From Manis javanica (taxonomy: Eukaryota; Chordata; Mammalia; Pholidota; Manidae): a stretch of 64,000 nucleotides of DNA. The DNA lies in the NCBI RefSeq assembly GCF_040802235.1, contig NC_133158.1, forward strand, positions 87,716,501-87,780,500. The letters are read 5' to 3'. The first letter of the stretch is position 1, and every line of letters begins with the position of its first letter. Below are positions 1 to 64,000 of this stretch, one piece after another. The position numbers and the translations under genes are program-made. The notes under the pieces are model-generated. The model made no database searches. It was given only the letters and a program-made list of their open reading frames with translations, and was not told the DNA's origin.

Positions 1-3000
1 GTAATGCATAGGACAGCCTCCCCAAAGGATTGCCCTTCCTCAAACCAATACTTCCCTTGTAAAACACTGAACAGCTGTCCTAATTTTCATACTCAAAAAT
101 TTGCAAGCTTCTCCTTTTACCTTATGGCAGATATCAGATGAATTACTACAAGGACCTGAAAGTTTTTAGAAGCTTAGTCTTTCATGGCCAATCCAATTAA
201 GTAACAGCAAATGTCATGATATTCTGATGACCAGACATATTCAGTTCATGCTTAAGAATGATGCTCAGCTTGAGGTTGGCAACCTTTTCCATGTCCTGCC
301 TGAAGAATTCTTCCCTGAAGGCAAAGGCAATCAAGAAACTGTTGCCCAATGCATCCAGGAGCTGTTCTCCTAGGTGTGTATATGGATCCTCTTCAGAAAA
401 CACTTTGCTCTGCTTGTGTAGCAAAACCTACTGGAACAGAAGCCATAGGAACTCTCAACAGCTGAGGAAAACTTGGCAAGAAATAAAAGAAAGGAGAAAT
501 AACTTTCCTCTGTTGGGATATCATAAGATGGTTGAACTCTAAAATCCTCGTGGATGAGGGCATTGTCCTAAAACTCCTTTATGTTCTCTCCAGCACTGGA
601 AGAATTATAGTCAGATTGTTAATATTTCACAAGAGTTAAGTAAGTGCTAGACTGATGACTCTCAAAATAGAACTGGATAATTTAACCATTATGATACCTG
701 CAGGTGCTCACATGTTTATGTGTGTGTGTTTTAATAAGCAGATGATACCATTTGGTTAGCATTACCCCTATCTTAGCTCTCTATGGAATTTGAGATTTCC
801 TTGAAAGTCAAGATATATGAAATATTAGTAAACATAAAATGTAATAGAGAAATAAAAGACAAAATATTCAGGGACAGTATTTACCATATTTGCTCTATAT
901 AATGTGGGAGTAATGTAAGGAGCCACATATTAGACAATAAACTGGGAAAGACATTGAGAATATCCTGGGCCATATCAGTGCATTTCTTAGCAATGGTTTG
1001 TGTTGTATGGAAGCAAATATCTTAATAGGAAATGTAGGATGTGAAGGAAAAAAGAGCTTTTTTCCCTAACTATTGATTAGAGTCTTAGTAAATTGCATGC
1101 AGTTTCATTCTTATTATAAGCAGATGTGGAAGGTTCAGAGAATATCAAATACAACTTTACAGGTAGATCATAAGTTTAACTGTTGCTAATAATATCTTTT
1201 GAATTTGTTAGTCCTATCATAGCAAGAGAGAGTAGGATGTTTCTCAAATAGAAAATCTTTCAAAATGGTAAGCTTGTAGTTGCTGAGTTCCTTCTAACTT
1301 CAAGGACAAGAAGAAAGCAGGTCATCTTTGACGTTTAGCAGGACAGTAATATAATTAATGCCTTTAGTTGGTAAATATTCCTTTCTGCTTTCTTTAAGTC
1401 TCTCAAAATTCATTTTATCTAGGAAAAATATGAAACATGTCCATAGAGGGTTGTGGTCATTCTTCTCATTAAAGTGACACCACGGATAGATCTTTCAGGA
1501 AAAGATTAACTAGATTATATCTATGGTTTTTCCTTACTGAAAGTTCTTCCTTCAAGATTAAAGAATGTAGGGGGAATTTTTCCAGCTGTTGGCAAATCGA
1601 TATGCAGGAAGGATTAATTTTCCCAGGATGATTATAGAAGTAATCTAAACACATGAATGAGCAAATGCAAAAAACAGTTTATGTATCAGCGGCTATTAAA
1701 TCATGAAAAATATGTTCCCATTAAAATGTAAAGTTTTTTGTTTTTTTCTCTTCAATGAGACTGAGGTAGGGTCTGATGCTTTAGTGTCCAATATACATGA
1801 GAAAGATTTGTGCAGCAGAACTGCAGATGATTTCAGGCTACAGGTAACAGTGAGAAAAACTTCTGTCATTGAGTTTTTTGAGTTTGTTATCTTGGCAAAA
1901 TCCAGCAAAAGCTATTACATTCCATAAAGATCCTAGGACAGTGTTTGGCATATTATGAAAGATAAATCGATGGTGGTGAAGTATTTGTCATCATCATTTT
2001 CATTGTTATTTACAATTGCTGGACTGTTACGTATTCCTGCATTCTAAGAAATGAAATTGTTGGACCCTAGAATTCCACTAACGAATTGAAGGTAGTAGTT
2101 ACACAGAAACCTGTACTTGTATTGAATACCTCTAGGCAGCAAACAGTCCCCAAGGGGATGAACAAGTAGACTATCTAAAATGTAATCAGATGCAGTTTGT
2201 AGAGCATAAATAAATAATCTGGATCTTGCTTTTGGTTTTGGGGACTGGGTAAGGGAATTCCAATTAAGCCAGAAAATCAGAGGCTACTGAAACTACCTAT
2301 AGGTGACCTTTTCTATTCAGCTGGTTTCTCATAGCCTAAGAATAATTGGTAGAAATTGCTGAAAGTCAAAATAGACACTCCAAGAATCTCTGGAAATCAT
2401 GGAAAGAATTGAGGGTTCAAGTCAGTTGCCTCCAGTGGCCTTAAGTGTGACTGCGAGTTCACATACATGGTTATGCACTACATAACTTCAAGTCAGAATG
2501 TGAACTCTTGATATTTCTCAAATGCCATTTAAGCAAACTATACTTAAAAGGCCAAAATATAGCAATAAGATGCAAAATACTAAGAAAACAGAAGCTTCCA
2601 AGGTTAGAGGAAATAGTTGGAAAGTATAAATGGTATGGATCATTATACTTTCCAAAAAATTCTTCAGAAGGATTTGATTTTTGTGTGGTTATACATGAAA
2701 GTAATAGTCCATAAATATTTGTTAAATGCCTACTTGATAAGAATGTCTGGAAATTGAAAATGTCTGACACTGTTCCAGGCCACAAAGTGTTTGTATCTCA
2801 TTGGATGAGAAAATTGCTTCTAAAATACTTATTTTTAATATATTACTAGCAATGTTGAAGGTATAGCAAAGACAAGACTTCAGAGTGTTGTGTATATATT
2901 GTGTGCTGTTATGAGTGAAAGAATGTTTCAGTGTTTTGTAAGCATAGGTATAAAAATGGCATATTTACTTGAAGTGAGTATATCATATACAGAATCAAGG

Positions 3001-4400
3001 AGTTAAAGAGTCCATTTTTTAAATTTATTTACCTTCACATTATAGGTATTTGAGCAAATAATAACCTGTTTTTTAAGAGAATTCTTAGAGATGACTTCCA
3101 AATTTCTGCTCAACAATTCAGTCAATAGAATGTTTTCATCTGCTCTGTAATTTATTTATGTTAAATTTTAAGTCTAAGAGCTCAATTTTTCCTAATTCCT
3201 AAAGAGTTCAGAGAAATAGAAAATCTTCCCCAACTAATTCTAAAATCATAACTTTCTGATTCCTTGATCTCATCCCTATATTCCAACAATAAAGGAAGAG
3301 AGATAAAGAGAGAATGAGGGATGATTAATAATAGGTGATAAGGTTGATAAGAAGTAAGAAAGGCAAGTACCAATCAGGCAAGACAGAAGTAAGAATTCTG
3401 TAAAAATTCAGTCTTAAAGTTAATAAACAAGCCAATGATAGTCTAAGAGTGATTCCATAATTTCCTCTAAACTTTTCTAAAAACTAGCAATTAAAAAATA
3501 TCACTCATATGTTAATGAAGTCATTCTCCATTCTTCCATGAGAACTTCCAGTCACCAAGTTCTCTTCACCAATTTATTGGCATCTGCAGGTCGACCTCCT
3601 AAGCATCACAGAGCTGTCAGCTGTTAGACAAAACTGGATCCCATATTTACTAGCTCAGTTTGATGTTTATCCATAATTTCTCTTGAGACAAAAATTTGCC
3701 TCTCCTTGGTCAAGTAGAGTTGAAGATTTCAGAGAGAATATTCTATTCTTCTACCAAAATCTTCTAAAATGGAAGTAGAAACATTCCTTCAAATATCAGT
3801 AACCTTGGAACTTTTGATGAATCATTAACTCTATAAAAATAATGTAAATGCTGATCAAGAGAATTTGGAAGTCATCTATGAGTAGTAAACCTTATTAGTA
3901 ATTAAAAATAATAAAATATAGGAGTTTAAATGCATTCATAAATATGTAACAATATGGCATAAAAGTAGTACATATGAATATAATAATAGTTAATACTGAA
4001 TTATTCCTAGTTAAAAAGATAAAAGTTTAAATATAAGATTTAAGCACAGGAAAAAATGTGAATATGTGTAAGATGTCATAAGGTCTGCTTATAGTTAGCT
4101 TTTTTCTCAAGTATTGTCCTACATACACAACTTGCTAATACATGAGTAATACCCATAGTATATATGTATCAGAAATGTACTATATATATCATCTATGATA
4201 TACATATACCAAATAAATTATAAAATTCTGCATATTAATATACATTTGATAAGACATTTATAAAGCATGTTTTGTTGATAATTAAAAGCATACTTAAATC
4301 ATCATTTTGCTTACATATGTATTTTACCTAAGACTTTTAAGTACGCTATACACACTTTTTTTAATGTTGAGTGTGCAGTGGAAATTTTCTGATCTTTTTC

Positions 4401-4415
4401 TGCCATCTAGTGGTA
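4401..4415 (-). promoter_or_regulatory. CTCF-like binding motif
   Basis: The plus strand reads TGCCATCTAGTGGTA. This fits the CCMYCTAGTGG core that is the reverse complement of the vertebrate CTCF motif. Only the core is matched; the usual GCG upstream of the core is not. It stands in otherwise unremarkable AT-rich DNA. CTCF insulates domains and anchors chromatin loops, but a single motif does not prove occupancy. Confidence 0.35.
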
Positions 4416-6757
4416 TACTCAATGGTTTGTCTTTCTTAAAAGGCCAATATAAAGCTTTTAGTGAATTGGAATTACAGATTTAGGCCATTTAATAAATATG
4501 TAGTTGGTACTTTTATATTACTTAGTCAATTGCAAGATTTTCAAGGTTTCTTTTGCTCTTACAAAATGTAAAACTTCAAGGTTAGAATGAACAAGGTATG
4601 ACTATTGTCCTAAAGTCACAATCTCCCAAGTGAAGCACCAGATGCACTAAATGAAAAATACTGTGACATGAGGTCTTAATATTCTAACTGTCACATATTA
4701 TTTCAGTATTTATGATTGTCACCATGTGACAGGTTTTTTTAAGCACTTGTGTATATGCTGGTTCTTTTATTTATGGTGCATATCTTGAGTAAAAATGTAT
4801 ATGATATTACTAAATTTTTGTAATCTTAACACTAAATTTAGAAAGTAATTGCCTCGAAAAGGAGAAAAAAATATTTGAAATGATTTAGAAGCCCACAGGT
4901 TAGAAGGATAGAATAATTATTGGCTGCACATTTAAATGTGCTCTTCTGTCTGACTGAGATAGAGTCTGTCTTCTACAGTGAAGGGGAAGTAGCAAATGAA
5001 AGCAGGTATAAATGTGTCAACATAAATGATATAAATAGAAAATGCCATACATTACTAAAATAAAACACATCAAAATGAAAAGTTCAGTAGTGAGTACTAC
5101 TTAAAATGCTCCTCATAGGCAAGAATGGTATAAGTCAATATGCTTCCTTTGAAATGCTTGGCCAGTAAAAAGAGCTTGCTATTACTGAGAATCCCCCACG
5201 CAATATATACTTTATTTTGTGAACAAAGGGTGATATATATGAAAAATTTGCTGGTTCTACACTGTAATCTGTAGCTAAGAGAAAGAACTTTACTTATATA
5301 GTGAGAATTGACTCATACAAATGTTAAAATTTCTTGAAATATGGTGACAATATTCCTTATTATACAAGAGAAAGTAATTGGTTATAAAAAGAACATAAAC
5401 CCATGGCTTCTTTGTCTTAATATTACTAGAAAAGAGAAGTAAACAAATAGATAATCATGCATTTCCTTGAGAATGTTCAGTTTACTCATTTGTGCCCATT
5501 AGTTTTTTTTGGAAAATGACTTTTGATTCGGAGAATGACTATTTTTATACATAATTAGCATTAATAATCTAATTTTTACACTGTCACATGATATCCTAAA
5601 AGCAAAGCACAATATTTATGAAACTATGCAAAAAATGGATGAAATACTGATTTTTATAGGAAATAATTTGTTCAACATTTTCTTTGGAAAGCTCTACTGG
5701 TACTTATGAGAATCCCAAAGGTGAAACTGCTGATGGGTTCTTAAAAATTGTTAAAATTGTTTCCTAAGAACATGGCAAGAATAGTTGTAATTACTAATTA
5801 GTTCAAAATGAGAAATGAAATGTTCCACTTCATACTTAAAGCATAGAATCTTATTCATAGGCTCTATGTCAGACTCATACTGATTTAAAGTAGATCTTGT
5901 ATCAGCAGATTTTGTTATGTGTTTGAAAGTTTTAATATATATTAATAATTATGCATAGAAGTTAATACCATCTAATATACCATACCTTCATTTGAAATGA
6001 TAACCATCTAAAATATAATAAGTATTTCCAAAAATATTTTGCAGGGTTGATTTTCAACATTGCATTCCTAATTTGTAATATGTACTTAGTATCTTATTTA
6101 TTTTTATGGCAAATCATTTGCAAAGTAACAAAGCATTATTCTGCATATAGAATTGTTCTACATATTGCAAAATTCAGTTCCTATGAAATATGAGATTATT
6201 AGGTATATTGAAAGGAGAAGACAAGTGAGTTTTTCCCCTAAGAAAATTTATATCTATTTTCAAATCTAATGAAGCAAACCATCTCCTCAGACATCAGACT
6301 TAGTGAACATCAGGTTAGTTCACATCCCATCTGATACCATCTACTTCTCAGGAAGCCGCGCTAACGATTCCTGCAATAGCAGTAATTCTTATACATATGT
6401 TTTGCCAAGGCTAAGTCACCAATTTTGAATTTTTTGTATAAAGCTGTCAGATTCTTTCATGCAATTCATTTTCTAGAAAGCAAGATTTCTAAATTGAAAA
6501 TATTTCTACATATCAATACTGCTCTTTTTCCTACAATTATTTAAAAGTACATTTAGCTCTAAAAATAGTGATGACTTGCAAAGCTAAGAAAAATGAAATT
6601 CTTACCCAAAGCTGGTGTCAGTGAAATTGTAACAACTTTATGCATTTGTATTTCTCTGATTGATGTCTGTTTTTGACATATAAATACATATACACAAATG
6701 CTAAAAATAGCATTAAAAAATATATGCATTCCTATTAGGCCTATGTGTTGTATATGT

Positions 6758-6786
6758 TTGTGTGTGTGTGTGTATATATATACATA
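6758..6786. repeat. (TG)n(TA)n microsatellite
   Basis: An alternating TG run passes directly into a TA run. It is a compound dinucleotide repeat with no gene nearby and is probably length-variable between individuals. Confidence 0.8.
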
Positions 6787-7914
6787 TACCAAGTTTTTTA
6801 ATATAATACTCTATCAAAAACATTTCTTATATTATTTTTGCTTCAAGAATGTTTTATTGGTTATAAAATATATATAGTTTCATTTCTGATATTTAGGTAA
6901 CTGACCCTTATTGTTAGATTTTTCCTATTAAAATAAATAAATTACTCCAAATATTTTAGACTGTCCATTATTATTTTTCTTACAAATGCCTTAGAGTCAA
7001 GTTAAATAACAAGGACATTTTAAAGATTTTGATGTGTATTTTCATATCATCATCCACATAGCCTGTAAAATCTCTGAGAAACAATTTCCAAGTAGATATC
7101 AAATGCCTTAATATTTTACTTTCATTGATGATAAATTTATACTTTTATAAATTTTCCCAAAGTAAACAATCCAAAATTTATCCTCTGTTTTAAGCCTAAA
7201 ATTTATTTCAGTCATTTATTAATTTGAAATATTGGAAACCATGTAAATACTTAAAAATGCTATAATGCTTTAGCAAACTATGGTAAAGAACATTCTTTAT
7301 GACTTATTATTTAGTCATTATCATTATATTATAATAATAAAGAGTCTAAAAATCTATAGTAATATGGAAAGTATGTATAATATAAAGTAAAAAAATAAAT
7401 GCTAATAGAATGTTAATACTTTCACATAAAAAATTACAATAATATTAGAAAATGCACCCAAATAGCACTGGTCATTATTGAATGGTAAGGTAGAAATCAC
7501 CTTTCATTTTTCTATGAAATTTTTTCGTACATATTGATATTATAAATAAGTATGTATTGATACATCAAGGAAAATATGTTATTAATTTTATTTTAAAACA
7601 TGATCATGAAAGTCTGCCTTTCCCAGAACAGAATCACTTAACTCCAGAATTACATATTTAAGGTGACTTTCAGCAAAATAGAATCCTAAAAATTGGTGTT
7701 TACAATGGATAACCAATGATTTTGTTCTCCTGCTAATTTTTCCTAGATTTAGGAGAACTCACAGGTGACACATCCCAGAACATGTTTCTTTCTTTCTGTT
7801 ATATGAACATTGCATAGTTATAACTGTTATAGATACTAGGAAAGGGTAGATAGTCTTTCATGTGTACATGAACTTCTATTTTTCAATTCCTGAAAATAAA
7901 CTCTCTCTCCATTT

Positions 7915-8640
7915 TTAAAAATTAAAGTATAGTTGACATAATATTACAAGTAACTTCAGGTGTATGACAGTGATTTGGCATTTATATATGTTATAAAATT
8001 CTAACCATTGTAAGTGTAATTATCATAGACCAAACTGTAAGACCTGGAAACACAAAACTCCTAAATGAAAACATGGGCAGTAAACTCTCAGACATTGGCT
8101 TAACAATTTTTTCCTGGATACATCTCCCCAGGCAAGGGAAACAAAAGCAAAAGTAAACAAAAATAGTGGGACTTCATCAAACTAGAATGATTCTGCACAA
8201 TGAAGGAAACCACAGTTTGAGAAGGCAACTTACTGCAGGGGCAAATATAATCACAAATGATACATCCAATAAGAGACTGATCCAAAATACATAAAGAATA
8301 CAATGCAGTAAGAACAGTGTGAAAAATCTGATAAAAAATGGGCCAAGGACTTGAATAGAGATATTTTTTCAAAGAAGTCATACAGACAGACAATAGACAC
8401 ATGAAAAGATGTTCAACATCACTGATCATCACTGAAATGCAATCAAAACCACAATGAGATATCACCTCACACCATTCAGAATGGCTAGGATCAAAAAGAC
8501 AAGAAATAACACGTGTTGTTGAGGATGTGTGGAAAAGGAAACCTTCTGCACTGTCGGTGGGAATGAAAACTGATGCAGCCAGTATGGAAAGCTGTATGGC
8601 AGTTCCTCAGAAAGTTAAAAACTTGTGCATAATCTTACTT
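7915..8640 (-). mobile_element. Short L1 relic with inverted 5' part
   Basis: About 7915-8025 reads as L1 3' UTR on the minus strand. From about 8025 to 8640 the sequence switches to L1 ORF2 C-terminal coding sequence on the plus strand, recognisable by its similarity to the 3' third of ORF2 in the intact L1 at 47574-51389. Adjacent segments of one element in opposite orientation are the signature of twin priming, in which the 5' part of an L1 cDNA is joined inverted. Both parts are old and full of stops. I did not find clear target-site duplications, so two independent insertions remain possible. Confidence 0.6.
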
Positions 8641-11600
8641 GGTGAAGAACAGGCAAGGAAACTACATAAAATTTGCAAAAGTAGTTGGTATACTACACCT
8701 CGAACTCCAAAGGAGATAAATTATTTTTTTGGAGATTCATGGATTCATAATTGTGTCAAGTATCCATAGGTAAAAATATGTATTTCATACACTTATGCGA
8801 TGTAATTGTAAACTCAGTAAAGCAACCAGTATCAGCATCATAGTAATATGAATACATAAAAGAATTAAAGTTTTGTGACAAATTAACATTAAAATTTTAC
8901 TTGAAAGTGTATCACTGTTTTCTTTCATTATGTGCTTTTTTCAATGAATGATAGAATTACAGCTGTTATCACTTAGAGCCCTAATATTTATCTTTAATAT
9001 TACAATGATTTTTTATAGTAAAAACCATGATTCTCAACCTACAGTGTCAATAGAGAGCACTTGGAGAGTTTACAATAATACTTTCACTGCCCAATCTAAG
9101 AAACTATGATATAGTAATTGGGGAAAATGCATTGATATTAAGCATTTCTGGAGGATTCTGATGCATGTGATCTTTGGATCTTGCTTTTGGAAGCACTACT
9201 TAAATTCTGGAAACAACTAGACAGGAGATATAATGAGGCTCTTGTCTAAAGAAGGAAAAACACCTTTTTAGCCCAACAATAGTATTTCCAGTCTATTATT
9301 AAGATGATGATCAAAACAGGAAAAAGTAACTAAAAATTCTAACAAAAAAAGTCTAATCTAGTTTAGCAATCAGAACTAGAATCCAGAGGGCTAATACCAT
9401 TTATAGAAATAACTTCTGTGAGTATATTGTGTACATGCATGAATGTGTATGAATTCACATGCATCTGTAAGATATTACCCTCTGGGGCTCTTGAAAATAA
9501 ATTACTTCAATTGTTTCTGTTTTCTCATGCTGAGTTATCAACAGGAGGGCACTATCCATTGTGTATTGCCCTGGGTGTCCCTATTCTTAATTTTCTGTGA
9601 GAGATAAATAAATATTGAAAGCTAAGTGATAAGTGTTTTAGAAAATTCTTGAAATTTGAAAATGCAGCCATTTCTATGAAACTGCTCAAATAAAATCTTA
9701 GACAAATAGATCAGGTTGTAATTGAAAGCCAGTAACCTCTCCAGCAAGGTGGAGATTTTTGTACTTTATTGTTTTTGGGATTCTCTTATGATTTATTTTC
9801 TCCTCTCATGTCTTCTCGATTTTCTTCTCCTATTGGCTTGCAGCTAGCCCATGGTGCTCTCCAGCAGTGATGTGGTTTGTCCTTGACCCTTGCTGTTACT
9901 GTACATTTTGTAATCCAAGTTAATTTCACTCACAACAGGGACCATTGGTAAACTCGATCAGTTCTGAGCAGCAACTTGGCTACACTCTTCAGTTTTGGGG
10001 GTCCAAGGGACATCCATGGGCAAATGATTTCCATAAATCCAAAGGACAGGCTTCTAAGTCCCAGTATGATAAATATATACTTTATACACTCAGCTGAGAT
10101 ATGATGATGCTTATAATCTGTAGAATCAAATATATTAACATCTAAGTTATCTGACCATTTTTTAATTATTTGCAATCTAAAAAATGTCTCAGAAGTATAG
10201 AAACTTCCTATTCTCAAAGAAGCTATTATAGCTTACCATAAAATAGGGGAAATGATATTTTACAAATTTCAATTTTGTGGCATTGTAAAGACTCAGGTAG
10301 GCAAATCAAGTATAATAATTCGGCTTATATCCAAATTAGACTCAGAATTCTAAGTTCTTGGATAAAAAGAACTTCTCAGATGTCATAGAACAATATGTCA
10401 ACTAAGAGGTAGGATAGTTTATGTAAAGCATGGGCCAGAAACTCAAATACTTAGGCTGCTAGAGAACAAAACTGTATGAACTGGGCTATTTGTAAGATAG
10501 AAGGGAATGGTGGGGCCAGTGACAAATTGTTCAATGTATGACTCTCCTACAGGAGTTTTAATTTAACTCAAGAACAATGTACACACATATGCACACATAA
10601 CCCTGGCCTATCTGTGGGCCTAATTTGGTCTATAAAATAGCTTATGTAATCCTTCATTAGAGTTAGATTCAGAAACTACTTCCCCCACCCCACCTTTCCC
10701 CCTTTCTGAGTGCCTTTGTTGACTATTCTGCCTTCCAACTCAAGGATACTGTGTAGCTTTATAACCATTTTCAGCTAAGTAAGTTATTCTAATTAGAAAC
10801 ATAAAATATTAAATTTGAGTGTTAACACGGGTTTCTCTTGGTGAGGACCTGATACTCTGAGTTCAAATGTCTGTGCATCCCAGTCTGTGAGGCTTATGCA
10901 GAATATTGCCAACCATGTTTTTGGAGTTCTTAAAAACTCTACACAAGAATATACTGTGTCATGAAACTAAAGTCTTATTGAACAAAATTAGAGACAAGGG
11001 TCCTGATGGAACTGAGCTTTAAAAGTGAGTTGCAGTGTATTTAGGTGGAACTTAGTCCATTCTTCAAATATGCCATGAAGTTCAGTAGTCTCCTGGAGTC
11101 TACATTTACTTCGTGATTATATAAGACAAGCTTCATACTTGAGAACTTGGGAGAAAAATTACATAACTCTCAAGTTAAAGTAGACTTAATAAGTAGAGTT
11201 TTTCAGCAAAGAAAGTATTTTGGCATTTCATTTGAATTTTGGTTAAAGTTCAAGTTCAGTGAAATGAATTGACTACAGAGAGGCAAACAACTTTTTGTTT
11301 GTTCAATCTACATCACTTAGTTTGTTATATCTATGGTGAAAAAACATACCTGTTGGTGCATTCAAACCATGTTCATATGTTTCAGAAACAGACATTTCAG
11401 TGGCCTTATAGACTGGAAGGGATTATCTGTAACTAGAACTAATAGTTCATTGTGACCAATCTATGAATTTGGAGGGTAAAAGAGCCCAATAGTACAAGCA
11501 AAAGTATGAATTTTTCCAAAAGGCTAAAAATATTTTTGGCTATTTACAATATGAGAAAAATTCTAGGCATAGAGGCTTCTTCCTGACTTGTGTATTTGAA

Positions 11601-13100
11601 ACAGATATATTCAAAGAGATCCTTCCATCTCATCTCCTTCCCATCCAATTTCAATTTTCTCCCTTCTGTAGCTTTCAAATTATGAATTCCCAATCCAGGT
11701 AGAATAGTTTTGGCATCACGAATGTTATTTTCACCACTATCACTAGCACAGAGTGCCTGTCACATGGTTCTTGCTCAATGAATATGTGTTGAATGAGTAA
11801 GTTAGAAGAGAACATTCCCTCCATGCATGTACCCAAAGTAGAGGTAAAATGTTCAACAAGACTGGTCAAATGTGTTGACTTATTTTCCCTGAAGTTTTTG
11901 CATAAGATAGAATTAAAAATGTTTAATAATTGATCTAATATGGGTCTGCTTTTATAGCATGATTAGTAGGGACATGATTTATTTATTTATTTTTTACATA
12001 GAAACCATTTGCCACTTTGTGTGTAAACAAAAAGTGTTACTTTTGAAAAGTAGATCAGATACAGATTTTGGAATTATTCTCTGGCCTGCTGATAATTTCT
12101 CTACTTGAGATACTTAGAATAAATATATGAGTCATGTGTAAGTCTAGGAAAACTTTTATATTACATTTTAAATTCATTTAAAAGCGTACTTGCAAAAATT
12201 TTTGTAAGATATTAACTAAGCATTACAATGGCTAAATTAAAAGAATATTTTTAGGATAATTGCAAATTGTCTAGGGAGGGTAGAGAATTATTAGTTAATA
12301 TATTTTTTTCAGTTTTCTGAGAGTTAAGAAAAGTTTATAATATTTTAGAAGGTTTTATCCATTTTGAATATGTGGTTGATTTCTTATTCACTATAAACCA
12401 GGGGAATGTAGAAAATGTGCTGATGGCTGTTCTTTGGATGTTCATGTTACTGAATATTAACTAAATTGTTTGATCTGGAGGTCAAAAATATTTTTTTATT
12501 TTCAAAACTTTCTAGAGCTGTCTGCATTTTTCATTTGGAAAAAGAAACAATATATGGAAAATATTTAGCTGTTTGGGAAAAACAATTGCCACATAATACA
12601 TCAGTCACCACACAGCTGTCATAACATAAACTGAAGTGGTTACCAAAACAACATGGTTTAATGTTTTTGTTTGTTATTTGCACATACATATTTTCCACAT
12701 GAATAATGTCAAAATATCTTCTGATTTAAGCAGAAATTCAGAAATACCATTTCTTTCTCTCCCATAAAAAATCTTAATATGTAAGATTTGCTTAGAAGTT
12801 CTTGCTAAAACATGAAAGTTAAAGGACAGTCTATTTAATCATTTGCTCAGATGAAATACTACAGTTCACAACACTGCATTTACAATATTCCCTTCTAGAA
12901 TTTTTTTCCAAAAATTTGAATTGGCATATATGAGTATAAACTGAAGAGGGGTTATAGAATTGTAGAGTTCGCAAAAGCAACTGAGGAAGCTGTGGGTTCT
13001 CAATATAGGAATCTTAACTAAGAAACAAGATACAGGTATTTAAAAAAGTGTTTCTGCCCTCCTTATTCAAAGATAACTCACTGTCCATATATATGCTGAG
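8641..13100. other. Unique AT-rich DNA, no gene recognised
   Basis: Apart from a short L2 relic at 11731-11800, I see nothing nameable. Open frames are short and lack codon structure or neighbours that would support a gene. Confidence 0.5.
11731..11800 (+). mobile_element. L2 3'-end relic
   Basis: The stretch contains the words typical of an L2 3' end in order: a CACTAGCACAGAGTGCCTG-like phrase, CACATGGTTCTTGCTCAATG, and a GTTGAATGAGT ending. L2 is an ancient LINE that is no longer active in placental mammals. Only the last 70 or so bases are recognisable. Confidence 0.65.
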
Positions 13101-13594
13101 ATATTTCTTTTTTTATTGAATTATAATTGACATACAATGTTATATTAATTTCAAGTATATAAAGTAGTGATTTGATATTTTTATACATTATGAAATGATC
13201 ACCATTATAGCTCCTAGTTACTACCTGTCACCATATAAAGTTATTACACTATTTTTGACTCTATTTCCTATGCTGTACATTACATTCCTGGGGCCTATTT
13301 GCTTGATAACTCAAGGTTTGTAGCTCTTAATCCACTTCACCTATTTCATCCTTCCTCCTAATACTGCTTTGGCAACCACCAGTTTGTTCTCTATATTTGT
13401 ATCTGTGAGCCTATTCCTGTTTTGTTTTGTTTGCTCATTTATTTTGTTTTTTATACAGTCCATATATGAATGAAATCAAACTCTTCCTGATATATCTCAT
13501 TAAGCATAATACCTTCTAGGTGTGTCCATATTGCTGCAAATTGCAAGATTTAATTATTTTTTTTAATGCTGAGTAATATTCCTGTGTGTATGTG

Positions 13595-13616
13595 CGTGTG
13601 TGTGTGTGTGTGTGTG
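13595..13616. repeat. (TG)n microsatellite inside L1 relic
   Basis: A run of about eleven TG units lies where other L1 copies read TTGTGTATATGTACC, so it has probably expanded from the L1 sequence itself. Confidence 0.75.
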
Positions 13617-13617
13617 G

Positions 13618-14051
13618 GGTGCATACTAGTCCTATTGCACTTTTCACTATTGTGCTTTTTACAAATTGATACTTTGTGGAAAACCACTTCTTGTGCATTT
13701 TTCAGTGCCATTTTACAACAACATTGCTTACTTCATGTTTCTATGTCACATTCTGGTAATTCTTGCAATGTTTCAAACTTTTTTATTATATTTATTATGG
13801 TGATCTGTTATCAGTGATGATGACTTGCTGAAAACTTAGATGGTAGCATTTCTTAGCAAAGTGTATTTTTTAATTATGGTATGTGCACTTTTTAGACAAA
13901 ATGTTATTGCACATTTAGTACACTGTAGTGTGGACATAATTTTTCTATGTACTGAGAAACCAAAAAATTCATTTGACTCACTTTTTTTAATGATATTTGT
14001 TTTATTAATATAGTCTGGAACTAAATCTGTAATAGCTCCAAGGTATGTCTG
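13618..14051 (-). mobile_element. Tigger-like DNA transposon relic
   Basis: The right end, 13955-14051, reads as a degraded Tigger terminal region. It has CCAAAAAATTCATTTGACTC, then TCTGGAACTAAATCTG, then the terminal AGCTCCAAGGTATGTCTG. The left boundary is uncertain. L1 sequence is on both sides and appears to continue across it, so this is an insertion into the L1. It is about 430 bp with no transposase frame, so it is non-autonomous or internally deleted. Tigger elements are TcMar-family cut-and-paste transposons that duplicate a TA. Confidence 0.6.
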
Positions 14052-15048
14052 TATGCCACATCTTCTTTATCTGTTCATCTATGGATGGTCACTTAGGTTG
14101 TTTCCATATCTTGGCTATGATTGAGATTGTATTTAATCTACAGACAGATTGAGGGAGAACTGACATATTAACAATATTGGGTCTTCCAAACCCAAGAACA
14201 CAGAGAACATATCTTTTCTTTTTTTAAATTTTCTTCAATATCTCTATACAATGTTTTGTAGTTCTCAGTGTAGAAATCTTACACATCTTTTGTCAGGTTT
14301 ATCTTAAAGTATTTCAAGAAAACATACATCTTTTTAAGTTAGTTTATTCTTTGGATAAATACCCGTAAGTGGAATTGCTGTATCATATGGTAGTTCTACT
14401 TTTAATTTTTAAGGAACCTCCATACTGTTTTCCATAGTGGCTACACCAATTTGCAATCTCACCAACAGTGCATAAGGATTCCCTTTTATCTGTATTCTTG
14501 CCAATTCTTGTTATTTCTTGTCTGTTTAATAATAACCATTCTAACAGATATGAGATGATATCTTTCTGGTTTTGATTTGCATTTCCTTGATGATTAGTGG
14601 TGTTGATATGCCTATTGATATTCTTGTTGGCCATCTGTATGTCCTCTTTGGAAAAATGTCTATCTCGTTCCTCTGCCTATTTTTGTTTCATTTAGCCATT
14701 TTAAAAATTAATGTATCATTAATATACAATCTTACAAAGGTTTCACATAAGAACATCGTGGTTTCAACATTCACCCATATTATCAAGTCCTCCCCACAAC
14801 CCATTACAGTCACTGTCCATCAGTGTAGTGAGATGCTACAGTGTCAATACTTGTCTTCTCCGTGCTATACTGCCTTCCTCATGACCTACCTATATTATGT
14901 GTGCTAATTATAATGCCCCTAATTCCTTTCTCCATCCCTCCCTACCCATCCTCCCCAATCCCTCCCCTTGGTAAGTGCTAGTCCCTTCTTGGGTTCTGTG
15001 AGTCTGCTGCTGTTTTGTTCCTTCAGTTTTGCTTTGTTCTTATGCTCC

Positions 15049-18000
15049 ACAGATGAATGAAATCATTTGGTACTTGTTTTTCTCTTCCTGGCTTATTTCA
15101 CTGAGCATAATACCCTCCAGCTCCATCCATGTTGTTGCAAATGGTAGGATTTGTTTTCTTCTTATGGCTGAATAATATTCCATTGTGTATATGTACCACA
15201 TCTTCTTTATCTATTCATCTATTGATGGACATTTAGCTTGCTTCCACGTCTTGGCTATTGTAAATGGTGCTGCGACAAACATAGGGGTGCATATGTCTTT
15301 TTAAATCAGGGATCTTGTTTTCTTTGGGTAAATTCCTGGAAGTAGAATGACAGGGTCAAATGGTATTTCTGTTTTTAGTTTTTGGAGAACCTCTAAATTG
15401 CTTTCCACAGTGGTTACAATAATTTACACTCCCACCAACAGTGTAGGAGGGTTCCTCTTTCTCTGCATCCTCGCCAGCATTTGTTGTTTCTTGTCTTTTG
15501 GATGTTGGCCATCCTAACTGGTGTGAGGTGATATCTCATTGTGGTTTTAATTTGCATTTCCCTGATAATTAGTGATGTGGAGCATCTTTGCATGTGACTG
15601 TTGACCATCTGAATTTCTTCTTTGGAGAAGTGTCTGTTCAGATCCTCGGCCCACTTTTTAATCAGGTTATTTGCATTTTGGGAGTTGATGTATGTGAACT
15701 CTTTATATATTTTGGATCTTAACTCCTTACAGATGTGTCATTTATAAATTTATTCTCCCATACTGTAGGATGCTATTTCGTTCTGCTGATGGTGTCCTTT
15801 GATGTAAAGAAGCTTTTTAGCTTGATGTAGTCCCATTTGTTCATTTTTTATTTTGTTTCCCTTGCCTAAGGAGATGTGTTCAGGAAAAAGTTGCTCATGC
15901 TTATATTCAGGAGATTTTTGCCTATGTTTTCTTCTAAGAGTTTTATGGTTTCATGACTTACATTCGGGTCTTTGATCCATTTAAAGTTTACTTTTGTGTA
16001 TGGAGTTAGACAATAATCCAGTTTCATTCTCTTACATGTAATTGTCCAGTTTTGTTAACACAGCTTTTGAAGAGGCTGTCATTTCCCCATTGTATGTCCA
16101 TGGCTCCTTTATCGTATATTAATTGGTCATGTATGTGTGGGTTTATATCTGGGCTCTCTGTTTTGTTCCATTGACCTATGGGTCTGTTCTTGTGCCAGTA
16201 CCAAATTGTTTTCATTACTGTGGCTTTGTAGTAAGAGCTTGAAGGTGGGGACTATAATCCCCGCAGCTTTGTTCTTCCTTCTCAGGATTGCTTTAGCTAT
16301 TTGGAGTCTTTTGTGGCTCCACTGCATTTTAGAACTATTTGCTCTAGTTCATTGAAGAATGCTGTTGGTATATTGAAAGGGATTGCACTGAATCTATAGA
16401 TTGTTTAAGGCTGGATGGCCATTTTTGTCAATATTAATTCTTCCTATCCATGACACAGAATGTATTTCCATTTATTGTTGTCATTTTTAATTTCTCTCAT
16501 TAGTGTCTTGTAGTATTCAGGGTATAGGTGTTTCACCTCCTTTGTTAGGTTTATTCCTAGGTATTTTATTCTTTTTAATGCAATTATAAATGAATTATTT
16601 TCCTGATTTCTCTTTCTGCTAGTTCATCGTTAGTATATAGGAATGCAACAGATTTCTGTGTACTGATTTTGTATCCTGCAATTTGCTGAATTCAGATATT
16701 AGTTCTAGTATTTTTGGGGTGGATTCTTTAGGGCTTTTATGTAAAATATCATGTCATCTGCAAACAGTGGCAGTTTAACTTCTTCCTTACCAGCCTGATG
16801 TCTTTTATTTCTTTGTGTTGTCTGATTGCTGTGGCTAGGCCCTGCAGTACTATGTTGAATAAAAGTGGTGAGTGGGCATCCTTGACTTGTTTCCAATCTT
16901 AGAGGAAAAGCTTTCAGCTTTTTGTTGTTGAGTATGATGTTCATTGTGGGTTTTCTGTATATGGACTTTATTATGTTAAGTACTTCCCCTCCACACCCAT
17001 TTTGTTGAGAGTTTTTATTATGAATGGATGTTGAATTTTCTTAAATGTTTTTGCACCATCTGTGGAGATGATCATGTGATTTTTGTCCTTTTTTTTTGTT
17101 GATGTGGCATATGATCTTGATGGATTTTCAAATATTGTACCATGCTTGCATTGGCATAAATCCCACTTGATCATGATGTATAGTCTTTTTATTGTATATT
17201 TGAATTTGGTTTGCTAATATTTTGTTGGGCATTTTTGCATCTATGTTCATAGGGGATATTGGTCTGTAATTTTCTTTTGCTGTAGTGTCTTATTTGGTTT
17301 TGGTATTAGAGTAATGCTGGCCTAATAGAATGAGTTTGGGAGTATTCTCTCCTCTTTTATGTTTTGGAAAACTTTAAGGAGGATGGGTATTAGGTCTTCT
17401 CTACATGTTTTATAAAATTCAGTGGTGAAGCCATCTCGTCTAGTGTTTTTGTTTTTGGGTAGTTTTTTAATTACCAGTTCAATTTTATTGCTGGTAATTA
17501 GTCTGTTCAGATTTTCTGTTTCTTCCTGGGTCAGTCTTGGAAGGTTGTATTTTTCTAGAAAGTTGTCCATTTCTTCTAGGTTATATAATTTTTTAGCATA
17601 TAATTTTTCATAGTATTCTCTAATAATTCTTTGTGTTTTCATGATGTCCATAGTGATTTTTTCTCTCATTTCTGATTCTGTTTATGTGTGTACACTCTCT
17701 TTCTTTCTTGATAAGTCTGGTGAGTGGTTTATCTATTTTGTTTATTTTCTTGAAGAACCACCTCCAGAATTCATTGATTCTTTCTATTGTTTTATTCTTC
17801 TCAATTTTATTTATTTCCGCTCTGATCTTTATTATGTCCCTCCTTCTACTGACTTTTGGCCTTATTTGTTCTTCTTCTAGCTTCATTAATTGTGACTTTA
17901 GACTGTTCATTTGGGATTTTTATTCTTTCTTGAGGTAAGCCTGTATTGCAGTACACTTCCTCTTAGAATTTCCTTCACTGCATCGCACAGGTTTTGGGGG

Positions 18001-18852
18001 TATTGTGTTATTGTTTTCATTTATCTCTATATATTGCTTGATCTCTGTTTTTATTTGGTCACTGATCCATTGATTATTTAGGAGCATGTAGTTAAGTGTC
18101 CATGTGTTTGTGGGCTTTTTAGTGTTCTTTGCATAATTTATTTCAAGTTTCATACCTTTGTGGTCTGAGAAGCTGGTTGGCACAATTTCAATCTTTCTGA
18201 ATTGAAAGAGGTTTTTTTGTGTCCTAGAATGTGATCTGGAAAACATTCTAGAAAATGTTCCATGTGCACTTGAGAAGAATGTGTATTCTGTTGTTTTTGG
18301 GTGTAGAGTTCTGTAGATGTCTGTTAGGTCTGTCTGTTCTAATGTGTTGTTCAGTGCCTCTGTCTCCTTACTTTCTGTCTGTCAATCTGTGTTTTGGAGT
18401 GAGTGGCATGTTTAAGTCTCCTGAAATGAATGCATTACATTCTGTTCTCCCATTTAATTCTGTTACTGTTTGTTTCACATATTTAGATGCTCCTAAATTG
18501 GATACATAGGTATTTATAGTGATTGTATCCTCTAGGTCAGAATAAAACTGACCCCTTTATCACTGTTTAATTTTCTTCTTTGTCTCGTGTTACTTTCTTT
18601 GTTTTGAAATCTATTTTGTCTGATATAAGTACTCCTCCTCCTCCTTTTTTCTCCCTATTAGTTGCATTAAATATCTTTTTCTATCTCTTCACTTTCAGTC
18701 TGTGTATATCTTTGGGTTCAAAGTGAATCTCTGGTAGACAGCATATAGATGGGTCTTGTTTTTTCATATATTCTGCAATTCTGTCTTTTGATTAGTGCAT
18801 TCAGTCCATTGACATTTACAATGATTATTGAAAGATATGTACTTATTGCCAT
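15049..18852 (-). pseudogene. L1 ORF2 pseudogene of copy A
   Basis: This is the remains of the endonuclease and reverse-transcriptase protein, broken into many short frames. Recognisable pieces are the reverse-transcriptase block at 16705-17174, including an LFADDM catalytic box near 16760, and the middle linker region at 17322-17910. The C-terminal cysteine-rich end is at about 15414-15608, where CWRGC and LLHCWW remain readable. Multiple frameshifts and stops rule out a working protein. Coordinates follow alignment by eye to the intact ORF2 at 47574-51389. Confidence 0.75.
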
Positions 18853-19162
18853 TGCAGGCTTTAGATTCGTGGTTACCAAAAGTTCAAGGGTAGCTTCTTT
18901 ACTATCTAATAGTCTAACTTAACTTGCCTATTATGTTATTTCAAACACAATCTAAAGTTCTTTTTTTTTGCTTGCTTCTTTATCTTCCTCCTCCACTCTT
19001 TATGTATTAGGTGTCATATACAGTACTCTTTGTGTATCCTTTGACTGACTTTGTGGGTAGTTGATTTAATTATGCATTTGCATAGTAATTAATTGGTGTG
19101 CTTCCTTTACTATGGTTTTATTTTCTCTGTTGGTAGCTATTTAGCTTTAAGAACACTTCCAC

Positions 19163-20024
19163 CTATAGCAGTTCCTTTAAAATATACTGTAGAGAGAGTT
19201 TGTGGGAGTTAAATTCCCTCAACTTTTGCTTATCTTGAAATTGTTTAATCCCTCTTTCAAATTTAAATGATAAGCTTGTTGTGTTGAGTATTCTTGGTTC
19301 AAGGCTATTCTGTTTCATTGCATTAAATATATCATGGCACTCCTTTAGGCCTATAAGGTTTCTGCTGAGAAGTCTTCTGATAACCTGATGGGTTTTTCTT
19401 TGTATGTGATCTGTTTCTCTCTCTGGCTGCTTTTAATACTCTGTCCTTGTCCTTGATCTTTGCTTTTTAATTTATTATGTCTTGGTGTTGTTTTTCTTGG
19501 GTCCCTTGTTTTGGGAGATCTGTGAACTTCCATGGCCTAAGAGACTATCTCCTTCCCCAGATTGGGAAAAATTTCAGCAATTATTTCCTCAAAGAGATTT
19601 TCTATCCCCCTTTCTCTCTCTTCTTCTTCTGGTACCCCTATAATACAAATATTGTTCTGTTTGGATTAATGGCATAGTTCTCTTAATACTCTTATTTCTA
19701 GAGGTCCTTTTTTCTCTCTGTGCCTCAGTTTCTTTGCATTCCTGTTCTCTAGTTTCTATTTCATTTACTGTCTCCTCTACTTCATCTAATGTGCTTCTAA
19801 ATCCCTCCATTTTATATTTCATGTCAGATACTGTATTTTTCAAAGGTTCTATCTCTTTCTTGAAGTCCTCCCTAGATCTTGAATATTTTTCTGTAGCTCC
19901 ATGAGCATGTTTATGATTTTTATTTTGAAATCTTTATCAAGAAGATTGGTGATTTCAGTTTCACTTAGCCCTCATTCTGGTGTCTATTGGATTCTTGTTT
20001 GTACAAAATTTTTTTACTTTTCAT
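19163..20024 (-). pseudogene. L1 ORF1 pseudogene of copy A
   Basis: This is the degraded RNA-binding coiled-coil protein of copy A. The best open piece is 19589-19843. It aligns with the end of the coiled coil and the start of the RNA-recognition domain of the intact ORF1 at 46455-47378. Only one copy of the 11-residue coiled-coil unit is discernible, near 19880-19910, against two and three in the younger copies. Stops and frameshifts inactivate it. Confidence 0.65.
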
Positions 20025-20986
20025 ATTTCTAATGATTACTATGAAATAATAACTTTGTGTAGGCAGTGCCCTTTAGTGCCCAGAAACTGTATTCTCTGGA
20101 ACTGCTCAGCACCTGGAGCAATGGCAGGGGTTGCAGGTGGATGGCACCAGTGCTTGTTGGGAGGAAATAGCTCTTTCATGCTTCCTGGATGCAGTGCCTG
20201 CCTCCATGCAAGGTCCAGTTTGCCAAGCACAAAGAGAGGAGCCTCTGAACTATGCCCCTGTAGCTGCTGTTAGGTGGAGCCACCGTCCAGCTGGCCTATT
20301 GTGAAGGCAGTGGCAGCAGGTATGCAGACTGGTGCCTGACAGGAGGAAGGAGCTGCAGGCTGGGTATCACTTTGGGGGGCCTCAGTGCTGCATTGCCAGC
20401 CAGGGGGATGGAGCATCTGAAGCTCCTGAAAGTTCCCAATCTGCCTGGCTGAGTGTTCTGACATGATTTTGTCCACCTGTTCTTTCTCCTGACCAGCAAG
20501 CTCTGTGTAATCCTTGCCCCTTTAGCACCCCTCTCACTTTGGGGAACTCTTTCAAAGTGCCCATCTTTCTTTCCCAGAGTGGCCGGTTTTGGATACCTGT
20601 TCTCCAGGATTCTCAGTCTCTGTGAGTATTCTTCCTGTCTTTGCTTTCCAACTCCACTAATCTCTAGAGCACCATGTAATGTGTGTTTGTGCTCCCAGAA
20701 AAGACCTTCAGGGTTCTGTGTTTAGCAGTCCTGGGCTTCTACTCCCTCCCCACTCCATTTATCTTCCTCCTGCCTGTGAGCTGCCATGGGGGAGGGCTTG
20801 GGTCCTGCCGGATAGTGGCTTTGCTACTTTACCCTTTTCTGTGAGGCCTTCTCTTTTCCCCAGATATAGGCAGTTTGTTCTGCAATCTTTGGGTTGCTCT
20901 TTCAGGATTAATTGTATTTGCTATATTTTCTTGTTATATGTGGTTTGGGAGGAGGTTTCTGTCTCTCTTGGTGCCATCTTTTTTTC
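20025..20986 (-). promoter_or_regulatory. 5' UTR of L1 copy A
   Basis: This is the GC-richer leader between ORF1 and the 5' end of copy A. It lacks the tandem monomers found in copies B and C. Its terminal bases correspond to the YY1-site region of the younger L1s, but the GATGGCGGC core has decayed. Confidence 0.5.
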
Positions 20987-23040
20987 CTCTTCTTATCTGG
21001 AAAACTTTTTATCTCTCCTTCAAATCTGAATGATAACCTTGCTGAGTAGAGAAGTTTTGGTTGGCAGTTTTTTCCTTTCAGCATTTTGAATATGTCATGT
21101 CACTGGCTTCTGGCTTGCAATGTTTTTGATGAATAATCTGCAGAAAGTCTTGTGGGGTTCCCCTTATACAGAATATGTTTCTTTTCTATTGCTGCTTTTA
21201 AGATTATTTCTTCATCTTTAACTTTTACCATTTTAACTATAATGTAGCTCAGTGTGTTAGTCTTTGGGTTCATACTTTTTGGAAATCTCTGGGCTTCCTA
21301 GACCTTGATACCTGTTTTCTTTTCCCCCAGATTATGGAAATTTTTAGCCATTATATCTTTAAATAATTTTTCTTATCCTTTCTTTCTCTCATTTCCTTCT
21401 AGGACTCTTGTAATGTGAATGTTACTCTGCTGGATATTGTCATAGAGGTCCCTTAAGATACTCTTATTTCTCTTAATTATTTTCTTATTTTGCTGTTTAG
21501 TCAAGGTGTTTTCCATTGCTTTGTATTCCAGCTTGCTAATTCATGCTTCTATATCATTCATTCTGCTCTTTATCCCCTTTAGTGTATTCTTCAGTTTAGT
21601 TATAGTTTCTTTTTAGTATTGTTATTATTTCCTTATAATTTTTATCTCCTTGTTGAAGTTCTTGATGCATTCATCCATTTTTTTTTTTTTTAGGAGCCAC
21701 GCTAATCTTCTCTGTATTGTTCCAATTTTAGTATATGTGCTGCCAAAGTGAGCACTGCATTTATCCATTTTTATCCTGAGATCAATGAGCATCTTTATGA
21801 CCATTATTTTGAACTCTTTATCAGACAGGTTGCCTATCTCCATTTCATTAAGGTATCTTTCTAGGGACTCACCTTGTTGTTTCATTTGGATCATGTTCCT
21901 CTGTTTCCTCACTTTTCCTGACTGTCTGTGTTTGTATTTATGTATTAGATAACTTTCCATAGGTCTAGAAGGAGTGATCTTGTGTAGGAGCTGTTATGTA
22001 TGGCCCAGAAGCACAGTCTTCCTTGGCCACCTGAGCCAGGCACTGTATGGTTGTCCCTTCATGTGGCTAAATGTGCCAAGTAGGTATAATAGGGCTGTGG
22101 TTGTTGCACAGGGAGAGCAGGACTCAGGGTACTCACCCTTTCCATTGTGGCTCAGCCTCTGGATGGGACAGGCAGGACTTAGGATGCTCACCCTTACAGT
22201 TGGGACTCAGCTTCTGCTGGGTGAGTGGAACTGAGGACATTTTTTGGGCTGTTTGCATCTCTGCTACTGAACAAGAATGATGTGGCTCAGAACACTCACC
22301 CCTCCTAGTTGGGGGTTACTCTCTGCATGGATTGGGTAGGATTCAGGGTGCTTGCATGGCTCAGGTGCTAGGCAGGGTGGGTGGTGCATGGGACATTAGT
22401 TCAGCCTGGTTATAGTGCAAGGTGGGCAGAACATGATGTCAGGTCAAGGGAGGGTACCAAAAGTGGTTCCTGTCAGCTCTGTCGCTAGCAAGTTAAATTC
22501 TCTGTAGGTTCCTGCCCTTCTAGTAGCTGCTTTAAAACTAGTAAGTGGATCTTTCTCACTTATGGTGTGAACACATTAAATCTGTTGTGGGGTTTTCTTG
22601 CTTGATTTCAGGGTGAGTGAGTTTGTACTTGATCCTTTAAAGAGTGAGATCTCTGTTCCCTATAGTTCTATGATTCTCCTGTTCATAATCCCCATTGATT
22701 TTTCAAAAACAGATGTTCTGGGCACTCAATTTTCTAGTATTAGCTCCCAGGGCCAAGGTTCTTAGTGTAGGACACAATCCCTTCACTCCTTTAGAGCATG
22801 TTCTGCATTTTGGGGATTCGACCTTCTTGTGGGGTCACTACATCTGGAGTAGCATTCTTGGTGGAGCTGTGTCTCTGCTTCTCCTATCCTTTTCAGTGCA
22901 TCTCTTTTGCATTTTGTTGTGTGTTTACCTACTTTCCAGGTCCTTTTTAGAGGAAAATTATTCCAAATATATATGTAAATTTGTTGTGTCTTTGGGAGAA
23001 AGTGAGTTCAGGGCCCTCCTATATCTTCTTCTTGAATCTC
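20987..23040 (-). mobile_element. 5' half of an older L1
   Basis: The minus strand reads as an older L1 ORF1 (about 20990-21960) followed by an L1 5' UTR. The 5' UTR ends near 23040 in a GGAGAAAGTGAGTTCAGG-like phrase and a decayed CTTCTTGAATC end. ORF1 frames are short and broken; 21625-21960 is the longest. A truncated U6 retrocopy is inserted at 21681-21755. Its ORF2 is not adjacent; copy A lies where it would be expected. Confidence 0.6.
21681..21755 (-). pseudogene. Truncated U6 snRNA retropseudogene
   Basis: Read on the minus strand from 21755, the sequence is GTGCTCACTTTGGCAGCACA, then ATATACTAAAATTGGAAC, then AGAGAAGATTAGC. This is the 5' end of U6 spliceosomal RNA with a few substitutions. 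Only about the first 63-64 nucleotides are present, followed directly by an A tail (T run 21681-21691). Flanking sequences TGCATTCATCCATTTT (21666-21681) and TGCATTTATCCATTTT (21756-21771) are target-site duplications. It was therefore inserted by the L1 machinery as a 3'-shortened RNA or cDNA. It lacks the 3' part of U6 and cannot be functional. Confidence 0.9.
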
Positions 23041-26000
23041 CTCAGAAATTAGATGTTTCTGAGATGATTACCTCCTTGTAGATTTGCAAAGAGCTGATCA
23101 CAATATGTTCTTTTCTTCAAATATCAACTTCCACCCCAACTTGTATCTGGTGAAAAGTTGTGTTTCACAGTATAATTTTTGAGATCAGTCTCATAGTTAA
23201 TACTATTAGAATCATATTTTAGTAAATTGGAATGTAGCAAAGTTAAGTATCAATAAATTCTCTCAATGATTTTGAGACTAACTTCTTGTTTTATTTTTGT
23301 TAACTTGTGGTTCAATTTTGAAATTAAAGGATTACCCATCTATTGACAAAATAGAAATGAACTCATAAGCATCTCTCATTATATTTTGGCCTCATGTCAA
23401 TTGTTTTTGTACATCAAGTACTCCTTTGGTTGCAATATCACTGGGATCTGAAGTGTTTATTTAGAATATATTCCCATTCATCCAATAACTTCTGCAAGAA
23501 AGCAATGGTTTATATGTTATAGACAATACTAAAGATAATAGAAAAGCTAGAGTAGTTTTTAAAATTCTTAGGAAAAAATGATTTAAGTGATCTTTAAATG
23601 GAGCCACTGAATTGTTTCACATTCAAAACTGGTATGGAAGACCCCTTAGCATCAAGAGGAATATAAAAGGTAATATTGGCAACAAAAACAAAAGTAATAA
23701 TATTTAACCTAAGTTAGATTTGTAGCTCTGAGACTTTTCTAAGTATAGCCTCTATCACTTCATGAAATAACTTTTTGGGTTTGATGTAAACATTTTAAAC
23801 TCCTATGCTTTTCCATTTGTAACTAAACATCAAAAGAAGATAAAAAAAATCATTTCTTATCAATGATTTTCCTGCTGATTTTTAAAGTATTTAACTTATT
23901 AACCTGTATAAATTTATAATATGTAAAATGAGAAACGTAGTGTATGTTCGTCTCTGTTCTGAGGGAGTTTTGTGAATAAATTTCTATTAATCTGATAGTA
24001 AATGCACCCTAAGGTTGTATAATTCATGCTCTCTCTGGATAAGCATAATAAGAAATAATCTACTATTTTTTATTCTCTTTCCTCTCCCTGCTCCAACTAC
24101 AGTTCTGTAGACATCTTAAATGTTTATGCATGTATCTAGTTATGCATACTGGAGACATCTGTCGACTCAGTAAAACTCATTGCCGGGTAGTCATGATTTT
24201 GCAGGAAAACCTGAGCTCGTCTCAATGAAACTTAATCAAAAAATTGCTTCAATCCAAAATTAAAGAAATAACAAATCAGAAATTTGGTTTTTACTTCATT
24301 GATTTGACCAATATTTCACTAGAGAAAAATACTTTACATTATTTTACTTTTATAATTGTCTTTAAAAAAGAAACATGCTTTGTATATATGTTTCTAAGTA
24401 TCTATGTATGTGTGTGTAAAAAGAATATCATAGATAAATGTCATACCTGGATTCAGGGGACAACTGGATGAGATGGAGGATATGTTCATGGTATTGAATG
24501 CCGAGTGAAGGAGTACTGTTTCCCTTTGAAAGTGAATGCAAATCACAACTGGGAGGCTGTTAAAAGAGGCATTGAACAGAACATGTTAGGCAAATATGAT
24601 TGCAAAGTGTTTTCCAAAGGCCAGTTGAATGGAATTCATTATTCTAATAATGTGTGGAAATAAAGATGTATAGAATGGACCTATATGACAATTCATAGTC
24701 AGATACCATTCATTTTTATCTTCTCTTAGACCAATGGACACTAAAGGAGAAAACCACTGGACTAATTATTATTTCCTTTAGGAGGTTTTATAGCTTGGGT
24801 TATACTTTGTTACTTTTATTAGTTGATATTGTTGGGTTACTATGCTGAATATGAAGAGTTCTATTTGGTATGATAAATTCTTAGGGCTGAAAATTTAGTT
24901 ATAGAAAATTTATTGTACCTTGCTTGAATGTTAGGTATAAAGCAAATTATTCTCCTTTTCCTTTATTATGGAATCTTTCCCAACTTTGAACTTCACCCAA
25001 GGATTTTTATTTGGCAGAACCAAAATTGGGTCATTATCACAATTTCTTTTTTTTTTTTTACTGTAGCAATTTTATCTATACTTTTGTAATTCTGTATATT
25101 TTAGGGAAATTTTGATTTTAATTTTTTCTTCTTTGGGGAACCCCAGTGTGTATCAAAATATTGTGAAATAAGGGAGGACAGCAACCCCACCATTTTACCT
25201 TGTTGGTCCATACCATTGGGATCTGAATGCCACAAAGTAACTACTGATTCCCTAGGGGATCCACTGTCCCTTAATGCACAGTGTTCTGGAAATATAGGAA
25301 GCAGTACCTGGTCAGATGCACCACAATGACACTATGCTTATTAAGCAACTCCGCCTCCATAACCTTTTTGCTCTTCCAACCCTACTGAATATTAGCCTCT
25401 TTGCCACCTTTACCCAGTCCTAGGGCCCACTTAGGTTGGATAAATTTAAAACCAGTAAAACTTCACCAACCCAGCATAAAGAGGTACAACCCAGAGCACC
25501 AGCACACAAGCTCAGCAGTTGACTGAACTCATTGCAGCCCACTGAACTGTGTGTAATGGGTCCAGTTAGTAAGAGGGAGAGGCTCTGAAGATACTTCAAA
25601 CCTGTCATCATTGCCATGATGTCTGCTCATAGGGCCAGTGGTTTTATTAGGGCACTTAGCACCCTCTGCCCAGGTATTGGCAGCATCCCTTCCCAGAATT
25701 AATGGAAGCAGGATGAAAGATATACTGGCATCAAGAGAGAGAAAATAGAAAGAAATACAGTAAACAACCAAAGAATTCTTTAAGGAGAAGGGCTCAGATT
25801 TGGCCCAAAGTGAGAACAAAGGGGGCAGAGGGAGTGGATCTGAAGGCAGGTGGCTCTGGTTTTTACTGAGGTTTGAAGGTAGAGCCTAGAAAGCCAGGGT
25901 TTGCATGAGTTTGCACTTCCCCTGCATAGTTAAGTGAGGCTTTCTTATTGCCTTGCCCACATGTTGATGGGAAAAAGGAAAAACAGAGTGTGCACGAAAG

Positions 26001-28235
26001 ATGTCAGATGTCAACTACAAAAAACTGATCAAATTCTTACTTACACTGTCTAGTCTTAAATTTGAAACTATATTGAAAAAATTGTGTCTATTAAAATTCA
26101 TAAATTACCAAGGCAACACTGTAACTTTGAAATACTATAGAAAATTATGAAATAACCATTTATAATTGCTAATAGAATCTAATCTTCAGGAAGGGAATAA
26201 AATGATGTTTTTCCACCTATCATAGTGATTGACACACAGAGAGAGTAACTGCTATTTTTGAATAAATGAACAATAGTCTCTGAGAAAGTGATATTTCAAC
26301 TGATGCTTGTAGTTATTTGAAGAGCAGGGCAGTGTTTAGGTAGAGGAAAGAGAAATATAAAGGCCTTTAGGCACGGAGGACTTGAAATAAAGATGACATT
26401 ATGGTTGGAACTTCGTGACTAAGGGGTAGAGTCTAGTGAAATCGAATTGGAGAAGTAAACAGGAACCAGATCATGCAGTCATATAGGGCTTGACAAGCTG
26501 CTTACATTATATCCTAAGAGAAATGGAAAATCATTTAAAAAGTTTAAGCCAGAGAATAGCATAAGGTACTATAAAAACATATTGTCTTCCTTATGATGTG
26601 CAAAATGGAATGCAGGGAGTAAGATAGAAGTGTGAAAATGCTACATTAGTGGAGGAAAGAGGTATGTTCTGTTTGATAGTAGTGAAGATGGAGAGAGTGA
26701 CAGTGATGGCGGTGGGGAGAAGTGGGAAGATACAATGTACGTTTTGAAGATAAACCATAAAATATTCAGTGATGGGCTGGTTTGGGGAAAAGAAAAAATG
26801 GCGTGATCCATAGATCTGTTGGCTTGAACTATTGGATATATGGAGTGCTGTTTACAGAAATGGGGAAAATGGGGCATGGTGGAGGACTACACTCAGTTGG
26901 GGTGGGGTAAACAGCTCCATTTATAAATATTTATATTTAAATGGCTATTGTGTGCATGTATTTAAAAGAAGTTGAATATATGAGCCTAGAGCTGTGTTTT
27001 GAAACATTAGCAGGTTGATGTTATTTAAAGTCTTATCAAAATTTAGGCAAAAATAAGCTAATAGAGAAGAGAAGCTAACAGAGAAGAGAAGCAAAGACTA
27101 AGTTCTGGATATCCAAAATTAAATTAGATGAAAGCCAGCAAAGGAGGATAAAGCAGATATTCTAGAAGAAGAGCCAGTGTGGTAGAATAACAGCTTGAAG
27201 AGTGTGGTTTAATAAAGGCCAAGACAGGAGAAGAAGATGGACACTAGAGGATTAAGAAAGGTAGTCAGAATATAATTCATATAATGTTAAAAGTATGAGG
27301 ACAATCAAGCTGAAGAAACAGAGTGTGATGGAATGGAGGGTGGCTTTTAGATAGAGTTGTTCTGGAAAATCTCTCCAAGGAGATGAATTCAGCAGAGATC
27401 TTGATGATGCAAAAAAACATTAGTCATGTGAAGATCTAGAGGAAATTCTCTCTAGGTCAAGATGAAGGTGCCATGAATGCTGATAAAAGCACAGGCTAGA
27501 GCAGTTAAAGGAACAGCATATCTACTGTGTATGGAGCTGAAAGAAAGGTGTTCCCATAAGTGAATAGGGCCATGTCAATTGGGGCATTATGTACCATGGC
27601 AAAGAGTTAGCATTAAAGAATGGTGCTTTTTCTATGATAAAACAATGAATTAAATGGCATTAGCAAATTTTCCAAAAGTGTATAAAATTAAGAGAAATCC
27701 TTTTGATATTTTGAATAGATTTTGCCTTTAAGAGTTTTTAGAATGAAGCTCAATGCCTTAATTTTATTGTGTTTACGTCAAAAATAGAAGATTGAAAATC
27801 AGGTAAATGTATAGATATAGATATTTGAATTCATGTAAGTAACTGGAATATCCTAAGAAAAATGGTATTAATGTGATATATTTAAATACAAAAAGAAATT
27901 CTTTGCTATGAGGATAAAACAATATAAAGTATAGAAGGTGACTTGGGTAATTCAGACAGGGTATAATGGCAGCTAGCTTCTGGCTGCATTTTGAAAGTAG
28001 AACCCACAGGAAATACTGACGGACTGAATATGGAAGTTGAAAGAATTAAGTTAGTGGTTGAGAAGAGAAACCACTTTGGATAATATTCTTTGTATTAGAT
28101 TTACTTACTAGTATATTTTCAGTTTTTTAATACCAAAACAAGTGCTTTGTTCATGGATGTAGTAAACAATTTATGTTTATTACATGCAGTGAAATACTGC
28201 AAAAGGGCTTGAAAATATTACTTTGCTTCTGATGC
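23041..28235. other. Mostly unique DNA, no gene recognised
   Basis: I find no exon series or RNA gene. Around 24474-24663 there is a modest open frame that I cannot identify, described in the findings. Purine-rich stretches occur at 26600-27300. No complete mobile element is visible. Confidence 0.5.
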
Positions 28236-28241
28236 TAAAAT
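28236..28241 (+). repeat. Target-site duplication, copy B, 3' side
   Basis: TAAAAT lies just outside the T run (28244-28253) of the minus-strand L1 and matches 36829-36834 on its other side. It extends imperfectly to eight bases (TAAAATTG against TAAAATAT). It is short for L1, so support is moderate. Confidence 0.5.
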
Positions 28242-28253
28242 TGTTTTTTTTTT

Positions 28254-28577
28254 GAGAGGGCATCTCTCATATTTATTGAGCAAATGGTTGTTAACAACAA
28301 TAAAATTCAGTATAGGGGGGGTCAATGCTCAATGTACAATCATTAATCCATCTCAAGCCTAATTCTCATCAGTCTCCAATCTTCTGAAGCATAACGAACA
28401 AGTTCTTACATGGTGAACGAATTCTTACATAGTGAATAAATTCTTAAATGGTGAACAGTACAAGGGCATTCATCACAGAAACTTTCGGTTTTGATCACGC
28501 ATTATGAACTATAAACAATCAGGTCAAATATGAATATTCATTTGATTATTATACTTGATTTATATGTTGATCCCACA
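28254..28577 (-). repeat. LTR-like terminal segment in copy B tail
   Basis: In sense orientation the segment begins TGTGGGATC directly after a purine-rich GGAGAAA and ends in CTCTCA, where the poly(A) begins. It is 324 bp, the same length as its counterpart in copy C. The polyadenylation hexamer in this copy reads CAATAAATATGA-like to CAAATAT-like and is less perfect than in copy C. TG...CA ends plus an upstream polypurine tract are typical of a retroviral 3' LTR. Whether a U5 part is present cannot be told. Confidence 0.55.
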
Positions 28578-29217
28578 TTTCTCCCTTTATTATTATTATT
28601 ATTTTTATTTTTAATAAAATGCTGAAGTGGTAGGTAGATGCAAGATAAAGGTAGAAAATATAGTTTAGTGCTGTAAGAGGGCAAATGTAGATGATCAGAG
28701 ATCAGGTGTGTGCCCATGGACTAAGTATTAATCCAAGCTAGACAAGGGCAGGAAAACATCCACGGATGCAGAAGATTTCTCTCAAAACAGGGGGGGTGAG
28801 GTTCTGAGCCTCACCTCTGTTGATCCCCAATTTCTCACCTGATGGCCCCCCTGCGACTGTGCCTGTCTTAGCTTCTTCCTCCCTTGAGGAATCTTACCCG
28901 TCTCTGGCTAACCAGTCATCTTCCGGGGCCATACAGGGAAATGTAAAGTTGGTAAGTGAGAGAGAAGCCATATTGTTTGCAAAGGTTAGCTTTTTACTTC
29001 TTTGCAGATTTATGCCCTGTGGCTTCTATGCCCAGCACTTGTCTCGAGGTATCTTTACCACATGGAGGAATTATGATACTCGGTAAATTCGATATGAGGC
29101 ACGAATTCTATTTAAGGGTTGTAATTAGGAAGGAAGAAGAAAAGCTATAGAGGTAGCATATGGAAGAAAACATGGGAGGATTGATTATTTCTTTGACATA
29201 TCTTCTTGTAGACTACC

Positions 29218-29670
29218 TTAAGCATGTATAGGTTTTAAACTACCAACTAATTTGCGCTCACATATTAACATAATAGGAATACAGTGACATAAACAAAGCA
29301 AATCTATAATTACCATCCATCTCCAGTGAAGCCAAGAAAACCATTTAGGCACCCCAGGCATTTGTGAAAATTTGTCTATGATATGATGGATATTGTCCAA
29401 CTGTACTTGAACAGTCTGAGAGAAATCAGACAAATTAAAGCAGCCCATTTCTGGGATCTGTTCACATCCCATATGTTCTTTTAACCGTAGATAGTCTGTA
29501 GTCATAAGATTTTGGAGTGCTACAACTTGCACCTCTCCCAACTCCTGGTTGAGTTCCAACAGTACAGATCCGGTCAAATTCCTTGTCTCACTGTATGCAC
29601 ATGCCAGCCTAGACATCTCCCTCCTTATTCCAATGGCAAGTCCAGGAAACGGTGGGGTGGATGCAGCCAC
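29218..29670 (-). pseudogene. Endogenous retrovirus env (TM) remnant, copy B
   Basis: A 150-residue open stretch reads like the transmembrane subunit of a retroviral envelope. An LQN-type helix is followed by a cysteine pair spaced as in the gamma/alpha-type disulphide region, with the second cysteine of the usual CC replaced by glycine. Then come FNLSD, a further helix, a tryptophan-rich juxtamembrane stretch (KWFSWLHWRW) and a hydrophobic membrane segment ending in cysteines. The frame opens with GTG, not ATG. The surface subunit is missing or only hinted at by the frame at 29625-29885, so it is a fragment. The assignment is by motif layout only. Confidence 0.6.
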
Positions 29671-30067
29671 AACCGCAGCATCGCCCAGATCCCTGTGGAG
29701 GCTTTTTGATGATCATCCCCCTGGCACAAGTCCTCCAGAGAGTGCTGATGCTGGAAGCTCCTTCTCATATCGTATCTTAATTCATTTTCTGGGTATCCAA
29801 GCTTGGCCTTGATCTTCTGCATAGAAACAAACAGACCCTTTGCCCACACTTTGACATGCCCTCTATACCACTGTGCAGAACTCATTGGAGGTCAGCACAC
29901 AGGAACAGCTTTTTTTTTTTTATTAAGAGAAAGGAATATTATCAGAAAAGAGTACCTCCATAGCTGATCATCTGACACCCTTTAAGTGATCAACATTAAG
30001 GATATTTAAAGCATGCATTGATCTTTGATTTACCAATAGTTTTATCCTGTCAAGGAGTAATCCCCCT

Positions 30068-30440
30068 TTTCTTTCTTTCTTTCTTTTTTTTTTTTAATCT
30101 TTAATCTACACTTACATGAAGAATACTATATATACTATGCTCTCCCCTATATCAGGTCCCCCCTAACAACCACATTACGGTTACTGTCCATCAGCTTAGC
30201 AAAATGTTGTAGAATCACTACTTGTCCTCTCTGTGTTGTACAGCCCATCCTCCCCTTTCTCCCTCCCCCCCCATGCATGCTAATCTTAATACACCCCTTC
30301 TTCTTCCCCCCCCCCGTGATCCGTCCCTGCCCACCCATCCTCCCCAGTTCCTTTCCCTTTGGTACCTGTTAGTCCATTTTTGGGTTCTGTAATTCCGCTG
30401 CTGTTTCGTTCCTTCAGTTTTTCCTTTGTTCTTATACTCC
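30068..30440 (-). other. L1 3' UTR of copy B
   Basis: This is the sense-strand purine- and G-rich 3' UTR between the ORF2 stop and the internal A-rich tract. C-runs at 30265-30330 on the plus strand correspond to the G-rich tract that is common in mammalian L1 3' UTRs and could form G-quadruplexes in the RNA. Confidence 0.75.
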
Positions 30441-33400
30441 TCAGATGAGTGAAATCATTTGGTATTTCTCTTTCTCCGCTTGGCTTATTTCACTGAACAT
30501 AATACTCTCCAGCTCCATCCATGTTGCTGCAAATGGTTGGATTTTTCCACTTCTTATGGCTGAGTAGTATTCCATTGTGTATATGTACCACATCTTCTTT
30601 ATCCATTCATCTATCAATGGACATTTAGGTTGCTTCCAATTCTTGGCTATTGTAAATAGTGCTGCAATAAACATAGGGGTGCATCTGTCTTTCTCAAACT
30701 TGATTGCTGTGTTCTTAGGGTAAATTCCTAGGAGTGGAATTCCTGGGTCAAATGGTAGGTCTGTTTTGAGCATTTTGATGAACCCCCATACTGCTTTCCA
30801 CAATGGTTGAACTAATTTACATTTCCACCAGCAGTGTAGGAGGGTTCCCCTTTCTCCACAGCCTCGCCAACATTTGTTGTTGTTTGTCTTTTGGATGGCA
30901 GCTATCCTTACTGGTGTGAGGTGATACCTCATTGTAGTTTTAATTTGCATTTCTCTGATAATTAGCGATGTGGAGCATCTTTTCATGTGTCTGTGGCCAT
31001 CTGTATTTCTTTTTTAGAGAACTGTCTGTTCAGTTCCTCTGCCCATTTTTTAATTGGGTTATTTGTTTTTTGTTTATTGAGGCATGTGAGCTCTTTATAT
31101 ATTCTGGACGTCAAGCCTTTATCGGATCTGTCATTTTCAAATATATTCTCCCATACTGTAGGGTTCCTTTTTGTTCTATTGATGGTGTCTTTCGCTGTAC
31201 AAAAGCTTTTCAGCTTAATGTAGTCCCACTTGCTCATTTTTGCTGTTGTTTTCCTTGCCCGGGGAGGTATGTTCAAGAAGAGGTCACTCATGTTTATGTC
31301 TAAGAGGTTTTTGCCTATGTTTTTTTCCAAGAGTTTAATGGTTTCATGACTTACATTCAGGTCTTTGATCCATTTTGAGTTTACCTTTGTATATGGGGTT
31401 AGACAATGGTCCAGTTTCATTCTCCTACATGTAGCTGTCCAGTTTTGCCAGCACCATCTGTTGAAGAGACTGTCATTTTGCCATTGTATGTCCATGGCTC
31501 CTTTATCAAATATTAATTGACCATATATGTTTGGGTTAATTTCTGGAGTCTCTTATCTGTTCCATTGGTCTGTGGCTCTGTTCTTGTGCCAGTACCAAAT
31601 TGTCTTGATTACTATGGCTTTGTAGTAGAGCTTGAAGTTGGGGAATGAGATCCCCCCTACTTACTTTATTCTTCTTTTTCAGGATTGCTTTGGCTATTCG
31701 GGGTCTTTGGGGTTTCCATATGAATTTTTGAATTATTTGTTCCAATTCATTGAAGAATGTTGCTGGTAATTTGAGAGGGATTGCATCAAATCTGTGTATT
31801 GCTTTGGGCAGGATGGCCATTTTGACGATATTAATTCTTCCTAGCCATGAGCATGGGATGAGTTTCCATTTATTAGTGTCCCCTTTAATTTCTCTTAAGA
31901 GTGACTTGTAGTTTTCAGAGTATAAGTCTTTCACTTCTTTGGTAAGGTTTATTCCTAGGTATTTTATTATTTTTGATGAAATGGTGAATGGAATTGTTTT
32001 CCTGATTTCTCTTTCTATTGATTCATTGTTAGAGTATAGGAAAGCTACAGTTTTCTGTGTGTTAATTTTGTATCCTGCAACTTTGCTGTATTCCGATATC
32101 AGTTCTACTAGTTTTGGAGTGGAGTCTTTAGGGTTTTTTTATGTACAGTATCATATCATCTGCAAATAGTGACAGTTTAACTTTTTCTTTACCAATCTGG
32201 ATTCCTTGTATTTCTTTGTTTTGTCTGATTGCCGTGGCTAGGACCTCCAGTACTATGTTAAATAACAGTGGGGAGAGTGGGCATCCCTGTCTTGTTCCCG
32301 ATCTCACAGGAAATGCTTTCAGCTTCTCACTGTTCAGTATAATGCTGGCTGTGGGTTTATCATATATGGCCTTTATTATGTTGCGGTACTTGCCTTCTAT
32401 TCCCATTTTCCTGAGAGTTTTTATCATGAATGGATGTTGAATTTTGTCAAATGCTTTTTCAGCATCTATGGAGATGATCATGTGGTTTTTGTCTTTCTTT
32501 TTGTTGATGTGGTGGGTGATGTTGATGGATTTTCGAATGTTGTACCATCCTTGCATCCCTGGGATGAATCCCACTTGGTCATGGTATATGATCCTTTTGA
32601 TATACTGTTGAATTCTGTTTGCTAATATTTTATTGAGTATTTTTGCCTCTACATTCATCAGGGATATTGGTGTGTAATTTTATTTTTTGGTGGGGTCTTT
32701 GCCTGCTTTTGGTATTAGGGTGATGTTGGCTTCATAGAATGAGTTTGGGAGTATTCCCTCTTCTTCTACTTTTTGGAACACTTTAAGGAGAATGGGTATT
32801 ATGTCTTCTCTGTGTGTCTGATAAAATTCCGAGGTAAATCCGTCCGGCCCCGGGGTTTTGTTCTTGGGTAGTTTTTTGATTACTGTTTCAATTTCTTTGC
32901 TCGTTATTGGTTTGTTTAACTTTTGTGTTTCTTCCTTGGTCAGTCTTGGGAGGTTGTATTTTTCTAGGAAGTTGTCCATTTCTTCTAGGTTTTCCAGCTT
33001 GTTGGCATATAGGTTTTCATAGTAGTCTTTAATAATTCTTTGTATTTCTGTGGAGTCTGTCATGTCATGATTTTTCCATTCTCATTTCTGTTTCTGTTGA
33101 TTTGTGTTGATGCTCTTTTTCTCTTACTAAGCTTGGCTAGAGGCTTATCTATTTTGTTTGTTTTCGCAAAGAACCAGCTCTTGGTTTCGTTGATTTTTGC
33201 TATTGTTTTTTTCTTCTCAATTTTGTTTATTTCTTCTCTGAACTTTATTATGTCCCTCCTTCTGCTGACTTTAGGCCTCATTTGTTCTACTTTTTCCAGT
33301 TACGATAATTGTGATGTTAGACTATTCATTTGGGATTGTTCTTCCTTCTTCAAGTGTGCCTGGATTGCTATATACTTTCCTCTTAAGACTGCTTTCGCTG

Positions 33401-34265
33401 CATCCCACAGAAGTTGGGGCTTAGTGTTGTTGTTGTCATTTGTTTCTATATATTCCTTGATCTCTACTTTGATTTGTTCATTGATCTATTGATTATTTAG
33501 TAGCATGTTGTTAAGCCTCCATGTGTTTGTGAGCCTTTTTGTTTTCTTTGTAGAATTTATTTCTACTTTTATACCTTTGTGATCTGAAAAATTGGTTGGT
33601 ATAATTTCAATATTTTGGAATTTACTGAGGCTCTTTATGTGAGCTAGTATGTGGTCTATTCTGGAGAATGTTCCATGTGCACTTGAGAAGAATGTATATC
33701 CTGTTGCTTTTGGATGTAAAGTTCTATAGATGTCTATTAGGTCCATCTGTTCTAGTGTGTTGTTCAGTACCTGTGTGTCCTTACTTAATTTCTACCCCGT
33801 GGATCTATCCTTTGGGGTGAGTGGTGTGTTGAAGTCTCCTAAAATGAATGCATTGCAGTCTATTTCCCTCTTTAGTTCTGTTAGTATTTGCTTCACGTAT
33901 GCTGGTGCTCCTGTATTGGGTGCATATATATTTAGAATGGTTATATCCTCTTGTTGGACTGAGCCCTTTATCATTATGTAGTGTCCTTCTTTATCTCTTG
34001 TTACTTTCTTTGTTTTGAAGTCTATTTTGTCTGATATTAGTACTACAACCCCTGCTTTCTTCTCTCTGTTGTTTGCCTGAAATATATTTTTCCATCCCTT
34101 GACTTTTAGTCTATGCTTGTCTTTGGGTTTAAGGTGAGTTTCTTGTAAGCAGCATATAGATGGGTCTTGCTTTTTTATCCATTCTGTTACTCTGTGTCTT
34201 TTGATTGGTGCATTAAGTTCATTTACATTTAGTGTGACTATTGAGAGATATGTACTTATTGTCAT
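30441..34265 (-). pseudogene. L1 ORF2 pseudogene of copy B
   Basis: This spans the full ORF2 from its ATG (34265) to the terminal stop (30441) but is broken into about six frames. 33792-34292 holds the endonuclease N-terminal half and ends at a TAG where copy C has a glutamine CAG. 33486-33746 holds the rest of the endonuclease. 32680-33063 and 32128-32658 hold the reverse-transcriptase domain with [10 protein letters not shown] and LFADDM intact. 31536-31934, 30983-31495 and 30441-30986 hold the C-terminal region with CWRGCG and LLHCWW. Individual motifs survive but the continuous protein does not. Confidence 0.9.
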
Positions 34266-34460
34266 TGCAGGCTTTAGTTTCGTGGTTACCAAAGGTTCAA
34301 GGTTAGCTTCTTTAGTATCTTACTGCCTAACTTAGCTCACTTTTTGAGCTGTTATATACACTGTCTGGAGATTCTTTTCTTTTCTCCCTTCTTATTCCTC
34401 CTCCTCCATTCTTCATATGTTGTGTGTTTTGTTCTGTGCTCTTTTTAGGAGTGCTCCCAT

Positions 34461-35351
34461 CTAGAGCAGTCCCTGTAGGATGCCCTGTAGAGGTGGTTTG
34501 TGAGAAGTAAATTCCCTCAGCTTTTTCTTGTCTGGGAATTGTTTAATCCCGCCATCATATTTAAATGATAATCGTGCTGGATACAGTATCCTTGGTTCAA
34601 GGCCCTTCTGTTTCATTGCATTAAGTATATCATGCCATTCTCTTCTGGCCTGTAGGGTTTCTGTCGAGAAGTCTGATGTTAGCCTGATGGGTTTTCCTTT
34701 ATAGGTGACCTTTTTCTCTCTAGCTGCCTTTAAAACTCTTTCTTTGTCCTTGATCCTTGCCATTTTAATTACTATGTGTCTTGGTGTTGTCCTCCTTGGA
34801 TCCTTTCTGTTGGGGGTTCTGTGTAATTCCATGGTCTGTTTGATTATTTCCTCCCCCAGTTTGGTGAAGTTTTCAGCAATTATTTCTTCAAGGGGACTTT
34901 CTATCCCTTTTCCTCTCTCTTCTTCTTCTGGTACCCCTATAATACAGATATTGTTCCTTTTGGATTGGTCACATAGTTCTCTTAGTATTGTTTCGTTCCT
35001 GGAGATCCTTTTATCTCTCTCTATGTCAGCTTCTATACGTTCCTGTTCTCTGGCTTCTATTCCTTCAATGGCCTCTTGCATCTTATCCATTCTGCTTATA
35101 AATCCTTCCAGGGATTGTTTCACTTCTGTGATCTCCTTCCTGACACCTGTGATCTCCCTCCGGACTTCATCCCATTGCTCTTGCATTTTTCTCTGCATCT
35201 CATCCCATTGCTCTTGCATTTTTCTCTGCATCTCTGTCAGCATGTTCATGATTTTTATTTTGAATTCTTTTTCAGAAGGACTGGTTAGGTCTGTCTCCTT
35301 CTCAGGTGTTGTCTCTGTGAACTTTGTCTGCCTGTAGTTTTGCCTTTTCAT
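34461..35351 (-). CDS. L1 ORF1 protein, intact in copy B
   Basis: This 296-residue frame from ATG to stop encodes the RNA-binding, trimer-forming L1 ORF1 protein that coats L1 RNA. Residues about 1-40 are a basic and acidic N-terminus. About 41-110 is a coiled coil with two copies of the 11-residue unit MQRKMQEQWDE. About 125-190 is the RNA-recognition domain, with the IIGVPEEE motif. About 200-285 is the C-terminal domain, with RRTTPRH, AREKKVTYKG and LYPARLSFK. It is 11 residues shorter than copy C's protein, exactly one repeat unit. The ATG was chosen because it matches the homologous start in copies C and D. Confidence 0.9.
   Translation of the reverse strand: MKRQNYRQTKFTETTPEKETDLTSPSEKEFKIKIMNMLTEMQRKMQEQWDEMQRKMQEQWDEVRREITGVRKEITEVKQSLEGFISRMDKMQEAIEGIEAREQERIEADIERDKRISRNETILRELCDQSKRNNICIIGVPEEEERGKGIESPLEEIIAENFTKLGEEIIKQTMELHRTPNRKDPRRTTPRHIVIKMARIKDKERVLKAAREKKVTYKGKPIRLTSDFSTETLQARREWHDILNAMKQKGLEPRILYPARLSFKYDGGIKQFPDKKKLREFTSHKPPLQGILQGLL
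35169..35234 (-). repeat. Two 33-bp repeats in ORF1 of copy B
   Basis: Two tandem 33-base units encode MQRKMQEQWDE twice in the coiled coil. Copy C has three units at the same place; copies A and D have one. Confidence 0.92.
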
Positions 35352-35442
35352 GGTGATAGAGATAGTTTGCAGAGCTGGTACGAGTGACCGCTGGAAGAGC
35401 TTTCCTTCTTGTTGTTTTGTGGCCTTCCTCTCCTGGGAGTAT

Positions 35443-35458
35443 AGCGACCTCTAGTGGC
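35443..35458 (+). promoter_or_regulatory. CTCF-like motif in L1 5' UTR of copy B
   Basis: AGCGACCTCTAGTGGC differs from the GCGCCMYCTAGTGG form of the CTCF motif at one position. It lies in the L1 5' UTR just upstream of ORF1. In copy C the matching stretch (about 46354-46369) has changed in the GTGG core, so the motif is weaker there. Confidence 0.35.
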
Positions 35459-35689
35459 TTATGCTTGTCAGCTGTGCGCAGACAGGGCTTCTGCTACATG
35501 CCCGTTTGCTATGGAGTTTATCTCCACTGTATCTGTGAGCGTGGCCTGGCTGGGGCTGCTCCTCCAAAATGGTGGAGCCCCGTTGGAGGGGGAGTGGCTG
35601 GGAGGCTATTTATCTCCATAAGGGGCCTCTGTCCTCCCTGTTGCCTATGGGGTTAGAGTGGCCAGAGATCCCCAGATTCCCTGCCTCTG

Positions 35690-36580
35690 GTCTAAGTGTC
35701 CTGTCCTGCCCCTTTAAGACTTCCAAAAAGTACTCTCCAAACAAAACAACAACAGCAACAATGAGAGAGGAATCAGAAAAAAAAAAAAAAAAAAGGAAAG
35801 AACACGTGATTTTTTTGTCCTCAGGCGCCTTTCCCAGGCACCCGCTCACTGGTCCTGTTGCCCTGCCTCCCTAGCACTGAGGTCCCCATCCCTCCAAGGC
35901 CTCCAAAAAACACTCTCCAAAAAAAAGGGGGAAGCGCGCAACCCTCTCCGTCCCCAGGCCCTGGTCCCAGGCACCTGCTCACCGGCCCTGCTGCCCTGCC
36001 ACCCTGCCTCCCTGGCACTGGGCTCCCTGTCCCCCTAAAGCCTCCAAAAAGCACTTGCCAAAAAGAAATAAAATGGGAGAATTGCGCGATTTTCTTTGTC
36101 CTCAGGCACCGGTCCCAGGTACCCGCCCACCAGTCTTGCTGCTCTGCCTCCCTGGTATTGGGGTCCCCATCCCTCCAAGGCTTCCAAAAAGCACTCACCA
36201 AAAAAAAAAAAAAAAGGGAAAAATGCACGATTTTCTTTGTCCTCAGGTGCTGGCCCCAGGCCCCCGCCCACCGGTCCCGCTGCCCTGCCTCCCTAATATT
36301 GGGAAAAACATGCGATATTCTTTGTCCTCAGGCGCCGGTCCCAGGCACCTGCTCACCGGTCCTGCTGCTCTGCCTTCCTGGCACTGGGGTCCCTGTCCCT
36401 TTAAGGCTTCCAAAAAGCACTTGCCAAAAAGAGAAAAAAAAAGGGGGAAAAATGTGCGATTTCCTCCACCCTCAAGCGCCAGTCTCAGGCACCCACTCAC
36501 CGGTCCTGCTGCCCTGCCTCCCTAGCACCGGGTCCCTGTCCCTTTAAGGCTTCCAAAAAGCACTCTCCAAAAAAAAAAAC
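35690..36580 (-). repeat. Tandem 5'-UTR monomers of copy B
   Basis: The phrase CTTCCAAAAAGCAC or close variants recurs near 35710, 35897, 36038, 36179, 36403 and 36546. This marks GC-rich tandem units of about 140 to 225 bp, each with a homopurine/homopyrimidine block and a GGCACC-rich part. They match the roughly 210-bp units of copy C. Tandem 5' monomers act as promoter units in rodent L1s; the same role is likely here but is inferred. Confidence 0.8.
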
Positions 36581-36799
36581 TGCTCCAGTTTCTTTCCACC
36601 CGCCGGGAGCCGGGGGGAGGGGCGCTTGGGTCCTGCCGGGCCGGGGCTTGTATCTTACCCCCTTCGCAAGGCACTGGTTTCTTGCAGGTGTGGATGTGGT
36701 CTGGATGTTTTCCTGTGTCCTCTGGTCTCTATTTTAGGAAGAGTTTTCTTTGTTATATTTTCATAGATCTATGTGTTTTTGGGAGGAGATTTCCACTGC

Positions 36800-36828
36800 T
36801 CTGCTCACGCCGCCATCCTGGCTCTGCC
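36800..36828 (-). promoter_or_regulatory. 5' end and YY1-type site of copy B
   Basis: Read on the minus strand, the element starts GGCAGAGCCAGGATGGCGGC. GATGGCGGC is the YY1-type core that sets the transcription start of many L1 promoters. The intact sister element has the same site at 44828-44838. Confidence 0.65.
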
Positions 36829-36834
36829 TAAAAT
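36829..36834 (+). repeat. Target-site duplication, copy B, 5' side
   Basis: TAAAAT here matches 28236-28241 on the other side of the L1 and abuts its 5' end exactly. Confidence 0.5.
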
Positions 36835-37254
36835 ATTTTTTTTAAAAAGCAGTAAATTTAAAACATGAAAGATCTTTAAGACAATTTCTTAGCTTCCATT
36901 CTTTTTTATTCTTTTTATAATAAATAAAAAACTAACAAAAATTGAAGCATTTATAGGTCCTAAACATAAATACATGCGGTCATATGCTAATGGTGGTTAC
37001 AAAATAAAATTAGTATGCTATTTCTACCCTAAGGGTAAAGAGTAGAGCAAACTAATCATATAAAATATGTATGTAAGAAAATATAAAGTTAGGTGATATT
37101 TCCTGTGAACTACCATGTAAAAATGTTTCACATATCTGTATGGATGGATTTAAATCTCCTTGCTCTCTTTGAGGTAAACATGGTGAAATTAAGACATTGT
37201 GTTTTCTTCTAAAAAACTTTCAAGGGTCAAATGAAATACCAACAGGGTTTCTAT

Positions 37255-37369
37255 TAACTTTATACACTTTTGGAAAATAACTCAAAGCTATTTAACTCAT
37301 TGTTTTATCCAGTCTTAACAAAAATCACCATTTATTAATATGTCTTATTCATTGATCTAAAAACAAATG
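37255..37369 (+). repeat. Inverted repeat, left arm
   Basis: This 115-bp arm, starting TAACTTTATACACTTTTGG and ending AAAAACAAATG, is the reverse complement of 38703-38816 with scattered mismatches. The outer ends of both arms read TAACTTTATA. It could be the terminal inverted repeat of a non-autonomous DNA transposon of about 1.56 kb, or two copies of an unknown repeat inserted in opposite directions. Confidence 0.75.
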
Positions 37370-38027
37370 GTTTTCTTTGATCTTGGGTTACATAATTGGA
37401 ATATCCTCTAAATCTTGTCCTGGCCAGAAAATGTAGAATTATGTGAAAGCGTAAACGTTTAAAAGGTCTGACCTATTAACAGTATGAAGGCTGACAATCT
37501 AGGAGAAGAGGTAGTGTCTCCTTGATGTTTATCACTGTACTCATGTCCAGTTATATAGCTGTTAGTAAACATTTATGAAACACACATTTCATGTTTTATG
37601 AAAACACATGGTTTCATGATAACAATACTTTTTTTCAAGATAAATAAGCACAAGTTTGTGTTAGAAATCCTTTCCTCCGTTTTTACTCTGGTTCTCTCTT
37701 TTCCAAATCTTTAAACCAATGAATGGACTCTGATACAATTTAAAGACTGCTCCAAGAGGCATTTTGATTGTCTCTTTCCAGGTACAAATGTAAGGTTTGG
37801 AATTGTCATGCTTCCTGATATGACCACTAGAGTCTCTTGTTTCACCTCCAGATTGTCTCAGCTGCCAATTACATCTGCAAATGATTAACTCAGGAGAAAA
37901 TGCTATGCATTTAAGGAACCAATAATCATAAAAACTCTGTATTTCCTTCTCTGGTGTTGACCTAGACTATTTTATTTGTGTTTCTTTGTATTTTCTCATT
38001 TTTAATTCCTGCAGTGATTTTTAATTA

Positions 38028-38152
38028 CTAAATGCAGTGAAATACTGCAAAAGATCTTGAAAATACTTTTTTGTTTGTTATGCTGAAACACTTTTTTTAA
38101 AAAGCAGTAAATTTAAAACGTGAAAGGTCTCTAAGACAAATTCTTAGCTTGA
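38028..38152 (+). repeat. Paralogue of the copy B insertion site
   Basis: This 125-bp stretch is contiguous here. Its left half (GCAGTGAAATACTGCAAAAG and on) matches 28186-28236, left of L1 copy B. Its right half (TTTTTTTAAAAAGCAGTAAA and on) matches 36835-36895, right of it. It is therefore an unfilled duplicate of the target site and supports the boundaries drawn for copy B. Confidence 0.8.
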
Positions 38153-38702
38153 TTTTACTATACGAGCAGTCTCTTCCTACCATCTCCAAAGAGAATCTCC
38201 CTGACTTGCTTTTGTTAGTCCCATTTGCTGTGTTTGTATATTGGAAGGGTCTGTTCACTTAATCTGAGCCATACATAATGGTGTGTAAACACTCACATAC
38301 AAAATACTAATTTTATACATAAGTATATTAGTATGCACACAGTAGATATTGGTAAGAGAAAATGTGTAGGTAAGAGTACTCGAGAAAATTTTGATTAAGG
38401 TTTTAAGTCATGGAAGGAAAAATATTAAGAAATTAAAAATATTAAGTTATCTATAAATGGAATAGCTTCCTAGCATAGACTAACTCCCCTCACTCTATCA
38501 TCAATCCTCAAAGGGATTCATTTTAATGTTTTCAATTTTGGTCAACAGCACCAGAAAATATTAGATTAAAGCAACTGGAGTTATATTTGCTTCTTTCTGT
38601 ACCTTCATCCTTTATCCCTATCAGCCTCTACACAAGGACAATTTTTCACTTGGAATGGTTGTTTGACCCATTATTTCCCTACTATTGTGAGATAAAAAAA
38701 AT

Positions 38703-38816
38703 CATTTGTTTTTGATCGATGTACAAGACATGTTAATAAATGGTGATTTTTTTAAAGACTGGATAAAATAAGGAGTTAAATAGCTTTGAGTTACTTTCCA
38801 AAAGTATATAAAGTTA
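38703..38816 (-). repeat. Inverted repeat, right arm
   Basis: This is the reverse complement of 37255-37369, separated from it by about 1.33 kb. No transposase-like frame lies between the arms. Confidence 0.75.
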
Positions 38817-38969
38817 CCACCTTAACTATCACTGCCCTCTTCTTTTTGAAGAATATACACTCTGTCTCCTACGTTAAAACATATTCTGAGAGTAGATGTC
38901 ACCGAACTTACTACCAACTAATTCTAAGCACATTAATTCTAAGATAAAATTGTAGGAAATATTGTTACT

Positions 38970-39630
38970 TTTTAAAAAATAACAACCTTATTATGGTGCA
39001 ATTCACATACCATACTGAATTCTATGTACAATTCAATGGTTTTTAACATTACTAGAGCTGTGAAACCTCATCTCTACAATCAATATTAGAATATTTTTGT
39101 CATTCCAAAAAGAAACCCCATATCCACTGGGAGTCAACTGATTCCTCCAAACTTGCTCAGTCTTAGGCAACCACCTTATGCCTCTATAAATTTGCCTATT
39201 CTGAACGTTTCATATAATGGAATCATATAATATGTTCTTTTGTGTCTTCTTCTCACGTAGTGTATATTTTTATGGCTTTTCCATATTGTAACATGTATCA
39301 CTACCTCATTTTTTATTACCAAAGAAGAGTCCATTGCATAGATACAGCACATTAATTTTCCATTCTTCAGTTGATGGATATTTGGGTTTTTCACTTTTTG
39401 GCAATTATGAATAATAATGAAATTTTGTGTTTGAGCTTTTATGTGGACATATATTTTCATTTTTCTGGGACATATATTCTAGGAGTGGAATCACTGGATC
39501 ATGTGATAACTTCTTTAAGCTTTTGTGGAACTGCTATACTGTTTTCCAAAGCTCTGTATTATTTTTCTTTATGGGTAGAAAAGTGTTTTTGTTTATTTTT
39601 ACATTCTTTGGTAGCACTTCCATGTTTATT
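38970..39630 (-). mobile_element. Ancient L1 relic (3' part)
   Basis: The minus strand reads as the 3' end of an old L1. It begins with a 3' UTR (TTATGGTGCAATTCACATACC on the plus strand), followed by the end of ORF2 with words such as GGAGTGGAATCACTGGATCA. The divergence is high and no frame is intact. Confidence 0.6.
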
Positions 39631-39639
39631 AAACACTGT

Positions 39640-40365
39640 TGTATATATATTTTTATTGAAGTATTGTTAATATACAATCTTATGTTGGATTCAAATATAC
39701 AGCACAGTGATTCCACATTCACCCAAATCCTCACTCCCTCTAGTGCAGTTACTATCTATCAATGTAGAAAGATGTTACAGGATCATTGACTGTGTTCTCT
39801 AAGCTATACTACCATCCCCATGACAAACTTATAATGTGATTGTGAATTATTGTGCCTCTTTATACCCTTCACCCTCCCCCAACCTGCACCTCAACCCCTT
39901 CCCCTTGGTAACCACTAGTTACTTCTCAGTGTCTATGAGTCTACTGCTATTTTGTTCTGTTTTGCTTTGTTTTTATATTCCACAAATAGGTGAAATTATT
40001 TGGTATGTGTCTTTCTCTGCCTGGCTTATTTCACTGAGCATAATACCCTCTAGATCAATCCATGTTGCTTTTCTTTTTATGGCTGAATAATATTCCATCG
40101 TGCATATGTACCACATCTTTATGCATTGACCTGCTGAGGGACACTTAGGTTGCTTCCATATCTTGGCTATAGCTCTGTACCGTTACGCATCTCCAATAGC
40201 ATTGTGTGAGGGTTCCAAATTCTCCACACCCTCCTCAATGTTTGTTATTATTATCTGTCTTTTTTATTGTACCCATCTTATAATAAAACTCCTCTTTTAT
40301 TTTACTCATCATGGGTGTGAAGCAGTTTTGATTTGCATTTCTGTGATGGCTATCTAATGTTTTTA
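39640..40365 (-). mobile_element. 5'-truncated L1 relic
   Basis: This is an L1 3' UTR and ORF2 tail in minus orientation, closely similar in layout to the 3' end of copy A (14701-15250). Examples are ATATACAATCTTATGTTGG and CTGGCTTATTTCACTGAGCA. It stops at about 40365 within ORF2, so it is 5'-truncated. It lacks the retroviral tail. Confidence 0.7.
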
Positions 40366-41830
40366 AAGTTATATTACATACCTGGAAAAACTTACCAAGT
40401 GTCTTTTAAATGGGTGTTGAATTTATCTCAAACATCATTTAATATACTAAGCTTGAAGAATAATGGATGATACAAAAATGTAGATAAAAAAGTATCTATA
40501 CATACAGGACACATTAGATGGCTTGTTACTACTTATTTCTCTGTAAGCCCTGTGCCTGCCAGTGTCTCCCAGTTGTAGTAGAATCGGATGTAACTGGAGG
40601 GGGCACTAAGTGTCATGTCATTTTATTCTAGTAAGGGGGTCCTTGTAATAACAGTGCAAGTGGTATTTCTAAATATTTATAATAGACCTTATCGTTCCTC
40701 CTGGATCATTTCAATGAAGTATTATAGATTTGTACAAAAGATCAACTTGAAATTACCAAAGTCAGAAACTTCTGTCATATCACTATATCCTATTCTCTCA
40801 GATGTTACTAAAACATCTTAAATAAATATATGTAACAGATGGTTGGCCCTCAAAGAAATATATAGCTGTTTTTGGGGAAGAATGCTTTTGATGTATTAAT
40901 AACAATGGCAATTGATATAAGAAACAGGTGTTATCAAGGAAAAAAACACATGTATTTCATCACTTAAAGGAAATTCAAAAAGATTAATTTGGTTTTAGCT
41001 TTGTTTTGTTTTGCTTTTTTTGTTAGCACACTATTTTCTTTAAATGAGTCATTTTGCTTTTTATTTACCAAGTATGACATGATTCTTGAATAAGTAATAT
41101 ATACAAGGATATTATAAAAAGTCCAACATTCTGGTTTACAAATTTATAACTTTTTGCATTTTTATAAGCACAGATTTTTGGAAGTTAGTTATTCATTGAA
41201 TAAGTAGATTTTTAAGTGTGCAATTCTATCAGAATTGCATTTCCATATGGCCACAACAATAATTCATAACTATGTAAATTTCAGAATTGTCCTACAATGC
41301 TAGAGGTTCTAAGTACAAGTAAGAATGATGGACTATAATTAAGCGTATTTGTCTATGCCATCTGGAAGCCTTTTACAGTCGATTAATTAAGTAGTAGGAT
41401 TATTACAATGTTCTCAGCTAATGGATTCTGTCAGATTCGGGCTCTAGATTTGTTTATGGTTGAAGGGCTGTTTGTGTGTTTAAATTAAGTGCTTTTTTTT
41501 CCAGTGATGTATGTAACTATATTAAATACTACTTATCTATTCTTTATATCTAATTTTTTAAATAGCAGATGTTTTTGTGATTTTGGATCAGAAATAATGA
41601 AAAAGTACTTATTGTGCACATAATTGTGCATGGTCCGCAGAACAGTACTCACCTTTTCTTTAGGGCTACTATGGGCCAAATAGTTTATCTTAACACCATG
41701 GTAAGTTTTGGGGACAAGAAAAAACATACCCCCTTAATTCAATATGTACACCTTTGTAGAATAAAAGATTTGTCTGCTTTCTGTCCACCATTCCTGGGAG
41801 GGAACTTCTAAAACACTTGGAATTTCCTGA
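40366..41830. other. Unique DNA, no gene recognised
   Basis: I see only AT-rich sequence with short, unsupported open frames. Confidence 0.5.
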
Positions 41831-41834
41831 GAAA

Positions 41835-42500
41835 TAGACGTGTTTTTGTTATTGATGGTAGGACACTAGGAGCACAACTGAACTTATATTAAGATGATTC
41901 AGGATGGAGACCTGCTGTGTCAGAAAGACTAATCACATGGCTAGAGGTTTGGGGCTTTGAGCCATGTATATCAGTCTAACTTCCTGACATCTGGAGAAGA
42001 GAAGAACAGGAGACTGAACTAAATTACATGGTCATTGACCCAATCAGTCATGCCTACATAATGAAACCTAAGTAAAAACCCTCAACTGAAGATCAGGTGT
42101 TTTTCTTATTAATGAAAACATTGATGTTTCAGGAAGGGGACATATCTGAATTCCACAGGGAAGGGACATGAAAGCTCTGTGCTCAGGACCCTTCCAGACC
42201 TCACCATATGTGTCTATTTGACTGTTTCAAATTTGTCTTTTACAATAAAATTATAATCACAAATATATACATATTTAAATCTGTGTGCCATTCTAGTGAA
42301 TTATTAAACCTAAAGGGACCATGGGATTTATCAAATTTGTAGCCAATTATTCAGAAATGCAGGTGAACAGGAGATCCCCAACCTTGCTGCTGACATTGAA
42401 AGTAAGGGCAGTCTTGTTGGGGACTGTGCCCTTAACTTACGGAGTCTGTGCTGACTTTGGGTAATGTCAGAGTCACATCGCAGTAATATTGAAGCCTTTC
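41835..42500 (+). mobile_element. Ancient LTR-like interspersed repeat
   Basis: The region resembles a mammalian LTR-like repeat I have met before but cannot name with certainty. It has CCTTCCAGACCTCACCATATG, then a polyadenylation-like TACAATAAAATTATAATC, then GGGCAGTCTTGTTGGGGACT and GCCCTTAACTTACGGAGTCT. The order suggests one element of about 650 bp on the plus strand. No coding frame is present. Confidence 0.45.
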
Positions 42501-42783
42501 CATTTCTTTCTACTTGGAGTTAGCCATTTCATTCTGGAAGTGTTGTCTATGAGCCTCTAGCTCACCATAGTTTTAACTTTGCTAAATGGTGTTGCTTGTT
42601 AGCCGAATGACCTGGTTCTATGGATTCTGATCATCTGTATTATTCTCTTCATTATTTAACCAACCACAGAGAGTGCTTTGTAGAAATTACAAGACTCTGT
42701 CCAGGTCAAATGGCTCCGTGAACAGGATGAAACTAGGTGCTGAGCTAGGCATTCTCATAATGACTCTTATCACTGATAAGAAT

Positions 42784-42853
42784 TGTGACCTTGAAAATAA
42801 TTGGTTAATCACTCTGGACCTGTTTCTTCATCCGAAAATAAGGTGGTCAACTA
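42784..42853 (+). mobile_element. Probable MIR fragment
   Basis: The words TGTGACCTTG, then TTAATCACTCTGGACCTG, then TTTCTTCATC and AAAATAAGGTGG match the central and 3' part of the MIR SINE in order, with heavy divergence. Confidence 0.5.
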
Positions 42854-43528
42854 AGTAACCATTAGAGTCCCTTGGGGGCTATTAGGTAGTAAGATTAGAA
42901 TTTCAGTGCTTCAGTTTTCTTTTTAGCAAATGGGAGTCATTCTGACTGGTTCTGATTCAACTACAATGAGAAACAGTTGAACATTTCCATGTGTAAGAAA
43001 GAAAAGGACTTTATTTTTTCTAAATATGTTATGATTCCGTTAAAATTTCCATGGGAAAATTAAAAAGCAAAAAGATAAGGGCCTAGTTTAATAGAAAGAA
43101 GTATCCATCAGAGAAGTAAGATGTAGAGGTTTATATGATGAAAAACACAGTTGGAAATGTCACTGTATTTGATTTGTACATGAATATGATGTTAAAATTA
43201 ATACACAATGGTAATTTTGGTTAAAATATGTTTGCCATAAGTGACATGACAAGGTATCTGCTTACTGCCTCAATGTGTTCAATTTTTCCTTCTTCCTTCT
43301 TTCCTCTTTCCTGTTTCTTCTTTCTTCTTCTCCTGTTGGTTTGTTTGTTTACTATCTGCCACCTTAATCTGGCTTTTGAGGGAGATAACCATATTAGTGC
43401 AGAAACCGAAGTGTGAGTCAGAAGGCTCAGTCATACATTAACCCACGCGTGTCATTGAGCAATATGACAAAGGAGCTATGTGACTATAAGGCAACAGAAG
43501 TTCACATTATAACAAAATTATAAAAAAA

Positions 43529-43730
43529 GCATGGAATCTGGAGGCAAGCAGGGCCAGATTTGAGTCCTGACTTCATCATATGCCAGCTATGTGCCCTTGG
43601 ACAGCTTGCATTGACTTTAATGAACCTCAGTTTTCTCTTCTGTAAAATATCCATTTAACAGGGCTGTGTTTAGTGTTTAGCACAGTGGCTAGTACATAAG
43701 AAATGATCAATAAAATTATAACTGTTCTTG
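43529..43730 (+). mobile_element. MIR SINE
   Basis: The full order of MIR landmarks is visible: GGAATCTGGAGGCAAGCAGG, TTTGAGTCCTGACTTCATCA, AGCTATGTGCCCTTGGACAG, CCTCAGTTTTCTCTTCTGTA, then TTTAGCACAGTGGCTAGTAC and ATCAATAAA. MIR is an ancient tRNA-derived SINE found across mammals. This copy is nearly full length. Confidence 0.9.
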
Positions 43731-44800
43731 AAGGGGTGATGAGATCCCATTTTCCTTTGTTGGCTTCAGATTCTGCATCTTTCAAATGAGGAGGTAGAAC
43801 TAGATACTTGCTAAAAACACTCCCATCTTTAAATTTTGATTCTTAATTAATTTTTTTTCTTTTTTATTGACATTCTGTCACCATATCATCCCATCAGTGT
43901 ACTTCAAAAGGTTGCATTGTGCAATATGTACTTCCATTATTTCATGAAGGCTAATATGTTCATTCAAACTATTTATACTGTTGCTGGTATGTACAATAAC
44001 TCTCACAGAGTGTAGAATAGGTGCTTTGAGTTTAATCTTCTTATCCCTACTCTCTTCCACCATGGGTGTTTTAAGTCAGCACATTCTATGACTTTTCCTC
44101 TTTGAGAGTTGTTATCACATCTTGTGGCACTAGTTAAAGCCACAGGTACATTATATGATGGTGGAACAATGTTAATTTTGAGTGAAATATTCCAACCATT
44201 TCAGTGTGCACAAACTTCATTCAAGAATCCCTGTAGGAAGAGAAAAGTGCTTTATAGATCTCTTTGACACATCAATTAAATAGGCATTCCAAATTAAGGA
44301 TCCACATTCAGCTGGCATGTAGCATTGCATTAAGTAAGTTTTCTATGTGAAAATTCATTACACCCCATAGACTAACAGGGACATAGTTACGAGTTTTACA
44401 AATGACAAATATGAAATTTATTTAAATCGGATTTGTCTTTTCTTGTGTTTTCAAAATTAGCAATTTTATCCTTTTGGATTCACCTTCAACAGCTTTTAGG
44501 GTCTATGTATTTTACAAATAGAACTTTAGCCTGTTTTGCAAATGTTGAACTTTGGATATTTTCACTCATAATGCACAGACAGTCACAAAATTGAAGGGCT
44601 GAAGAATAAGAGGGATTTTCTAATTAGCAGTTAATTTTATTACATACTGAGAAACTTGAGCTCTCACTAGAGTTGTTTTTTCAGGGAGAACTAGTATTTT
44701 TCCTTCCTTTAAATTCTGTGCTTCATAGCATGATCATTATGCAAGCAAAAATAAATATCGTTGTCTTTAAAATGGTTAAGGAGGGGAACAGTGTGGGGTA
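43731..44800. other. Unique DNA upstream of L1 copy C
   Basis: No gene or clear repeat is seen. A T-rich stretch occurs near 43850-43867. Confidence 0.5.
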
Positions 44801-44816
44801 AAAATTGTTTATTTCA
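44801..44816 (+). repeat. Target-site duplication, copy C, 5' side
   Basis: AAAATTGTTTATTTCA directly precedes the L1 5' end and is repeated exactly at 53783-53798 after the poly(A) tail. It begins with an AAAA-rich edge, as expected for L1 endonuclease cutting. Confidence 0.93.
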
Positions 44817-44827
44817 GAGGCGGAGCC

Positions 44828-44838
44828 AAGATGGCGGC
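44828..44838 (+). promoter_or_regulatory. YY1-type site
   Basis: AAGATGGCGGC lies 12 bases into the element, the usual position of the YY1 site that directs transcription to start at the first base of mammalian L1s. It is intact in copies B and C but mutated (AGATGGCAGC) in copy D. Confidence 0.7.
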
Positions 44839-45089
44839 GTGAGTAGAGCAGTGGAAATCTCCTCCCAAAAACACATAGAGCTATGAAAATATAACAAAGA
44901 AAAATCTTCCTAAAATAGAGACCACAGGACACAGGACAACATCCAGACTACATCCACACCTGCAAGAACCCAGCGCCTTGTGAAGGGGGTAAGATACAAG
45001 CCCCAGCCCGGCGGGACCCGAGCGCCCCTCCCCCCGGCTCCCGGCGGGTGGAGAGAAACCGGAGCGGTTTTTTTTTTTTTTTTTGGCGA

Positions 45090-45955
45090 GCGCTTTTTGG
45101 AAGCCTTAGAGGGACGGGCCCCCGTTGCTGGGGAGGCAGGGTGGCGGGACCGGTGAGGAGGTGCCTGGGAACGGCGCCGGAGGACAAAGAATATCCTGCG
45201 TTTCTCCCTGCGAGACCTGGGGGCGGGTGCCTGAGACCGGTGCCTGAGGACGGAGGAGGTCGCGCGTTTTTCCCCTTTTTTTTTTTTCTCTTTTTGGCGA
45301 GCGCTTTTTGGAAGCCTTGAAGGGACGGGGACCCCAGTGCTAGGGAGGCACGGTGGCGGGACTGGTGAGCGGGTGGCTGGGACCGGCGCCTGAGGACAAA
45401 GAATATCCCCCGTTTTTCCCTGCGGGACCGGTGGGCGGGTGCCTGAGACCGGCACTTGAGAACAGAGGAAATCGCGCGTTTTTCCCCTTTTTTTTTTCTC
45501 TTTTCTGTGAGTGCTTTTTGGAAGCCTAAAAGGGACAGGGACCCCGGTGCTAGGGAGGCAGGGTGGCGGGACTGGTGAGCGGGTGCCTGGGACCGGCACC
45601 TGAGGACAAAGAATATCCCGCATTTTTCCCTGTGGGACCGGTGGGTGGGTGCCTGAGACCAGCACCTGAGGACGGAAGAAATCGCGCGTTTTTCCCCTTT
45701 TTTTTCTCTCTTTTTGCCGAGTGCTTTTTGGAAGCCTTGAAGGGACAGGGACCCCGGTGCTAGGGAGGCAGGGCGGCGGGACTGGTGAGCGGGTGCGTGG
45801 GACCAGTGCCTGAGGACAAAGAATATTGAGCGTTCCTTCCCTGCGGGACCGGTGGGTGGGTGCTTTTTGGAAGCCTTGAAAGGACAGGGACCCTGGTGCT
45901 AGGGAGACAGGGCAGCAGGACCAGTGAGCGGGTGCCTGGGACCGGCACCTGAGGA

Positions 45956-45988
<33 letters not shown>

Positions 45989-46076
45989 GCTTGTTTTTCC
46001 CCTTTTTTTCCTTTTTTTTTTCTCTTTCTTTCTGTTCCCTCTCTCATTGTTGCTGCTGTTGTTTTGGTTTGGAGAG
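45090..46076 (+). repeat. Tandem 5'-UTR monomers of copy C
   Basis: The anchor GCTTTTTGGAAGCC recurs at about 45092, 45302, 45512, 45722 and 45862, and in degraded form near 46078. Spacings are 210, 210, 210, 140 and about 216 bp. Each full unit has a GGAAGCC start, a GGGAGGCAGGGTGGCGGGAC middle, a GAGGACAAAGAATATCC part and a T-rich end. The 140-bp unit has lost the second half. A 27-base A run interrupts the last unit at about 45957-45986. Three spacings are exact multiples of three. Confidence 0.9.
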
Positions 46077-46454
46077 TGCTTTTTGGAAATCTTAAAGGGG
46101 CAGGACAGGTCACTTAGACCAGAAGCAGGGAATCTGGGGATCTCTGGGCACTCTAACCCCCTGGGCAGCAGGGAGCACAGAGGCCCCTTACGGAGATAAA
46201 TAGCCTCCTGGCCGCTCCCCCTCCAACGGGGCTCCACCATTTTGGAGGAACAGCCCCAGCCAGGCCAAGCCCACAGCAACAGCGGAGATAAACCCCAAAG
46301 CAACTGGGCAGGAAGCAGAAGCCCTGTCTGCGCACAGCTGCCCAGCACAAGCAACTAGAGGTCGCTATTCTCCCAGGAAAAGGCTACAAACCAACAAGAA
46401 GGGAAGCTCTTCCAGCGGTCACTTGTACCAGCTCTGCAAACTATCTCTATCACC

Positions 46455-47378
46455 ATGAAAAGGCAAAACTACAGGCAGACAAAGATCACAGAGACAACAC
46501 CTGAGAAGGAGACAGACCTAACTAGTCTTCCTGAAAAAGAATTCAAAATAAAAATCATGAACATGCTGACAGAGATGCAGAGAAAAATGCAAGAGCAATG
46601 GGATGAGATGCAGAGAAAAATGCAAGAGCAGTGGGATGAGATGCAGAGAAAAATGCAAGAGCAGTGGGATGAAGTCCGGAAGGAGATCACAGATGTCAGG
46701 AAAGAGATCACAGAAGTGAAACAATCCCTGGAAGGATTTATAAGCAGAATGGATAAGATGCAAGAGGCCATTGAAGGAATAGAAGCCAGAGAACAGGAAC
46801 GTATAGAAGCTGACATAGAGAGAGATAAAAGGATCTCCAGGAATGAAACAACACTAAGAGAAATATGTGACCAATACAAAAGGAAAAACATTCGTATTAT
46901 AGGGATACCAGAAGAGGAAGAAAGAGGAAAAGGGATAGAAAGTGTCTTTGAAGAAATAATTGCTGAAAACTTCCCCAAACTGGGGGAGGAAATAATCGAA
47001 CAGACCATGGAATTATACAGAACCCCCAACAGAAAGGATCCAAGGAGGACAACACCAAGACACATAATAATTAAAATGGCAAGGATCAAGGACAAGGAAA
47101 GAGTTTTAAAGGCAGCTAGAGAGAAAAAGGTCACCTATAAAGGAAAACCAATCAGGCTAACATCAGACTTCTCAACAGAAACCCTACAGGCCAGAAGAGA
47201 ATGGCATGATATACTTAATGCAATGAAACAGAAGGGCCTTGAACCAAGGATACTGTATCCAGCACGACTATCATTTAAATATGATGGTGGGATCAAACAA
47301 TTCCCAGACAAGCAAAAGCTGAGGGAATTTGCTTCCCACAAACCACCTCTACAGGGCATCCTACAGGGACTGCTCTAG
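46455..47378 (+). CDS. L1 ORF1 protein, intact in copy C
   Basis: This 307-residue protein is the L1 nucleic-acid chaperone that trimerises and binds L1 RNA. Residues about 1-35 form the N-terminus. About 36-118 is a coiled coil with three 11-residue repeats, MQRKMQEQWDE, at about 40-72. About 130-195 is the RNA-recognition domain, with IRIIGIPEEEE. About 200-295 is the C-terminal domain, with RRTTPRH, AREKKVTYKG and LYPARLSFKYDGG. The start ATG follows CACC, a fair Kozak context, and is conserved in copies B and D. Length is close to the usual 300-340 residues. ORF2 begins 195 bases downstream. Confidence 0.95.
   Translation: MKRQNYRQTKITETTPEKETDLTSLPEKEFKIKIMNMLTEMQRKMQEQWDEMQRKMQEQWDEMQRKMQEQWDEVRKEITDVRKEITEVKQSLEGFISRMDKMQEAIEGIEAREQERIEADIERDKRISRNETTLREICDQYKRKNIRIIGIPEEEERGKGIESVFEEIIAENFPKLGEEIIEQTMELYRTPNRKDPRRTTPRHIIIKMARIKDKERVLKAAREKKVTYKGKPIRLTSDFSTETLQARREWHDILNAMKQKGLEPRILYPARLSFKYDGGIKQFPDKQKLREFASHKPPLQGILQGLL
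46572..46670 (+). repeat. Three 33-bp repeats in ORF1 of copy C
   Basis: Units at 46572-46604, 46605-46637 and 46638-46670 are identical apart from one base and encode MQRKMQEQWDE three times. The repeat keeps frame and extends the coiled coil by 11 residues per unit. Confidence 0.95.
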
Positions 47379-47573
47379 ATGGGAGCACCCCTAAAAAGAG
47401 CACAGAACAAAACACACAACATATGAAGAATGGAGGAGGAGGAATAAGAAGGGAGAGAAGAAAAGACTCTCCAGACAGTGTATATAACAGCTCAATAAGC
47501 GAGCTAAGTTAGGCAGTAAGATACTAAAGAAGCTAACCTTGAACCTTTGGTAACCACGAATCTAAAGCCTGCA
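47379..47573 (+). other. Inter-ORF region of copy C
   Basis: There are 195 bases between the ORF1 stop and the ORF2 ATG, longer than the roughly 60 bases of human L1. The region is purine-rich (GGAGGAGGAATAAGAAGGG near 47430). The ORF2 frame is open for nine codons before the ATG, starting at a TTG at 47547, but contains no earlier ATG. ORF2 must be reached by an unusual route such as reinitiation or internal entry. Confidence 0.7.
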
Positions 47574-50500
47574 ATGGCAATAAGTACATATCTTTCAATA
47601 GTCACCCTAAATGTAAATGGACTTAATGCACCAATCAAAAGACATAGAGTAATAGAATGGATAAAAAAGCAAGACCCATCTATATGCTGCTTACAAGAAA
47701 CTCACCTTAAACCCAAAGATAAGCATAGACTAAAAGTCAAGGGATGGAAAAACATATTTCAGGCAAACAACAGTGAGAAGAAAGCAGGGGTTGCAGTACT
47801 AATATCAGACAAAATAGACTTCAAAACAAAGAAAGTAACAAGAGATAAAGAAGGCCACTACATAATGATAAAGGGCTTAGTCCAACAAGAGGATATAACC
47901 ATTCTAAATATATATGCACCCAATACAGGAGCACCAGCATATGTGAAGCAAATACTAACAGAACTAAAGAGGGAAATAGACTGCAATGCATTCATTGTAG
48001 GAGACTTCAACACACCACTCACCCCAAAGGATAGATCCACCGGGCAGAAAATAAGTAAAGACACACAGGCACTGAACAACACACTAGAACAGATGGACCT
48101 AATAGACATCTATAGAACTTTACATCCAAAAGCAACAGGATATACATTCTTCTCAAGTGCACATGGAACATTCTCCAGAATAGACCACATACTAGCTCAC
48201 AAAAAGAGCCTCAGTAAATTCCACAATATTGAAATTCTACCAACCAATTTTTCAGACCACAAAGGTATGAAAGTAGAAATAAATTCTACAAAGAAAACAA
48301 AAAGGCTCACAAACACATGGAGGCTTAACAACATGCTACTAAATAATCAATGGATCAATGAACAAATCAAAATAGAGATCAAGGAATATATAGAAACAAA
48401 TGACAACAACAACACTAAGCCCCAACTTCTGTGGGATGCAGCGAAAGCAGTCTTAAGAGGAAAGTATATAGCAATCCAGGCACACTTGAAGAAGGAAGAA
48501 CAATCCCAAATGAATAGTCTAACATCACAATTATTAAAACTGGAAAAAGAAGAACAAATGAGGCCTAAAGTCAGCAGAAGGAGGGACATAATAAAGATCA
48601 GAGAAGAAATAAACAAAATTGAGAAGAATAAAACAATAGCAAAAATCAACGAAACCAAGAGCTGGTTCTTTGAGAAAATAAACAAAATAGATAAGCCTCT
48701 AGCCCAACTTATTAAGAGAAAAAGAGAGTCAACACAAATCAACATAATCAGAAATGAGAATGGAAAAATCACGACAGACTCCACAGAAATACAAAGAATT
48801 ATTAAAGACTACTATGAAAACCTATATGCCAACAAGCTGGAAAACCTAGAAGAAATGGACAACTTCCTAGAAAAATACAACCTTCCAAGACTGACCAAGG
48901 AAGAAACACAAAAGTTAAACAAACCAATTACAAGCAAAGAAATTGAAACAGTAATCAAAAAACTACCCAAGAACAAAACCCCGGGGCCGGACGGATTTAC
49001 CTCGGAATTTTATCAGACACACAGAGAAGACATAATACCCATTCTCCTTAAAGTGTTCCACAAAATAGAAGAAGAGGGAATACTCCCAAACTCATTCTAT
49101 GAAGCCAACATCACCCTAATACCAAAACCAGGAAAAGACCCCACCAAAAAAGAAAATTACAGACCAATATCCCTGATGAATGTAGATGCAAAAATACTCA
49201 ATAAAATATTAGCAAACAGAATTCAACAGTATATCAAAAGGATCATACACCATGACCAAGTGGGGTTCATCCCAGGGATGCAAGGATGGTACAACATTCG
49301 AAAATCCATCAACATCATCCACCACATCAACAAAAAGAAAGACAAAAACCACATGATCATCTCCATAGATGCTGAAAAAGCATTTGACAAAATTCAACAT
49401 CCATTCATGATAAAAACTCTCAGCAAAATGGGAATAGAGGGCAAGTACCTCAACATAATAAAGGCCATATATGATAAACCCACAGCCAGCATTATACTGA
49501 ACAGCGAGAAGCTGAAAGCATTTCCACTGAGATCGGGAACCAGACAGGGATGCCCACTCTCCCCACTGTTATTTAACATAGTACTGGAGGTCCTAGCCAC
49601 GGCAATCAGACAAAACAAAGAAATACAAGGAATCCAGATTGGTAAAGAAGAAGTTAAACTGTCACTATTTGCAGATGATATGATACTGTACATAAAAAAC
49701 CCTAAAGACTCCACTCCAAAACTACTAGAACTGATATCGGAATACAGCAAAGTTGCAGGATACAAAATCAACACACAGAAATCTGTAGCTTTCCTATACA
49801 CTAACAACGAATCAATAGAAAGAGAAATCAGGAAAACAATTCCATTCACCATTGCATCAAAAAGAATAAAATACCTAGGAATAAACCTAACCAAGGAAGT
49901 GAAAGACTTATACTCTGAAAACTACAAGTCACTCTTAAGAGAAATTAAAGGGGACACTAATAAATGGAAACTCATCCCATGCTCATGGCTAGGAAGAATT
50001 AATATCGTCAAAATGGCCATCCTGCCGAAAGCAATATACAAATTTGATGCAATCCCTCTCAAATTACCAGCAACATTCTTCAATGAATTGGAACAAATAA
50101 TTCAAAAATTCATATGGAAACACCAAAGACCCCGAATAGCCAAAGCAATCCTGAAAAAGAAGAATAAAGTAGGGGGGATCTCACTCCCCAACTTCAAGCT
50201 CTACTACAAAGCCATAGTAATCAAGACAATTTGGTACTGGCACAAGAACAGAGCCACAGACCAGTGGAACAGATTAGAGACCCCAGAAATTAACCCAAAC
50301 ATATATGGTCAATTAATATTTGATAAAGGAGCCATGGACATACAATGGCAAAATGACAGTCTCTTCAACAGATGGTGCTGGCAAAACTGGACAGCTACAT
50401 GTAGGAGAATGAAACTGGACCATTGTCTAACCCCATATACAAAGGTAAACTCAAAATGGATCAAAGACCTGAATGTAAGTCACGAAACCATTAAACTCTT

Positions 50501-51389
50501 GGAAAAAAACATAGGCAAAAACCTCTTAGACATAAACATGAGTGATCTCTTCTTGAACATATCTCCCCGGGCAAGGAAAACAACAGCAAAAATGAGCAAG
50601 TGGGACTACATTAAGCTGAAAAGCTTCTGTACAGCGAAAGACACCATCAATAGAACAAAAAGGAACCCTACAGTATGGGAGAATATATTTGAAAATGACA
50701 GATCTGATAAAGGCTTGACGTCCAGAATATATAAAGAGCTCACACGCCTCAACAAACAAAAAACAAATAACCCAATTAAAAAATGGGCAGAGGAACTGAA
50801 CAGACAGTTCTCCAAAAAAGAAATACAGATGGCCAAGAGACACATGAAAAGATGCTCCACATCGCTAATTATCAGAGAAATGCAAATTAAAACTACAATG
50901 AGGTATCACCTCACACCAGTAAGGATAGCTGCCATCCAAAAGACAAACAACAACAAATGTTGGCGAGGCTGTGGAGAAAGGGGAACCCTCCTACACTGCT
51001 GGTGGGAATGTAAATTAGTTCAACCATTGTGGAAAGCAGTATGGAGGTGCATCAAAATGCTCAAAACAGACCTACCATTTGACCCAGGAATTCCACTCCT
51101 AGGAATTTACCCTAAGAACGCAGCAATCAAGTTTGAGAAAGACAGATGCACTCCTATGTTTATCGCAGCATTATTTACAATAGCCAAGAATTGGAAGCAA
51201 CCTAAATGTCCATCGGTAGATGAATGGATAAAGAAGATGTGGTACATATACACAATGGAATACTACTCAGCCATAAGAAGTGGAAAAATCCAACCATTTG
51301 CAGCAACATGGATGGAGCTGGAGAGTATTATGCTCAGTGAAATAAGCCAAGCGGAGAAAGAGAAATACCAAATGATTTCACTCATCTGA
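47574..51389 (+). CDS. L1 ORF2 protein: endonuclease and reverse transcriptase, intact
   Basis: This 1271-residue frame runs from ATG to stop without a break and matches the usual length of about 1275. Residues 1-235 are the apurinic-type endonuclease, with N13 in LNVNGLN, E42 in QETH, GDFN near 144 and SDHK near 229. Residues about 430-780 are the reverse transcriptase, with D599 in [10 protein letters not shown] and the FADD pair D701/D702. The C-terminus has the cysteine-rich [19 protein letters not shown]. It nicks target DNA at TTTT/AA-like sites and primes reverse transcription there. All catalytic positions I could check are present. The upstream TTG-initiated extension is not used because the ATG aligns with the homologous start. 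Confidence 0.97.
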
Positions 51390-51761
51390 GGAGTATAGGA
51401 ACAAAGGAAAAACTGAAGGAACAAAACAGCAGCAGAATTACAGAACCCAAAAATGGACTAACAGGTACCAAAGGGAAAGGAACTGGGGAGGATGGGTGGG
51501 CAGGGAGGGATAAGGGGGGGGAAGAAGAAGGGGGGTATTAAGATTAGCATGCATGGGGGGGAGGGAGAAAGGGGAGGGTGGGCTGCACAACACAGAGAGG
51601 ACAAGTAGTGACTCTACCACATTTTGCTAAGCTGATGGACAGTAACCGTAATGTGGTTGTTAGGGGGGACCTGATATAGGGGAGAGCATAGTAAACATAG
51701 TATTCTTCAGGTAAGTGTAGATTAAAAATTAAAAAAAAAAAAAAGAAAGAAAGAAAGAAAA
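51390..51761 (+). other. L1 3' UTR and internal A-rich tract of copy C
   Basis: A G-rich polypurine tract at about 51470-51580 contains several runs of three to eight G, a potential G-quadruplex common to mammalian L1 3' UTRs. The UTR ends in an A-rich tract (51724-51761, with A14 then GAAA repeats) that looks like the element's former poly(A) tail. Sequence unrelated to L1 follows immediately. Confidence 0.85.
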
Positions 51762-52155
51762 GGGGGATTACTCCTTAACAGGATAAAACTATTGGTAAAT
51801 CAAAGATCAACGCATGCTTTAAATATCCTTAATGTTGATCACTTAAAGGGTGTCAGATGATCAGCTATGGAGGTACTCTTTTCTGATAATATTCCTTTCT
51901 CTTAATTAAAAAAAAAAGCAGTTACTGTGTGCTGACCTCCAATGAGTCCTGCACAGTCGTATAGAAGGCATGTCAAAGTGTGGGCAAAGGGTCTGTTTGT
52001 TTCTACGCAGAAGATCAAGGCCTAGCTTGGATACCCAGAAAATGAACTAAGATACGATATGAGGAGGAGCTTCCGGCATCAGCACTCTCTGGAGGACTCG
52101 TGCCGGGGGATGATCATCAAAAAGCCTCCACAGGGATCCGGACGATGCTGCGGTT

Positions 52156-52597
52156 GTGGCTGCATCCAGCCCACCGTCTCCTGGACTTGCCATAAGAAGG
52201 AGGAGGGAGATGTCTAGGCTGGCATGTGCATACAGTGAGACAACGAATTTGACTGGATCTGTACTGTTGGAACTCTACCAGGAGTTGGGAGGGGTGCAAG
52301 TTGTAGCACCCCGAAATCTCATGACTATAGACTATCTATGGTTAAAAGAACATATGGGATGTGAACAGATCCCAGAAATGGGCTGCTTTAATTTGTCTGA
52401 TGGTTCAAGTACAGTTCGAAAATATCCATCATATCATAGATAAATTTTCACAAATGCCTAGGGTGCCTAAATGGTTTTCTTGGCTTCACTGGAGATGGCT
52501 GGTAATTATAGATTTGCTTTGTTTATGTCACCGTATTCCTATTATGTTAATATGTGTGTGCAAATTAGTTAGTAGTTTAAAACCTATACATACTTAA
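52156..52597 (+). pseudogene. Endogenous retrovirus env (TM) remnant, copy C
   Basis: This is the same transmembrane-subunit-like stretch as in copy B, here split into two frames (to 52443 and from 52361). A net loss of about 11 bases near 52401 causes the split. Visible parts are the cysteine region GCEQIPEMGCFNLSD, the helix that follows, the tryptophan-rich KWFSWLHWRW and the membrane segment. It has no ATG-led complete frame and no surface subunit, so no envelope protein can be made. Confidence 0.6.
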
Positions 52598-53010
52598 GGT
52601 ACTATACAAGAAGATATGTCAAAGAAATAATCAATCCTCCCAAGTTTCCTTCATATGCTACATCTATAGCTTTTCTTCTTCCTTCCTAATTACAAACCTT
52701 AAATAGAATTCGTGCCTCATATCGAATTTACCGAGTATCATAATTCCTCCAGGTGGTAAAGATACCTCGAGACAAGTGCTGGGCATAGAAGCCACAGGGC
52801 ATAAATCTGCAAAGAAGTTAAAAGCTAACCTTTGCAAACAATATGGCTTCTCTCTCACTTACCAACTTTACATTTCCCTGTATGGCCCCGGAAGATGACT
52901 GGTTAGCCAGAGATGGGTAAGATTCCTCAAGGGAGGAACAACCTAAGACAGGCACAGTCGCAGGGGGGCCATCAGGTGAGAATTTGGGGATCAACAGAGG
53001 TGAGGCTCAG

Positions 53011-53412
53011 AACCTCACCCCCCCTGCTTTGAGAGAAATCTTCTGCATCCGTGGATGTCTTGCTGCCCTTGTCTAGCCTGGATTAATACTTAGTCCATAG
53101 GCACACACCTGATCATCTGATCATCTACATTTGCCTTCTTACAGCACTAAACTATGTTTTCTACCTTTATCTTGCATCTACCTACCACTTCAGCATTTTA
53201 TTAAAAATAAAAACCTCACCCCCCCTGCTTTGAGAGAAATCTTCTGCATCCGTGGATGTCTTGCTGCCCTTGTCTAGCCTGGATTAATACTTAGTCCATA
53301 GGCACACACCTGATCATCTGATCATCTACATTTGCCTTCTTACAGCACTAAACTATGTTTTCTACCTTTATCTTGCATCTACCTACCACTTCAGCATTTT
53401 ATTAAAAATAAA
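53011..53412 (+). repeat. 201-bp tandem duplication in the tail
   Basis: Units 53011-53211 and 53212-53412 are essentially identical, both running from AACCTCACCCCCCCTGC to TTAAAAATAAAA. Copy B has the unit once. The near-perfect identity means the duplication is recent, arising in the source element or after insertion. Confidence 0.95.
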
Positions 53413-53435
53413 AATAATAATAATAATAGGAGAAA

Positions 53436-53758
53436 TGTGGGATCAACATATAAATCAAGTACAAAAATCAAATGAATATTCATATTTGACCTGATGGTTT
53501 ATAGGTCATATTGCATGATCAAAACCGAAAGTTTCTGTGATGAATGCCCTTGTACTGTTCACCATGTAAGAATTTATTCACTCTGTAAGAATTCGTTCAC
53601 CATGTAAGAACTTGTTCGTTATGCTTCAGAAGATTGGAGACTGACGAGAATTAGGCTTGAGATGGATTAATGATTGTACATTGAGCATTGACCCCCCTAT
53701 ACTGAATTTTATTGTTGTTAACAACCATTTGATCAATAAATATGAGAGATGCCCTCTC

Positions 53759-53759
<1 letters not shown>
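53436..53759 (+). repeat. LTR-like terminal segment in copy C tail
   Basis: The segment starts TGTGGGATC just after a purine tract (AGGAGAAA), as a retroviral U3 would after its polypurine tract. It ends CTCTCA at 53759, after which only A residues follow. It contains GATCAATAAATATGAG near its end. The 324-bp length equals the copy B counterpart. It could be U3 plus R ending at the cleavage site, or a whole short LTR with TG...CA ends. Confidence 0.55.
53735..53740 (+). terminator. Polyadenylation signal AATAAA in the tail
   Basis: AATAAA lies 19 bases before the last non-A base (53759), the normal distance for cleavage, which here follows CA. It is the signal most likely used by the transcript that gave rise to this insertion. 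Confidence 0.8.
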
Positions 53760-53782
<23 letters not shown>

Positions 53783-53789
<7 letters not shown>

Positions 53790-53798
53790 TTTATTTCA
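53783..53798 (+). repeat. Target-site duplication, copy C, 3' side
   Basis: An exact copy of 44801-44816 follows the A run that begins at 53760. Confidence 0.93.
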
Positions 53799-56700
53799 AC
53801 AGTCGCTTTTATATAGTGGAAAATAAAAACCCGTCCTTACCATAGCATTTCCTTTTTGCGGATGGAACTGTTAGGCAAGAATGTTACTTTTTAAAAAGTA
53901 AGTCAAAAGGCTGTCCAAGTGTTCCAACTCTACATTTTTTTGTGTACAGCCATTTACAAGGCCATCTTCATCTCTTCACTACAGATCTGATTTTTATGAG
54001 CCTCAAATTTTCTTTGTATTGAATTTCTGTCACATTATAATCACAAAATAAGATTTATTATAGTACAACTCTTTTGATGAGTAGAGGGCTGAGCCTGCAA
54101 AATGACTTCCAAGAGCACACATGAGGAATGGCAACATTTTAGACAGATAATTTTTTTTTTACATTAGTTTCTAAAAATCCTCATAGGGAAATTTCCTTTA
54201 CAAATAAGTATCCAATAGCCAATAAGAACTGTATGGGGAAAGGATGAATTAATATAAAAAATGAGAAATTTGAGGAAAATGCTCTATATTTTGGTCTATT
54301 CCCAAAATATTATTATTTCAAATAAAAAATGTAAAATACATGTAACATCAGATTTATTTTTTATGTTATAATAAAAATCTTAAAAATGGGCTATATTTAA
54401 TGTCATTTATAATGTACTGGGTATGTGTTACAAAGTCACAATTCAAAGGTGTAATGAATTCTAATTGATCAATATGCATGCCTTTTCCCAGATGGATTGT
54501 TGAACGATTTATCAACTGATACAGTATAGAGTTTTATTTTCCTGTTCTTATTCATTTCTTTTGCATGAATTATCCCTGATAACTGATTAGGTCTCCACTG
54601 CATATTCTTTGGGTGTAGAAACAGGCTATGAATCTTCCTAGAAGGCAGGTGATCTCATTTCTGGTCAATTTAAATCATATTTTTCTTACTGGCTTTCTCA
54701 TAATCTCTGTTTCCTTAGGCGCTAACAAATCATACCAAATGTCTAGGTCTGACCCTCACTTATCTTTCTGGCCCTGGTGTTATTACTGAGGAGCCTTTCC
54801 AACTGTATGACAGTGTGAAGGGGTGAATCCAGGAGAAAAAAAATCTAACATTCTCTGGTCAAAGATGTAGGAGGAATTAATCCTGATTCTACAACTCTTA
54901 CTCTAATAATTCTTACAAGTTCTATGCAGGCAGAGTCTTTGTTTTAAATGTTTTTTAATCATAGTAGATATTTAGTAAAATGGGGCTGCTATGTTAACCA
55001 TGGGGGCTCAGACACAATGAATCAAATGTCCTAAGTTCTCAATTATAAAACACAGGGAGCAGGTGAGATAGCATTCAGGGGCATACAATTTCATATGAAA
55101 TCACTCATTTTATGTGGAAGTATGTGGGAATAGATGAAAAATAAACAGCATATAATTTAATATCCATCATCCAGGAGATCTACCAAAAGCAGGCCACCAA
55201 AATGCAAAGGGATACGTCTTGGGTGCCATTATCCAAAGTATAACACCTTTATTTTATAGGAATTAGTAAATGGCCAGAGTACTCTCTTTAATCTAGCTCA
55301 TAATATTCATCATTCATTGAAGTATTCTTTTTCCTTCATGTTTATTATCTGTATTTCTAGACCTTTTCCCATGAGGGTAAACTTCTTGATGGAAGGCTCT
55401 GCCTACCTTGGGCATCACTGTGTTCCCACTGCTTAGAAGGGCCTGGGCCACTCTAAGACGGCTTAATACTGGTGACTGACTGAGGGTGACTTCCTATTAT
55501 AACCTATTTATAATCAAACACTGATGATGTGAATTTTATTTGTGTAGGACTTCACAAAAACTTTCCATACATTGTATTTTTAAAACTTCCAACAACAATA
55601 GAGGGCCTAAGATATGCATTATTTTTTTTCATTCCACAGTTAAAAAGACAGAGGTATAAAGATGCAAAATTAGATTGAATCTTAGTTGTCTGATTAAAAT
55701 GCTGTGTTCTTTCACATATGATATGATTTTAGGAGGCTCCTAAAAGGTTTTATTTCTATTTTACGATGGACGAAGACTCAATGCAATAAACAGGATCAAC
55801 TATTTCTGACAATAAAACCATCTAGTGATTAAATCATTGGTTTGCTAATTAATGTAGTATGTATTGTATCCCCAAACAAATAAAATGTGAAATTCTTCAG
55901 TGGAGTTATTAAAAACAGTATTTTGAAAGTACAACTTTGAACCAACACCAAGATATAGTCAAATAAAAATTCTCATTTATTACTAAATACTTTTTTATTC
56001 AAGACTAAGTCATTGTTTAGAACTCAAATAATTCAATCTGACATATTTTTTTCTCTTTTGGCAAAAACAAGTAACCTGAGGCTAGTAATAAACCAAATGT
56101 TCATTTGAACCTATAGGGAACTATTTTTAATTCCAATATTAAATAGAAATTCAAAGCAAATGATGATTCCAAATTGCAAATTTCCTTTTCTACATGTTAA
56201 TTCAAGTGTGTTTTGCGTGGCAGGGCACTATGGGAAGATTTATAAATACAAAAACAAAGAAATTCAACTGTGGATTTCATGTGAGATACAATGATCTTGT
56301 TACAAAATTTATAAGTAATGTCAAGTGTTTGTTATTTCATATGTAATGAATTTTGTATCACTGGTCTGTGGAAGATTTACTAGTACAAAATTTTACTATT
56401 CCCTTGTACATATAATGTCACAACAGCTATAAAGTTAAATAGTAAGCTTATGAACAGCAATATTAGTGTTTTCTCCATGAATTTATCTATGACGGTTCCT
56501 GAGTATGAAAATCTTTCACTAATAAGAGTAAGCTATTAATCTTAGGTTAAACTAAAGACTCTCTAATCCTTGAACATAGTGTAAAACAATATGATAAATA
56601 TGCTCTATTCACACTTTTGAGGAGCACTTATATATTTTGAGCAGAAATCATGTATTTGGAATCCAAATTTAGAGTCTAGATAAAATAAAGCTTTAGTAAT

Positions 56701-59700
56701 TCAAGAATGGAATATCTTGTTTTTTTATGAGTACTATCTGTGAATGAAGTTTTACTAAGTTTTATTACTCACTTTCATTTTTGCAGTTCAGAATCTGACC
56801 ACTTTCTTTTTTATATTTTATTGTTTATCCTCAAACACCAGGCAAGGATGGTTTCATGAGAAGACAGCTCAGTAGTTGTGTGAGTGTTGTAATGATGCTT
56901 GTTAAACTTTATCTGAATTTCTATCCAGATTATGTTCACAAACTCTAATAGCTCCTTTTAGGAGGAAAGGACATTACAAAGTAATTTAATTCAACTCTGT
57001 CAAAATAATTGTTACCCATACTGATGAGATATAAGTTGTGCAAAGAAAATATGTCCTGCATTTTTTAGAATCAAACACTTCAAGAAATTATTTATTCACT
57101 TTTTTTAATCCAATTACTTTTCTCCTGACTCACTGAAAAATATTTTGAGAACATAGACATTTCAACTGGAGTCATAAATAGCAAAAGGAAGGAGCAGTCC
57201 TCTTGGAAAATGGAGCACATCCTGGGAAATTAGACCTGGGTTTAGAGAAGCTAAGGGACTCTTCAAGGAAATGTATGACTAATTACTGAGGATAGAAGAA
57301 GATGAGAAAGGAGAGCAAGAGAAAAGCTTTAATGTATCAAACATTTTGTTGAAGGCCAGTCTGAGGTGATTTCCTTATTACAGGACTTAACCCAGTTCAA
57401 AGCTATTTTCAGATGTAGTTAGGAAAATCATATTTTTCTTTGAATTGATAAAATAGATGCTTTTTCATATTTTTGGACCAACCTTCCCATTTTGCATAAT
57501 TTTTTGAAAGTGGATTTCTGCAGTTTAAATGGGAGTGGCAAAATGCTGTCATGTTCATTTTCTTGTTTCAATGTTGTTCTCTAAAACAGATGCTGCCAAG
57601 TAGGTTTTAATACAGTGTACCTGTTTTTCAATTAGTCATGTATCCTGTACCTTTCATAAGTGTTATTACTGTTACTATTAAAAAAGAAAGAAAGGAATGA
57701 TGACAGAAATTATCATAAGGCACTCTGTTTGAAAGACCTGAGTATGTGTTTAGAGCTACCATCCATAGCTCCAAGCCCAAGCTTAGCTACACAACCATGA
57801 TCAACTCTTTGCAAGTATGTTACAGATGTAGTGATTCAATCACACTGATTTTCATTTAAACTACTGAAGCCTCCTATGGTTCAAGTAGAAACTTCTGTGA
57901 CATTAAAATAATATCCATTCAAAGACTGGATATTGTAGCTGCATGCTCTGGCTAGATTAATTGTAGCTAGTAATATCCTAGAGTAGAAATACCAAATTTG
58001 TGTTCCATAAATTTCCACTTCACAAGTCATACCTGTTCTGGAATATTTAAAGGATGAAGAGACTTTAAGTAAGACAGTACGCAGTAGTTACACAAATATT
58101 AAAAGGAGTATAGAGGCATGCAGAGCTTTCTTAATGTTTGTTGATGGGCTCTAAACCACTCGTAAAACATTGTCTGTTACAAATATGCAAAGCAGAAAGA
58201 ATCAAGTAGAGTTCTATGAATTTTCTCTCTTTTTTTGATGTTTATAGAAACATCTGATAAAATATGACCTTATATTTGTTTTCTTAATTAACTCAACATG
58301 ATGTTTGTAACATCTAGTAAAATATCCGCAATTTTGTTTCTAGACAGAAATCACCTCAAGTAAACTCTATACGTATTGATCAAATTCAGTAATTCTGAGG
58401 AAGGTACACTGGGCCTTGTAAAATGCTCATGCATTTATTAAACACTTAAGTCACACACTTCTATACCTATTAGTTTGGCCAGCTGTGTAGCTGTTTATCC
58501 TCTTGTACAGAATTCCTGAGAGAACAAGAGTATTCTTGTTGACATCTTTTAAACTGCTGCTGCCCCATAGGGGTTCAAAGCAATGAAGCGAGAAATTGAG
58601 TTGAGGGAGTGGAGAGGACTCTTGACAATATCAATGACAAACTGCTCTGTGCTAATCATCAGCGATGGCCTTGGAGGATTCTGGGTCCTAAGTATGCCTC
58701 TTTTGGTGGCTCTGTTAACTTGATAGGGTTGGTCAGATTGTGTCCACACAAATCCACACTTGTCAATTAAAAAGTAGTTGGGAAAATATTAAACATTTAT
58801 TTCTGTTTTATGCACAACATAACAAACAAGTATTTTGATTCTTTTTCTGTAAACCAATTGACTGGAAATCAAGTAAACAGATATGTTCAGAATGGAAGTA
58901 TCGCATTCAAAAACTAACATCCTAGAATGTAAAACCAAATAAATGAATAGTAGGGAGCCTCAGATATAAGCATATAAGTAAAAACATATGTACATCATTA
59001 TAATGTGAAAGGACTTACTTATATTTATTTTGCTTTTCTGCTTATTTATGTCTTCTACTTAAAAAATGATGTAATAAATTCTTTGGTAAATTCTATAAGA
59101 TACAATGGAGGGTAAATCAAGATTCCTGACTTCATGGAGCTTATAATTGAATGAAGTAATAAGGCACTGAATGCAATAAATGATGAAGGTACAGTGAAAA
59201 TAATGAAGGCAAAGGGCTGATTTGTGGAGTTATCACAGAAGATAATCTCCTTGATTTAAATTGACAGGGTCTATACCTTTAAATTAAATCTGTCCCCACT
59301 GAAAGATACATAAAGAGGTATTTGTATTTTACTTAATAGCTTAAATTTAAAAAAAAATTAGTGTGTTAGTATCTGAATAGAAAGGTTGGCTCTTTTCCCA
59401 AGAAGGACCACCACTAAAAACAAACTGGGAAGCCTGTTTCAATGCTATCATCTCTCCTGATGTCATATCTTAAAATGGCCTGAAATTCATTGTTAAAAGA
59501 GTAGTAACTGATGACTTTATAAGAAATAATTTATAGGGTGTAGAAAGATGTCTTTTCAATGGTTATCTTTCTGAATGCATCTGTTCAGCATGTTTCTTAC
59601 ATTTCCCCCAGTAAAGGTGGCATTTTGGGTTGTAATTCTGTCATCTAATCCCATGGAAACCTACCAGTTCTTATTAGCATCTTTACATTTTATTGCCATA

Positions 59701-60744
59701 AATTTATCATAAGTTCTTGTAATGTAAGATGGATTTAAATTCATGGAGTTGAGCTTTTTGTTCTGTATCCATTAAATGCCTGATCCCTTGCTCCTTACAT
59801 CAACAAAACTTTCAGTCAAGTAAATCAGCTGTTGGACAGAATACAAATTATAGATTAGGCCCTGAAAGGTTAACAGTTTGCTATTTAGGATACAATTGAA
59901 AAGCTAGAGAGAACCAAAAGAATAAATATGTGTTAAACTCTTTCATATTAACTTCTACCCCAGGTAACTGACATGTCACGCTCCTTATATTTAGACATTA
60001 CCCACTGGAGGTGCAAAGGATTCTTATTACCACAATATAGTTCTCCTGTTGTTTAACAGAAGGTGTTAACCTTTCAATTGCTACAAAATTAAAGGTTTAG
60101 CCTGGAAACCTATCTCTAGACAAAAAGAAAAGCCATTATCTGAGGTTGTAACAAGGCTCATCAAAAGTCTGAAAATGCTCCAGAGCTACTCTCAGGTGCA
60201 TCACGATATAGCTCAAGGAAAATGTCACCATGTTATTTTTGTCTGTGTTGCAAATGACTAGAGATCTATGAATTTAGTCCTAATCTAATATGTAGTAGAC
60301 ACATTGAATGCACATCAGTGAATGTGTTCACAAGATGCTCCCTACCTAAAGTTTTGTCAAAATCTTCTCTAGAAAGAATGATAACTTTTCAATAAGTTCT
60401 ATTGATGTTAATTTGGATGATATGAGATAATCCATTAAAAACGCAATACAGCACACTTAGTTTTTCTTATTAGGTATTTGTATTGAAGACAAAAGTAAGT
60501 TTGGCACAAAATTAACAATTGCTGATTATTCAAATTTTATCAAGGGAAACTACTGGTGAAGGGGTTCAGAGATATGAGCGAGGAAAATAATTTATAAAGT
60601 AAAAAGATTGTAGCAATTGTATTAAGGCAGAATTTTGGAAGTGGGGAGGTTGGAAGGATTTCTCACTGGTCTTCAAGTGTATTCGACAGTCTTTGGTTCT
60701 GCGTAAGGGAGCAGTTTGGGAATATTTCAAAAGAGAAAGAATCA
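53799..60744. other. Unique AT-rich DNA, no gene recognised
   Basis: Apart from an L2 relic at 55335-55490, I see no gene, RNA or recognisable element. Open frames are short and isolated. Confidence 0.5.
55335..55490 (+). mobile_element. L2 3'-end relic
   Basis: The words ATGAGGGTAAACTTCTTGAT, GGCTCTGCCTACCTTGGGCA, then CACTGCTTAGAAGGGCCTGG follow the order of the L2 3' end. The match is diverged and lacks the usual terminal repeat. Confidence 0.55.
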
Positions 60745-61549
60745 GAGGTGGACCCCAGATGGCAGCGTGAGTAGAGCAGCAGAAATCTCCTCCCTAAACC
60801 ATATATATTTTTGAAAATACAACAAATACAACTATCCCTAAAAGAGAGACCAGAAGACAAAGGAAGACATCCAGGCTACATCCACACCTGTGAGAACCCA
60901 GTGGCTCGCAAAGGGGGTAAGATACAAGCCATGGCCCGGCGGGACCCGAGCGACCCTTACCCCAGCTCCTGGTGGGAGGAGAGGAGCCGGAGCGGGGAGG
61001 GAGAGGAAGCCCAGGTCTGCTAAATAGCCAGCCCTAGCCATCTGCACCAGAGTGCAGACACACAGTGCATGGTGCACTGAATCCTAGGGAAACGGGACAG
61101 TAAGACCTGTGAGTGGGTCCCCACAGCCAGAGCCCCTGGGACAAAGAAAAGCGAGTGCCCTTTGAAAATATTAAAGGGACAGGGGCCTCACAGCTGGACG
61201 GAAACATCCTGGTGCAATCAGCCAAGTAACTGGGAATCCCGGGGAACTCTGGGCACCCTAAATCCCTGGGCGGTAGCACAGCTTGGAGGCCCCTCACGGA
61301 GATAAACAGCCTCCCACCCATTTCCCCTCCTACGCCTGTCCACCATAGTGAAACAGCAGCCTGAAGCAGCAGGGCGAAGCTTCTTTCACAGCGGCCAGGC
61401 AATATTTAGAAACCCTGTCTGTGTGCAGCTGCCCAGCACAAGCCGCTAGGAGTCGCTATTCTCCCAGGAGAGGAAGGCCACAAACCAGCAAGAAGGGATG
61501 TTCTCCCAGCTGACACACGCACCAGCTTCCCACAATTACCTCTATTGCC

Positions 61550-62403
61550 ATGAAAAGGCAGAAAAATTTGATACAGACCAGATTAACCCAGACAGTCTCC
61601 CCTGAGAAGTAATCCAGGGAGATAGAACTAAACAATCTCCCTAAAAACAAATTCAAAATAAAGGTCAGAATCATGCTTATGGAGCTGCAGAGAAATATGT
61701 AAGAGCTAAGGGATGATGTCCAGAGGGAGATTACGGAAATGAAACAATCTCTGGAAGGATTTATAAGCAGAATGGATAAGATGCAAGAGGCCACTGATGG
61801 AATAGAAACCAGAGAACAGGAACGTGTAGAAGCTGACACAGAGAGAGATAAAAGGATCTCCAGGAATGAATCAATATTAAGAGAATTGTGTGACCAATTC
61901 AAAAGGAACAATATTTGCATTATAGGGGTACCAGAAGAAGAAGAGAGAAAAAGAGGGATAGAAAGTGTATTTGAAGAAATAATTGCTGAAAACCTCCTCA
62001 AACTGGGGGAGGAAATAATCGTTCAGGCCATGGAAGTACACAGAACTCCCAACAGAAGGAACCCAAGGAGGACAACACCAAACACATAATAATTAAAATG
62101 GCAAAGATCAAGGACAAAGACAGAGTTATAAAGGCAGCCAGAGAGAGGAAAAAGGTCACCTACAAAGGAAAAGCCATCAGGTTATCATTAGATTTCTCAA
62201 CAGAAACCTTACAGGCCAGAAGAGAATGGCATGATATATTTAATGCAATGAAACAGAAGTTAAAAGAACCAAGAATACTGTATTCAGCATGATTATCATT
62301 TAAATATGAAGGAGGGATTAAACAATTCCCAGAAAAGCAAAAGTTGAGGGAATTTGCCTCCCACAAACCAACTCTACCAAATATTTTAGAGGGACTGCTC
62401 TAG
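61550..62403 (+). pseudogene. L1 ORF1 pseudogene of copy D
   Basis: The ATG is at the homologous position, but a TAA stops the frame after about 20 codons, near 61610. A further stop lies in the coiled coil at about 61699. A single-base loss near 62083 then ends the open stretch 61739-62089. The RNA-recognition part (IIGVPEEEE) and the C-terminal part (62098-62292) remain readable. Only one coiled-coil repeat unit is present, near 61690. Confidence 0.85.
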
Positions 62404-62716
62404 ATGGAAACACTCCTAAGGCTAAACAGATGTCACCAGAGAAAATAAAATCAGAGCAAAGAAAGCAGACTAACCAAATACTAACTAAAGGCAAAAAATA
62501 AAAGCAACTAGCCACAAAGGCACTTAAAAGAAATACAAAAGAGCACAGAATAAAACACCCAACATATAAAGAATGGAGGAGGAGGAATAAGAAGGGAGAG
62601 AAATAAAGAATCACTAGACAGTGCCTATAATAGTTCAATAAGTGAGCTAAGTTAGGCAGTAATATACTAAAGAAGCTAACCTTGAACCTGTGGTAACCAC
62701 GAATCTAAAGCCTGCA

Positions 62717-64000
62717 ATGGCAATAAGTACATATCTTTCAATAATCAACCTAAATGTAATTGGACTGAATGCACCAATTGAAAGACACAGAGTAATAGAA
62801 TGGATAAAAAAGCAAGACCCATCTATATGCTGTTTACAAGAGACCCACCTCAAACCCAAAGACATGTATAGACGAAAAGTCAAGAGATGGAAAAGATATT
62901 CCATGCAAACAACAGGGAGAAAAAAGCAGGTGTTACAGTACGAGTATCAGACAAAAAAGACTTCAAAACAAAGAAAGTAACAAGAGATAAAGACAGACAT
63001 AATGACAAAGGGGTCAGTCCAACAAGAGGATATAACCATTATAAATATATATGCACCCAACACAGGAGCACCAGCATATGTGAAACAAATACTAACAGAA
63101 CTAAAGGAGGAAATAGAATGCAATACATTCATTTTAGGAGACTTCAACACACTACTGACTCCTAAGGATAGATCCACCGGACAGAAAATAAGTAAGGACA
63201 CAGAGGCACTGAACAACACACTAGAACAGATGGACCTAATAGACATCTACAGAACTCTACATCCAAAAACAACAGGATACACATTATTCTCAAGTGCACA
63301 TGGAACATTTCCCAGAATAGACCACATAATAGGCCACAAAAAGAGCCTCAGTAAATTCCAAATGATTAAAATACTACCAACCAACTTTTCAGACCACAAA
63401 GGTATAAAACTAGAAATAAATTGTACAAAGAAAGCAAAAAGGCTCACAAACATATGGAGGCTTAACAATATGCTCCTAAATAATCAATGGATCAACAACC
63501 AAATTAAAATAGAGATCGAGGAATATATGGAAACAAATGACAACAAGAACACAAAGCCCCAACATCTGTGGGACGCAGCGAAAGCAGTCTTAAGAGGAAA
63601 GTATATAGCAATCCTGGCAAATTTAAAGAAGGAAGAACAATCTCAAATGAATAGTCTAATGTCACAGTTATTGAAATTGGAAAAGAAGAAAAATGAGGCC
63701 TAAAGTCAGCAGAAGGAGGGACATAATAAAGATCAGAGAAGAAATAAACAAAATTGAGAAGAATAAAACAATATAAAAAATCAATGAAACCAAGAGCTGG
63801 TTCTTCTAGGAAAAAAACAAAATAGATAAGCCTCTAGCCAAACTTATTAAGAGAAAAACAGAATCAACACACATCAACAGAATCAGAAACTAGAAAGGAA
63901 AAATCACGACAGACCCAACAGAAACACAAAGAATAATTAGAGAATACTATGAAAGTCTGTATGCTAACAAGCTGGAAAACCTAGAAGAAATGGACAACTT
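62717..64000 (+). pseudogene. L1 ORF2 pseudogene of copy D, partial
   Basis: The endonuclease domain begins at an ATG (MAISTYLSI). It is frameshifted near 62900 and again near 63000. It stays open at 63002-63703, where GDFN and SDHK are present, and then breaks again near 63690. The reverse-transcriptase domain lies outside the window. Confidence 0.85.

Follow-up and report, generated by a model that had tools for sequence, protein, structure and literature searches.

An L1 family in the Manis javanica genome that ends in a piece of an endogenous retrovirus

Introduction

How does a coding L1 retrotransposon come to end in the env and LTR sequence of an endogenous retrovirus (ERV), and can such an ending become the common property of an L1 family? 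The question is raised by a stretch of Manis javanica DNA of 64,000 nucleotides, referred to here as the window, in which L1 copies continue past their own 3' terminus into retroviral DNA. L1 3' ends are usually seen as weak terminators, and read-through beyond them leads to one-off transductions. An earlier note on this DNA had proposed that an ancestral L1 captured the 3' end of an ERV and that the chimera then amplified. Here, we describe the L1 copies and their tails, the abundance of the L1-tail junction in the host genome, and an ERV related to the one that donated the tail.

L1 copies in the window

Four sizeable L1 copies, A to D, are present in the 64-kb window, with 3' UTRs that we take to be pangolin-like. 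Two of them are full length, copy B on the reverse strand (36829 to 28254) and copy C on the forward strand (44817 to 53786). The L1 part of copy C (44817..51735, +) consists of a 5' UTR with four tandem monomers of ~210 bases (45051-45892, +; 70-88% identical to the reference unit), ORF1 (46455..47378, +, from the first ATG of the open frame 46359-47378), ORF2 (47574..51389, +, from the first ATG of the open frame 47520-51389), and a 3' UTR. ORF1 encodes L1 RBD-like and dsRBD-like domains (profile E 2e-25 and 3.5e-20), and ORF2 encodes a reverse transcriptase (RVT_1, E 6e-47) and an endonuclease (Exo_endo_phos, E 3.4e-24), giving copy C the RNA-binding, endonuclease, and reverse transcriptase domains of an autonomous L1 in open ORF1 and ORF2. 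Ahead of the RNA-binding domain, ORF1 contains an 11-residue repeat (QRKMQEQWDEM-like; 46570-46719), with three units in copy C and two in copy B.

The ORF2 of copy B (L1 part 30090..36829, -) is split into several frames. Copy D begins near the end of the window (5' part 60742..64000, +) and runs past it into the sequence L002, with the same junction and a tail from L002 2963 onward. Copy A (14.9-19.8 kb) is older, 81-82% identical over ~4.1 kb, and ends at the internal junction without a tail. Between copies B and C, divergence is 2.6% in ORF2 (100/3,869), 4.0% in ORF1 (35/885), and 4.3% in the 3' UTR (15/346). Because both ORFs of copy C are open and a further copy (L024) is 99.1-99.6% identical to it, these sequences point indirectly to recent activity of the tailed family, with copy C as a coding member.

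The junction and the retroviral tail

In copy C, the L1 3' terminus, with ATTAAA at 51721 and again at 51728, passes into an A-rich (GAAA)n tract (junction 51715..51761, +), which is followed by the tail (51762..53758, +) and a terminal poly(A) (53759..53786, +). The tail of copy B (28254..30067, -) is likewise bounded by an internal A-rich tract on one side and a terminal poly(A) on the other, and for both copies the tail positions given in the earlier note were correct. Its description of the two tails as almost identical was too strong, since they are only similar, with 74 mismatches over 1,798 aligned bases (4.1%) and a 201-base tandem duplication (53011..53412, +) that is found in copy C and absent from copy B. 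The target-site duplications that had been placed outside both tails are clear for copy C, where AATTGTTTATTTCA occurs at 44803..44816 (+) and again at 53785..53798 (+), the first two A's of the latter being shared with the poly(A). In copy B they are imperfect (AAAAAATATTTTAG and AAAAACAATTTTAG, read by eye; an automated search gave 8-base matches only), and a search around copy D found none.

The tail of copy C, 2.0 kb long, is ERV sequence from the 3' part of the provirus, running from the pol/env boundary through an env transmembrane (TM) fragment and a purine tract to the LTR. The env TM fragment of copy C (52114..52597, +) contains a frame change (frames 52114-52443 and 52346-52597), and that of copy B (29218..29712, -) is a single open frame of 164 aa. 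The copy B frame resembles the TM solved for avian sarcoma/leukosis virus (ASLV; two sequences, E 2.5e-7 and 2.9e-7) and, more weakly, filovirus-like GP2 (from E 0.001); of 45 candidates, 26 proteins of short ENA contigs were related to it. No Pfam family matched the env fragment with any weight, and its comparison with viral contigs gave a single 19-residue match in one 65-kb contig, which was taken as chance. An integrase C-terminal domain, suspected by eye at the start of the tail, found no support in Pfam or PDB.

The LTR of copy C begins with TGTGGG after the purine tract and comprises U3-R (53436..53758, +), with AATAAA at 53735-53740; the corresponding part of copy B is at 28254..28577 (-). 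The copy C tail stops 18 bases past the AATAAA, at the position where retroviral R would be expected to end. A tail-end pattern had no matches in the viral contig collection and none in the wider genome contig collection.

Abundance of the junction in the host genome

A strict junction pattern gave 5,358 matches (2,624 + 2,734) in the 2.56-Gb host genome compared with 0 for the reversed-pattern control, which excludes chance. The L1 end word alone was found 8,825 times (control 7) and the tail start word 7,999 times (control 0). The positions of the two words were compared on contig C1 up to 25.67 Mb, a part that takes in all 100 listed tail words and 91 of the 100 listed L1 words, the other nine lying beyond the end of the tail-word list. 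An exact tail word followed the L1 end word within 110 bases in 77 of the 91 cases. Inspection of the remaining 14 revealed 13 with a tail in which the word had changed and one chance match with no L1 before it (L056), so that in this part of C1 the tail is present at 90 of 90 L1 ends with the family end word, a word that itself selects the younger lineage. Conversely, 23 tail words in the same part had no exact L1 word; 20 were inspected, and an L1 3' UTR was found upstream in 19 of the 20, the other (L031) lying in other DNA and starting at an A-rich tract. Among 13 tail copies, identity to copy C was 84.2-96.6% across the first 350 tail bases.

These counts are not all independent, because some of the compared places in C1 lie in duplicated blocks. 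Near 1.82, 4.50, and 23.48 Mb of C1 junctions occur as oppositely oriented pairs, three in all, with a spacing of exactly 4,420 bases in every pair. The locus L027 (C1:1820900-1829900) is a palindrome whose arms take in flanking DNA, and together with the repeated pairs this suggests that a palindromic block has seemingly been duplicated within C1.

Independent insertions and tailless relatives

The junction occurs genome-wide and was seen in copies with differing target-site duplications, as the earlier note had predicted for a chimeric family, and it is therefore not the product of one segmental duplication. In a random sample of C3 (20 stretches of 10 kb, 200 kb in total), a single young L1 3' end was within reach (L006, with L023 as its extension); it was tailed, truncated in ORF2, and flanked by a 16-base target-site duplication. 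Two copies from the junction list (L025 and L026) are 5' truncated in the 3' UTR and have target-site duplications of 19 and 15 bases. Clear and differing target-site duplications were thus found in four of the six testable copies, on two contigs (copy C, L006/L023, L025, and L026), and each of the four shows the structure of a 3' transduction, with an internal A tract, foreign DNA, and a second poly(A) inside one pair of target-site duplications. A further L1 in the C3 sample (L004; of similar or greater age) is 88.5% identical in ORF2 and ends at the junction without a tail, suggesting that tailless relatives existed beside the tailed L1s.

One locus (L020, 1118-1220) contains the LTR end alone, with 111 aligned columns at 87% identity, an A-rich tail, and the duplication AAAAAGAACTCTGCC; it is an insertion truncated within the LTR.

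A related ERV without L1

To locate the source of the tail, we searched the host genome for the LTR end followed by non-A bases at set positions, which gave 13 matches. Three of the loci (L062, L063, and L064) share a common U5, and the other 10 have (AAC)n in place of poly(A) after the LTR end. L062 is a solo LTR that lies within an old L1 and is flanked by a GAGGG pair, and L064 is a further locus holding an LTR with the common U5. L063 and its upstream neighbor L065 consist of ERV DNA and do not match L1. L065 contains pieces with matches to RVT_1, RVT_thumb, and RNase H, and an integrase core match (31.5 bits) falls just below the cut-off of 32.6. The nearest match of the RNase H piece is chain 7sr6 (E 2.2e-29), which we take to be the HERV-K reverse transcriptase; RVT_thumb and the 7sr6-like RNase H presumably point to a class II ERV. 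Class II ERVs make short target duplications of 4-6 bases, and the GAGGG pair of L062, together with the TG..CA LTR of L063, has the form expected of this class.

In L063, a homolog of tail positions 1-370 (74% identity) is followed by 926 bases that are absent from the tail, a homolog of tail positions 392-1814 (79% identity), and the LTR (L063 2418-2828; 411 bases, TG..CA, U5 present). The env frame is open (L063 343-1584, 413 residues), and the 926 bases are, judged by their place in it, the env surface part. Splicing was considered as the cause of the missing segment and set aside, as its edges in L063 (~413 and ~1338) showed no convincing splice signals by eye. The TM cysteine motif is CX6GC in the L1 tail versus CX6CC in L063. 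A parent provirus, in which the tail continues into upstream env and pol without L1, had been anticipated in the earlier note: an L1-free ERV does join the tail region to pol and env, but at 74% and 79% identity it is a relative of the donor and not the donor itself.

Ahead of the tail start, L063 has the sequence TATTAAAACGAAAAGGGGG. Here, a TT/AAAA site (L063 41/42) lies nine bases before the base aligned to the tail start (L063 51; read by eye), and the ERV's own AAAACGAAAA would merge with the L1 A tract to give the chimera junction as seen. TTAAAA is named as an L1 insertion signature in excerpts of PMC9604959. The site is read from a relative of 74-79% identity and lies nine bases from the tail start and not exactly at it, which slightly lowers our confidence in the explanation given below. 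Searches of the host genome did not find a founder locus with an L1 inside the donor ERV.

Origin of the chimera

Very probably, an L1 inserted into an ERV, its transcripts read through to the 3' LTR, and the resulting chimera amplified as an L1 family; the junction count, the differing target-site duplications, and the L1-free ERV all support the capture and amplification proposed previously. Weighing against it are the failure of the searches to find the founder locus, the imperfect duplications of copy B and their absence around copy D, the merely rough agreement of body and tail distances, and tailless relatives such as L004. The L1 would have integrated in the sense direction of an ERV copy, at a TT/AAAA site close to its pol/env boundary; the env surface part of that copy would have been missing at the time or lost afterwards. 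Transcripts from the L1 promoter would then have passed the weak L1 end (ATTAAA and A tract) and been cleaved where the 3' LTR of the retrovirus has its poly(A) site. By target-primed reverse transcription, the L1 machinery would have placed copies of such complete transcripts at new sites. Daughters made in this way would end at the retroviral poly(A) site, as would their own daughters, so that a single founding 3' transduction could have given an autonomous L1 family, now thousands of copies strong, a lasting new 3' end.

A different route to the same order of parts is a template jump, in which the L1 reverse transcriptase starts on polyadenylated ERV RNA and jumps to the poly(A) end of L1 RNA, so that L1-A(n)-ERV-A(n) arises in a single step and no L1 need have been inside an ERV. 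The rearranged tail of copy D resembles such a join, but a jump has no reason to start beside a TT/AAAA site, which in the related ERV lies nine bases off the tail start; this observation is suggestive and not decisive, and we regard the jump as improbable. There is hardly any chance that the copies in the window duplicate one chance juxtaposition, through segmental duplication or an assembly artefact. Copies B, C, and D are indeed close together and some C1 copies lie within duplicated palindromic blocks, but the junctions number 5,358 and their flanks, target-site duplications, and 5' truncation points differ; for the checked copies, differing target-site duplications rule this cause out. 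The presence of the tail at all 90 L1 ends of this type in the compared part of C1 could also be expected if it were an ordinary, ancient, non-retroviral mammalian L1 3' UTR. Copy A and L004, however, stop at the internal junction. Moreover, an ERV carrying pol, env, and a U5-containing LTR can be aligned to the tail, which itself codes for an ASLV-like TM. We give this reading almost no credence, and as to the origin of the tail it is ruled out by the L1-free ERV copy, evidence that comes from the host genome.

As for why the chimera spread, the use of the LTR signal in every checked copy, together with the makeup of copy D, suggests that this signal may have conferred an advantage. The retroviral poly(A) signal may have brought the success, a reading that fits the data, or the tail may have hitch-hiked with a successful L1.

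Relation to known chimeric elements

The tailed L1 family is best seen as a variant of L1 3' transduction and an autonomous counterpart of the SINE-R of SVA. As in L1 3' transduction, the L1 transcript would continue beyond the element's weak signal and take along DNA from downstream, with target-site duplications outside the carried DNA; such events are usually single insertions, whereas here the carried DNA is the common 3' end of thousands of copies. The overall L1 transduction rate is given as 10-23% in excerpts of PMC12593883, which also describe SINE-R as the 3' end of HERV-K10 env plus the 3' LTR, followed by an A-tail. SVA is mobilized by L1 proteins, according to a passage of PMC7353768. 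The tail is built like SINE-R, with the env end and an LTR that stops before the A-tail at the LTR poly(A) position. SVA, however, is non-autonomous and hominoid, and here the piece comes from another ERV and is attached to a full-length coding L1. An identification of copy C as an SVA was rejected, since as a coding L1 it does not have the hexamer, Alu-like, VNTR, non-autonomous composition of that element. The parallel with SINE-R, involving a different ERV and a coding L1, suggests that env-LTR ends may be favored repeatedly as L1-compatible 3' ends.

Chimeric L1s with U6, 5S, tRNA, Alu, and mRNA pieces (PMC13174262) are similar in joining L1 and other sequence in one insertion, but that survey, as excerpted, seeks partners 5' of L1, and 'endogenous retrovirus' and 'ERV' each have 0 occurrences in its main text. 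A mouse cL1 consisting of partial L1 ORF2 and a MaLR LTR, attributed to template switching or transduction in parts of PMC6500023, is likewise treated there as one chimeric retrotransposon; it was built for an Axin1 insertion, mimicking retrotransposition, and those parts of the paper do not describe an amplified, coding family with an env-LTR tail. In Manis pentadactyla, whose ERVs include an alpha-like group, the element ERV-Gamma.b9-Mpen contains an almost complete L1 between env and the 3' LTR (PMC12584738, in part). Its geometry is close to that expected of the founder locus, but it is gamma-type and one element, and it is not reported in those sections as a spreading chimera. The label "L1-ERV" is used in an excerpt of PMC2724483 for a small fusion in a rat gene. 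No description of an L1 family with a retroviral tail was found among the titles and abstract openings listed from the open-licence literature, and six sequence words of the tail and the L1 had no occurrence in the open-licence literature searched.

In this family, one read-through event apparently became the 3' end of a successful autonomous L1. A comparison of tailed with untailed lineages of the same genome thereby offers a direct test of whether L1 success depends on 3'-end strength. Moreover, thousands of partial LTRs have been spread by L1 and are not to be counted as retroviral integrations.

Stacked and mosaic copies

In L025, one target-site duplication encloses an L1 piece and its tail together with a second purine-tract-LTR unit, indicating that these parts moved as one unit. 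Copy D has a similar second purine-tract-LTR unit, either a stacked unit or a separate small insertion into the A tract, and an internal rearrangement. Compared with copies B and C, copy D diverges by ~6-14% across most of ORF1 and ORF2, with 22% where the compared part begins at its 5' end. The figures are 3.3% in a 400-column block at the ORF2 end, 5-6% in the block of the 3' UTR, and 1.5-5.4% within the tail. A body so much more diverged than its 3' end indicates that, in this one copy, the 3' module sits on a different L1 body.

These copies allow a broader reading, which we put forward tentatively and think somewhat less probable than its opposite, that the 3' module of retroviral origin is a better and portable ending, which raised the success of the L1 that captured it, recombined near the ORF2 end onto at least one other body, and grows by stacking LTR units. 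If so, an L1 lineage would owe its renewal to a terminator adopted from a virus, and every complete insertion would sow an LTR U3 in the genome. Distances between L1 bodies and between tails agree only roughly, with the body far more diverged than the tail in copy D and the tail more diverged than the body in L027. Within the LTR of copy D (L002 4496-4710), a stretch of the tail start is inserted, an arrangement that resembles template switching.
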